The notes below the pieces were generated by a model that saw only the letters and a list, made by a program, of their open reading frames with translations, did not search any database and was not told the origin of the DNA. Positions 1 through 64,000 of a DNA stretch of 64,000 nucleotides are shown piece by piece. Source of the stretch: Tubulanus polymorphus. Taxonomy: Eukaryota > Nemertea > Palaeonemertea > Tubulaniformes > Tubulanidae. The position numbers and the translations under genes are program-made. Location: positions 14,758,155 through 14,822,154 of the forward strand of contig NC_134033.1 of assembly GCF_964204645.1 (NCBI RefSeq), read 5' to 3'. How positions within the stretch are numbered: position 1 is the stretch's first letter; every line of letters starts with the position of its first letter.

Positions 1-3000
1 TTTTTACAGCGTTTAAGGGAAATGCTACTAGTCGAGACCGGACTCTAAGTCTCCTCTACGTAGCTTGTCTCACAGGCATATTATCATTCATTTTTTAAGG
101 AAGGTTAACAGAAAATGTCAACGAAAAAGACAGGGGCAACCCCAAAGAGAAGGCAGGGGTCTGGACCCCGAGACCCCCCTAGATCCGTCCCTGATTGCTA
201 GTACCGAACGAATCTAAAATCACTGCTTTATTCACACGGCTCAGACACTACTATTTGTTCCCTACAGTCAATGAATTACATGTAAATGAACTCATAAACT
301 AGGTCTTTTAACAGGTAGGTAACGCTGATTCCCAATATTCAGGCTCATGTTTTAGCGATGCGTTCACTGTTTATGTCGCTGCCTTCTATGTTTCTGTTAA
401 GTGAATAGAACCGTCAAAAAACCGTAAATAATCAGGTTTATGCTACGGCGCCCAATTTCTGGCAGTTGGCAAATGCAAATCTAACATACCGAACCTTTCG
501 CTTTTTTAGTACGCAGTAATCCAGACCTGCGCCGTGTCCCAAAAAAAAACCTCCTGTTAGTAAGCAATAATGAAACACCGCGCTGCTGAGGTCTGAGAGG
601 AAATACACAGAGCCGAAACCTCTGCAGGCATTTCCTGAACGAGTGACAGTAGAATTGCTGTATGACGACGATTTCTATTGGAATTTCGATTGTAATCGCA
701 GTTTTACGCTGGCGGCCACTCGTGTGAATACGAGTCAATTACATCGCGCAACTCTCTTTCATGTTCCGCGCCATCCGTCCGTAAAAACACAACCAAAACT
801 CATTAGCCGTCGGTTTTATTCAATCCAGTAAACACCGGAAGCGAAGGAAGAACGTTTCCATCCACAAATTGCCTCCTCTATTAGTAGTTGGAATTTCATT
901 TTAGAATATCTCTCTGCATAACAAATGATGTTATTTTCTGGTTCGAATCACGCGGAGCGTTGCTCGTTGTTTGTTGCTGTGATGTTTAAATACGTTACGT
1001 GGAATAGTCAGCAGCGCACCCGGTCTGATTGGGTCGACCGTCTTTTCCATCCCCGGCAGTTTGATCCTGACGCCATCACACACACACACACGTACCGCAA
1101 CGTGTGTGCGTAAGTCTGTGCAGAATTTAGAAAATTCTAAGTAATACTCACTACGAAAATTGGGATTCGAACATTCATGCACCGGAGGAGTTCTATTGCA
1201 GCAGTCTAACTAGGATCAATCGATGCCGACAACCGACTTTCACTACAGTCTAACACTGATCCGCCTATTATAATGCATAACCCTCGCAAAACCTCAAAAC
1301 CCGAATCTTCAACCCTTTCGATCCCAAACCCTGGCCTCTGGACTCTCCTGACCCTTATTTCCTGTGGTTGGAGAAGCCGCCATTTTGTTTCTAGTGACGT
1401 CACGATCTAAGTACCGGGGATGAAAACGTAGGCCAGCGGGTCTAATTTGAGCAGGGATACTAGTCGTGGTTGTACCATGCATGTTCGAATGCCTAACCGA
1501 TGATAGATAAGAAAAGGGAAACATTTACTGCTAACCGATACCAAAAGACCCAACAGACAGTTTCAGGTCTGGTACTCCGAGGAGGAAATAGTTGTCATTG
1601 GAAACTGATCATAATCCGCATTGTAATCTGCATTATAAGGCTTTGGTTGGCGTTTCATTTTCAATTTCGTTTGTTTAGCTGTCGATGCAGCTTTCATAGT
1701 CATACGAGCACGTCGACTGATGTTTCACATACACCGGTGAATAATTCACTACTTGCTGTGTGATCTAACTGGCCTTCTCCATCTCCGGTGGCCATGATAT
1801 CAACATGGCTACATACATCGAAACTCGCCGTTAGAAACGATAATGCATTCATTTCTAAGCAGCTTCTTTGATCAGAAAAAAAAATTTCTGGAAGAATCAA
1901 CTTCAACGGATCGGCTGTCAGCTTAGCAGCGATCATCACTCGCTCGAATGAGTATTGTGGATGAGCTTATGACGCAAGAAGACGCAGAAATACAGCACAA
2001 TTCCGAGATTAAATCCGACGACAATTTTAATTAGATGAAACCGAATGGAATCAGATAGCGTCGCGTGGTCGGTTTCGGATGCTATGCGGCTTTATTGATT
2101 TAGTTATAAAGCGGAGAGAGTCGGTAGTATACACCGCGCCCGGCTCTGAAAGTTGTTTTCGTCGTTTCGGTCCCATTGTCGTGTTTTAATTGCCGTGAGT
2201 GGTGCAGACGATACTGAAGTGGTTACAATGAGTTGCATTTCCTGCGACAATGAAGACGCTAAACTCAAATCGATATTTTGTCCATTCTGTATCTCAAAGA
2301 ATTATCGTGTCGTTTCATAGAACTTACGTACATTTTTAATCTGAATGAATTAGATGAATACAATCCAGATCGGCTTAATCCGGATTTTTGTCTAATCCGG
2401 GCAATATTTGCAGTCCATTTGTTGTTTATTAGTACACAGGAAAATGACTTCTAATCCCCTCAAACTGGATTTTTGGTTCCAAATGGGCCGGGTTCTACTG
2501 TATAACAAACCGTGTATCATACCCTTGGTTTTGTACTCGTCGAAGGAAGCTCATGGGCTAAGTGCTAACAAACTTCACACCTTGAACTTATATCTGATGT
2601 TACCACATTGTATGGTGTATCCGAGTGGTTTGGTATATCGGAATCGTGGAGCACAAAGTGGATCTAACCACTTCCAGCACTTGGCGGCGATTACCAAACG
2701 TAAAAGGAGAATGGGATCTGTCGGTGGCAAAAAACCCATTCTTTGGATTATCAAAATTGGATACCGGGTTTTTTTTCAAATTACTCATATTATGCCCCCT
2801 ATCTCTATCTATCTCCCCATGCGAGCTACCGCCGCACTCACCAAGAGTCACTCACTCCAGGAATTCCTTTACTGAACACCGTCATTGATAATTACATCAT
2901 ATCATATCATATCATATCATATCATATCACATCATGTCATATCATATCGTGCGTAATACAATTTGATGTGGAGCATCAATTAAATATAATGTTAAACGAT

Positions 3001-4164
3001 CGGAGCATGTCGTCCACATCGTCCGTGCCTTATACTCCCTGCGTGCGAGCGGCCCGTGTATTACAATTCAACATCAACTATTCTAACATAGAGAATATCG
3101 CATACACGCAGCACATCCCCTCTGACTCCTTTCCAATTCAACCTAATTAATCCCTGGACGACGAAATAACATCGGAAAACACTGAATCATCTATGAAATT
3201 TTCTTCGCACGCTATATATAGCAAGCACACTGACTGACGGTGCTCGCGTTCGTAAAAAAAGAAGAAGTTTTTTAACCCCGAATGATGAACGTTGAACGAG
3301 TTGGAATGAAATCGAATTTCCGTCACTAGTTTTAAACTATCGCTGACATCCGTAAAAAAATTAAACTAAAGATAAGTGACCCCGGATGACAATGATTTTA
3401 TTACGCCACCGCTGATGCTGTATGAATTATCAGTTCGGTTAAAAGTGAGCAAATTCAACGCATCGACGTTTCGGAGGAAAAGTAAAAACCGTCGAACGAC
3501 ACGAGCACGCGATTTGGTCATTATGCGTAATAAAACCGGTACAAAAACGAATGATATTAGTGGTATTTAAACATAAAATAAACCGTCTCTTTGAAGCTTC
3601 AATTTTGGATGTAATTAGATTTTGCGCCGCTATTTTGCGTGTAAAGGGTAATCGCATTACGGTAATTGGAAGAATGAAGGCGCGCGTCATTTACCCCAAC
3701 CATTTGGCATTTAGGTTTCGAACATAACTGCCATCTAGCCAGTTATTCCTGGCATTGGGAAAATCGTGCACCATTGCGCTGCCTCATTCTTATATAGCAT
3801 TGACTTGAACCCACACCGATCGCGACTGCTTAATCATAAGGTTGAAATCAAGAGTCCGTGTCCAAAAGTAGTCTAATATCCTAAGGCTGGTCCCAAGTTG
3901 TTAGTTATGAGATTAGAACCAAGATTAGTTTAGACTGGACTTTAGTTGTTAGATTGGCTACAGAACTAGCATGGTCTTAAACTGGTCTTTATTGGCAACA
4001 GAACCAAAACGGTCTTAAACTGGTCTTTAGTTTTTAGATTGGCTAAAGAACTAACATGGTCATAGACTGGTCTTTAGTTGTTTAGATTGGCTTCAGAACC
4101 AAGATGGTCGTCTTCGAATGGTGTTGAGACGTCCAAGACATGACTACGCAACTGGTTCCTGAAT

Positions 4165-4382
<218 letters not shown>

Positions 4383-5306
4383 CGACAACCACTAAGAATC
4401 TATGATTTAGTAGTTGTGAAAAAGGACAACCACAACAAATCACACACAGAAACTCCTATCGAGTTACGCGGAGTCGGTTGATTATTCATAATTCTTTCTG
4501 ACGTTTGGGAGCAATATTTGCAGTAAGCAGCTTTACACTGGCAGCACACGAGTTCAGGGTAAACAATGGCTGTAGTTTAGTTTCTCTGACGTATCAGTCA
4601 TTTTTCATTGCGCCGGTTACAGGGGATTCTTTGCGTGCAGCCGACTGGAGAGGGGCATCGTTTCATATTCATAGGGCAAAACGACAACAGCTCGACGCGA
4701 CTCGACACACGACGATGTCAATAACGACTGACCTAGAAACTGTTGATGGCGAGCTACGGAACAATACGTGGGTTGTGATGAGAATACATGGAACCGTCGG
4801 AAATTAGTAGACTGTAGACGGGAAATTAAACACCGAACCACCATTGGCAGTCGGGCCTACAGTGTCTGTGTTTGTTTAGAGAAAGTGGGACGGTGAATAT
4901 TTTAGGTTCGTGCTTTTTGCGCCGCATTCTCGCTTCTTCTTCGGGGCTGCGACGTCCCGATATTAACTACACGGACACTGCTGCTGCTTAGGATGCATGC
5001 GCGAATTCGGGGTGTCGTCGCTCGTGACAACCTCGTTTGTCCACGATGCCACTTATACCGTTGGGAAATACGCATCATTCATGCTGATAACAGTAACAAT
5101 AAAAACATCCAAAGCATTATGTAATGTCACATTGCCTATGCTATTGATGGTTTTACATTGAGACTGGAACATGTTTTGACTATCAGCAATGTTGAATTGG
5201 CAAAAGAACATTCATAATCGGGTTGTGGAAACGCCGATCTTGCGATAGTGTCGTATGACTAAAAGGTCTGGCTGCTGGCCGAATCAAGTTCCATATTCGG
5301 ACATCA

Positions 5307-5438
5307 GGGCCCAGTTTCACGAAAAAGTTTAAGCTTAAAATGTTTAAGCTTGAATTGTTGTCCTCATTGAAAACATGAAGTAACCAATGGTAATTACACC
5401 AAAAGTTTTAGTTAAACTTTTTTTGTGAAACTGGGCCC
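5307..5438. mobile_element. Small TIR element (MITE-like), GGGCCCAGTTTCAC ends
   Basis: The left end GGGCCCAGTTTCACGAAAAA is mirrored at the right by its near-perfect reverse complement ending GTGAAACTGGGCCC. The interior is AT-rich and non-coding. Size (132 bp) and structure fit a non-autonomous DNA transposon. Similar GGGCC-ended elements occur elsewhere in the window (42.7 kb, 46.2 kb, 57.5-58.1 kb), which suggests related families. Confidence 0.75.
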
Positions 5439-6344
5439 AGTTCATATGGCTAAACATATTTCATCATGTGTAGACGGTGTATTATCACCAGAACAGTCGA
5501 GTTACCCGCAGAGAGTTGCAGCAGCATGCGAGGTTTCAGACGCTCTGCGAAATCCATTAATCCTCCACTCGTACATCGATGTCAAGTTGCGATCTAGACA
5601 CATTAAATTCCTAATCAAACAATAATTATCTATCGAATGATACTGAAGTAGATCGGATGAAGCCACGGCGGCGGGTAATATCCCATCGGTAAGGACGGAG
5701 GACACTTGTTGCTTGCATTCTATATATATTTCAGAAGCAACGGCAATTTCTAGAAAAGCCTTCGTCAAATCAGTGTCAGGTTGTGGTGCACTAATCATCA
5801 GTTTTTGCCTTTTTGCTTTTACAAATCAATCGGCACAAAATATGATTTGCATTCGCCAGTAAACGATGGGAAAAGCCCACCACACCCAAACACTATACAA
5901 CTATTCACGCGCATAAGAAGAAAGCAACCGTGATCAGACTGACGTGACGCCACACTTTTTTCGCCTCGGGAAATCTTGAAGAATACCTTACGTGCTACCG
6001 AGGCCGACGCCCTCTTGACGGGAAACGGCAGCCAAACAGCTCTCCTACCAGATTACGTGACTAATTGTCGGTCTTATGTACGTCAAAAGCGCGTCATTTT
6101 AATGCAACTTTCGTGAAGTGGAACTTTTGGTTCGATTAATGAACATTCGATCCTCTGAAATGATTGAATTTTCAACTCAGAGTTTTCATAAATGAATTGA
6201 CTTATTAGAAAAAAAGATTGGCGCGCGAGTAACTATTGGCCACCTAGCGGATCGACGATTGCCACAGTAGCGTCGAATGAGCCTATGTCGTAGCATATAG
6301 CATCTAGGAGAGTCCCGCACCAAGCGGTTGTGATTTAACGTGCG

Positions 6345-6540
6345 TCTAGTATCGACCGTTTTGTAGGGTTATCACCTAACTAGTATGTAGGGTGTCTACT
6401 GTCAACCGTTCTGTAGAGTTATCACCTAACTAGTGTGTAGAGTGTCTACTGTCGACCATTCTGTAGAGTTATCACCTAACTGGTGTGTAGAGTGTCTACT
6501 GTCGACCATCCTGTAGAGTCATCACCCTGGTATGTAGGTT
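6345..6540. repeat. 50-bp tandem repeat, about 4 copies
   Basis: The block containing GTAGAGTTATCACCTAACT and GTGTCTACTGTCGACC recurs exactly every 50 bp (the GACC[G/A]T[T/C] element ends at 6360, 6410, 6460 and 6510). Copies differ at a few bases. No coding role is visible. Confidence 0.85.
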
Positions 6541-8117
6541 GTCGCTTGGCAATGGCTGTTGAATACGTCGCCTATCGAGGTTCTATTTTCTTGGAACTTC
6601 TTTTTCATTTCCACACTACTACGCTTTCATGCTTCAGCTTGCGCATTTATACATTAAAACATTTCCAAATTCCCCGATTTACTCAATAATTAACTATATT
6701 GCACTATAATGCCGTATATCGGACTCGTCCACTATACTGGTTGGGTTAGCCTTTGCGACATCAAGCTGTCAAGAGAAAGCGGACAAGTTCCATTGCTTAA
6801 CAGCATGGAACGCTTTCTTTATCGCTACGATACCCCCGGTTCATCTATGACGAGTGCGCCTTTCACCGTCACATATCAATTCTTGCACACATCCCTAGGT
6901 GAAGCTGTGCCTTAAAATACGACCATTTCTATACATACAAATCTGTGTACCGTTGGTTGACGGAATCAAATTTGTATGTCATTTGTAGACGACACGACCA
7001 GATCAGATTCACCCTCGATTAGATCGTATTCGTTTTCTTTCATAAAAAAATAAGTCGATCGAAAAAACGTCCGGTGAGAACAGGCATCGAAGACGACGCC
7101 GGGGACGCCGATGGGAAATTGGTAACCGGAGATCTGGGAGTCAGATATATCAGCATTCATTCCCACAGCTGATGATAAACTCGTGTGTGCGTGCGTGTAT
7201 GCGTGTCTGTGTGTGCGTGTGTGTGCGTGACGTTTTCAAACTTGTTTTCGCTCGCTGATTAATCGACGTATATTTGCCTTTTCACCGCGATTGCCTCCAC
7301 GCACACACACACAGGACGACAACAGTTTAATCAATAGTCATTTTAATTCCGGATATCTTAAATGTTTGCAGTATTCGTGTCTTTTTTCGGGGACTGTCAT
7401 TTTGATTGCGGACATCTCTCGTGTTCTGGTATATACGGCTAATAAAGTGAATACTGAATACCGACTGACACGGTCGATGCATCTGCTCCAATTCATATTG
7501 TAATTAAAGGAAATTATCAAGACGTAACGCAATTTCTACTGTTGCAGAGACGCCAAACACTGATTAACTTCGTGAATTCATTATCGAGATGAAGCTAATT
7601 CATAATGTCGGAGCTGGACTGTGATTGCGGCGTTGAATTAGGTCGATACACGTTACAATGTACTTTAACTAAAGGGCATTTGAATTTCTAGTAAATCATT
7701 ATGACACGCATTTTTCATTGGTTGCTGGAAACGGATATGGATATGACGAGCAACGCTTTTTTTGTTGGCGCCTTTGACGTCAAGATGTTAACAAAATGCT
7801 TATAAATTTGTGACGTCAACACCGATTAGACGAACATATTACATTTCTGCTTCTCAAGTGAAATCGATTCCGTTCGAAACCGAAGACGATGTTCATCCAT
7901 CCATTTTAAAGATGACATTTCACCAGGAATAGCGTCGATTTAGGTTGAATGTTTGCAATGGACTGGGATGGAATGGATGGATATTCATTACACAATGAAA
8001 AAAGGTGCCTTAGAAACTATTTAACCATTATTACTATTTGTATCGATAAAACAAAGATAGAAAGAGAAAGGAGCAATAGAAACTTACAATATGACGTCAT
8101 TCAATGCCGACACTTAC
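6541..8117. other. Non-coding interval
   Basis: No supported gene. A GT/GC-rich microsatellite lies at about 7182-7230 and a short CA run near 7300. A minus-strand frame near 6990-7140 follows an AG but cannot be joined in phase to the neighbouring exon, so I do not call it. Confidence 0.4.
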
Positions 8118-8290
8118 CTATGAAGTAGTTGTTACCAGTTTTCAGACGGTCAGCAGGTATATCGATGTATCGAATGGTTGGTTTTTCGACCAGAGCCGTG
8201 CCAGAGTTTATACGACACAGGTGGAAATCCTGACGACGCACCGAGTACGGCTGTATGAACACAGGCTCCGTGTTATTGACTCCGATAAAT
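8118..8290 (-). CDS. Internal exon of an unidentified secreted protein gene
   Basis: On the minus strand this 173-bp interval is flanked by a strong acceptor (TTAATTGCAG) and a strong donor (GTAAGTG). It has one open frame with entry needing two earlier bases and exit in phase 1. The encoded segment of about 57 residues begins FIGVNNTEPVFIQPYSV, has one Cys in DFHLCRINSG and ends in RLKTGNNYFI, with beta-strand-like hydrophobic alternation. It probably belongs to the same gene as the signal-peptide exon at 15,632-15,775, but that exon ends in phase 0, so at least one exon between them is missing from my model. I do not recognise the domain. Confidence 0.55.
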
Positions 8291-11200
8291 CTGCAATTAA
8301 CAAATGAAACGAACTTCTCGGTAATTAACTATTCGTGCGAGGGTCCCTTTTCTAGATATCCCCCATTTGAAACGCCTTCGCTCGTTGCGAGATTCGTCCA
8401 GTGTAAACGTGAAAGCAAAATCAGGAAACATTTTCGTGCCCGATAAAGGCGTGGAATTACTTTTTGAGAAATTGAAGACGTTCATGGAATTGACTTATGA
8501 ATTGACAATATCTACATGTATTTCAAAATGAACTGGCCTTTTCGATCAGGAACATTTGATAATAATCATTGTTGCCCTATTCTCCATACTGCATGTACAA
8601 AATTCGAAATGTCTTGTCAAATATTGTGTCCCACAGCGATAGAAGTTGAAGCAGAGAAGATAAATCATTCAAAAAGGAAACATTTTCGCAATATTTTCTC
8701 TTTCAGCGTGTGATATTTCATTCATGTATTCGCCACTTACCTGGGAATCAGGGAAAGGTTTTCTTTGAGTGTATTTTTAGGTGGTAGTCAGGTAATTTTG
8801 TCGGGATTGCTATAGATCGCGCGTAGACTCGAACAGTCTCCGTCGATGTCTTACGTATATGACTGTATCTATTTATTGGATTCCGAACAGATGAAGTCAG
8901 GGAAACGATGCATATGTCAGCGAATAGTCGGGGGAAAACGTCGGAGTCAAATATAGAAGTACGACCTTTCTGTCATATTATCGTACAATCGGGACTGACT
9001 GTTTTTCATCAATGGTTGTATAGGTTCATATGATATACAAACATGGTCGATGACGTGTACAAGGACCACATCGTCTGCGTGTGATAAATGATGCACCGCA
9101 GTGCGTTAACGGTCGAGTGATTCTCACGAACAACTTTCTCGCCCCGCGTCGTTTTCCACGCTCCAGCGATTTGTTTGATCATCGCCGGAGGACAGTTCTG
9201 TACCCGGTGCGATAAACGGTATGAGCGTTCAATAACGGGAGAAAATATTTCAAATGGAATTAGTTTTTTCGTCCGAGCCCTAAAGCGCTGAAGGTCCCAG
9301 TTGGTTCTAAGTAATGTATAGACATGCTGAGAAAGTTCTAGTTGGTTCGATAGTCACAGGAAAAAAGGTACAGCGTTAGGGTTAACGGAGTTTTGAGAGC
9401 TGGATCAACTATATTGCCACGTAAGATATGGAGTAGTAAGTTGTTGCGTCTGTTGTGTTTAACAAAAAGATAGGTTTAATGCCGATCTGTCTGTTGGGCA
9501 ACTTTAAAGGTGTCAAGTTATTTGACGATGCAATGATTTAACTCGGCATTAACAGAACCTAACTCCATAATTATCAAACTCACTTAAAAGCTTAAGATCA
9601 TCATTAAACCCATTAACTTCAATGCGAAGTTCAGAATAAAGTATAAAATGCAGACGTTCCTGGATGCATTTTTCAAGGTATTCGATTTGTTCCAATATAC
9701 AAACGAAACATCGACATTTCATCGAAGCAGCTTTTAAGTCATTAGACCCGTTATCAACAGGAGTTAAACGAATGTTTGCCGAGTCAAATCCCATTTCGGG
9801 TAAGGCTAATGGTCGACTGGTTGAGTAAAGTGATTAGCAAGATCTTACTCATCGATAACATCTCGACGCTCGTCAAGGCATGTTCGGGTTATTCTGACTG
9901 TCTCATTTAAACACTACAGACAAACGTGCTGATGTTTGCCATCAGTATTTGAAGTGACATCGCGCAGTTTGTCGAGTATTTGGCCTCAACGGATTCTTGA
10001 CTTGGTAATTAGAAAACGTCGACGATTATGACACCACAGCTGCATCGCAATGTATTTAGATAGTCGGAGAAGCGACATTCGGGATGTTTATCCTTAAGCG
10101 ATATCTCTGCACCATTTCAGCATCGATGACATCATACTCGTTTGGAAATTAGACATGTACATGAAACTCATTCGCCGTCGTACAACATTCTTCTGTCAAC
10201 GTCATTTTTGTTGGTAAAATTACAAGCCAGAGATGCCTATGAGGACATGGAGCAATTTGCTTTTATTCGACGTGACCGCCGCCATATTGGTCGGCAAACG
10301 AAATAAGTGATCTACATGATGGACGCTCAAAGTTTGTAAATCCCCTGACTAGCGTTGTTTTAATTTCCTAAGAAGCTTCCTCTGAAGTCACTTGCCAGTG
10401 GCAATGCTTTGCCAGACATGACTAACAAGTTCTTCAGATTAAAAGTTGCTGCCAAGTGGAGGCGTGTAATAATCATGCAAAACTAGCACCGGCGGCTTTT
10501 AGTCGCTTGCCAGTGGTAAACCTGTACCAACACGAGCGACCTGATTAACAGTCGCTTGCCAGTGGTATACCCGTGCCAGCAGACGAGCGACCTCATTAAC
10601 AGTCGCTTGCCAGTGGTGACGATGTGATTAATGGCTCAACCCGCAATCATCCCTGAGTTTGATCGCTCGGAAATGATATTATTACCACGAAGGTTTTTCA
10701 TACAATGTGGCTTTCCGGAATCGACGTTCTATTTGCCGACGGGGTTCAGCGTTCATCAGACACGTACTGGCGTACAGCCGACGAATAAATCATTCATAAA
10801 TTGGCCATCAATTCCTCAATTCTTTAAAATCCGACTCGAATAACACGAGCTTAAACAGTCATTACTGAGCCGTAATACACGTGGTGAAATCAGGAAAAGA
10901 CTCGTGTTGTCGCATAGCATAATCAATCCTGAGTGGTTAGAGCGTTCAACTCTGGGAAGCCAGGTCGTGGGTTTCGAACCCCGCACATAACCGTAGTGTC
11001 CTCGGGCGAGACACATTCCTAATTTCCTCTCTCCACCCAGGAGTAAATGGGTATCTGGTCTGATAGATGACTCCTGAGCGCCTAGCAACTGATTCTAATT
11101 ATCAATAATCCCGGAAAGAAGTAACCTGCATACCGTTTGGATCACGGTTGGGAAATTCAGTTTTGATTTAATAATATGCTTATTAGGTGCCACGCGATAA

Positions 11201-11460
11201 CGACGCCGACGTCCAAAGAATTGCGTGGTAAAGAAGCTAATTTCGAAGCTAATTTATCATTTTCGAGTGAATTCAATATCGCCAATGATTCCGCGGTGTT
11301 GGTACGTGTAACACGTCATGGCTTTTGATTGAGTGACATCCATACGGATTAACGTCATTACTCTATAGTTATCGATAGACTCCGCCTAAATCCTCATCGA
11401 ACACGACTTAATCACATCGGACAAGTGCGGATATTTACACGGTATGTGATGACGTCATCG
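8291..11460. other. Non-coding interval, possible intron
   Basis: If the two secreted-protein exons belong together this is intron. It contains a SINE, listed separately. A 17-bp motif AGTCGCTTGCCAGTGGT recurs at about 10,500, 10,551 and 10,600. A minus-strand open frame at 9549-9794 encodes a short charged, Cys-containing segment (CRCFVCILEQIEYLEKC) that might be a transposon ORF fragment; I cannot support it as a gene. Confidence 0.4.
10921..11090 (+). mobile_element. tRNA-derived SINE with conserved central domain
   Basis: A tRNA-like head has an A-box-like TGAGTGGTTAGAGCG and a B-box-like GTGGGTTTCGAACCCC. It is followed by a body containing GTCCTCGGGCGAGACACATT and CCACCCAGGAGTAAATGGGT. 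From memory the body resembles the conserved central domain shared by SINEs of many invertebrates. There is no tRNA cloverleaf and no poly-T immediately after the head. Confidence 0.7.
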
Positions 11461-11464
11461 ATTA

Positions 11465-11883
11465 TTGCGTCATTCTCGCTCACATCAATCTATTGACGAT
11501 GAACTGCATTTTCTGATCGACTGTTCATACTCCGACAGTGCCAGGTCTGATATTTTCACGTATTTGGACACTTTTACCGATTTCAGGACCCTGTCTCACT
11601 TTGATAAATTCGCTTTTCTGATGTCTTACAATAACAACGATCCCGAAAATGTCAAGACTCGACTCCATTTCATAGTAATTCCTCAGCTTTGCGACTGAGG
11701 GCGCTTTTCTAATTATTTCTTGTATAAGTGTTTTATTTTTTTTAATGCTACTATGTATTATGTATTCTCTATTTAATGTCATTCTTTAATGTTTTGTCCT
11801 GAAAATTTATTGCATGTCTTATCCTATGTATAAATGTTATATACGGCGCAATAAATATAAGTTCAAGTTCAAGTTCAAGTTCA
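11465..11883 (+). mobile_element. 5'-truncated LINE (non-LTR retrotransposon) 3' end
   Basis: A 77-residue frame ending at 11,698 carries the pattern DDELHFLIDCSYSDSAR followed by hydrophobic and FLMS-type residues. This is the usual C-terminal tail of invertebrate L2/CR1/Jockey-like reverse transcriptases. An AT-rich 3' UTR of about 165 bp with an AATAAA follows, then a short TTCAAG tandem tail at about 11,861-11,883, as expected for a non-LTR element. The endonuclease and polymerase domains are absent, so this is a dead 5'-truncated copy. Confidence 0.75.
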
Positions 11884-12489
11884 TGCGTAAACTGCGGAAT
11901 CCAGTTCCACAGTTCTGAACTCAGATGACCTAATTTCGACTCAGAAATAAAATCCGCTGAACTGGATCCAGCAAGCTAGGGACATCTAAATTATGCACGT
12001 CCACGCGAGGTTTCGTGAGCACCCATCGCTTCTGAAACAATATCCATCACCTCAGCAACCCATGTGTCAATCAGCTCCGACTTCCTTATAGTTTAGAGAA
12101 GAGAATTCCCCTAACAAATAAACAGAGACAAAAATTTCCTTTGATCAAAATAATCCAATCTATTTACACGTTGACGCCAGGACTACGTGGATGGAATTTG
12201 AAGTCTCGATTTTCTTTCAACGGTAGAACATAAATCGGCCTCTATTTCAAGCGGTGTATACGATGGGAATGACTTCCGGTAGCTTCCGGTGTCTGAGAGA
12301 CATGTAAACGGCGGACAGCAGACGATCGAGGTCGTTCTCGGATTTCTTCATTCTCGCATCGCAGACAATATGAAATAATGTTTGCGTTGTAATGAGTTTG
12401 AAGATGATTTACGTTCACTCCGACCGCGGATATCGACTACCCGTCGAATCGGACATTGACTGATGGGAACTGGAACTTTGTAATCATAG

Positions 12490-13262
12490 TTAAATTGAAA
12501 ATTGAAGGCATCTTCGATATTTCATTTGAAAATGGTTACCCACGTTGTACAATCTTATAACGAAGGGTTCTTTCAAGGTTCTTTGAGTTCCAGTTCCCCG
12601 TCAGTCTCTTTCCAATTCGACAGGTTCTACTGTTAAATTGAAAGCATCTTCGATATTTCATTTGAAAATGGTTACCCACGTTGTACAATCTTATAACGAA
12701 GGGTTCTTTCAAGGTTCTTTGAGTTCCAGTTCCCCGTCAGTCTCTTTCCAATTCGACAGGTTCTACTGTTAAATTGAAAGCATCTTCGATATTTCATTTG
12801 AAAATGGTTACCCACGTTGTACAATCTTATAACGAAGGGTTCTTTCAAGGTTCTTTGAGTTCCAGTTCCCCGTCAGTCTCTTTCCAATCCGACAGGTTCT
12901 ACTGTTAAATTGAAAGCATCTTCGATATTTCATTTGAAAATGGTTACCAACGTTGTACAATCTTATAACGAAGGGTTCTTTCAAGGTTCTTTGAGTTCCA
13001 GTTCCCAGTCAGTCTCTTTCCAATTCGACAGGTTCTACTGTTAAATTGAAAGCATCTTCGATATTTCATTCGAAAATGTTTACCCACGTTGTACAATCTT
13101 ATAACGAAGGGTTCTTTCAGGGTTCGTTGAGTTCCAGTTCCCCGTCAGTCTCTTTCCAATTCGACAGGTTCTACTGTTAAATTGGAAGCATCTTCGATAT
13201 TTCATTTATAATGAAAATGTTTTACCCACTATACTCGAAGAACAAAGGGTTTTTTCGGGGTT
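12490..13262. repeat. 136-bp tandem repeat, about 5.5 copies
   Basis: The block TCTACTGTTAAATTGAAAGC recurs every 136 bp (TGTT anchor at 12,631, 12,767, 12,903, 13,039 and 13,175). Inner copies are nearly identical and the two ends are diverged and truncated. The unit is AT-rich and non-coding. It has no spacer diversity, so it is a satellite-like array and not a CRISPR. Confidence 0.95.
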
Positions 13263-15631
13263 CTTTGAAAACTTTTCTTGGTGGAGCTTTCGTGTTCTTC
13301 AACAATATAGACTGTAGGATTGGGGTTTCTCGGAACTTTTAAGATGATTGACAAAGGACCTTAAACTACTCCGTCGATTGCCAAGTAATTGGGGTTATAT
13401 GGTGTATAATCGATAGCGAATTTCATATTTCGCTATCGATTCGAATTCATTCTCCTTCGAATCCACCAATTTGACGATCGACTCTTGAAATGACGCACGT
13501 GCCCGATACAGACACAACGATTCAATTTTAGGAAAGATTCGCTCATTTCGAAGTGACGCCCCGTTCGGCCATTGTCAGGAGGAATTATGTGAGAGCTCTT
13601 CTTCAATACCCCACACTCCGCACAGCGCTGGTGTCTGGTTATTTTTATTAAAAAAACCGATAAATTACGCCCTAATTCAATTTTCAGCTTCGCGAGTGAA
13701 TCAAGTAAATTCCACGATGTTAACTCGTCATTTTCGACTTCGACGTTTTTGGCTAATGATAATTCAGTGTTTATCGACGGGCGCGTTCTGATTCGACAAT
13801 CGAAACAAAATTGCGATCGCACACAGTTTCACTGCAAAAGCTATCAATGCCGCTTTAGGTGTTTGATAATTTAACGCAAATCCTGGCGGCAACTTGCCGT
13901 TGAATAAATAACCATTCAGACTTTCGATTGCTGTAAAAAATGCCAGCAAACAGTCGTGATACATATTCGTGATTATAGCAGCAAACCGGATAAACAAAGT
14001 CTCATCGTTTTCAATCTGGGAAAACATGAACTCCTTGTTTTCATATCAATCAAAGGTTTTCTGTGTGAAGAGGATATGGTTTACTAAACAGCGCAGATCG
14101 GCGATGTAGCAATATCAATTCATCCAGAATATAGCTAGCTTTGCGCTTTTGATTCGAAATTATAAAGATGATAAGATGCCCGTTTACGAACAGTACAAAT
14201 CCTAAACGACCATTGTTTCATTTTGTTTATCTCGCTCTTAACGTCATTCGGATCGGGGTTTCCCGAGACTCTATTGAATTGATCACTTTGCTCGACGCGT
14301 TCAAGCACCCGTCCCAAACATCTGCGGTATGCACCTATTGTTTCCGATCTAATCAGCTTTACCATTCCGAGTATGATTGGGTATTACTTTAATTACCTCC
14401 TTCAGCAGAATTTCGCTGCCGGGCGAAATGGTAAACCAGATACACATTATTCTGCATACAACCGCGGACTCTAAAACGACGAGTCCGTAATGCAACAAAT
14501 GATAAACTAAGCATTTTCTAGGCGTTTGACTGTCGAGTCAAACCGAGGAAGGGCTATTGGTTTTACAAATCCGCTTCCGACAGAATAACGGTATAAAAAC
14601 AGTGCAGTTATTGCTACGCGATGGAAAGTATTGTGTTCAGAGCTGTATCGGTTACAGGCACAGAAACGATAGTTTTGCAGCAGCCTACAGCGCGCGGATG
14701 CCTGGCTGTCTTACCAGATCGAGTGCGGCAAAATATCAAAATATAAAAGTCAATTTTTCTCACTCCGCGGATCGTAAGAAATGACGTGAAGTATATATCG
14801 AAGAATGGAAAAGAACATAGCACGAGTTTATTGGTAAATATTTTGAAAATTCCATTCTTTTGTAATTTTTTAAGTGAGATTGACTTATTTATAATAAAGA
14901 TAACGTCGACAATACGCGAGTGTATCGAAGACTATTATTCCAGCCACCTCGCAATCATGCAGACAAGTAACATCAGAACGCTGTATAACTTGTGTATTTT
15001 CTTTTATAAGTCAAACTGAAAAAATATTCGTGTAAACACGGCTATCGCTGCTATGTTATTTTGTATATTCTATTTTTCACTCATATTGAGTTTGTCGAAC
15101 TGAAACTGAAACAACCCATATAACTGGCGTCTAGTAAAACACATACCTTAGTTCTGTGCCCTGCTGTATACTGAGTGGTGTCAACTGTATATCCATTAGC
15201 TCATGAGCTGTACCTACCAGCCCAAAACAGGTCTCGACGCTGTTGCAGGAACCCTATAATATCAATCACAACGGTAAGTGTCGGAGCATATATCTATGGA
15301 TGCTGTCATATTAACAGATCAAATCGGATGAAATACTACACGAAAAGTTTTCCTAAAGCTAGTATTTCATTAAACGTTTCGACTTAATCCGTATCGACAT
15401 CTTCAAGATACCAACGTTCAAAAAATTAGTATGTATAATCCAGAACAAAGATAATCGAGTAAACAGCAGGTTATATACAAATAGCATAAAAACAGTTGTA
15501 ACAACTAAACAAATTAAAAGTTGAGCAAACTGGATAATGAAATTTGAGTGAAAAATCAAACAGAAGAAGGGAACAAATCGGTGAATTTTAGCAAATTATG
15601 AAATCGCGGCAAAATCATACACATAACTTAC
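13263..15631. other. Interval without supported genes
   Basis: Minus-strand frames at 13,433-13,822 and 13,764-14,027 are the longest here. The second (87 codons, one hydrophobic stretch near its C-terminus) starts with ATG but has no recognisable domain, overlaps the first in another frame and lacks a clear partner exon. I leave both uncalled. Confidence 0.35.
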
Positions 15632-15775
15632 TTCCGTTATATCCCATTCGACAGTGACCGGTTCGGTGTGCGTTGACCAGACGATGTTATCACCGCTTGG
15701 CTCCGGGCACGCTGGACCCGATTTCGTGATCCCGACCAGAGATAATACCACCAAAACGCAGCAGAGCATCGTCAT
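15632..15775 (-). CDS. Signal-peptide exon of an unidentified secreted protein
   Basis: On the minus strand an ATG opens a 48-codon exon that ends at a strong donor (GGAA|GTAAGT) in phase 0. Residues 1-19 (MTMLCCVLVVLSLVGITKS) are a typical signal peptide. The mature start GPACPEPSGDNIVW and the end HTEPVTVEWDITE look like a real extracellular domain start. The exon at 8118-8290 on the same strand has similar character and is a plausible downstream part, with at least one exon missing between them because the phases do not match directly. Family unknown. Confidence 0.6.
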
Positions 15776-15854
15776 CGAAGACTTCTCTGAAAAGAATTAT
15801 TTGATAATGCAGAAACTAACGAAACGGCATTGGCAATCTAATATTACGGGATAA

Positions 15855-16208
15855 TGTCATCCTCCCTCTGCAGGGACTCGAACCTGATGGCATCGCTACA
15901 CTCAACCACGGCACGAACCCCTGCATCAGTAGACCGGGTGCGCAGGTACATGCGCAGCTTTCCGAACGAAAACTGGCGGCACCAATCAGATTGCTCGTTG
16001 TATAATCGTTGAGGCAAATTTCAAGGAAGAACTATAAATGGGAAAACCCGGGATAAAATAAAACGGGATTTCTGATTGGCTAAAAATCACATCACCTTAA
16101 CTGCGCATGTATCTGCGCACACGGTCGATTATGGCAGGGTTTCGTGCCGTGGCAATCGCGATGCCATCAGGTTCGAATCCCTGCCGGGGAGGATGGGATA
16201 ATGTTGAA
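15855..16208. mobile_element. Inverted pair of tRNA-derived SINE copies
   Basis: The left arm (15,855 to about 16,000, minus orientation) and right arm (about 16,060-16,208, plus orientation) are reverse complements with divergence. Each has a B-box-like GGTTCGAATCCCTGC, a GTGCCGTGGC segment, the tract GCGCATGTATCTGCGCA or a relative, and a CCAATCAG segment near the centre. This is either two head-to-head insertions or one long hairpin element. A third copy lies at about 41,596-41,693. Confidence 0.7.
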
Positions 16209-16239
16209 TCATCATATAGTAACATCCTACGAAAAAAAC

Positions 16240-16414
16240 AAACGAGTCGGGAAGGTTTTCAAGAGTTTAGTAATTTAATTCAACATTTCGACTCTATCCG
16301 TTTAGTCATCAGCAATACTATAATATTCCCATACAGTAGATTATTCCTAAAGATGACTATTATGATATAGTCGAAACGTTGAAATAAACTACTTACTCAG
16401 GAAAACCTTCTTGG
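16240..16414. mobile_element. Inverted-repeat element with TTCGAC motif
   Basis: The ends of this roughly 175-bp segment are inverted repeats of about 60 bp with mismatches. The left end has GAAGGTTTTC followed by CAACATTTCGACT; the right end carries the complements AGTCGAAACGTTG and GAAAACCTTCTTGG. Part of the same motif (AAACGTTTCGACT) occurs alone at about 15,372-15,384. It may be a MITE or the end of a larger element. Confidence 0.55.
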
Positions 16415-18659
16415 AATCGTTTTCGAACTGTGGGATTTTGCCGTATTTTTTAATTACTGGAAAATTTATATAATTATACAATATTATACATGCATTATAA
16501 CCACGTAATAATTCAGAAATAATCATCTGACAATATTATCAAACAGTGATTTTCTTGTCAATTTCTCATCGAAATCTCCTGAATTTTTAAGTTTATGCAG
16601 AACGGAAAGCCGAACAAAAAGGCAGCTGTCTTTTTCATCGCTTCTGGCTGATAACACACGACGGATGCAGACGTCGAGTCTTGACGGCGGAGACAATTTT
16701 TCTCCAACCGAAAATAGCTCGCAATTTCTCGGTAAAGGCTAACAGCAAATCGTATAGTTATTTACTAAAAATGACGTCACAGCGAGCGAGTCGCCGAGAG
16801 GATCATCCCGACTTCCTTGAGGGAAACACAGAAATTCCGGCGTCGAGCGACGAGACGGAATCACAGTCGCTCGCCACGTCGCGATACCGACTAAATCCGC
16901 AGAGGCTTACATACGTATAATGAAGGATTCTTCAAACGACACGTCGTTTATAGCTTCAGACACGCGACAAAATCCAACTTTACGAACGAACCGAAAAACA
17001 ATTTATAACAAACCGATCTCTCAGAGGATGCAACTTAGTGTTCGCGTAACTAATTGGATTTCGCGCGGGTTTTTCATGGTCAGACACGCGAACAGGTAAT
17101 GAAAAAAAAAACAATTCAATTCAGATCTTTTCGATGTGATTACTATCTGGTAAAGCTATTTTTAGCTATGTATCTCAATCTGTGTCAACGCAACACGAGG
17201 AATCTCTCTATATCTTCTATTACGTCAGACGTAAAAACGTGCATACGTCGGGTTTACGCGAAGGCGAGCGCCCTAGACACAAAGCCTCTTGCGGGGGTCT
17301 GGGGCCCTTCGCCATAAAATTTCCAAAAACCAGATGCATCCACATACATTGTAATGTATTCTAAAAATAGGATTGGCACTAAATGCCTAACACAGTCTTC
17401 GGATCATTTCTTCCACAAAATAGAAATATTTTTGGAAATTTCAAAAGAATCGTGTTTTTTTCATCATTGGTCCGACATTGTTGGAGCTGTAGTAACGTCA
17501 CTGGTGAAACAGTGTCATTAGGAGTGGCTATAAGTTAGATTAAATTTTCGTGGTTAAGTAGCTCTGCGTGATTCGATGTTAGAAGCCCTTATTGAACACC
17601 AAACTACAAGAATGTATCGGCTTACCTGTGATAGTTGAAGGGATAAACAGGAGATGAAACGTGTATCCCGCTAACTGCTTTTATGACTCCATTTTCACAT
17701 TCGCGATGGTAAGTTAAGCACTTGGCAGTTTACCGAGCTATCAGCGTTTAAATCCACTATAATTATCTAAACGCGGCTCGCAACCAGCGCGCCAGCAGCG
17801 GCACCAGCTCTTAGAAACTGTCGATCGTGTGCGTAACGATCAGATTTCAATTAATCCAGGTAATTAACGCTTAATGAATTTACAACATTGATCAGGGTTC
17901 GTTTGGCGGTATACGTTACTCTCGTCGCTATGAGAAAGGATTATCGATAGATGCCGGTCTAATCCACGGGTTTAGTGATAATCCGGTGAGGTGGATTTGT
18001 CGCGCCGGTTTATATAGGTGAAGCAGTGAGGACGATCGTTCCAGTCTGAGTAAATCAGCGTTAATCCTCTGCAGTGTCGTGTATTTGGTTGTGTGTATGA
18101 TCGCAATGTGATGCGACAGATGCCGTCAGTCACAATACCAGAAAACTGCAGAGACATCTAGCGGTATTGCAAACGACAATAATACAAAAGGCGATTCGAC
18201 GATTTGAAAGCAGATATTTAAATGCAGTTCTATAATGCAGCTAGCAATCTGCTGTCTGTAACTGTCAATCTGCTGTCTGTACCCAGCCCTTCAGACGATC
18301 AAGTTTTTAATGGCGAAGTCTGGACCGAACACGTTTTCACAAATGGTGAATATCTGTCTAAAATTTATGGTTCGGCCACCACACCCTTATGCATTTTCTG
18401 GGGTACTGCCATAGGGGGTGGCGACGCCTGGCCGAACATGTTTTGGGGAAATGGTAAATATCTGTCGAACGTCTGGAGGGAGGTGTACAGACAGCAGGCT
18501 GATATCTGCATAAGGACGACCTGAGCTGAAAACATCGGAGAACACTTTTGGTTAAATTTCCTGATCGAATTTGGACCTTTGAATGTGTTCCTCATGGGAT
18601 TATGCGGTACCAAACTTGTATCAAAATCCAGACCGTATTTCTATAATACAACAATGATA
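16415..18659. other. Interval without supported genes
   Basis: A plus-strand frame beginning at the ATG near 16,770 and ending at 16,920 encodes about 50 hydrophilic residues without splice sites or homology I recognise; I do not call it. A diverged tandem pair sharing the segments AATGGTGAATATCTGTC and AATGGTAAATATCTGTC lies at 18,315-18,480. Its 100-codon open frame is probably incidental. Confidence 0.4.
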
Positions 18660-19459
18660 CAATAAAGTTTATTACAATCAAAATAGATATTGGTACAAAG
18701 GATAAAGTCACAAAAATATACAAGAATATCATCAACAACATATATTATAATTAAAAAGACAAAGCACACTTTAAAAGACTTCAAAACATGTGATATTCAT
18801 TTAACACCATCAGTTATATTTCAATAACATTCAATAAACAGAATTGCGTTTGTTTATTTTTATTATTACATCATTCGGATTATGGGGCCTCTATTGGATT
18901 TTTCTCAGCAGAACGGCCTACTGAAATGTTACCCGCAAACTGTATGCAGCCAACAGGACCAGAACCCGTTTGTCACTGAGCAATGATAGTGAGTGAATGC
19001 AACAGCAACAAACTCAGACTCCATTCAGCATAGACATAACAAAAAACATCGTTTGTATCTTACACTAAAATCAGTATGTACATTATAGAAACGAACAAGG
19101 AATAAAGCATGATCAACAGACGACAAAATGATGAAAAATACGGAACATGTTAAGAAAAATACAGTGCGAGTAATCGCATAATATACGCCGAAAAACGTTG
19201 AAACGTTGGACGATCGCAAAACGAATTTGACGAACTTAGCTCTAGCTGAACGATACTGGCGTTGTCAAAAGTGCATCACGCATTATCCCACTGGGCTATT
19301 GAGGCTGCCTAAAACAATAGGAAACTTGTACATTTAAAACACAAATTACATGTACTGAATGAAAAGGTATCACAGATTTTCATGAGGCCGCATTAAACAA
19401 CATATGAATTATATATTAAACACTTATAATATACAATGTAGAATCTACAATGAAAAATT
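18660..19459 (-). other. Probable 3' UTR and flank of the Dispatched-family gene
   Basis: This region follows the minus-strand stop codon at 19,460. An AATAAA on the minus strand lies near 18,666-18,673, and other TTTATT (minus AATAAA) tracts are nearer, so the true cleavage site is uncertain. No independent gene is seen. Confidence 0.4.
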
Positions 19460-22400
19460 TCACAGATTTTCTTGATATTCAGGTTTTAGTTCGATCTCTT
19501 CCACTTTCTCGGTGACTATGGTCGGTACGTCCTCCTTACAGAAGTGTTTTCTGCAGCAACGCTGGAAGGAACAGTCTTCGTTTTCCGGTCCGAAAATCGC
19601 CAACAGCGACACGAAGAAAAACAACGAAAACAAAATCGAAAAGCCGATTGTGCAAAACATGAAAATACCGAACTGAACGAAAAATTGAATTTTGGCGAAT
19701 AGCATGAACACCGATGCGCCGAGTGTGGTGGCAGCACCGGACAGTACAGAAACCCCGACGCGTTCCAGCGTGTCTCGCAGACGATGTAAACGTTGTCGAA
19801 ATAGCGAGTGATGATATCCTTCCGCTAGATGAACGCAATAATCGATCGATAAACCAACAACTAAACACATGTTCAACGACTCTAGAACCTGAAATGAAAG
19901 CAATACTTTTTAGTACTTAAATGTATAGAACTCATTGTATGTTCATATTAGGCATATACACGTAACGTAGCTGTAGTAGCGAAAGATATGGACCCAGTCT
20001 TACAGTTGTTGCTCGCCTTAAAAATAGCAACGTAGTCAACCGTACCATCGCTGAACTAGGGCTCAGATTTATAGGATTGCATGATTCATGTACTAAAGCA
20101 GCAAAAGGCAATGTCCTCGAAGTTGTTGGTCAGCTTCGATGAAAAGCCACCATAGTTTTTAGAAACCCTACCATCGCCGAACAAGGACTCAGATTATAAG
20201 GACAGCTCGAGTAGCTACTTATGCCGACAAAGAATCTCAGCTTGAACGAGGAAGTGCGTATATAATTACCCCCAGTTTCCAACCGAGTAACGGTATCATG
20301 CCGCACACGCAAACAGTGATTCCAGCTAGCGTCAAGAACGATATGAACGTCAAAAGTACGTTTTGCGTGGCGAATAAAATCACAGGAACAGCCAATCCCA
20401 GTCCGATTCCGATACCGATCAATGCGTTATAGAATAAACTCTGCAAGATAGAATGATACGTGTTGAGATGATCGTCTGTTATATATTGGTATGAAGTAGG
20501 CTACAAATCGTTAATGATTTATTGCTCATCAGAATGAAGTGACCGTTACCTGTTGCACCTTTAACCAATGCCATATGAACCTCGTACATTGGAACCCGTT
20601 TTGTAGATCTGCGGGCATAGTTTTAAGTTGCTTTTGCATGAAATTTTCCCATTTCTGCATCAATGGCAAACCGTCAGTGAACGCCAACGATCGATAATTC
20701 ACCGTTGTGTTTATTTGTATAGCCATATAACGCAGTTTCGATCCGTACGTTCCTGTAAATTCAAAAAGCACTAGTACTACAAATAGTTGCCTACTGGAAA
20801 AAGGACAATATGAAGAGAAAACTGAGCGTGTATTTTGGTATTTTGACTCGATTCTAAGAGCTATTTTGAACATGACAAAACAGTTTTGAAAATGGCTCAA
20901 AGAATTGAGTCAAAACGTTAAATGCATTGTATCCTCCTAGTTGTTCTTCTTAATGGTGTGGGTTTTTCTTCAATTGCATTAGACTGTCATTTTTCTGTGA
21001 AAACCAAATAATTTGTTGATTCATCTTAACTTACCAGTAGGTGACACGGTCCCTGTATATGTATCATACACTTGTCCGAGAAGGCCGTTGTACATTTCCC
21101 AGTCGGACGTCCATTTGAATTGATACGCGTCTGTCAACCAGTGAGTGATACCGATCTAAATTCACGTTCATGAAATACAAACACGATCGTCAAGCAAACT
21201 CACAAAGACTCTAGTGAGGAGCTTCTTATGGATGATGCGGTTATGAGACGAGATTTAAGACCTTCTTTTTAACTTCGAAGGAACTTACCTCGGCGAAATT
21301 GTTGAATGAAGCCGGTAATGAACTCATGTTATATATGGAAGTTTGGTTGGTCATGAACGCCTTGGTATTCGTTGAAAGAAGCGGCAATGAGGTATTATAT
21401 ATCTAAGTAAGGGAACAAGGAAAATGAAAGCTTTTTCAATGATATGTTTCTATGTATATTTTCTAATATGAAAGTAGGCCGAGTTAAAATCAATATAATC
21501 AGTGTCTGTGATAATTTGTGATATTTTCTTCCATGATCTCAGACTTACGGCCATGTGACTTCGCAGCGGCTCGGCGAAACAAGCGACCTTCAATTCATTC
21601 GTCAACATGTGACGATCAATCCTCAAATCGGCGACATCTGCTGCATTGAGGTTCTTCAGGTTTGAACAAAGATCCTGAAGCCGAACGAGAATAACGTAAA
21701 TGCAACAGCAGAATATCGACGACACTTATCTAAAGAAGTTTTTACAAATTTTGGGGTTAGAAATGAATTGAATCTATTTAGAGTCGAAGTTTTAGGAGGG
21801 TCGAAGGTTTGAAAGATCTTTCCTTTTCTATACGTTTTATAAGTCAGTTTAAGATAATGATTGAAATCGGCACACCTACCATGATGGCTTGTTGATTGGC
21901 TTGTGTGTTCATTGTGAACGCGTTGTCCGCGCGGTACGTCCCTCTGCATTGGTAATCAGAGAAGTCACAATCGGAAAAATCTCGCGGAAGTAAACCCCAA
22001 ACGAGATAGATCGATAAAGACGATGGGTCGATTGCAAGAGGTTTGAACGAATACAAGCGTCTGTCGGCGGCTTTACCGAAATTATGACTATCGACAAAAA
22101 GGCGTACCTACAAATATTCAAAATTTCATTAAACAAAACAAGGTTCAGATCGTATTAGTACTTTGCGTTATGAAATATCTTATATCTGATTATCCAATTT
22201 CTAATCGTTGGTCCATCTTTCCAATTCTTACATAGCCTTCACCCATTGGGATTTTTGTCCAAACTGTACGTATCCCAAGTTGTGTGTAGTATTACAGATG
22301 TTGGTAAGTTTAGAATTAGGATAGAAAATAGATTAGTTTTCATTCAAATGATACATTATTGAATGGTATTGCAGATATAAAGAAGGCAAGAAAATGTAAC

Positions 22401-24552
22401 TACATAATTGGGCTACATGGACTGAAACAGGCCGCGAATAACTTAAAAACATCCACATCACATTTTGATACCACGACTTTACTATTACTTACACTTCTCT
22501 CATCCGGTTCCAACTTCGACACGAAGTATGAAGCCACAGCCGCCAGTGAAAGAAAAAATACGAATATGACCCATTTCATTACTTTATGGCTGACGAATCT
22601 GAAATAACCATCGCCGAAACAACGGACGATTCCGCGACTCGATCGCACCCACAGCTGCTGCGCGTCCGCTTCCGAATCGAAACAGTCGTAAAATCGATCG
22701 GCTACGAATTCTTTCATATTCTGCGATTTGGGCGCGTCGGCGAAATCTGTTCGGTCTCGTGAATCGTCCGGTTCAACAGTATTATCGCAGCAACCGTAAC
22801 AACACGAACACGTGCAGCACAGACAGTCGTATTTACTGAAGTAAACCTCGTGCAAGGTGACAACAGTCGGCAGGAACAAGATCACCGAACAATAGTTCGC
22901 GAAGATCAGAATTCCGGAAAATATTCCGAAAGTTTGGACGGCCAGAAGCGGCGAGAAAGCGCTGGCTAAAAACGCGATCATCGTCGTCAGGGAAGTGATC
23001 AGCATGGTCGCGCTCGATCGCCTGTACACGAAAGAAACGCGATGGGCCAACGATTTGAACGCCAGGTGGCGCGAGTATTTCCAGTTGTCGCAATAAACGA
23101 ATATGTCGTCGGCGCCGATGCCCAGAATTATGAAAATCGACAAGATGTGGAAGAAACCGAAATATTTGAAGCCGATCGCCATGGCGTAGACGATGTTCGT
23201 TAACAAGAAGCTGGATATGATGCCGAATACCGCCCAGGATGTAACCCATAACGAGCTCGTCTGTGCGTATATAACAACGAATATGAAGACCATACTCCCA
23301 ACAGCTAGTAACATGTCCCATATGGCCTGTTTCTGAATGCTGTCCGAAAACAGTAACGAACTATAATATATCAAATCCATGCCGCCTACTTTAGAATCGA
23401 CGTTTTTCTCCAGCAATGGCAGGAAATTACTTTTCATAAATTCCGTGATGTTATCTTTGTTAGCGTCCTTATTTCCATTGCCCTCTAGCGGCCAGCCGAA
23501 CGGTATTAACGATCGGGTGATACCCGACGTGGCCGCGAGAACCGTCAGGGTAATATCGTTCCCGAGGTGGTATTGTAACTGTTCTCTAGTAGCGGCCGTG
23601 TTATTCGCCAACCACATAACTGAATTAACGTTTTCGAAATTGGGATCGTTAAAACGCGAATCTAAATAACTATATGTGCCGTCGAAAAATCTTAATAGCG
23701 AGTCCGGTTTCTTACATTGTCCGTAGCTGTCCAGTTGGCAATAACCAGCCTGATAGGTGGCGTCGTTGTACAACTGATCCTCGAAGGACTTCATCGCTTG
23801 TAAATGGGCCTTTGTCAATATGTTATAACCGGGTTTCTCGTAGATCAACTCGAGTCCGTCGACGCTGTAACTTCGCGACCACGTGGGTACGTTAGTCCCG
23901 TTGGTGGGCACTATCGAAACGGAATAGCCAGTCGCTTGTTTCCGGTATCTCCACGCGTAGGCGCGCTGCCTCGTGACGTCATTCAAGTCTAACGGAAGTC
24001 CCGTGAATTCTACCGGAAACAACGAGTATCCGGAGACCATCAGCGCCGCCGTGATTATAAACGGCAGTGTTTGTAAACTGAGCATCACAGCTAAAAACAA
24101 CAAAATATGAAAATGGACATAATCATCTTCAACCTTGTCATAAAGTTATTTCCAAATTCTCAATGTATTAATTTAGGCAGCCAACAAAATGTACCCCAAT
24201 CAGACGCTGACCGGTTCAGACTGTCGGTCGAAACACCACAGTCGGAACCCCATTTTCAAATTGATAGATTTTAAGATGATCTAGTGGCTAATTCAGCAGT
24301 TTGGCTTTTCAGGTCATTGTAAAACTTGTCTTAGAATTTAGCAAGCGATATTCGTATGAATAACTCACCGAACGCAACCCTCGGAGACTCGGCCATCCAT
24401 CGACAGAACTTCAGCGGATCTTTATCGCGTTCTCTCACGAATTCGTACTTAATAAACTCCGCTTCTGTGAGTTCGGGTACAACCTTCGGATCTCCGCTGA
24501 ATGCGGCATCCTCGGTTCGGACTGTACCGTTTTTATCTACTTTGATTACCAT
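19460..24552 (-). CDS. disp: Dispatched-family RND/sterol-sensing-domain membrane protein
   Basis: Nine exons join in frame: 24,552-24,369; 24,090-22,493; 22,107-21,880; 21,674-21,549; 21,402-21,289; 21,155-21,035; 20,752-20,550; 20,440-20,270; 19,888-19,460, giving about 1,057 residues. The large exon 2 holds the first luminal loop, then sterol-sensing-domain helices with the RND motif GIGADDIFVYCDNWK. The last two exons hold the second helix bundle with GLSIDYCVHLAEGY, the matching charged RND motif. The paired GxxxD-type motifs, and helices such as TLHEVYF after the first bundle, fit Dispatched, which releases lipid-modified Hedgehog from producing cells. A cysteine-rich cytoplasmic linker (CLCCTCSCCYGCC) follows the first bundle. 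I chose the ATG at 24,552 because an acceptor lies just upstream, leaving a short leader. A Patched-domain-containing (PTCHD) protein is the alternative. A further 5' coding exon cannot be excluded, since Dispatched usually has an N-terminal helix before the loop. Confidence 0.85.
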
Positions 24553-24566
24553 CCTCGGGTATATGC

Positions 24567-25120
24567 CTGTAACCGTTGCTGCTATCGTCGCTGATATCAA
24601 ACTAAACTATTAATAATTCTTCGAACCTGTCCGTGTACTGAGTTATTGACATTATTGTTTTCTCGTCTATGTTGTCCAGCACTGCTAGTTAATAGTTCTA
24701 TGTGTCACGCGTTGGTTGTCACGTAACCCTATAAACCCGCTATATACAATATGACCAGTGGGTTCATTAAAACATTCATTAAGCCGAACCGACATGTTTA
24801 TATCAAAACTATAGAAAATCTTTTTCAAGACTCATAAACGTAGGCTCATATGACTGTGGTCATTCAAAAAACGTTTTTGAACGCCATACAACAAATACAA
24901 TGTATTTCTAAAACTATCAATATTATCTGATATTTATGTATATGCTCTAATTGCTATATCTCTGTTCCGAGGAAGTATACCTATTAACAGAGAATTCGAT
25001 ATTTTTTTTCACTCCGAGAAATATCTCTGTCTTTGATATACCGCCATGTTACGATCGATTAATACAATATGTATCAATTATTCATTGAAAAAAAGTATTT
25101 GTACGCACTAAGAAAAATTT
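24567..25120. other. Non-coding flank upstream of the Dispatched-family gene
   Basis: AT-rich sequence between the Dispatched 5' end and the tRNA gene. It probably contains upstream leader exon or promoter sequence, but I see no clear TATA box or coding exon. Confidence 0.4.
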
Positions 25121-25212
25121 CCCTCGAGCCGGATTTGAACCAGCGACCTAAGGATATCGGCAATTGCTATTGACTCTACAGTCCTCCGCTCTACCAACTG
25201 AGCTATCGAGGG
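25121..25212 (-). tRNA. tRNA-Tyr (GUA) with intron
   Basis: On the minus strand the sequence starts CCCTCGATAGCTCAG, has the A box TAGCTCAGTTGGTAGAG, the anticodon context GGACTGTAGA and the B box GGTTCAAATCC, and ends TCGAGGG, which pairs over 7 bp with the 5' CCCTCGA. An insertion of about 20 nt directly after the base 3' of the GTA anticodon is the expected place for the tRNA-Tyr intron. A TTTTT run follows immediately downstream on the minus strand as RNA polymerase III terminator. Confidence 0.95.
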
Positions 25213-25754
25213 AACATAAATGCTAGCGTGTTAACACTATTAATAAACCAGTTGACTAGACAATACGTCTCAATCGCGCGATACGCGCGTGGCTTACAAA
25301 TAATCTGTGTTCGCTTCACTTGAACTACACATGTATATATTACGAATATGATCGTCCCATCGAACGCCAGTGGTGCGTAATGTTACCACTGATAAATCCC
25401 TAAAATATTAATATTCTATGATACATACGATATTCATATACCTTGCCACTATATTTATTTTGTGTTACATGAACGATATTTGAATACTTAACTTCATTGA
25501 TAAGTTTAAAACCCTACACAAAATGTATACGATTAACAGCAATTTTTTTTCCAAAAAAGAAAATAATAACGTACGTACAAAGTCTCAATTAACTGAAATG
25601 TTTATACTGGTCGTAATCCGGTGTTAAGTAAGCCTTTATAACAACAATTTCATCGAATTTGATTGTCGACAGCAGCAATTTTTTTTTGCGTGAATATTTC
25701 ATAAAAAATGAAAGAAAATGTTGAAGAAATCAGTAATCATTATGGAGGTACACG

Positions 25755-26112
25755 GTAGATGCCAGAGGTAAATATGCAAAATGCCAGAAGTAAAAATGGC
25801 AGAGGTAAAAATGCTAGGGGTTTGATAATGCCAGAGGAAAAAATGCCAGAAGGAAATATGTACTATATTTGTTTATTCGTGTTCAAAATGATAACAACAA
25901 AAACAAGAATCTTAAACGGTGAAATAAACTACTAGCTCAATGAAATTGTTCGATCTAGTAAGAATATCGTGTATAATGCTAATAAATTCACATGTTTGCC
26001 AAGTCATTGCATATTTCATTCTGGCATTGTTACCTCTGGCATTTTTACCTATGGTATGAATTTTACTTCTGGCATTTTTACCTCATTCTACCTCATTCTG
26101 GCATTATTTCCT
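25755..26112. repeat. Inverted repeat made of tandem short units
   Basis: The left part (25,755-25,860) repeats units such as AATGCCAGAGGTAAAAATG. The right part (about 26,010-26,112) repeats their reverse complement (TGGCATTTTTACCTC). About 150 bp of unrelated AT-rich sequence lies between. The layout suggests a small element with tandem subrepeats in its TIRs. Confidence 0.8.
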
Positions 26113-26640
26113 GGATTCCATTATGGAGACACTCAAACCACGACTCTCTAACTCTTAAATTTCTCTTCGCTTTACAGATTTCTGCATTTTTACAGAGTTC
26201 AATGTGGTTAATGGTAAAGTTTTTACCCTCTAGAAAAACCTACTACCGATAAGGAGCCTAGGCCAGACACATTTTCTCACGACTTAAAATTCTACTGGCG
26301 TCGAACCTAAAAAGCTTGGAACGATGTCAAAAATGTTTTCGTCTAGAATCTATGGGTTTGTCAGGTTGTATTGATGTTTCCAATTGCAGTTGCTATTGTT
26401 CGCTTTGACATTAAATTATGCAGCAGTTGGTCAAATGGCTTCCTCACGTCGCGCCTACTAAATTATGAGCGAATGTCTATCACTTATTGTTCTGATAACG
26501 AAAGTATCAGTTAGTCGGATCTCAAGTACGTGCGTAAGGAATAGACGGACATTCATATTTCCCAATTTCTCACGCCGAATATCGAAACATAATTCTCGGA
26601 TGGAAAATTGACCAAACTATTTTCTAAACAAATGTATGTG

Positions 26641-26647
26641 TATAAAA
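26641..26647 (+). promoter_or_regulatory. TATA box of glycine-rich gene 1
   Basis: TATAAAA lies 55 bp before the start codon at 26,702, which places transcription start near 26,670 and leaves a leader of about 30 nt. Confidence 0.6.
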
Positions 26648-26701
26648 CGTATGTAACTCTTTTCTTTTAGGTGATTTTGTACGCTGGAGTGTGAAGGCAA
26701 C

Positions 26702-27859
26702 ATGAAGTTATTAGTGATTGGATTACTTCTGTGCTCATTAGCCAGTGGTCAGTATTATTGCAACGTGTATCGGACAAAATTATGTGGACATCAGATAATA
26801 TAGTTTTTATTTCTACAAATCTGGGTGGAGCGAGAAAAATCGTCTATTCATATAAATGACCAACCTTTGTTGCTTTTCGACGCTAGCGCTTTGTGAATAA
26901 TTGATAATGAATTACAACTATAATGTTGCCCTCTTTTGACAGTGCATGACGTAAGCGGGTATAGTCGTTCCGTTAGAACTGGATACAGCTATAGTAGTGT
27001 AAGCAGCGATAGTAGTGGTGGTGGCGGCGGCTATGGAGGAGGGTATGGCCAACCAAACCAGTCTAACTGGAAATCGCCGAACGGCGGAGGCAATAGCTAC
27101 AGTTACAGCTGGGATTCTAACAAAGGAGGCCGGGGCAATGGAGGTGGCTACGGCGGTGGTTATGGTGGTGCTGGTGGTGTAGGTGGAGTAAGAGGGGTAG
27201 GTTACGCAGGAGGAGCTGGTGGTGTAGGTGGAGTAAGAGGGGTAGATTATGCTGGAGGAGTTGGTGGTGTAAGTGGAGTAAGAGGGGTAGGTTACGCAGG
27301 AGGAGCTGGTGGTGTAGGTGGAGTCAGAGGTGTAGATTATGCTGGAGGAGTTGGTGGTGTAAGTGGAGTAAGAGGGGTAGGTTACGCAGGAGGAGCTGGT
27401 GGTGTAGGTGGAGTAAGAGGTGTAGATTATGCTGGAGGAGTTGGTGGTATAGGTAGAGTAGAAAGCGTAGATTATGCAGGAGGAGTTGGTGGTGTAAGTG
27501 GAGTAAGAGGCCCCAATTATGTTGGAGGGGTCAATGGAGTCGGAGGAGTCCGTGGTGGAAGATATGGGTATGGAGATGTCGGTGGTGTAGGAGGAGGCAT
27601 GAATTACGTAGGAGGGATAAATGATGTTGGAGGAGTCGGTGGTGGGTATGGAGGCTATGGAGGAGGAGTCGGCGGTATTGGTCGAGTAGGCGGAGTAGAT
27701 GGTGGTTATGGAGTTGGTACAGGATACGGAGGAATGGGAGGTGGATATGATATCGGTGGGATTGGTGCTGTCGGAGGCGGTGGTGGCCTTGGGGGCCTCG
27801 GGGACCTTAGCATTCCTGATATCCCTGCTGGTCAAGGAGACTATGATGTCAGTTGGTAA
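26702..27859 (+). CDS. Secreted Gly/Val/Tyr-rich repeat protein 1
   Basis: Exon 1 (26,702-26,747) encodes the signal peptide MKLLVIGLLLCSLAS and ends in phase 1 at GTCAGT. Exon 2 (26,943-27,859) follows a pyrimidine-rich acceptor. The mature protein starts HDVSGYSRS and has a Ser/Gly/Tyr-rich section with the segment NWKSPNGGGNSYS. It then has about three copies of a 30-residue (90-bp) repeat built from two 15-residue halves (types GGVGGVRGVGYAGGA and GGVSGVRGVDYAGGV), and ends in an acidic, non-repetitive tail (IPDIPAGQGDYDVSW). The total is about 320 residues. Composition and cluster context suggest a structural extracellular protein (matrix, cuticle, silk or adhesive type). No enzymatic motif is visible. 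AATAAA signals at 27,860 and 27,868 sit right after the stop. Confidence 0.85.
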
Positions 27860-27867
27860 AATAAACC

Positions 27868-27873
27868 AATAAA
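27868..27873 (+). terminator. Poly(A) signal of gene 1
   Basis: AATAAA 9 bp after the stop codon, with another overlapping the stop region at 27,860. The 3' UTR would be very short. Confidence 0.55.
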
Positions 27874-27879
27874 TAAATG

Positions 27880-30040
27880 AAACCTTATCAAAACGCAATC
27901 TTCTCTATTCCTTTTTTTCCTGTACCTTTGAGACGTATTCTTCTCTGGTTACCTTTTCTCTATACTTTTGGGACTTATTCTTCACCGAATACCGGCTATG
28001 TGGGGCCACAGTATATTCCATGAATTTACTGGCAGCTGTAATACAATGGTTCGAACTAGACTGAGAGAAGAGGACTTGTTCATAATACCTTCCCCCTGGA
28101 ATATTATTTAAAAAGAGAGAAATGGACAATGGAGAATCCGGACGCATTCAATACAAGGGTGGCAAATTGGGCTAAAATGATACATTTTTTCTCCTAATCG
28201 GCCGAATAGTTTGTTCTGTTATGGTTAGCTAGATGATGGCGGCTGGCTGCGTCAACTTTGCAGCGCGGCAGAAATGAGAGAAACTATATGAATTTCTTTC
28301 AGCCTTATGCCCATGTATAAGATGTACCTGTATAACCATCGTTAACGCAGTGCATGCAGAAATGCGGTGGCTGAAAGATACGTACAGCTTCTGAGTTCTT
28401 CTAGCATGTGAAGCAACATATTAGTCCATCTACCGTTTCCTCATTGCAGGTAGAGGATTTGATGCAAGAACCCTCTAACCAGTTAACCCTCAACGCCCTC
28501 GGTAGCATATTTGATACACAAGGCTCCCTGGACAATATCTGAAAGCAACTAAATTTCAAGAATTTCTCGGGAAGAGCCAATGTTCCATCCATTATCTTAT
28601 CATTGCTGAATAGTACATCAGATTAAAAGATAGTAATTATACTAATCCAGATCGTGCACCTGTTCTTGAAATTAGGATTGACCCTGTGACTTGTTTGATT
28701 AGTAGATTTCGTTTGATTTGTTTTGATTTGGTGACCCCTCGCACCTACAGGGGGCTTGATTCTGAAATCGGAAATCGAAGTACTGATATAGTTGCGTTGA
28801 TCGGCGGTCGAATTTATCGAATTTTCTGTTTTAATCGAAGTAGGTAACCAAAAAAGTCGGTTCCAGTCCATCCAATGAATCGTCCAAACAGTCTGAACCG
28901 GCAAGCGGCTGATTGGGGTTAATTCTGTTGGCTGTCTAATTTAATGCACCGCGAATTCGGAAATAACCACGTTCCAAGGTTGAAGAACATTTTATCCATT
29001 TTTACGATTTAGGTCGTTTTCCACGTGCAAATAGTTACACAGTTTATTGCAAGACCTTTCGCTACTGCCAGATATCGTGCAAAGGTCTCGAGCCTCTGCA
29101 ATCCTTGATATTCACAAACAGCTAACTCACTGTTTTTAAATTCAATATTGTAATGTTTTTATCATCATATTTTATTGTACGTCGTATTTCTTTATTTGTA
29201 AGTGCTCTGGAGCAGTTTCATTAATCTGGACAGGGCACTAAAACATGTATAATAATAATAATAATCATAATAATAATAATAATAATATAATAATAACTCC
29301 ATTTGGATATCGGTGCAGTCCTAGCAGGATTGTTTTCATGACATATGCTCACCAGTGGACATCTGTGGATTCGAGGTAAACATTTCTATTCTACAATAAT
29401 TGTTGCCGAAACCAATCAAAATCTCGTTCGCTCATGATATGATTCAAACTAACCTAGATTAACGATACCTAACTTGATTTTCAAAATAAAAGGTACGATC
29501 TTCACAGCGATTCTTCAAAGATGATTGCTTCATAATCTATAACAAAGTAATCAGATGCAATATAGATATAGTACGTCTTCAGATGCAGCAATCCATTTCA
29601 TTTCTGGTGTACGTGTAACACAAGTACATACATTTTCCAATGCACTGCTTGTGCATACAGGTTTTATAATACACTTTGTCTATGGGGTATCAAGCATTTT
29701 TAACAAACTAAAGCAATTCCACCTTTGACTGGGAAGTGGTTGCACTTCCCTTGATTTAACAGATGTTGTTTCGTGGAGAAAATATCATATTCTGTCAACA
29801 TGACGCCGTCTGCATATCACTGAAAGTAGAACAACAACGCATTAGCTCACAAAGATCAGGTGCGAACTACAATATTTTCACATCTCTCTAAAACTCGGTA
29901 AGTACGATAGTTTTCATCATACCATTATGCAACAAATGATAGGCTTTACGCTTTTGTCAAATTCAAGCACTCGTATCAAGTAAATACTTCAATTCAACGC
30001 CATAAATCTTTGAACTTTCCAGTTGACAGTTGAGCAGAGA
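27880..30040. other. Intergenic interval with AAT microsatellite
   Basis: No coding region is supported. An (AAT/ATA)n microsatellite lies at about 29,249-29,297. The 3' part (up to 30,021) probably holds the promoter and a leader intron of gene 2, since the gene 2 start codon follows an acceptor (TTGAACTTTCCAG) by about 20 nt. Confidence 0.5.
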
Positions 30041-30776
30041 ATGGGAGTAGCAGTTGTTCTTATATGTCTGATGTTGTGTGGAGTCACCTTTGGTATATTG
30101 GAAAATCGGATTTAATTCTTACTCAGAATAAAAGAGTTATGCAGAGATTTAATGATGGCCATTCAATTTTTATTTTTTTCCAGCCAGTGGTGATAGATAT
30201 CGCGGAGGTGGCCATGGAGGTGGCTACGGTGGTGGCCATGGAGGTGGTCATGGTGGCGGCCATGGAGGCGGCCATGGAGGTGGCTACGGTGGTGGCCATG
30301 GAGGTGGTCAAGGTGGTGGCCATGGAGCTAGCTACGGTGGTGGCCACGATGGGAGGCACGGTGGATATGAAGGTGGTCACGGAATGGGACATTCACATCG
30401 GGGAGGTAGTAGCGGAGGTGGCCATTACAACCAAGGCCCGAAATCGTTTAGCTTCAGTTTTGGTGGTCCCACTAGTGGTGGGGGCGGGGGCGGTGGTGGT
30501 GGCAGCTGGAGTAGTGGAATCAGCACTGGGGGTGGCCCCGGCTATACCAGTCAGTCTTGGAGAAGTCCTGATGGTAAAAGCTTTGGAGGCTCGTTCGGAG
30601 AAAGCTACGGCGATGAAGGTGGCGGTGGTTCATTCGGCGGTAGTTCATTCAGCGGCGGTGGTGGAGGAGGCTACGGGGGAGGTCGGATGAGCAGCAAGGA
30701 AGGGAAGGCAATGATGAATACAATGATGAGTGGATTCGGCAACATGATGGGTGGAATGAGTCAATTGTTTGGATAG
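30041..30776 (+). CDS. Secreted Gly/His-rich protein 2
   Basis: Exon 1 (30,041-30,092) encodes MGVAVVLICLMLCGVTF and ends in phase 1 at GTATAT. Exon 2 (30,184-30,776) follows TTTTTTTCCAG. The mature N-terminal part is a run of GGGHGGGYGGGHGG-type repeats rich in His. Next comes a Gly/Ser/Phe section with QGPKSFSFSFGG and the segment SWRSPDGKSFGGSFG, and then a Met/Asn-rich tail ending MNTMMSGFGNMMGGMSQLFG. The total is about 214 residues. SWRSPDGKSFG matches NWKSPNGGGNSYS of gene 1, so the two are related. The His clusters could bind metal ions (inference). AATAAA lies at 30,820. Confidence 0.85.
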
Positions 30777-30819
30777 ATGAATTTCCAAATTTCTTTCAAA
30801 GTTCTGTAGTATCAGTTGG

Positions 30820-30825
30820 AATAAA
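30820..30825 (+). terminator. Poly(A) signal of gene 2
   Basis: AATAAA 44 bp downstream of the stop codon, in an AT-rich 3' UTR. Confidence 0.6.
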
Positions 30826-31370
30826 CATGGATTATGATTTCATGCCTGGGAAATGTTTTATTTAAAGTTTAATGGTTTGAACGACTCTTTTCCTTGCGTC
30901 AACATACATATAACATATCAATACACCTTCTTACTAATTCAATTCGTGGGAAATTATGAAATCATTTGAAATTAAGCTTGAAGAAAATTCACCGTAAAGG
31001 TAAATTGTATAGAATATATGTATCAGAATAATCATTTCAAATGCATTTCTTAAATGACTAAGCCTAAGTCGACAAAGTTGAGGTGTCGTAAACACGATTG
31101 CATACGTTCGACTGCGCGCAACACGTGTCCAAGGCCAATAAATCTACAACAGGTTGGGATAACGACGCACGTCTTTGACAAAATACCTGTCGCAACCTCG
31201 TGCGCTGCTAGTGAATATATCATCACCTCCAACAGCTCATGTTGAAGCCTTTCCAAAGATTGACGTAGCTATTTTGAAAAAAAGACTATACGCTTTATGA
31301 ACCTATCATTAACTGAAAAAATATGATACGAATAATCTTAGGTTCAAATTCAAGTCTCGATCTCTTTTCA

Positions 31371-31973
31371 ATGCGGCCTTTGATTGTTTTAATTGCAGTC
31401 TTAATTTTCGACGGTAAGTCAAATGGTTTTGCCGGGAAAACCTCTCCAGTGATGGAGTCTAGAATGTAACAAATTTAAATCAATATCATTTACATCCACC
31501 CAAAGTCTATTTCGATAAATATATCATAGAATTTATTTGGCCCTTATCGAGATCATATGACTCAGAAACGACCAACAATCACGTAGATGTGAAATTGATT
31601 CGTCTTATTGGTAATTTTACCTTTTCAATTTTCATAAATTTCAGTGGCGTCTGCTTCTAACTTCTACAAACCGTATACTGCGGATGCTGCAAACAATGGA
31701 TACATAGATTATGCATTTCGTGGTGCCTTTGATGACGAGTATGAGCAACCCATCCGTGGAACATATCAGTGGCCCAATACCGAAGCTAATTACCAATCAA
31801 GCCCGAGACAAGGTGTCGATGGTGAAACCACTGGAATTGGTAGATTTGGTCGTATTCCCGGCAACGTATTCCGGCCATATGAGTACATCTATGGAGACAG
31901 CAAGTTGCCGGCTCACTCCTACAGACCTTACTATGCATTTTATAAACAATATGGAGGAACGTTCTTTGGCTAA
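31371..31973 (+). CDS. Secreted Tyr-rich protein 3
   Basis: Exon 1 (31,371-31,413) encodes the hydrophobic leader MRPLIVLIAVLIFD and ends in phase 1 at GTAAGT. Exon 2 (31,645-31,973) follows ATAAATTTCAG and restores the frame as VASASNFYKPYTAD. The mature protein (about 105 residues) has no glycine repeats but is rich in Tyr, Pro, Asn and Phe (NVFRPYEYIYGDS, SYRPYYAFYKQYGG). It has no cysteine and no domain I recognise. The exon structure is the same as in neighbours 1, 2 and 4, which supports shared ancestry or co-option of the signal exon. A structural role, perhaps with tyrosine cross-linking, is inference. Confidence 0.8.
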
Positions 31974-32287
31974 AGACAAACTTTTCATTGATGAAATATC
32001 TTTTTCGAAATCAAATATACCCGTTCCATTACAATAATTGATACGTTTCTCTTTGATTACAATATGTCCATAAGCGCAGTTGCGTCCTTTTGTGAATTTT
32101 CAAATAGCAAGGCAAGTTGCCAATACGTTAAGTATTATGCTTAGATATGACCATGACAGTTGTGCGAGGGAAATATGCTTCGTTAAACAAAGCACGTGTG
32201 TTAAAATGGTGATGAAATTGGGACATTTACAAAACGTGTTTCTCTGTAAGTTGATCCACAGGTGGAGCAACGTAGCACTGAAAGACG

Positions 32288-32297
32288 TATATAAAAA
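32288..32297 (+). promoter_or_regulatory. TATA box of Met/Gly-rich gene 4
   Basis: TATATAAAAA lies about 230 bp before the start codon at 32,519. An acceptor (TTCAATTATAG, ending at 32,498) shortly before the start codon implies a leader intron between the two, which explains the distance. Confidence 0.5.
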
Positions 32298-32518
32298 GAG
32301 ACTGCCAGTAAGTATTGCATTAATTCCACAGTCCTAACCGCGGAATATCCGTTGATAGCAAATCGAGTTAATTAAGGTAGGTCAAATCATCTTCAAGATT
32401 ATTCGCTCCTGGATAGGGTTTAAAACTGTTCGCTTTGTAATATTAGCGTTTTTGTGATAATAATCATTGAAATAATTCTTTTATTGTTTCAATTATAGGC
32501 ACCTTCACTGAAACAACC

Positions 32519-33393
32519 ATGATGAGATATTTGATATTGCTTATTTTGGTGGCCAGAACAGTCGCCATTTATGGTACGTATTCACTCGGAGGTCCTATTC
32601 ATGTATTAGATGTTTATAGGGAATTGTCTTTTACTTATTCAAATATTCATTATTTTACTTATATGAATAACTTATCAAAAATTTTTTTTTACACATTTTA
32701 GGTGGATATGGCACAGGTATGGGCTATGGTGGAGTTGGTGGAATGGGAGGCGGAATGGCTTCCACGCACAATATGGGATATGGCGGTGCTGGCATGGGTG
32801 CTGGTATGGTTTCCAGTCATGGTATGGGTGGAATGGGTGGTGCTGGCATGGCTTCGTCCCACGGTATAGGACATGGCGCTGGAATGGGCGGTGCTGGAAT
32901 GGCTCATAGCATGGGTGGAATGGGCGGCGCTGGAATGGCTCATGGCATGGGTGGAATGGGCGGCGCTGGAATGGCTCATGGCATGGGTGGAATGGGCGGT
33001 GCTGGAATGGCTCATACACACAATATGGGATACGGTGGTGCTGGCATGGGTAGTGGTATGACATCAACTCATGGCATGGGTGGAATGGGTGGTGCTGGAA
33101 TGGCTCATAGCATGGGTGGAATGGGCGGCGCTGGAATGGCTCATGGCATGGGTGGAATGGGCGGCGCTGGAATGGCTCATACAAACAATATGGGATACGG
33201 TGGTGCTGGCATGGGTAGTAGTATGGCATCAAGTCATGGCATGGGAGGAATGGGTGGCGGTGGAATGGCTCATACAAACAATATGGGATACGGTGGCATG
33301 GGTTCCGGAATGTCTTCGACTCATGGCATGGGCGGCTATGGTATGGGTGGTATGGGCTCTGGTATGGCACATGGTGTAGGCATGTATGGTTAA
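32519..33393 (+). CDS. Secreted Gly/Met/Ala/His-rich repeat protein 4
   Basis: Exon 1 (32,519-32,573) encodes the signal peptide MMRYLILLILVARTVAIY and ends in phase 1 at GTACGT. Exon 2 (32,702-33,393) opens GGYGTGMGYGGVGG. The protein (about 249 residues) is dominated by a 12-residue (36-bp) unit GMGGMGGAGMAH, interrupted by longer modules of the type THNMGYGGAGMGSGM. It ends GMAHGVGMYG. There are many Met and His residues and no Cys. AATAAA lies at 33,539. The repeat family is related to gene 5 in composition (Gly, Met, Ala, His) but has a different unit. Confidence 0.85.
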
Positions 33394-33538
33394 ATGAACA
33401 GTTAAAACCAATGCTGCTAACGGAATGAAACTATGTTGAAGAAAGCATACTAAAATCACATAAATGGATAGTCGGAATTTTCATTGTGTATTTGAATAAC
33501 GGGTATAAATATCCTTGTCAAAATCGTGGTTATTTGAA

Positions 33539-33544
33539 AATAAA
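33539..33544 (+). terminator. Poly(A) signal of gene 4
   Basis: AATAAA 146 bp downstream of the stop codon. Confidence 0.55.
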
Positions 33545-33743
33545 GCAGTAACTTGAAAAATACTCTGATGAATTCTTATTTTTCATTTTTTCATCGTAGT
33601 TTTCTGCATTGGTTCATTACTGTCGTCATTCATCCTTTAGGTTGTATCTATCAGCTATTGTTTACCTTTTCCTTATTCAGTAAGCTTTAAATGGCTTGTG
33701 CATTTATCCTATATATGTGTTCAAGGCATACGCATTATGCTTC

Positions 33744-33750
33744 TATAAAA
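33744..33750 (+). promoter_or_regulatory. TATA box upstream of repeat gene 5
   Basis: TATAAAA in the context CTTCTATAAAAGCAAG between genes 4 and 5. It suggests that gene 5 has its own promoter with transcription starting near 33,775, although no signal-peptide exon is seen between here and 34,253. Confidence 0.45.
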
Positions 33751-34252
33751 GCAAGAGCCACAAATGGTCCATTCTTTTCCGCTCAATTCTTACGTAAAAG
33801 CTAGTACTAGACCATATGAGTTTATTCTAAAAAAAACAAACACGTTTCCTTAAAATAACTAACACCTATGCCTCAGTACCAAATGGCTGAAAGGAGAAAT
33901 GCTTGGTAGAACTTTTCCAATGCCAATTGATACTACTTTGTTAGAAGCATGATGTGATGACTATCCAACAGTACAATGCGCTTAAGAGTTACAAAACAAT
34001 TTTTGAAGCAATGATACGAAGATTTTTCAAAAAATAACACTCATGAAGCTCGTGACACACTGACGAATTCGGTAACTGGTGTCACAAATTCGGCGAATAT
34101 AATAGCTTGATTCGTGTGAATCACTTTTGTCGACTACAAATGCATATTAAAGAATACAATGTACGGAGAAGATCGATTCATCGAATGAATGTCACCCTAA
34201 AAAGTTCGCCTAGTGTGTCGCCAGCTAAATATATTTCTGATATTATGTATAG

Positions 34253-36141
34253 GACATGGTGGCAACATTGGGGTTACTGGCATGTATGGAGGACACCAAG
34301 CCGCGGCAATGGGTGCTGGCGCAGCTAATGCAGGTCACGGCGGTGGCTTCGGAGGCCACATGGGAACTACAGGAATGTATGGAGGACATCAAGCCGCTGC
34401 GATGGGTGCTGGTGCTGCTAATGCAGGTCACGGCGGTGGCTTCGGAGGCCACATGGGAACTACAGGAATGTATGGAGGACATCAAGCCGCTGCGATGGGT
34501 GCTGGTGCTGCTAATGCAGGTCACGGAGGTGGATTTGGTGGCCAAATGGGAGTCACCGGCATGTCAGGAGGACACCAGGCCGCTGCAATGGGTGCTGCAG
34601 CAGCAAATGCAGGTCACGGAGGTGGATTCGGAGGCCAAATGGGAATCACTGGCATGTCAGGAGGACACCAGGCCGCTGCAATGGGAGCTGCAGCAGCAAA
34701 TGCAGGTTACGGAGGTGGATTTGGAGGCCAAATGGGAATCACTGGCATGTCTGGAGGACATCAGGCTGCTGCAATGGGAGCAGCAGCAGCAAATGCAGGT
34801 CACGGAGGTGGATTTGGAGGCCAAATGGGAATCACCGGCATGTCTGGAGGACACCAGGCCGCTGCAATGGGTGCTGGTGCTGCTAATGCAGGTAACGGAG
34901 GTGGATTTGGAGGACATATGGGAACTACAGGAATGTCAGGAGGACACCAAGCCGCTGCAATGGGTGCTGGTGTTGCTAATGCAGGTAACGGAGGTGGATT
35001 TGGAGGACATATGGGAACTACAGGAATGTATGGAGGACATCAAGCCGCTGCGATGGGTGCTGGTGCTGCTAATGCAGGTCATGGAGGCGGATTCGGAGGT
35101 CACATGGGAACAACAGGAATGTCAGGAGGACATCAAGCCGCTGCAATGGGAGCTGGTGCTGCTAACGCAGGTCATGGAGGCGGATTCGGGGGACATATGG
35201 GAACTACAGGAATGTATGGAGGACATCAAGCCGCTGCAATGGGAGCTGGTGCTGCTAATGCAGGTAACGGAGGTGGATTCGGAGGACATATGGGAACTAC
35301 AGGAATGTCAGGAGGACATCAAGCCGCTGCAATGGGTGCTGGTGTTGCTAATGCAGGTAATGGAGGTGGATTCGGAGGTCACATGGGAACAACAGGAATG
35401 TATGGAGGACATCAAGCCGCTGCAATGGGTGCTGGTGCTGCTAATGCAGGTCATGGAGGCGGATTCGGAGGTCACATGGGAACAACAGGAATGTCAGGAG
35501 GACATCAAGCCGCTGCAATGGGTGCTGGTGCTGCTAATGCAGGTCATGGAGGTGGATTCGGAGGCCATATGGGAACTACAGGAATGTATGGAGGACATCA
35601 AGCCGCTGCAATGGGTGCTGGTGCTGCTAACGCAGGTCATGGAGGCGGATTCGGAGGTCACATGGGAACAACAGGAATGTCAGGAGGACATCAAGCCGCT
35701 GCAATGGGTGCTGGTGCTGCTAATGCAGGTCATGGAGGTGGATTCGGAGGCCATATGGGGACTACAGGAATGTATGGAGGACATCAAGCCGCTGCAATGG
35801 GAGCCGGTGCTGCTAACGCAGGTCATGGAGGCGGATTCGGAGGTCACATGGGAACAACAGGAATGTATGGAGGACACCAAGCCGCTACGATGGGTGCTGG
35901 TGCTGCTAATGCAGGTCATGGAGGTGGATACGGAGGCCATATGGGAACTACAGGAATGTATGGAGGACATCAAGCCGCTGCGATGGGTGCTGGTGCTGCT
36001 AATGCAGGTCATGGAGGTGGTTATGGAGGCCACATTGGAACTACAGGAATGTATGGAGGACACCAAGCCGCTGCAATGGGCGCTGGAGCCGCTGGTACTG
36101 GTGTTGTTGGTACAGGCGGTGCTGGTATGTACGGTCGCTAA
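34253..36141 (+). CDS. 20-copy 31-residue repeat protein 5 (Gly/Ala/Met/His-rich), first exon not found
   Basis: A large exon follows a probable acceptor (TTATGTATAG) and enters in phase 1, like exon 2 of its neighbours. It encodes about 629 residues, almost all of it a 31-residue (93-bp) unit of the type GTTGMYGGHQAAAMGAGAAN followed by AGHGGGFGGHM. I count 20 copies. Copies alternate between a GMYGG and a GMSGG version from about unit 8 to 17. The tail is non-repetitive (AAGTGVVGTGGAGMYGR) and ends at TAA. No ATG-signal exon with a phase-1 donor is visible between 33,400 and 34,250. A GTG-initiated in-frame extension (from 34,213) reads through the intron and is unlikely. The gene may use a distant first exon, share that of gene 4, or be a decapitated copy. 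Confidence 0.75.
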
Positions 36142-36744
36142 AATGGCGTTTGGTGTCATGCCATTCTACAACAATTTCAAAGTAGACATATTCTGTTATG
36201 TAATGGAAATTCCATGAGAAGAAAATTAAAAAGATGAATGATAAAAAATTATGCATACTCTTTCTTTGTACCTTTCGAAATATATGAACGAATGGTTAGG
36301 ATCTCCGTCAAGGAAATGTCATTGATGTACATAAATGGGTCTAAATATCAACGAGTATTCACCAGGCAGCCGGAATAGAAAGGACAACGAGAAACTTTAT
36401 TTATTAAACGAGAACAGTCAAGTCCATTAACAGAAGCCTTTAAAAAGCCTTGAAATAAAAGTAAGGTGTCTCGATTACCATTCAAACCACGGTATAGTTA
36501 TTATCATATTTATGATATTATATTATAAAGTTTTTATTATATAAACTTGATACGTCCATGGCTGGCTTAACCTATTGCATAGACTGCAAACGGGCCTGCT
36601 GCTTTAACCAGTGAGCATCGGCTATAGAAATTGACCATGATACACGAATTCGTGTTGTGTTATATTGTGCTGAATGTCTAGAACCATACCATCCCAAACT
36701 ACAGAGGTTCCATGGTATATATAGTATAAAACTAGATTCCTTCT

Positions 36745-36955
36745 ACAGGCCAGTGGGACAAAAAAGAACTTCATCAAAAAGAACTTGCAACATGAACAAT
36801 TCAATTCGTTGGTGAAGATGGCCATCCCTATCATTATAGGTATGCCCATGTAACACCTGAGAATAATATCAAACCTTTGTCGTAGTTTTGAACAACTGTT
36901 ACTGTCTGACATAAAGCTTTTACAGTTCTTCTGAACTTAGAGCTGGATATTAGTG
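36745..36955 (+). repeat. Diverged direct repeat, copy 1
   Basis: This segment shares, in the same order, ACAGGCCAG, GAACTTGCAACATGAACAA, ATCCCTATCATT and GTCGTAGTTTTGAACAACTG with the segment at 37,480-37,690 (there GTCGTATTTTGAACAACTG). Divergence is clear and no open frame is conserved between the copies, so this is probably an old mobile-element or local duplication relic. Confidence 0.7.
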
Positions 36956-37479
36956 CCTGGAAAATCCAGCCAGAAACTCATTATTCATGATTAATATGTC
37001 TACGATATGCAACAGGTCTATAATGACACGAGCAGAAACTGAATCTGAGGTAAAATACAAAATTGGACAAATAAATTGCAGACGATAGACCGATTGAAAA
37101 CGGGTTTTCACGTGTCCCTCGACCTTCATCTTCATCAAACCATTCATGAAAATTAGGAAAACGAAATATATTTCCTTTCAATGTAGATTCCGTACACCGT
37201 GTCTCACCAGATGGCATTAAGAGCAGTCAGTCATTCATTAAAGAGACGAGTTCATTCTGATTTATTTGGAATGTCGAAGAAATCGAACGTGACGATCCGA
37301 CTAACTACCTACCAGCCAACCTGGCGGATCTTCGCCTGCCATACGTGGATTCCTCGATTTGGCAGTACCGCCACTTATAGTTGGACGTCAACCTTACGCT
37401 CCTCTGTAACTCTAGCACCATCTACCCATCCCAACCCGCAGGAGTTTCACCATACAGTCAGTGCAAGCACTAGATTCAT

Positions 37480-37690
37480 TTTACAGGCCAGGACTAGTTT
37501 AAATGTTGATAAAAGGAACTTGCAACATGAACAAATGAATTTGTTGTTGAAATTAAAGATCATTCCTATCATTGGAGACTATGTGTACGTATAACCCGCA
37601 AGAACGATTATAAATTGTTGTCGTATTTTGAACAACTGCTACCGTCTGGTATACAGATTATTCAGAATTTTGAGCTGGAGATTATTCAAC
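37480..37690 (+). repeat. Diverged direct repeat, copy 2
   Basis: Partner of the segment at 36,745-36,955, about 735 bp downstream in the same orientation. It carries the matching blocks GGAACTTGCAACATGAACAA, CATTCCTATCATTGGAGAC and TTGAGCTGGAGATTATT. Confidence 0.7.
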
Positions 37691-39277
37691 AAAAAATCAT
37701 CTGTTTCATACCATCAAGCTCAGATGACAATTTTTTCGTAACATTTGTCATTATAAAAATCCTCGCACTGTATAATGATAAAGTAGGCCCTATCTGTACG
37801 GGAAACAAGACACGGAAACCACACCTAAAGGGTGGTCGTCAATATAGAAATGGATTGGTGTTAGTCAAGGATGGTTCGATAGAACCACAGATTGATCTGC
37901 ATATCAATCAATAATAGATTTCTACGTGATGAAAATTACACTTTTGGCATTGTGTTAGGGTATGAAGGAAATATGTTCTTATTTACAAATATCGTGACGC
38001 CCTCTAAAAACCGTTACAATAATGCATGAGAACATTGATAACCGCTACGCCTTATCTAAGGGGTTCTGTATGAGTCGATGTGCACAACGTCATCAATATC
38101 GGCGTTTCAAAACAACTATAACAATAGTGAATTTTTACGTTTGCTTTATAATAAAATATATTTCATAACTCTTATTCTATATTTCATAAATTTTGATTAT
38201 CATTTTTGAGAAGATGAGCACTACCTACGTATTAGGCCTAGACTGGTTGCCAGTCAATTCAATTCAATTATCGATATTCAAATTCAAATTAACTTTGATT
38301 GGTTCGTTCCAAGGCACTACTACGTGTCGCTTTTAGGTTTTCTACATCATAACATATCAATGCTCAAATGTTATCCTCATCGGACAAGGAGTAGTAAATT
38401 CATGAAAATATCCGGGAAAAGTTACTGTATTCTACATTTTGGATATAGAAATGAATTAGGGTCCAACATTTACTTTCAGAATATGTATTTATAAGGCCTT
38501 ATGTTTATGGTCATTGGCGCCAGTTTTGTTCAAAGTTATCCTGTGATCCGAGACTAGTTATGAATTAAATAAAAAACCTATATAGAAGCTTGAAAACAAT
38601 TCATAGGAATTAAGTTACTGTTTAAACTCTCATGCAGAAAATCCTAGTGAATATCGTCGTTCTGACGACTTACCCTCAACAAACCAGGGCTTCATGAAAA
38701 TAAAATGAAAACGAATTTATTTTTCCGGCACGGTTGCGTGAAAATATTCAGCAGGATTATTTGAATGTTTAACACAACTCTGATGATTTATGCAAAAAAC
38801 TCACAAGCTGCTTATGTGAAAAAAAGTCAATTTACATGTACTCCATTGCATATACTGACTATTTTCTGCTTTTAGTCAATTGTTGTAAATCTCGAGCATC
38901 AACAAGACGATAAAAAAAATCTGAGGTAAGTGACAAAACTTAACCAGTAGCAGAAGCTGTGGTGACTCGGGAATGAACCAGGCCCTAAGCTACAATGGAG
39001 CGTACGTTTGCCCTGACAGGGTTTCGTGTGAAGGCAGTCACTGTCAAGATATCAGGTTCGATTGCCAGTGGGCCGAGTATGACTCGGAGAGTAAAACGAA
39101 AACAACGAAAAAGGTCAAATATTCTATTAAATTCCGTTTTGGGGGGAAATCTTTGTTTAAAACGGACTTTTCGTTTTGGCTTTCTGGCATCCTAATTTGC
39201 GTACTAATAATTAGGAGTTTCATGTTATGGAATTTTTCAGCCACCATTACATGCAATTCATCATTCACTTTCAGAAT

Positions 39278-39619
39278 ATGTACAAGACTCTGTTCATCGC
39301 ATTGGCTTTGTTTATGGTCATTGGAGCCATCGCCGCAGAAGGTAATTGCTTGCTCGATTCCGTTCACTTGTATATGATTCAGTACTAGTTCCAGCGGAAA
39401 ACCCGTTAACAGTCAAATTAAATTCAGAACTGCATACATGAACCGAGTCCAGTAGCTTGGTAAATGCACCCCTAAATATCTCAATTTATTGTTATCGCAG
39501 AAGTTAAGGTTGTAAAGAAGAGAGAGCATACTTGCATGTGTAATGGAAAGAGTGGAAAATACTCGATGAAAGGTGGATCAGGCTGTTGTAAAACGTTTGG
39601 CTATTGCTGTCCTAACTAA
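39278..39619 (+). CDS. Small secreted six-cysteine basic peptide
   Basis: Exon 1 (39,278-39,341) starts 3 bp after an acceptor (TCACTTTCAG) and encodes MYKTLFIALALFMVIGAIAA plus one residue, ending in phase 1 at GTAATT. Exon 2 (39,501-39,619) follows TTATCGCAG. The precursor is about 60 residues. After the signal peptide comes a basic stretch (EVKVVKKREH), a possible processing region, then six cysteines in the pattern C-x-C-x14-CC-x5-CC ending GYCCPN. The CC...YCCP ending recalls half of a granulin/epithelin module, but the spacing differs. An antimicrobial or signalling peptide is possible. The leader intron, phase-1 signal exon and AATAAA at 39,626 make this a well-supported gene of unknown function. 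Confidence 0.8.
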
Positions 39620-39625
39620 TTTCGA

Positions 39626-39631
39626 AATAAA
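39626..39631 (+). terminator. Poly(A) signal of six-cysteine peptide gene
   Basis: AATAAA 7 bp after the stop codon. Confidence 0.6.
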
Positions 39632-39639
39632 AAATTCCT

Positions 39640-41310
39640 GATCATCAAACAATTGACTGTCGTGTTTCAATGATAACCGGCGGTAAGATTAGTAATGACA
39701 CCAGCCAAGCAGTCGTACTTCACCAATTGTCTGGAAAGGGTCGATCGACTTCTGAAGGTTTGGGCCCAGACTGCAGATGATACCTTTGCATAAATTTCGG
39801 CAAGCGGAAGAAGACACCGATTCGTGTTCAATAAAACAAACATAAAAATCCGTACATTTTTCGCAATTCATTATCAGTAATTTATTCGTAATAATATCGA
39901 CATATACACGCAATGAATGCACACACAAAACATCCAAATCACAATCAGGCAATTGCATACGTACATTCCAACATCGGTTCTACACTAACGAGGCCTAAAC
40001 GACGAAACACAATAGAGTCACCTTACATAAGAGGCGTGGAATCATCTTTAGTATGAAATTGTGTTCAACTGTAGAATAATCGACTAAAATAGACGATTCC
40101 CGGTTGTCCAACGATATACAGTAAAGCCCCATTAAGTTGGATCGTTTTGGAGCCGGGATTTTTGTCCGACATACTAAGTGAAAATCCGACTTAACATCGC
40201 GAGTAAAGGAAATGGCCCAAACAATCTACTGATACGACCCGTGTTGAAATACGACTTAATAAACAATCCTACTCAAGCGGACTTGACTGTATAAGCATAA
40301 CGTTATCCCGAGGCGCTAGCTTTGTATGTTCTCATACGACTGCGCTACCTACATGAGGTTCGAGTCACAGCATATCGACAGTTTTCTACTCCGTCTAAAT
40401 GATGCTGGACATTCTTTGCTTTGTTATCAACAGAACTAATTTCTAAAACTACTGTATTCATATATTAAACTTAAACTTGCATTGCGATCATAACCAATAT
40501 CAAAACACCTACTTATTCATTGTTAAACTTGATTTTTATGTATCGATCAAATGATTAAATGATTTCTTTGGTGTTACTTAAAAATGCATAACCTGCCGGA
40601 GCGACAAGTTCAGTAGATATTAAGTACAAGTGAGGTACCTTCACTGCCTAACTGGGATCACTCACTTACTGAATGATAATTATGAAAATTCCGCCGAATA
40701 AAAAAATATTGCATCATTTCATTAGATAAAAACTTCTAAAACATTTCACGAAGATATAATCATAAATACCAGCAAAGCCGAATCGATGCATATCGGAAAA
40801 AACAATCGTACAATCAAAAGCATTATTTTTCGTTAATTTATAAGATGATAATCATATTTACAAAAAAAACTCATTAAATATAAATCCACGATAGAGACAC
40901 GAGTTCAGTTAAAATTCATTGATTGAATCGTCAACCTTGCACAAGTCTGATCTCAATGAGAAGGCAATATCGGTGTACAGCCATGGACATGTGCGACACA
41001 AATTTGCTTGAAAAATCTTCATTTTCGAAATGAGTCCGAAATGATGGCTTCAGATTGCGTAGCTGCCAAAGAAACCACCCGGTTAAAAACATATTGACTA
41101 TGAAATTAAAACTTGGCTTCAAAATCGCGTCATTGTAAATCAATTCAATCATTATTAGGGTAGGCTACATTTCAATTTCAGATACATAGTTCGAAATTTC
41201 TTCTTTTTCTCGGAGAACAATTTCTTTTAGTAGATCTGCCCACATCCCGATTGAGTTAAAGTTTAAAATGTCGAGCGACGACCACCGGTCTCCGTCGACA
41301 ACCGTGATCA
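39640..41310. other. Intergenic interval
   Basis: No coding region is supported. It contains a pogo-like element, listed separately, and probably the 3' UTR of the cyclin gene at its right end. Confidence 0.45.
40119..40288. mobile_element. pogo/Tigger-like non-autonomous element
   Basis: The left end CAGTAAAGCCCCATTAAGTT and the reverse complement of the right end (CAGTCAAGTCCGCTTGAGTA) are imperfect inverted repeats starting with CAGT. The element is flanked on both sides by TA, the target duplication of the Tc1/mariner/pogo group. The interior (GTCCGACATACTAAGTG, CCGACTTAA) resembles known Tigger-type ends from memory. Confidence 0.65.
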
Positions 41311-44300
41311 TCAGTCCGATTGTTGCACGTCGAAATCCGATTCGGGCACGGCCGGCGTTTTAGCCACTTCGAAAAACACCCTGAAACGAGAAACAAACCG
41401 ACGATAAATAATAACCGGCCGACGTTGAAAATTCATGTAAAGGTTTTCAACATCTAACAGGCTTTCGGTGACCATTGTTGAAACATTAATGTAGTAGTAG
41501 TAGTGCGTTGAAGATGGCATCAACTAATGACTAATTTAGGACGCAATCAAAACGTGGTAATACACTTCAAGCAGGGTTCATAGTCTCCATGACCCATCCT
41601 CCCTCTGCAGGGACTCGAACCTGATGGCATCGCTACACTCAGCCACGGCACGAACCCCTGCATCAGTAGACCAGGTGCGCAGGTACATGCGGGGGAGGAT
41701 GCCATGACCAGTCTCATTCCACGACTTTCAAGCACCTTTTTGACCCCAATTCAATGACCCGATTCGTCGATCAAATAGACAATAATAGTTCTTTATTAAC
41801 TGACTTCGACTATTAAATGGGTTAACGGTAAAAATCCCCCTACTTGGTGGAAGTGACTTCTACCACGGAACCTTGTTATAACAACCTCAGATACACGTAC
41901 ATGTATACGAATCTAAAAATTTGTCCAAAACCGGAAAATTTCAATCATTTCATACCAGATATAACGAACTATCAGTTATGACTAACATATCTCTCGGATT
42001 GGCCATAACCGGGTGGCCACTTCCTAGCCTTTTACAAATCCCCTGAGTTGAAAATGGGCGTATCAAAGATTTCACCCGGTCCTGGCAGTGCGGTTGTCTC
42101 CAGAGAGATCTCACTCTACCACCCTAGTGTAGCCATCAGATGCTAAGGTTCCCGGTGAAATTTTAAAGTTATGCGTGCGCATTTTATCTCACTTACTTAT
42201 GAGAGTATTTCGTCTTGATTGTTTGCACGTTTTTGAACGGCGGGACGGCTAGCATTCGATTGAGTTTTTTCGCGAGTGGCATCAGTTGCCGTTCCGTGAA
42301 ACCGGTGTAAAACACGAGCGTCTGTGACTGAAAATAGAACGACGACGGAACATCCGTTTTAGAAAATTGCTCGTCGAAGATTCGAGTCGAAACATTAACA
42401 CTGGCAGTTTTACTTCAATTGTGGTTTACCAAATATATTCGTCAACAGAATTAGTGATGTATCTCAGAAAAACTGAAATACGCGTGCTTTCATTTTTTTA
42501 CAAGCATTATGTAGACTTTTAAGTTCCTGACTGGTAGATCTTCGTTTCTGTTCATAACCTTCCTTAGTAACATCTATATTTCTTAACTACTGGGCAGAGT
42601 TTTATAGACTGGTATCATCTTTAACCCGGGGCTGACTCAATTGAAAATCAATTGAGTTAGCCCCCGGGTTAGACATAATACCAGTCTAAAAAGCTCCAGG
42701 GGGCCAGTTCCATAATGAGGGCTTAGACTTAAGACCAGTCTAAGACCAACTTAGTTCTATAACCGATCAAACAACTTAAGTTCAGGCTTAAGATTTAAGA
42801 CCACTTTTGGTCTTAAGTCTTCACTATGGAACCGGCCCCTGATTATTAGGTTTCTTTCTCTGATGATGAAGTTTGTCAACGTTTTTTCATTCATCCCTGT
42901 TCCGAGGAAAACTATGACTCTACTCAGGATGATTTGAAATTAACATACACCGGTAAATCCGATCTATAGAACTGATTGTCCTAATTCGTAAAACATCATT
43001 TTACGCTTGCATTAGTCACATCGGTGACATATCATAATAAATTGAAAACAATCCGAGTGCAGGTTCTACTCACCCAGGCTCCTGATTTCTTCATTTTGAA
43101 AGCGAGCAGCAAACAAGCGGCCGCCAGTTCCGAGTCGGTGTAAATCAGGTAGTTATAATCCATCTGAGAATATTCGAGAATGTACCGAGCCATCGTTAAC
43201 AGTTCCATCGACGATTTACAACACTGGAAAAAATTGTTTTTTAAAGATTTGATGCAACTAGCTAGAGAAGCAAACTTTGGAATAATTGGAACTTTAGTAC
43301 TTCGATGCACTTGCTATTACTGTTTGTATTGAAGGTTTTGAGATTTTTCAGAAAAGGAAAATATTTCATAAGCCAGGGTTCTTACAGGTTTCCCAATTAC
43401 ATTTTCAATAGTTTTTCCATACTCAGATTATAAACTTCCTATGCCCCTAAGTTATACATTGCCAAACTAGAACAGGCAATTGTCAATCAAAGCAAATAAG
43501 TACCAATTATCAGTACCATCGACGAAGGTGTTTCCCATGGAAACGTCCTGGGGATATGAGAAAAACATCTCAAATTCCTTGTCTCTTCCCTGATCTGTGA
43601 AAACCCTGGTGTCGGACAAGTTAAACGTACCTTCGAGAAACGCCGCAAGAATCTGTACGACGAAGGAAGCCCGATGTCGAAACACATCGTGCGTAAAATG
43701 TGCTGTTCCATGCGTATGATCTGTTCACGGTTGTACGCGTCGTCGCATATATACAGAAAATCATCGAGCAACGGCGGACACCTTTCCTGAAATCGGTAGC
43801 GAAAAAACAATCATATTTCATCGACCACAAATCATTGAGAGAAGTAACGCACTCCCCGAGATGACCCCCCCGAAACATTTAGAAATCAACGGCACAATAG
43901 TCCTCTTATCAACTTCAATAACCATCATTTCTTAAAAAACAATATTCCAAGTATATATCTGAAGCCTGCATACCTCAAGACATTTTTAATTGAAAATGAA
44001 CTACAAACACCAGACATTAGACATTTTATCAGCACACTTTCTAAAACTGATCATCCACACTGTGTTCAGAACTTTACTGGAGATATTTTTAATTGAAAAT
44101 GAACGACAAACACCAGACATTAGACATTTATTTTTATCAGCACACTTTCAAAAACTGATCTCTTCACTTCACATGTGTCCAGGACTTCAGTCAAGAAACT
44201 TTCAATAGAAAATTAACTACTAACACATTAGACATTTTATCAGCTCACTTCCGAAAACTGATCGTTCAAATTTTGCATGCGTTCACGACTTCAATCGCCT

Positions 44301-47300
44301 GAGACAATCTTTATCGATAATGAACTACTCACACCAGACATTGATTCAGAAATCAGCAAAACAGATCAATCTTAAATTATACTAGCGCCCAAATTACTGA
44401 CGCGCCATTGCTACACTCAGATAAGGGGTGATATCGAGGAACTTACGTCGAATTTACACGAGATAAACAAAGCGGCCGTCGCGACCAGTTGCAGTTTCTC
44501 ACGTCTGACGACGACCTTCGATAAATACAGATCGAACAGACGGATCGCCAGATACAACGTCTCGTGGTTCAACTCGAAGTTCTCTTGTATTTCGACGAGC
44601 CAATCGACGACGATCGCGCGCATCTGAATCGTGATCTCGGTTTGTCGTTCTAAATACGGCGACACCATGAACTTCATCTGAAAATGTAGTTTGAGGAAAA
44701 ATTCTAAACTTGATGAATCACTAAACAAGTTTTCCCTAAGTGAATCTGCAGCAGGTTAATGGAGAAATTCCCAGAATCTGCAGCAGGGGAATGGAGAAAT
44801 TCCCAGAGTGAATCTGCTGCAGGGGAATAGAGAAATTCCTAGAATCTGCAGCAGGGGAATGGAGGAATTCCCTGAGTGAATCTGCTGCAGGTGAATGGAG
44901 AAATTCCCACAGTGAATCAACTGCAGGTGAATGGAGAAATTCCCCAAGTGAATCTACTGCTGGGGAATGGAGAAATTCCCCGAGTGAATCTGCTGCAGGT
45001 GAATGGAGAAATTCCCCGTGTGAATCAACTGCAGGTGAATGGAGAAATTCCCCAAGTGAATCTACTGCTGGGGAATGGAGAAATTCCCCGAGTGAATCCG
45101 CTGCAGGCGAATGGAGAAATTCCCCAAGTGAATCTGCAGCAGGGGAATGGAGAAATTCCCCGAGTGAATCTGCCGCAGGCGAATGGAGGAATTCCCCAAG
45201 TGAATCTGCAGCAGGGGAATGGAGAAATTCCCCGAGTGAATCTGCCGCAGGCGAATGGAGGGATTCCCCGAGTGAATCTGCAGCAGGGGAATGGAGAAAT
45301 TCCCCGAGTGAATCTGCCGCAGGCGAATGGAGGAATTCCCCAAGTGAATCTGCAGCAGGGGAATGGAGAAATTCCCCAAGTGAATCTGCTGCAGGGGAAT
45401 GGAGAAATTCCCAGAGTGGATCTGCTACAGGTGAATGGAGAGATTCCCAGAGTGAATCTGCTGCAGGTGAATGGAGAGATTCCATGAGTGAATCTGCTGC
45501 AGGTGAATGGAGGAATTTCCTGAGTAAATCTGCTGCAGGGGAATGGAGTGAATCCTGATTTTCTGTGATCTGTACGAACCCTGTATCCATCATCCACTCA
45601 CCTCTCTTTCTTTGTAATATTCAAATATATCGTAAGCGTACTCTCCTACATGGAATAAATCCGACATATTCTCTTTGTCCACGTCGACAATTCCCTAAAA
45701 AAGAAGCAAAATACTGCAGATAACTTAACGCCCGGAGGACCTGACACACTTCAGCGCAACCTCTGATCAGTAACACTCCATAATTTTCAATAATTAGAAG
45801 CCTACCATTTTGTTTTTGTATTGTTCTAGGCTGGATTTTGTATCGTCGCTGTTCTCATTAGTTTTCACATCCTTTTCATTTTCTGACCTAAAAGGCGAAA
45901 ATCAAATCAACATCATTGAAAAGTTAAAACGACTATTTTTAGCCCGATTTCGCACACTTGTGTATACTTTAACTAAACTAAACTAAATATGAATAAGTAA
46001 GCCCCAGGTTAAAGGTTAAATACCAGTCTATACAACTGGCGCCAGTGTTGCTCTTAAAAAAGTTTTTAGGCTTTTATGATTTTTTCAACTTAAACACAGG
46101 GACTAACTGAATTGAATTCGAATAAGTTAGCCCCGGGTTAAAGTTAAAAGTAAAGCACCAGGCTTGGTTTCATAGATGTGGAAGAAAAATAGTCCCTGGG
46201 AACATTTTAAAATTTGTCTGTTATAACCATGGTTTCTCATTGTAACTATGGTGGTTGTCACCCAGATTGAGGATTTACCCCTAGGGATAACTTTGATACT
46301 CGGTCTATGAATCCAGGATCCAGTTCCACAGTAGTGAGTTTTGAGTTGAAGTTAGTTCATTTTCAATTAGTTAACTAGTCAGCCCCGGGTTAAAACACCA
46401 GTCTATAGAAATGGGCCCAGGGTTGTTGGATGATTTCCAACAAGTCAAGGGCTCGAAGAATTCACTCACTCGATATTTTTAACGGGTGAATTTTCACAGC
46501 TATTCGGCGCTTGTATGACGTGCGCGAGCGTATCGGTGAACTGTTCACACGTGTAATAACTATCCTCCTGAGACGACTTCGACTCCTGCGAACTCTGACT
46601 AGACGACTCTTGAGACGACTGCGACGAACTCCTCTGCGACAAACTGATCTCGTTATTTTCATCTTTGTTTTCGACTTGATTTCGCGACGCGGATTTCGTC
46701 GTTTTTTTCGTCGCCGTCTTCCGCGATGCTTTCAGCGTCGTTTTTTTAGCGGGCGCCGTCGCGTTGTTGCGCGATAGTTTATTCTCCCTCTAGAAGTAGA
46801 CGAAAATCGACAGAAAAATGAATTCGAGTTTATGAGTTTAGAGTCACCGTTCAAATACAGGGTCGGTGGCCACTTTTATTCTAATTGCTTTTTTCACTAA
46901 GAATTCAATCAATTAACACGTAGTCAAATACTTAAGACATAAATGGAAACTGTTGGATTATACACACAAAATTAGCAATCTCAAATTTCTCCGAGTGATT
47001 TCCAGGTAAGTGGCCACCCAGAAATACGTTCTTAAAACGCTGCTTGTAGTAGTCGAACCGCACTTAAGCACTTTTTTCTGAATCCAGAATTCGAAGACAA
47101 TTTCCAGGAATACAACAGACTTTTATTTTACTTGCTTGGTAGTAGGCCCAGTGGAATTTGCACATTAGAGAAATTAGACAGCAATTATACCAGTCAGTAG
47201 AAATTTCCTTTGATATTGAGTTAAAAAAGTACTTTTCAGCAATATCGAGATTTCACCGCAATAGTAACACTAATCTGTAAGCCTGTTTTTCCGAAAGTTA

Positions 47301-47704
47301 AAAAGTAAGCACTTCGCTCTATTCGCGACAATAAACCGCGTTAAAAGCAAATTTCTTACATTCGTAATATCTCCGAGCATTGATCGTTTGTTCGGTTGTT
47401 TGTTAGGAGGCGATCTGTCGGCCGGACGCTTCTTATCAATGCCCAAGAACGCCTTCAAACCTTGACCTATAAAATAAAAAAAGAAATTCAAACCTTACAG
47501 TTTTGTAGTAGATTCAATTCAAACATAACAATTTTTGCTGCACTCTACTAAACGAACCAGCTAAAAATTAAAAAAACTAATCTAAGACTAACAAATTCTA
47601 AATCTAAATTTTCTAACAAATTTACCTTTCAAGTTCATCAAACTGTTTTCATTTTTCATCTGTTTCAAGGCGAGGGCTGCAGCAGCTTTCCTCGTAGTCG
47701 TCAT
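41311..47704 (-). CDS. CCNB3: Cyclin B3
   Basis: Ten exons join in frame: 47,704-47,626; 47,466-47,360; 46,789-46,470; 45,887-45,806; 45,694-45,602; 44,677-44,447; 43,786-43,631; 43,223-43,074; 42,327-42,197; 41,380-41,311, giving about 472 residues. The N-terminus is basic and contains a perfect destruction box RSMLGDITN (exon 2), then a Lys/Ser/Gln-rich linker. The start of the cyclin box carries a KEN motif in DVDKENMSDLFHVGEYAYDI. The cyclin signature MRAIVVDWLVEIQENFELNH lies in exon 6, and ERCPPLLDDFLYICDDAY and YRFLRRFSK in exon 7 are typical of B3-type cyclins. The protein should activate a Cdk in mitosis or meiosis and be destroyed by APC/C. All residues I would expect are present. 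The intron between exons 5 and 6 holds a 36-bp minisatellite. Confidence 0.93.
41596..41693 (-). mobile_element. tRNA-derived SINE copy
   Basis: Nearly identical to the left arm at 15,855 (shared blocks CATCCTCCCTCTGCAGG, GGCACGAACCCCTGCATC and GCGCAGGTACATGCG). Read on the minus strand it has a B-box GGTTCGAGTCCCTGC and an A-box-like TGGCTGAGTGT. It lies within the last intron of the cyclin gene (between 41,380 and 42,197). Confidence 0.7.
42605..42688. mobile_element. Hairpin-type MITE remnant
   Basis: An 84-bp near-palindrome: TAGACTGGTAT, AACCCGGGGCTGACTCAATT, a short centre, then AATTGAGTTAGCCCCCGGGTT and ATACCAGTCTA. It lies in a cyclin B3 intron. Partial relatives (CCCCGGGTTAAA, ACCAGTCTAT) occur near 46,000-46,430. 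Confidence 0.7.
42698..42840. mobile_element. Small TIR element, GGGGCCGGTTCCATAGT family
   Basis: The left end GGGGGCCAGTTCCATAATGA with CTTAGACTTAAGACCAG is mirrored by the right end CTTAAGTCTTCACTATGGAA and CCGGCCCC. Size is about 143 bp, in a cyclin B3 intron. A second copy lies at 57,760-57,907. Confidence 0.75.
44752..45548. repeat. 36-bp minisatellite, about 22 copies, intronic
   Basis: The unit, for example GTGAATCTGCTGCAGGGGAA plus TGGAGAAATTCCCCGA, is repeated about 22 times with point variants. Because 36 is a multiple of three, several frames on both strands stay open and mimic 12-residue repeat proteins. Splice-phase continuity of the cyclin exons on both sides shows that the array is intronic. 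Confidence 0.93.
46159..46317. mobile_element. TIR element, GGTTTCATAGA family, copy 1
   Basis: Shares nearly its whole length with 57,906-58,067, including TAGTCCCTGGGAACATTTT, CCATGGTTTCTCATT, CTATGGTGGTTGTCACCC and TTTACCCCTAGGGAT. The ends are inverted (GGTTTCATAGATGTGG versus the complement of CGGTCTATGAATCCAG). No coding capacity. Lies in a cyclin B3 intron. Confidence 0.8.
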
Positions 47705-48839
47705 TCTACAGCGATAAAACAAATCTAGGCTATATTAAAGCTGCTGAATTAAATTGCTTGAATTGAAATTTTTCACGATCCGCGGCGGGAGAGAAAGAGT
47801 AAAAAACTGTACAGCAGGTCTTTTTAAAGCCGGCAAAATTGGATTCAGATTTTTTAGAAAGCTGAGTTCCTCACCTGGTGATACTGGTTATCGTTTATCG
47901 AAATTTGTGATGTTAAAATTCGCTTTAAAAACCGTTTTAAACCCTTTAATATCCTAAAAATATTTCCTCGCTTTGTTTCTTTTAGCGATTCACAATTTCC
48001 GCCTTTCAAAGCTTTCTAAAAGTTGAGCTCATTGGCTGTACGGTTGGAACATTGGCCAATCACGGGCGATTTAACAAAATTCCATTGCGGACCAAATTCA
48101 AATTCATATTTCTTTATTGAAACCAATTTAGCCATCAATTCAATTCAAACCATTATTGATCCTACTAGTTTGTAACAAGGCCTGCTAGGGCTGCATCGGA
48201 ATGTGAACGGTCAAGTTATCAAAAAACAACGGTCAGTTTAAACTAGAAAGGAAAAAAGAATAGAAATGGGAGCAGCAGAAAGATTTCAGTCGTAGAGGAA
48301 AGGTGGCAGCACCATACAAATCAATGTTCGAAAACGAAACCTTCTCGAAAATATTATAACGTGTAATGATTAGAATTAAAGAAAAGCACAAAAACAAGCA
48401 TAATTTTTTAAAGATACAAAGTGAAATTCGAGGTACCATACTAAATTAATGTTTTTTTGTGGAATTCGGCTTTTACCTGTATAGCCTATACACACAGTGA
48501 GAGCGGCGGTTCATCCTCGTGCCTCTACGTATCTCATTGACTTGAAACTCAACGCTAGCTATGTTTGCCTTTTAGATTCGAAGTTAAAATGTTTACAGCA
48601 GAATAAACATTTTACATTCACCGAAGCAAAAAAGTATTTAATTTGATATTGTTGTCAAGCTCCGATAGCTCCGGTGATTGGAAGCGTGGATGAATGCGGT
48701 GCAGAAGGTAATCATGCATGTTTTAAACACCATGGGAGGGTTTCAGGTATAAGAATATACTTCGATCCGGAAGAAAGGGGTTCATTGTGATTTTTCTGCC
48801 GTCAAATTGATAGCTACATTTGTCTGGACTGGAGGAGAC
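47705..48839. other. Intergenic interval between cyclin B3 and GPCR 1
   Basis: It presumably contains the cyclin promoter (minus strand) and the GPCR promoter (plus strand), as the two genes diverge. No clear TATA box or further gene. Confidence 0.4.
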
Positions 48840-49814
48840 ATGACGAACGCATCTCATCATTGTCCAACAATCAGAACTAGTTATAAGTTCGTTCATTACA
48901 TGTTCGTCTACGGAATAGGAAGTGTTTGCGCGCTTGGTATAGTCGGCAACGTACTCAATTTGATCGTGTTCAGTCAAGACAAAAAAGCCTTACTATCGGT
49001 GAAAATACTGAAGGCGTTGGCTTGTTGCGATATGTCGTTTCTGACAGTTTGTTTCGTGTACTTTTTTGTGAGACACGTTCGGTACAGAATTGAATTCGGA
49101 GATATGGTTTACAGGTATGGCGACTACAACATCGGTGCGAAATTGGCATATTCCACTGTCGTGATGTATTACATCACGCAACAAACCAGGAACTGGATAA
49201 CTGCTTATATTTCTGTCGTTCGATTCTTGAATGTTAAATTCCCACTCTGGTCCAGACGAGTTTTGACGTGGAAGTTATCTAAAGTTAGCATTGGTTTCGT
49301 GTTTTTGCTTGCCGTCACTTGTCACGGCCCGCGTTATCTATTTTTCCACATCGAATATGAGCTACTGCGAGACTGCTCATTCTCTATATTGATACCTATT
49401 ATAAAAACCACGCCTGTTTTATTAACTCGTTATGATGTGACGATCTATTTCGGATTTCTGGTCGGATTTCCGATGCTTATCCTCTACGTTACGAATCTAG
49501 CCTTGTTGAGTTCTGTTAATTTTGCTCGTTCTAAGCGTTCGAAACTTCTCGCAAGTGGTCCGCCACGAAAAGGCAGCGAACGACAAGCCGATAAAATGGT
49601 GACGGCGATTTTACTGATTTTTACGATTTGTGAAACGCCAGCCTGCATCGACCGAGTTGCAAGCGTAGCGGGTTTTGAATTCAAATTTGCCGATTTCAAA
49701 CAATTTGCCAGAAAATCTGGGCTCTTTCTGGTAGTTCTCGATTCGGCGTTGAATTTCGTTGTCTATCTCTCCATAAATTCAAAATTCAGACAAAATCTAA
49801 AAGGACTAATTTAA
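48840..49814 (+). CDS. Class-A (rhodopsin-like) GPCR 1, FMRFamide-receptor-like
   Basis: Single-exon gene of 324 residues. I chose the ATG at 48,840 because the longer frame starts at TTG. The N-terminus has an N-glycosylation site (NAS). Seven hydrophobic segments are visible: TM1 with IVGNVLNLIVF, TM2 from KALACCDMSFLTV, TM3 QTRNWITAYISVVRFLNVKF, TM6 MVTAILLIFTICETP and TM7 DSALNFVVYLSINSKFRQNL. The TM3 arginine lacks the preceding acidic residue of the (D/E)R(Y/F) motif (it is VRF), and TM7 has NFxxY in place of NPxxY. The QTRNW and NFVVY features are shared with GPCR 2, so the two are paralogues. A peptide or chemosensory ligand is likely but unknown. Confidence 0.85.
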   Translation: MTNASHHCPTIRTSYKFVHYMFVYGIGSVCALGIVGNVLNLIVFSQDKKALLSVKILKALACCDMSFLTVCFVYFFVRHVRYRIEFGDMVYRYGDYNIGAKLAYSTVVMYYITQQTRNWITAYISVVRFLNVKFPLWSRRVLTWKLSKVSIGFVFLLAVTCHGPRYLFFHIEYELLRDCSFSILIPIIKTTPVLLTRYDVTIYFGFLVGFPMLILYVTNLALLSSVNFARSKRSKLLASGPPRKGSERQADKMVTAILLIFTICETPACIDRVASVAGFEFKFADFKQFARKSGLFLVVLDSALNFVVYLSINSKFRQNLKGLI

Positions 49815-50835
49815 AAGCATGTAATATAATCACTAATGGTAACAATTATTATCATTCATCCCTATCAATAGTATATTGAAAAAAGTTATCGAATGTTTGA
49901 ACCACACAAAAACAGAAAATATTTCGACAGAAAAGATTTTTAGGTTTACAGAAAGCAAAGATCTTTATGAAATCAGTAAAAGATCCCCAAAATGTACGCT
50001 ATTCTCAAACTTATATCGCAAATCTTAAAACGGAATCGAATCATTTGATTTAAGAAAGCGAATATCTTTTTGTAATTATCCAACCATCCCCAATACAATA
50101 TTCTCAAACGTATTTCTCAAATTCAGTTAAATTAATGAGTGTAGCTGATATATGTAACGTTTGTTAAACGTCAAAATCTTTTTCCAATATTTCGAAAACC
50201 AGACTTTAATTTAGCAGACCAAACATAATGGGAATTTGTTTCCAAGCGTTTTTCGAATAATGTGTCATTGCCGCTATTATATTTTTGCATTACTAAAAAC
50301 AGCACTACCTTGTCCGATGTTTTCATTATGAAGTTTGATGAACTCTGCTTGAACAACGCAGAGCTTTGGGGTACGCGAAAGTATTCGATTTATGCTCGGA
50401 GGCAAATTTCTAGCTAAGTGAACATTTTTCCCACCTTACCACGCATTAAAGGCATTCAATTCGATCCGCTGGTACATTACAAAAACATCACCGGGCAAGC
50501 GAAAATATACCGCGCATTCATGCATATATGTTCTTGTTATTTCAAGTAATGAACGAAATTATGGGCGTCTAAAGCAAACAGCGTCGCATTTAAAATCTCA
50601 TTTATTTGCGAAGTCGTGGCTAAAAGACAAACTGTTCATTCAAATTCACAATTATCAGAGTTTATGAATTAAATCATGCGTAGAAATACGTATTGCCAGC
50701 GTTTCCCACATAATAATATAGGCATCGGCGAATTTCTGAGTGACGCTTTTCGTTTGCAAAAATGCCCTGCCAGAAAGTTTCTGAGTTTAGTTGGTTTGAT
50801 ACCACTTGGAAGGGATGAGTCGGTCGCGGGACATC
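49815..50835. other. Intergenic interval between GPCR 1 and the astacin-like gene
   Basis: AT-rich and non-coding as far as I can see. A plus-strand frame beginning at 50,676 overlaps the signal exon of the next gene in another frame and is not supported. Confidence 0.4.
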
Positions 50836-53800
50836 ATGAAACGTATCGGCGGCTTTTCTTGCATGCTTGTGTTTCTTATGTGCTTAACATTGGCGGTAGG
50901 TTAAATATTCTATGAATCTATGCTTTCATCGGACAAATTTTTTGTTCATAAGACTCATTCGATCGAGTTGACCATACGACGATAGACCATTTTAATGAAG
51001 GGGAGACAAAATCATAGACAATCATTCTGAATAATTTCTAATACAGTTTTAATAGCCATCGCCAGGTGGTTTCATTTATTTGGCCGTTATGCGAGGTTCT
51101 ATATGAGAGGATGCTCAGGGATGAGAGATTGCAACTCACCATCGCATTGGAATTTTACCGTCCAACCAGAAGACTTGGGTCGCCCTCCGTGTGACGCTAA
51201 ATGTATATGTTATGAAACTTCGTTATTTTAACGAAAATATTTTAGATTTTTCTTTTGTTTTCTTCAATGGATGATATCGAAAATCGTCATTATTCTTCAA
51301 TGCGTATCTTTTCATTGCAATTAACAGGACGCCGAACACGCTCGTCGGAAAAGGGCAACGCCGGATGTTCAGGTCACCAGTCACAGACGAATCACTTGGA
51401 GTGTTAGCAATGGTAAATACTCCGGTATGCAAATCCTCACCGTCCTTTGCGGATCGAGAATGGGGGGGGGGGTCTCATAAAAATTAAGATGATCGTGTTG
51501 TATAGAATGTTAACGCCTTTTATAATATACTGATTCAAGTTATGGTATCTTCTATTTCTTAATACAGAACATTTCGCCGGCTCCATCGCACGAGCCTTAA
51601 GACAATTTCCGGCGTGCATTTCTTTCGAAAAGCACCCTAGACCTACAGCAAACCTTAACTACATCTTCGAAAAATCGTAAGTACTTTTTCTCACATGAAG
51701 ATGAAACGTATATCAGCAATGTCCACGGCTGCACATTTTGTCGGTGGCTAAACATGAAAATATACATATATTTCATTCGGATTTTTGATACAGAACAGCT
51801 ATGCTCGGTGAGATTAAAACGATATGAATAATAATGATTCTTTAACAAAACGTAGGATTTCTGTTTAGGCGTGGTGATTTCACTGTGTACACCAAAGGCG
51901 TCGGACTCAAAAAAATTAATTCTGATATTTACCAGCAGGTTGTCTTCATCAAAAGTAGGCATGATTTAAAATATGTAAGTTCAACATCCTTTTAAAATCT
52001 GTTCTAAGATGATTTTGATAATGGATCACGATGCACCGGCTTTTGAAGCTTTAAGGCAAGGGGCATATGTAAAAGTACATCACCGAATGGAGTAAAAATG
52101 CTTTTTTTAACTACAAATCTAATTTGCATCATCTACATTGAAGTAAAAAGTTGCTAGAAAGCATTATATACAGGTATAATGTATTAAAGCATGGACGTAT
52201 AAACTTTCTAGTTTATACGTCCATGATTAAAGTATACAGACCTATGTAAGTTTGTGTATATTTTCATGTTTCATCTGTGCCCTAGTTACTTGAGAACAAT
52301 ATAAAATTGGTGACGCAACAAACTCTACGAGCCCTCGGATTCTATTACGAACACCAGCGACCGGACTCGAACAGATACGTGAAATATAACTTCTCAATGA
52401 GAAAACCACCATATTATGATATGGACACACGCGTGGCTTATGATGTGTCTTCAATTATGCATATTGATGAGATGGTAGGTGCAACTATGGACGTATAAAC
52501 TAGACTAGTTTATACGTCCATGGTGCAACGTGGTTGTGTCACGTGAAGTCGACCAGGCCGATCAAAAGGCAGTAATGCATTCATGTTCTTCAGAGATACA
52601 GCAATGCGCACCTGCGCATGGGAATTAAATATAATTATGTTGGAGGCCTCTGAATCAGCTTCGTAGATTCACAGTTAAAAAGATTCTTGAACGAGTTCAG
52701 TGGGCGTTTCTCCAACTCAAATGTTTAGCTGTAGTTCGTTGGTCATATTTACAATAAACCTGACACTTAAACCTTTCTGTCCTATAATCCGAATTGTTTT
52801 CGTATGACTTGTGTCAGTGGTCAGTCACCAATCACTGTAATCTATCCTCGAATACCCGAAGAAAGATTTCCAGACGCGTTTCCTTCATCACTCACGTACC
52901 GATCGTATTTCAAAATTTCAGTCATACGTAAACGAAGAAGGTGTGGTGAAAAAGCAGAACCGACCAATTATGCAACTACGTCCAACACTGTTGTTCAATA
53001 ACAGGCGACGTCACTACGGTTACATAGGATTTCGGCAACCGGGCGACAGTCTTCTAAGCTTCCGCGACAACAGAACGGTGACCAATAAGCTGTGTCGAAG
53101 GATGGACAATTCGATCGCAGGTATTTATGGAATATTGGCTTAATTCGTATATTTTTCAAATATTCGGTTTACACGTTTCATTAGCTTGGTGAATCGTCCG
53201 CAGTTGTTCCCAGTCGAACCGGTGAGTTTTACTTTAGTCCTTTGATGATAAAGCAGCAATCAATATTAGTTACCTAGGGACTTGGGTTCGACCTTTGGTG
53301 GATTAACTATTCGAACAGCTTCATACATATTCACACCCGAACTACGGCTAGGCCTTACTATCATTCGTACTTTTTAATGATGATAACGTTTTTTCTTCGT
53401 AATATAATTCCTTTGTGATAACATTCAATAATTCAACTACTTATTAACCACTTCGTTGACATTTGTGACGTATATTCACAAAAAAAATAGTCAAAAATAA
53501 TTACCTTCTCTCGCTCATCTCACCATACATGACGTATGTTTACGTAAATGAAGATACATTTCAATTCCAGTGGTCCATTCCTCTTTCGTCCAAATTGCTA
53601 TATGTATTAGATTTAGATTTTGTGCTGAGCTGTAGAAAATGAAAATTTCATTCATGTATTTGTACGTTCATTTGAAGGAACGACACCAGTCACTGCGCAA
53701 TGCCCATCACCGATTGAACCGTGTGCAAACGGAGGCTATGTTGACAAAAGCGTAAACGGGAATTTATGTCGATGCGTCTGTCCTCCGAGATTCGAGGGAA

Positions 53801-56425
53801 TGCGATGCGAAGAGTATCATCCTGGTACGACTTTGCCGATGGAATGCATTATTTTCTATCACGAATCAGCGTCGAAGAAACTCTTTTGAGCAATGGGATA
53901 CCGGCAATGCTAATGTGATCAGTGACAATTCCACCAGGTGTCGCTACTGGCACTGGGTTACCGCGCATCGATTCCTTTTACATTTCGATAAAATTCGAAA
54001 AAGCCTTTCTGATTCTGTGAAATCAATATCATACTCTGAGTGATAAAGTGAATCTTATATCTATTCAATGAATGGTTTGATGATTTTCGGATTTGAAGCT
54101 TAAAAATCAAGTCATCGAAAATGAACTGATTTTCACAATAAATGACCCAGTGCTTTTGTTAGCGCATCTAGTGAGTGCGGGTATCCCATTGCTTTCCATG
54201 CGATCAGCTCATTTGTGTTTCTCTGCACTATTTTCAGGTGAATGCGGTGGAGTTATTTCAGTAACCAATGAGATTGTTGCACACACTTCACGTGGTTATC
54301 CCTATGGTTGGAAGAGATACGAACGGTGTTATCACATCCTTCGCGTAAGTCGAGAGAAAATGTAAAACACGATTAAAGACCTACTTGAGTAGCGTGTTGT
54401 CCTATTGCATCAATTTATTGTAAAGCATTTATTTGACTTCAGCTAAGGCCAAGGGTTGGATGGTAATTTTTCTTGTACTCGTTTTCTAGGCACCAGCTGG
54501 TAGGCGGGTGTTGTTCCGTGTCGTAGACTTACAGTGCACCCAAGCGGAGTTGTACCTGCTCATTTTCGGGACCGATGTCAGTCTTCGCAAGTAAGTCTAT
54601 AAGTATAGGATTCCGCTGGCATAAACAGACTTGGGGTTGTCATTAAGCTCGAAATTATGGAATACTCAAGTTATTCGGAAAAAGATAGATGTAAGATCTG
54701 TATCCAATTGAACAGTTTCCATCTATGTTTAACGTATTTGACTGTGATAATTGATTGGATTCTTAACAGATCTAGTCAGGTGAACAACTGCTCAAATACA
54801 AAATGCCATTTTGAAAGTGTCATCTGCAAATGCCGTAGGGATGGAGATAATTGATAAAGAACAATATAATGATTCGAAGGCTAATGTTTTTGGCAAAACG
54901 AAGTCACAAATAAAATCATCTAGACGGATGAGAAAGTCTTTAAGATCTGAGAAAGATCAGAACTCGCCATTGAAGTACGGACGAGGAACTACAATCATTT
55001 TGTTTCTAAACTTCAGTATTACTTGTGACGACAATTTGATCGAAGAATTACTGGGCGTTTGGTTCCTTTCTGACGGGTCTTACATGGAAGTGAACTACGC
55101 GACGAAAAACTCCAGCGGGCGCGGTTTTAAGTTGGAATACACCGAGGCCTGTCGAACTAACACATCACACAACAACAACAAGACGTCGATGTTTGAAACA
55201 ATTGATTCCGAAGAGGAATCCCCGTGGGGTGAGTGGTTATACATGTTTTCGAGCGGCACTGTATACATAACAGCAAAACAGCAAACACAGAAATTGACAA
55301 TGTATAGGCTAAACAAAAATGATACCTTGTTTCTCCGCAGCGGCCGGGTAATTTTTGTAAAATATGATAAAATTTATAAACAGTTCATTTCTATAGCGGC
55401 CGGGTCTGTTATGGTAAAATTGATCACGATTTAAAAAAAAGTAATGTATAGGGTAGATAGGCGGCCGGCCGGGTCAACATGTAAGCTCAGTAGAGCGGAG
55501 AAACAAGGTATCAATTTTTTTTAGTCATATTTGTAGTTTTTTCAGTTTCAAGGAAGTTGTCCTTCCTAAAGCCCGACGCACGCGATACATTGGCAAACAC
55601 GGAAGCAGGAGGCAGACATATGTATCTTACTGCGTCGGTGCATTTAGGAAAAACGAGACGAAACAATTCTTCAAACATGTTTGATCCTGTGTGTGTCTGT
55701 TTATCTCTTGTTACCATGTCGTGTGCGTTGGGCTTAAAAGAATGTTTTTGGTTAATCTGTTGAAGCTTTCTTGAGGCAGTAGATATCGTTTTTGAAATGG
55801 GAAATCTAAATCCTCAGTTCTGAGTACATCAAATAACGATCGAGCTAGACGTCTAGGTATATTTGTCTTTTCTGATTAAAATAATGATTTTTATTTCACA
55901 GTTTCGTGTAAGGATTTGAATAGTGAAACAGTCACAACGCCCGCTACTACCGATGCGCGTCCCAAATGTCGATTCTGCGATTCAAGGTCGGATAAATATT
56001 GTCTAGTAACGCAAACCAAGGATATGGATGAAATTCAATGTGAAGACCATGAAATGTGTGGTGTACGTATTATATATAGATATACGAAGTATTAATTTGT
56101 AACTTTGACGTCACGGAGTCCTTTGATGAAACATACGTGGTTTTATTTTTAGATCGAGGCAGTGGTTTCCCCTTGCGGAGACGTACGGCAGATGAAACGA
56201 GGCTGCTATTCGACGAACCTTTGCCAGCAATCTCACTGCAAAATGGACGCCGACGGTGCCCATATCTGCGTACAGTGCTGCCACCATTCGACCGATTGTA
56301 AAACGCTAGGCATAACCGATTTGAAATTTGATGTCGTAAACATCCACAGGAATTCCGCAAAGCTTCTGAATGCGTGTTACACGGCGAATGCATTATTGCT
56401 GATGGTTTATCTATCAGTAAACTGA
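50836..56425 (+). CDS. Astacin-EGF-CUB protein with destroyed zinc site and Cys-rich, probably GPI-anchored tail
   Basis: Twelve exons join in phase: 50,836-50,895; 51,328-51,412; 51,568-51,676; 51,869-51,974; 52,286-52,474; 52,922-53,120; 53,678-53,824; 54,238-54,344; 54,490-54,590; 55,017-55,228; 55,902-56,062; 56,153-56,425, giving about 582 residues. Order: signal peptide MKRIGGFSCMLVFLMCLTLA; a very short propeptide with furin-type RRKR; an astacin fold (IARALRQFPACISFEK, ALGFYYEHQRPD, YDVSSIMHIDEM); one EGF-like domain (CANGGYVDK, CRCVCPPRFEGMRC); a CUB domain over three exons; and a Ly6/uPAR-like cysteine-rich region ending in a hydrophobic tail (ANALLLMVYLSVN). The family motif HExxHxxGFxHE reads QQTLRALGFYYE, so all three His ligands and the catalytic Glu are gone. 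Astacins with EGF and CUB normally process extracellular proteins; this one should be an inactive binding protein. Exon 1 is the least certain, and a microexon near 53,203-53,220 is possible. Confidence 0.78.
52190..52225. mobile_element. 36-bp palindromic mini-element, copy 1
   Basis: ATGGACGTATAAACT and its exact reverse complement AGTTTATACGTCCAT are separated by only four bases, with an extra C/G pair outside. The palindrome is flanked on both sides by ATTAAAG, a 7-bp apparent target duplication. It lies in the intron just before the astacin exon at 52,286. Confidence 0.7.
52486..52522. mobile_element. 37-bp palindromic mini-element, copy 2
   Basis: ATGGACGTATAAACTAG, one central base, then the exact complement CTAGTTTATACGTCCAT. 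It is flanked on both sides by GTGCAAC, a 7-bp apparent target duplication different from that of copy 1. It starts 12 bp after the end of the astacin exon (52,474), inside the donor region. Confidence 0.7.
55307..55526. mobile_element. 220-bp TIR element (MITE), copy 1
   Basis: The ends carry an 18-bp perfect inverted core (GATACCTTGTTTCTCCGC at the left, its complement at the right). This extends imperfectly outward to about 33 bp with GGCTAAACAAAAAT on the left. The interior is AT-rich with GCGGCCGGGT repeated three times. It lies in an intron of the astacin-like gene (between 55,228 and 55,902). A second, nearly identical copy is at 58,531-58,751. Confidence 0.85.
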
Positions 56426-56954
56426 GTGTACATTTTATCTCTAGCGATCTGCAGCCTGGAACAGCACCATCCCTCCAGACATGCCTAATGTCTGGTAATT
56501 GTCAATTAAAAACTCCTTAGTTGAAGTATTGAGCACACATGAAGTGCGGACGATCAGTTTTATTTTCAACTGCGCTGATTTATCCATTTATGTCTAAGGT
56601 AAAGATCAAATATCGGGCGAATCGTTGTCTGAGGGGATGATTCTAAGCTGCAGATTGAGACCTACCTACTTAAACTGTCCAAGGAAAATGAGGACAATGG
56701 TAAAACTATTTATTTAGCAAGTGCCCAGCTGTTTGTAATTTTATTATGTGATATTATAGTTCTACGTAGTTATAATTATCGTATTTTCACAGTTAAAATA
56801 TGAAGGATCCATTCCGCAGCTGTGTTGAGGTAAAAAATTGAACAAAAATGTTACTCAGTTTTTGAAGCAAACTAATTTCAAACTCCTAGCCCAAATCTCA
56901 CTCACAACCGCGGAATCTGGTCCAGATGTATGGGATAGTAGGCTACAATACATT

Positions 56955-57161
56955 TCACATACATGGGGGATTCTGGTCACAACTTTTCGGGTCATTGCAA
57001 CATTCTTGAAATTGAACGGAACATTGTTTCTCGCAGGCGACACAAAACGGAGTTAAATTGGTGTTCGCGCATTCATCACCAGCCGACGGCGTCGGAGCGA
57101 AGATCGCTATGCTCAGCAATGTCGCAACTACAAGAAAACCACTCATGAATTTCGGCGTCAT
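56955..57161 (-). CDS. Small secreted cysteine-rich peptide
   Basis: A 68-residue open frame on the minus strand. Residues 1-27 (MTPKFMSGFLVVATLLSIAI onward to PSAG) form a signal peptide with a TPSAG-type cleavage region. The mature part of about 40 residues has eight cysteines in the order C-C-C-C-CC-C-C (the core CEKQCSVQFQECCNDPKSC is conserved in the paralogue at 61,957). An acceptor (TTTTTGTAG) lies immediately before the ATG, so a non-coding leader exon is expected upstream. Function is unknown; such peptides may be antimicrobial, hormonal or venom-like. No known family is assigned. Confidence 0.72.
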   Translation of the reverse strand: MTPKFMSGFLVVATLLSIAIFAPTPSAGDECANTNLTPFCVACEKQCSVQFQECCNDPKSCDQNPPCM

Positions 57162-57487
57162 CTACAAAAATATATGATAACCATTCATGAAATGAGTGAC
57201 AGCGTTTTACAAATCATCAATTGACTGAGCCCGACTCGTGGTTCGTAGTTTTTCGTTTCCCCTAGCCAAAGAACTCTGCCACCACCTGAATTCGAACCCA
57301 TGAACCCTACTGAAAAAATGATTGTGGAATCATTTATAGAAGCAATATCCATGGTGGTTATATTTTTTTATACAAAACATGATTTTCATCTCGACAACCA
57401 TGAACTTTTGCGGATTTGGACGCAGTTTTAGTATTTTCTAATTGAATCTATTATGAATAAAGAAAAGTCTTGATTTTATTTTTTCAT

Positions 57488-57670
57488 GGGGCCGGTTCCA
57501 CAGTTAACTCTGAGTTAGAATCTGTTCATTTTCAATGAGTTTATTCTGAGTCAAATCTTACGTAAAGGCCCCCGCACACGAGCCGAAAACTGCGCTGCGC
57601 CATTTTCGTACGCAATTTTCGGCTCGTATGCGGGGGCCTCAACTCACAACACTGTGGATTTGGATCCTGG
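57488..57670. mobile_element. TIR element interrupted by a nested hairpin element
   Basis: The outer ends (GGGGCCGGTTCCACAGTTAA at the left; CACAGTGTTGTGAGTTG read on the complementary strand at the right) are imperfect inverted repeats of the GGCCGGTTCCA family. The 72-bp palindrome at 57,567-57,638 sits inside it. Confidence 0.55.
57567..57638. mobile_element. 72-bp hairpin element nested in another element
   Basis: GGCCCCCGCACACGAGCCGA at the left and TCGGCTCGTATGCGGGGGCC at the right are inverted repeats that continue inward with AAAA/TTTT. The whole segment is an almost complete palindrome with high G+C at its ends. It lies inside the AT-rich element at 57,488-57,670. Confidence 0.75.
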
Positions 57671-57759
57671 CTCGGCGCGCATCAGATTCGCTCGAAGAAA
57701 CGATGGTAGATTAGAACAAGAAATCTCATGCGAGACCATTTCATCGTTCATATTTGTAA

Positions 57760-57907
57760 CCTGGGGCCGGTTGCATAGTCATGGCTTAGACTTAAGACCA
57801 GTCTAAGACCAACTTAGTTCTATATAGCCAATCTAACAACTTAAGACTGGTCTTAAGATTTAAGACCACTTTTGGACTTAAGTCACGACTATGCAACTGA
57901 CCCCAGG
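57760..57907. mobile_element. Small TIR element, GGGGCCGGTTGCATAGTC family
   Basis: Left end CCTGGGGCCGGTTGCATAGT and right end ACTATGCAACTGACCCCAGG are inverted. The interior shares CTTAGACTTAAGACCAGTCT and ATTTAAGACCACTTTTGG with the copy at 42,698-42,840. Confidence 0.8.
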
Positions 57908-58067
57908 GCTGGGTTTCATAGATGTGGAAGAAAATAGTCCCTGGGAACATTTTGAAATTTGTCAGTTATAACCATGGTTTCTCATTATTACTATGGTGGT
58001 TGTCACCCAAATTGAGGATTTACCCCTAGGGATTACTTTGATACCAGTCTATGAAACCGGGCCCAGG
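57906..58067. mobile_element. TIR element, GGTTTCATAGA family, copy 2
   Basis: Ends GGGTTTCATAGATGTGG and ACCAGTCTATGAAACCGGGC are inverted repeats. The body matches 46,159-46,317 closely. It abuts the preceding element with no spacer, which suggests insertion into or next to its terminus. Confidence 0.8.
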
Positions 58068-58071
58068 AAAA

Positions 58072-59448
58072 TTGAATTTCATCACCTTACCTTTACTTGA
58101 TTGAATACAGTAAATGTTGAAACACAAAGAACTATTAAATCCACCTAAAATCTCACCATTCTTTATACTGTTCGTTCCTTTTACCCTGATACTTGTAAAA
58201 CACTTCATTTCTTAGGTCTAGGAGATTAAACATATTTTATTGACGAATTTATTATTTGTTTTCTTTCATATTCTTCGATATTCTAAGTCGAACGCTTAAA
58301 TGAGTTTGTACTTCATCGAGTTCATGCTTTGATCTACTCGATATAGATTGATATTCGCAAAGGAAAACCGATATCAGTGCGAACATTTTCTCTCAAGTGC
58401 TACGTGAGAGTCGATATGAAAGTATCCATTGTAATAATCCTGCTACTGAATTGATTGCTAAAGAAATGGAAAACCATGTGTTTCAGATCGACGAATAAAG
58501 TTTATACGAAGAAATCGATTCGAACGTTTAGGCTAAACAAAAATGATACCTTGTTTCTCCGCAGCGGCCGGGTCATTTTTGTAAAATATGATAAAAATTT
58601 ATAAACAGTTCATTTCTATAGCGGCCGGGTCTGTTATGGTGAAATTGATCACGATTTTTAAAAAAGTAATGTATAGGGTAGATAGGCGGCCGGCCGGGTC
58701 AAAATTTAAGCTCAACAGAGCGGAGAAACAAGGTATCAATTTTTTTTGGCCTTATGGTTTTGCGAGAAAGAACGACTCGCATGAGAACGTTTGGAATCAC
58801 GTTCTCTAATGTTTATCGCTAAAACGGAAATGCATTCACAAATCGTAACTCGCCCAATCGATGTACCATCCTGAAAGTATCAATCCGCGGCCTGATGGAA
58901 CCACCCTTAAGATGACCAGCAGCTGAAATAACCCCCTTCTGAAATTCGCTGATGTAAAGTGGCGAGGATATCAACACTAAATTTGCTTTTATTCGAGGTT
59001 TGTTTTAGTCTTTCATTACATGAAAAGCCTGCAACCAGACCGGGAATAATCGCCTATGACGTTTTATTTCCTATATGTCGATGAAATTCCGCCCTGAAAC
59101 TGAAACGATTCATGTATAGAGTTCCGTTTGCAGTCTTAACGAGACAATTATCACAATTGGGTTTTTGGTAGTTTTTAAAGAGGCCGATGTCAAGAGGCAA
59201 CCTACTACCAGTCGCCACTGCGCGCAAATGGAAATCATTCTGAACTGCCGGGCTTTAAAAAGATGAAATCATCCCAGTCATGTGATACATATCGTACATA
59301 AATATCGTCAATTTAATTCAATAATCGAGTAGTATTTTTCCAATCTTTAGTTGAAATACTGTTCAAAGATATTTAAATGATTATGTAATCTACGTAGTTT
59401 ATTGATTCGAAGAAAAAAGGACACCGTATATATCCGAATCTTCATGAA
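58072..59448. other. Intergenic interval
   Basis: Apart from the TIR element at 58,531-58,751 there is no supported feature. It contains the upstream region of GPCR 2. Confidence 0.4.
58531..58751. mobile_element. 220-bp TIR element (MITE), copy 2
   Basis: Nearly identical to 55,307-55,526, with the same GATACCTTGTTTCTCCGC inverted ends and the three GCGGCCGGGT blocks. The right terminus reads TTTTGGCC, complementary to the left GGCTAAAC end, and TTA flanks both sides as a possible target duplication. Confidence 0.85.
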
Positions 59449-59455
59449 TATAAAA
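59449..59455 (+). promoter_or_regulatory. TATA box of GPCR 2
   Basis: TATAAAA 50 bp before the start codon at 59,499. It predicts a transcription start near 59,480 and a very short leader. Confidence 0.6.
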
Positions 59456-59498
59456 CCCAGCAGTCACGTAATCTAGAAATCTAGACTATCGACATCAG

Positions 59499-60638
59499 AT
59501 GGATGATTACACAAATTCAGCAAACCGGCATAACAAAACCAACTTAAAGAATGCGTTCGCAGCAGCCTCCGACATCTTTCATAATATCACTTATAAAGAC
59601 GACGCATTGGTATCGTTGTGTCAAAGGATACAAGCCCGTCCTGCAACACGAAAAAACAAATACAGCGTTTTAATGTACTTGGTTTGGTATCTACCAGCGT
59701 CTCTATTGGGTATAATATTCAACGCATTCACGCTGTTGGTTCTAAAACAATTCAAATCCGATAGTTATTTTCTCATCAAAATTCTCGCTTTAAACGATCT
59801 GTTGTTTATGATCGCTACATTCGTTCTTTATCCGCTGAGAACTGTGTACGTGTACGCCGTATTGGGAGATATTCTGTTTCGTACAAATAATTGGAATTTA
59901 GGCTGGATTTTCATCTCGGTCGCCTTGCCGTTTTTCTACATGTTTCAGATGACACGTAACTGGTGCACTGTACTGCTAAGTCTCGAGCGGTTAATCGTCG
60001 TATTGTTTCCGATAAAATCTCGAATATTTCCCCTGAAGTCCATATCGCTATACGCGATGCTTTTCATATCGCTACTCAGCTTTTGCGGACATTTCGTTTT
60101 GTTTCTGCCCGAATATCCGCTTGGCTTTCTGAACTGCCCCGACTATTGGCCATATGTAACTATACGCAAGAAGTACCGATTCAAATATGGGATTATACAA
60201 TATAAATGGCGTTACGAGATTTCCGAACGTGATTTGTTTCTCTATCTTACCGTCATGTTTCCGATTTGCTTTTTAGTTTTCGTCAATTCCATTCTTATTT
60301 CGCTGACATTTTTCCGACACGTCTTTCGACATTCGGAGCTCGGCGTAGTAAACGACAAATCGGCGAGAAAAGAAATGAAAGTTTTGAGGATGGTTTTATC
60401 CGTAGTTCTGTTGTTCATCATCTGCGAAAGTATCGGTTTCGTCGATCGTCTGAAATACTTTGTCGCAATTCCTGCTCTTAGAAATTCAGGCATAAGGCTG
60501 ATAGCCTTAGGACTTTCTATCGTCGATTCTTCTGTAAACTTTTTCGTGTATTGCGTAACGAATGCAAGGTTCAGAAAGTCGGTTTTTGGTACATTCGCCT
60601 CGCCGCGTCAGGAACCTGAGCAAAAGAGGAAACCCTAA
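59499..60638 (+). CDS. Class-A GPCR 2, FMRFamide-receptor-like
   Basis: Single-exon gene of 379 residues. The N-terminal ectodomain of about 55 residues has several N-glycosylation sites (for example NKT and NIT). TM1 is LPASLLGIIFNAFTLLVL, TM2 has LALNDLLFMIATFVLYP, TM3 QMTRNWCTVLLSLERLIVVLF with an ERL triplet at the DRY position, TM6 VLRMVLSVVLLFIICES and TM7 DSSVNFFVYCVTNARFRKSV with NFxxY in place of NPxxY. The C-tail is short and basic (EPEQKRKP). It is closest in the window to GPCR 1 (TRNW and SxxNFxVY). Likely ligand class is peptide or chemosensory; the ligand is unknown. Confidence 0.88.
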   Translation: MDDYTNSANRHNKTNLKNAFAAASDIFHNITYKDDALVSLCQRIQARPATRKNKYSVLMYLVWYLPASLLGIIFNAFTLLVLKQFKSDSYFLIKILALNDLLFMIATFVLYPLRTVYVYAVLGDILFRTNNWNLGWIFISVALPFFYMFQMTRNWCTVLLSLERLIVVLFPIKSRIFPLKSISLYAMLFISLLSFCGHFVLFLPEYPLGFLNCPDYWPYVTIRKKYRFKYGIIQYKWRYEISERDLFLYLTVMFPICFLVFVNSILISLTFFRHVFRHSELGVVNDKSARKEMKVLRMVLSVVLLFIICESIGFVDRLKYFVAIPALRNSGIRLIALGLSIVDSSVNFFVYCVTNARFRKSVFGTFASPRQEPEQKRKP

Positions 60639-61956
60639 AATGAGCACAGCGCGCACGTAGTGACGACTTCGAAATATGACGCCCTTCATAGAAAACACAC
60701 TTCGTCTCTTTGTACGTGTCATGAACCACAACTGAAATAAGATCTACTCCCTAAATCAAACCAATATCAAAATATAATTCAAGGATATTGATATTTACCA
60801 AAGAAGTCAATTAAACTAGCTTTTGAGTGTTGGTTCTTGACCATCTCAACTTCAAAATTGTACCTGGTGGGAACTTAAGGTTAACGTTGAAAAGACCAAG
60901 ATTATCATTTTTAGAACAATGGGGTGTAGGAAGCTCAACGTTTTCGTGTGGGTTATCAAAATGTAGATGAAGAAGTTGATTATCAATATGATGTTATTAA
61001 GTTTAAACAAAATGAAGTTTCTTTGAAGGCAAAATAACTGTTAGTAAACAAGGCAAAATGCGCATAGATAAAGTCTGGTATTTGAGAATATATTCCCTAG
61101 ACCCACCATTAGATTACCAGTTTGAATAATTCGATCAGACGATCAATTTGGGAATAATGTTGAACAACGCAAAAATATGCTCTAATCGGCCACATGTTCT
61201 GTTAATTGATTATTGGTTTTAATTCAGAGTTCTCATAACATGTATATACACAACCGAAGACTCTTCAGATACAATTTATCCCTTACAATATTTTCTTTTG
61301 AATACCGTGTACCGATAACTGCGTACTCAAAGACAGATTGTGTAGCTCTCGAAAACCTGATCGTTGAGGATAAGAGCGCGTAGGAACAATAGCGTCATCA
61401 ATAGAAAACATCGTTGACGAAGAAAGCGTAGTACTTGTTTCAAGAGGGTAAGCGGGATATGATTATTATAGATACGAACGATTCACCAGGGATCAGTGGA
61501 AAGTTCCACAAGCTCCACTCTGCAGATAGACAATTAGTCCAGCAAAACAACCAGTTAAATAGAAGTAAGTTTTCTATTTATTATTTTTTTTATTAAAGCA
61601 TCTCCTGGGCATGTGTGTGTAAACATTAAAATGCACCCAGTAATATTCAACATAGAAAAATAATTCTTTTTTTTCATTACTAGTAAAGCTGCTTTCGAGG
61701 TTTATTCCGAGTTTGCTCGAAGTAAAATTCGAAAATGATATTTCAGTTGAAAAAGAAGTTTGCATATTTGCTAACAACGATGTCATCATTTTCCGATATG
61801 ATGGCAGCCTTGTTTCTCGATTCAGTCCAGACATAGAAATCCTAGGCTACCGATGCGTTGCATCGATCTGTAACTTGGAAATATTATTAATATAATACGA
61901 GTCGTTTTATGCATCGATATTTTCATTCATTTGTTCGCTTGTCCATCTTTGTAGAT
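60639..61956. other. Intergenic interval
   Basis: AT-rich sequence without a supported gene. Short frames near 61,574-61,895 on both strands overlap each other and have no family resemblance. Confidence 0.4.
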
Positions 61957-62143
61957 GACGCCGAAATTCGCCAGTGCCTTCCTTGTAGTCGCGTTACTCG
62001 TTAGCGTGACCATTCTTGTTCCGACGCCAGTGACTTCTGATTGACCGGCTATTGCGTCAACTGCGAGAAACAATGTTCGGTTCAATTCGAGGAGTGTTGC
62101 AATGACCCGTCTAGTTGCATTCAGGTTCCTCCTTGTCTGTGAA
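61957..62143 (+). pseudogene. Frame-disrupted paralogue of the small cysteine-rich peptide
   Basis: After an acceptor (CATCTTTGTAG) an ATG opens a signal peptide (MTPKFASAFLVVALLVSVTI onward) very similar to that of the gene at 56,955-57,161. The frame meets TGA about 29 codons in, at the signal/mature boundary. The cysteine-rich core continues immediately in another frame and ends at its own stop near 62,143. About ten residues' worth of sequence before the first conserved cysteine are also missing relative to the intact copy. A deletion that shifted the frame explains both. AATAAA signals follow at about 62,225 and 62,243. Confidence 0.75.
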
Positions 62144-62150
62144 ATGCTAT

Positions 62151-62838
62151 CGATATCGTGTATTCGCTGAATTCGATGAATTATCGATATTCTAAGCATA
62201 AACGTATGAATTAGTTCTACGTATAATAAAGAATTCACAAAAATAAAATGTCCTTCGTCGATCTTACGTATGTTGTTATGATCAGGGAGGTGGGTTCACT
62301 CCCACCTCTCTGTTATGATTGACCTTTCATCCGTATCAACATACATATATATTATGTATTTTTCGTATCAAGCATTACTGGAATTCTATGGTCCATCATC
62401 CAGGAGCGTCGTTCATCCTTGGGGTTCGAGGATTGTCAGTACGATTGAATATCAATAGTGAAATAAAATGATTACTCGCGAAAATGAAATAAAACAGAAT
62501 TGAAATGGAATTTTGCTCAGGGATATTCAATATAACGTGTAAACTACATTGTGGAAATAGCTTTTGATGTGACTTCTGTATTCCGAAAGTGGAATTCATT
62601 CAACTAGTATTGCCTGACTATCTCGGAGGCCTTTCTTTGCTTTTCCAACAATGGCTAGGCATACGTACACGGAGGAATCCTATGGAAATATACGAGTTGG
62701 CCTATATGTCTCTTGTTCCCACTTCCTTGAAATTACCGAGCTACGCCATGGCGCTTGATGCTGTGTAAGCGTTCTTGAAATCACAGAGCAGTGGAACAGA
62801 TGCAAGAATAGTTCGCACAGTTACCGGTACCTGTAATC
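62151..62838. other. Intergenic interval before GPCR 3
   Basis: No supported gene. It starts with the 3' UTR of the broken peptide locus. Confidence 0.4.
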
Positions 62839-64000
62839 ATGGATAACTTGACGAACTTCACTACTACAACTTTTCGGGTTTATACTGTTGCAGAAAGACC
62901 TCGAAATATCTTCTATCCATTCGCCAGATTTGTGATCCGTATGGATTACTACTATATAACGCCAATCATTCACTTGTTAGTCTATCCGCTGGGCTGCGCG
63001 TTTAACTGGTTTACTATCATTTTGTTGCTTAAGTGTCGTAGATTTCAATCGGTTCGTTACACATTTCCTTATCTAATGACTCTCGCTGTTTCAGATCAAC
63101 TCGTCGTATTGTTTGGTTTGTCCAGGTTTTCAGATTGGATGCGACACCTACTGAAAACGATTGGACTCGTTCCGAGGGACTGCGGTGGTCAAATGATTTA
63201 TCTTCATCAACGAAACAAATGTCCTATACTTTACAATTTTTGGTACTATTTTTCCTATCTTCCACAAAGATGGATCCCTATCTGTTTACTAAAATCACTA
63301 TTCTACAACCAGTCAATATCTATATCTAACTACATAGTTGTTGTAATTGCTATTGAAAGATTCGTTTCTATTCGTTTCCCTTTCTTTCACATGAGACATT
63401 TCACAGTCACCAAACGTAGAATAGCTGTATGTGTTGTGTTAATGGTTTCATATATAATTAATTGGCATGACACTATTAGATACAATGTCGTTATTGTCGT
63501 CAATAGAGGAGGATATAACGAAACATTAGGTTTCATTATGTGCAGCACCACCCAATGGATGCGGATTACCCGTTCTCAGGAAGGAATGATTAAAACTGTT
63601 CAATCATTCTTTCAGAACATACTGCCATCATTCTTGATCGCCATAGTATCAGTTCTAACTGCTGTATCACGTGCTAGGAAGTCGAGAGTCCTGATCGAAA
63701 CGAGAACAGATCGTAATAAATCTTCAGCCAGTAAAACTCTTGTTGTTGTAGTAATTATGTATATGTTACTGGTGTTACCAAATTCGATGTGTACCTTAAT
63801 GGGCAACTTCAACGAATTCATTATGGATACTCTCTGGATCAATCGGGGCATACCGCTTTACTCGGTTCTATCTCGCACCAGCTATTACGTTCTCAGAAAT
63901 TTCGCGTACGATTTAGGTCGATTATTTAAAATACTTCGTGAATCCGTATATTGCATTAATTTCTTTATATATTTGGGGACACTGGGCGTTTTCAGGAGAC
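62839..64000 (+). CDS. Class-A GPCR 3 (3' end cut by window edge)
   Basis: From the ATG at 62,839 the frame stays open to the end of the window (387 codons), so the stop codon lies outside. The N-terminus has NLTNFTTT with N-glycosylation sites. TM1 is near ITPIIHLLVYPLGCAFNW. TM3 ends IAIERFVSIRFP, with ERF at the DRY position. TM6 is near TLVVVVIMYMLLVLPNSM. TM7 ends INFFIYLGTLGVFRR, again with NFxxY in place of NPxxY. It therefore belongs to the same broad receptor group as GPCRs 1 and 2 but is more diverged, lacking the TRNW motif. Almost the complete seven-helix domain is present; only the C-tail is missing. Confidence 0.85.
   Translation, partial: MDNLTNFTTTTFRVYTVAERPRNIFYPFARFVIRMDYYYITPIIHLLVYPLGCAFNWFTIILLLKCRRFQSVRYTFPYLMTLAVSDQLVVLFGLSRFSDWMRHLLKTIGLVPRDCGGQMIYLHQRNKCPILYNFWYYFSYLPQRWIPICLLKSLFYNQSISISNYIVVVIAIERFVSIRFPFFHMRHFTVTKRRIAVCVVLMVSYIINWHDTIRYNVVIVVNRGGYNETLGFIMCSTTQWMRITRSQEGMIKTVQSFFQNILPSFLIAIVSVLTAVSRARKSRVLIETRTDRNKSSASKTLVVVVIMYMLLVLPNSMCTLMGNFNEFIMDTLWINRGIPLYSVLSRTSYYVLRNFAYDLGRLFKILRESVYCINFFIYLGTLGVFRR

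Follow-up and report, generated by a model that had tools for sequence, protein, structure and literature searches.

A putative pseudo-astacin with a Ly6/uPAR-type C-terminal module in the genome of Tubulanus polymorphus

Pseudoproteases are well known among the ADAMs. In the excerpts consulted of a review on inactive metallopeptidases from 2024, the pseudo-ADAMs are tabulated, the motif of ADAM23 is given as QSLAQNLGIQWE, and astacin is mentioned once, in the list of metzincins, with no inactive astacin named in the table (PMC11266112). A search of the open-access literature yielded no inactive astacin by title or beginning of the abstract among the matches listed, and no paper in which astacin is combined with Ly6, GPI-anchor, CUB and EGF. 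Likewise, no inactive astacin is described in the sections consulted of papers dealing with astacins of the salmon louse and of scorpions, and the words 'inactive' and 'GPI' are absent from the main text of an astacin review (PMC9848320). According to excerpts of the same review, the classical astacins are characterized by the disulfide bonds C42-C198 and C64-C84 (PMC9848320). The Ly6/uPAR (LU) domains, as far as covered by extracts of a further publication, contain ten cysteines, are encoded by two exons with generally phase-1 flanking introns and are often GPI-anchored, and the Asn residue following the tenth cysteine is described as invariable (PMC6600238).

The gene that is compared here with these systems is located at positions 50836-56425 on the forward strand of the 64,000-nucleotide stretch of Tubulanus polymorphus DNA that was analysed as a whole and is referred to as the window. 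It consists of 13 exons encoding 588 amino acids, and the order of the encoded parts is signal peptide, furin-site remnant, astacin domain, EGF domain, CUB domain, linker, cysteine-rich module and hydrophobic end. All 12 introns follow the GT-AG rule, and the reading frame is free of internal stop codons. A preliminary description of this DNA had reported an intact frame over twelve phase-consistent exons; the frame was confirmed, and the present model counts 13 exons, as it includes the previously missed 18-nt linker exon 7 (53204-53221, phase 1-1), for which only the splice sites and the phase speak. Taking the evidence below together, we favor, with a probability of roughly 0.62, a maintained pseudo-astacin as the product of this gene, one that works by binding and is probably held at the cell surface. 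A tblastn search with the protein revealed no second copy of the gene within the window, where no other place scored better than E 2.9.

Two single-frame genes that resemble GPCR genes by eye (48753-49814 and 59472-60638) flank the pseudo-astacin gene, and a candidate small secreted cysteine-rich peptide, MTPKFMSGFLVVATLLSIAIFAPTPSAGDECANTN..., lies just downstream of it on the opposite strand (approximately 56955-57161). At a greater distance, cyclin-like open frames were noted by eye on the reverse strand (43032-45620), next to a 36-bp tandem repeat with 22.9 copies that can be read as a 12-residue repeat (44732-45548). Long repetitive open frames rich in glycine are clustered in the region 26924-36141; they are shell-, tube- or silk-like by look only and include 19.6 units of 93 bp at 34275-36093. 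Further features of the window are a gene resembling Patched-domain genes by eye, with several long open frames on the reverse strand (19460-24145), and a tandem repeat of 5.2 copies of a 136-bp unit with 97% matches (12499-13207).

The former active-site helix and the Met-turn of the protein are encoded by exon 5 (52286-52474), which comprises 189 nt and is bounded by phase-0 introns on both sides. The zinc motif HExxHxxGxxHE reads QQTLRALGFYYE at this position, and the motif stretch QQTLRALGFYY contains neither the HExxHxxGxxH pattern nor the catalytic Glu of an active M12A member. The affected codons specify Q131, Q132, R135 and Y141, followed by the retained E142. In the Met-turn, SIMHY is changed to SIMHI (M178, H179, I180), by which the Met is kept and the Tyr ligand is lost. 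In total, Q, R and Y stand in place of the three His ligands, Q in place of the catalytic Glu and I in place of the Met-turn Tyr. The earlier statement that every zinc-site residue is replaced is correct as regards the ligands and the general base; the family-specific Glu that follows the third His position is an exception, being present as E142. The other elements described along with it, namely the retained fold residues flanking the lost motif, the altered Met-turn tyrosine and the replacement of the GC region, were all recovered. In the latter case, exon 4 (51869-51974) encodes the stretch SRGDFTVY where the GC region is expected, and both cysteines of the C64-C84 type are missing. The cysteines of the C42-C198 type are present as Cys65 in the N-terminal astacin subdomain (exon 3, 51568-51676) and as Cys241 in the C-terminal subdomain (exon 6, 52922-53120). 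Of the two classical disulfide bonds, one has kept its pair of cysteines and the other has lost both.

Of the columns that are conserved to at least 80% in the fetched paralogs of the same genome, none of the five catalytic ones is retained, against eight of the nine others; the p value of 0.003 (Fisher test) serves as a guide only, because the His and Glu columns were fixed, and some of the Met-turn columns restricted, by the search patterns with which the paralogs had been gathered. The exception among the nine is the Arg of DRD. The protein would probably still adopt the astacin fold around a cleft that is predicted to be free of zinc. An alternative exon carrying an intact active site was also considered and discarded, since a scan of both strands of the whole window showed no alternative HExxHxxGxxH in the gene. 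The shorter word HExxH occurs six times in the window, counting both strands, in no case as a usable exon of the gene; the only forward-strand occurrence within the gene (51753, intron 3) is not continued by GxxH, and reading on from it leads to a stop codon.

The assignment to the astacin family by sequence appears modest to weak, albeit beyond chance. The Pfam Astacin profile matched the protein with an E value of 2.3e-4 and 21.4 bits, just under the cut-off of 22.5 bits, and crayfish astacin (1ast) was matched in the PDB with an E value of 0.0022. A profile built from six paralogs of the same genome scored 22.0 bits, a value that was reached by none of 1999 shuffles, the best of which scored 14.2 bits. 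In the PDB, residues 99-158 also matched a bacterial hemagglutinin component (E values of 0.011 and worse), which was dismissed as chance. When the pieces were searched separately, the profiles EGF_2 (E 0.0058) and CUB (E 0.0012) both remained under their curated cut-offs; the cysteine sets of the EGF domain (exon 8, 53678-53824) and the CUB domain (exons 9-11, 54238-54344, 54490-54590 and 55017-55228) are complete, with six and four cysteines, respectively.

The structure of the gene says more about its astacin descent than the sequence match. Three introns of the astacin domain agree in place and phase with those of active paralogs, the intron boundaries of which (L031, L038 and L044) were read by eye. 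Intron 3, which separates exons 3 and 4, has phase 2 and is located just ahead of the position of the GC-motif cysteine in the active paralogs L038 and L044, both of which contain an intron at the same position that is also in phase 2. Phase 0 applies both to the intron preceding the active-site helix and to the one following the Met-turn, and L031, L038 and L044 have phase-0 introns at the same two positions. Counted from the beginning of the exon, the first Gln of exon 5 comes about five residues later than the first His does in the paralogs. The best local matches of the astacin part to the fetched paralogs show 26-34% identity, indicating a strong divergence. With respect to the closest relatives, the phase-2 intron would point to the L038/L044 type and the EGF-CUB order to the L035/L050 type. 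Moreover, the EGF exon and the set of CUB exons both extend from phase 1 to phase 1, as exon shuffling would predict.

The genome of 268 Mb contains at least 161 Pfam astacin matches, counted exon by exon, a lower bound obtained by scoring 150 of 256 candidates. The best Pfam scorers were fetched as 50 loci that correspond to 43 distinct places, seven loci being second copies, and the His/Glu motif is intact in all 43 of these places; other pseudo-astacins may exist in the remainder, as the fetched places represent the best scorers. A loose motif scan detected the intact motif in 49 of the 50 loci, and direct reading of the remaining locus L048 showed it to be intact as well. The stricter pattern that was used to count the helix stretches (34 distinct ones among the 43 places) and to define the conserved columns demands an intact motif, which the loose scan did not. 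The Met-turn was detected in 30 of the 43 places, and its 19 distinct versions all end in Tyr. The ends of the other astacin-EGF genes, as judged by eye, consist of ShK-like repeats in L031-L033, L036-L038 and L044, of CUB and TSP1 in L035, and of CUB, EGF, TSP1 and ShK in L049 and L050. Six astacin places on contig C11 (L040-L043, L045 and L046) share identical active-site helix stretches and apparently represent a recent amplification.

At the N-terminus, exon 1 (50836-50895) provides the start codon and a signal-peptide-like hydrophobic stretch with a cleavage site assigned by eye; translation could also begin at an in-frame ATG at 50815, which would lengthen the protein by seven residues. 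Exon 2 (51328-51412) encodes a remnant of nine residues that ends in the furin-type sequence ARRKR, in line with the previously noted reduction of the propeptide to a few residues with a furin site, followed by the mature N-terminus and the first strand. No prodomain was seen in any of the three frames of the 432-nt intron 1, although the contrast to active astacins is weak, since a prosegment-type motif was detected upstream of only one of six active paralogs when the pattern was applied to them as a control. The distance from the furin site to the residues 'SN' past the first strand amounts to 19 residues by hand count and is equal in L031-L034, with L038 differing. According to excerpts of the astacin review (PMC9848320), the N-terminus newly formed in active astacins attaches to the family-specific Glu, and the maturation cut of the pseudo-astacin may therefore still serve its folding.

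The C-terminal module and the hydrophobic end, encoded by exons 12 and 13 (55902-56062 and 56153-56425), had been overlooked in the preliminary description. This set of two exons, which is entered in phase 1 and closes the gene with a linker, the module, the hydrophobic end and the stop codon, specifies ten cysteines in the order of LU domains, with spacings of 2, 7, 12, 5, 18, 5, 17, 0 and 5 residues, and five additional cysteines at positions 447, 506, 527, 537 and 573. The label 'LU-type' was chosen because the two exons have no match in Pfam or the PDB (E values up to 10), the tenth cysteine is followed by Lys instead of the Asn of LU domains, additional cysteines are present and the C-terminal end is moderately hydrophobic only. 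The same features would also suit a pseudo-astacin that is secreted into the matrix or a body fluid, with exons 12 and 13 encoding an unanchored cysteine-rich tail other than an LU domain or belonging to a neighboring gene. We regard this alternative as possible, if doubtful, because the cysteine order and the two-exon set fit an LU domain. A separate Ly6 gene was rejected as a candidate: one signal-like ATG is present in intron 11 (55677), but no suitable donor was found for it in the scan, and the junction of exons 11 and 12 is phase-consistent. Because the protein ends in this module and a hydrophobic stretch, a tether at the cell surface is likelier than the matrix role proposed for this protein. 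The binding or decoy function suggested along with the matrix role would fit.

A maintained and surface-tethered pseudo-astacin could operate as follows. The signal peptide would direct the protein to the secretory pathway, where furin would cut off the short remnant, an inhibitory prodomain being unnecessary, and the new N-terminus would pack on the retained family-specific Glu142. The presumably metal-free cleft and the CUB domain would then present a binding face, and the LU module and the tail would hold the protein on the cell surface, its end probably receiving a GPI anchor. At the surface, the protein might bind a ligand or compete with active astacins for substrates or partners.

Exon 5 is flanked by two copies of one near-perfect palindrome, located in intron 4 (52184-52231) and intron 5 (52484-52524). 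The 14-nt arm of the palindrome occurs four times exactly in the window, in each case within these two copies, and is absent in exact form from all 50 fetched loci; allowing two mismatches adds one match at 36545, with 0.52 expected. A scan of the window for arms of at least 16 nt showed only four such palindromes, one of which is an AT microsatellite. The stretch of the palindromes folds with a z-score of -8.1, which was equaled by none of 100 shuffles. The copies pair around exon 5 in the minimum-energy fold and form separate hairpins in the centroid structure, and both arrangements would lower the energy. Since exon 5 comprises 189 nt in phase 0-0, its skipping would preserve the frame. The palindromes could promote the skipping of exon 5 or the formation of circular RNA, or they could represent a tiny transposon. 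A more far-reaching scenario, which we consider unlikely as a whole, connects these elements: by exon shuffling, an astacin-EGF-CUB gene would have given up catalysis and the prodomain and acquired an LU module of the GPI type, giving rise to a tethered competitor of the many active astacins of the genome, and the palindromes would let splicing drop the whole former active site in frame, resulting in two forms of the receptor.

The divergence from the fetched paralogs over the astacin part would also suit a recently dead gene that was released from constraint too shortly ago for a stop codon to have arisen. However, about 6.6 stop codons are expected after 0.1 unconstrained substitutions per site, whereas none is observed in the 588 codons, and the 12 introns are good. 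The joint probability of finding no stop codon together with five changed catalytic codons is at most 6.7e-7, the best value over the divergences tried, in a simple decay model that considers point substitutions only. Neutral decay fits poorly with this value, and the model calculation argues that the reading frame was preserved while the active site was replaced, which would be consistent with maintenance by selection. A recently dead gene is therefore quite improbable. The earlier view of a former protease with an intact frame, a lost site and a missing prodomain is supported. A protein that is still a protease, either by means of an alternative exon, for which the phase 0-0 exon 5 and palindromes that might alter its splicing could be cited, or by means of an unusual metal site, is very improbable, as the gene contains no alternative HExxHxxGxxH and has retained none of the three His residues, nor the general base, nor the Tyr.

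If the preferred reading of a maintained pseudo-astacin is true, a second metzincin family has made the transition from protease to binding protein, thereby losing the prodomain and gaining a surface module. Among the described systems, the astacin family M12A (PF01400), and especially the paralogs L035, L038 and L050, shares with the pseudo-astacin the scaffold residues, the cysteines of the C42-C198 type and the Met of the Met-turn, and also the family-specific Glu, the furin site, the places and phases of introns and the EGF-CUB order. Unlike these paralogs, the pseudo-astacin lacks the zinc ligands, the general base, the Tyr, the bond of the C64-C84 type and the prodomain, and it ends in an LU-type module, whereas the paralogs end in ShK or TSP1, as judged by eye. 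The inactive ADAMs (ADAM11, 22 and 23), which are metzincin pseudoproteases, likewise carry other residues in place of the motif His and Glu and keep the Met-turn, and their binding role at the cell surface represents a putative likeness to the pseudo-astacin; they differ in belonging to another family and in their accessory domains. According to extracts of the respective publication, LU domains occur in unrelated surroundings in a few proteins only (PMC6600238). With the GPI-anchored LU (Ly6/uPAR) proteins, the pseudo-astacin has in common the order of ten cysteines, the two-exon set entered in phase 1 and the hydrophobic end, and it differs from them by the missing Asn after the last cysteine, the extra cysteines and the fusion to an enzyme-like protein.
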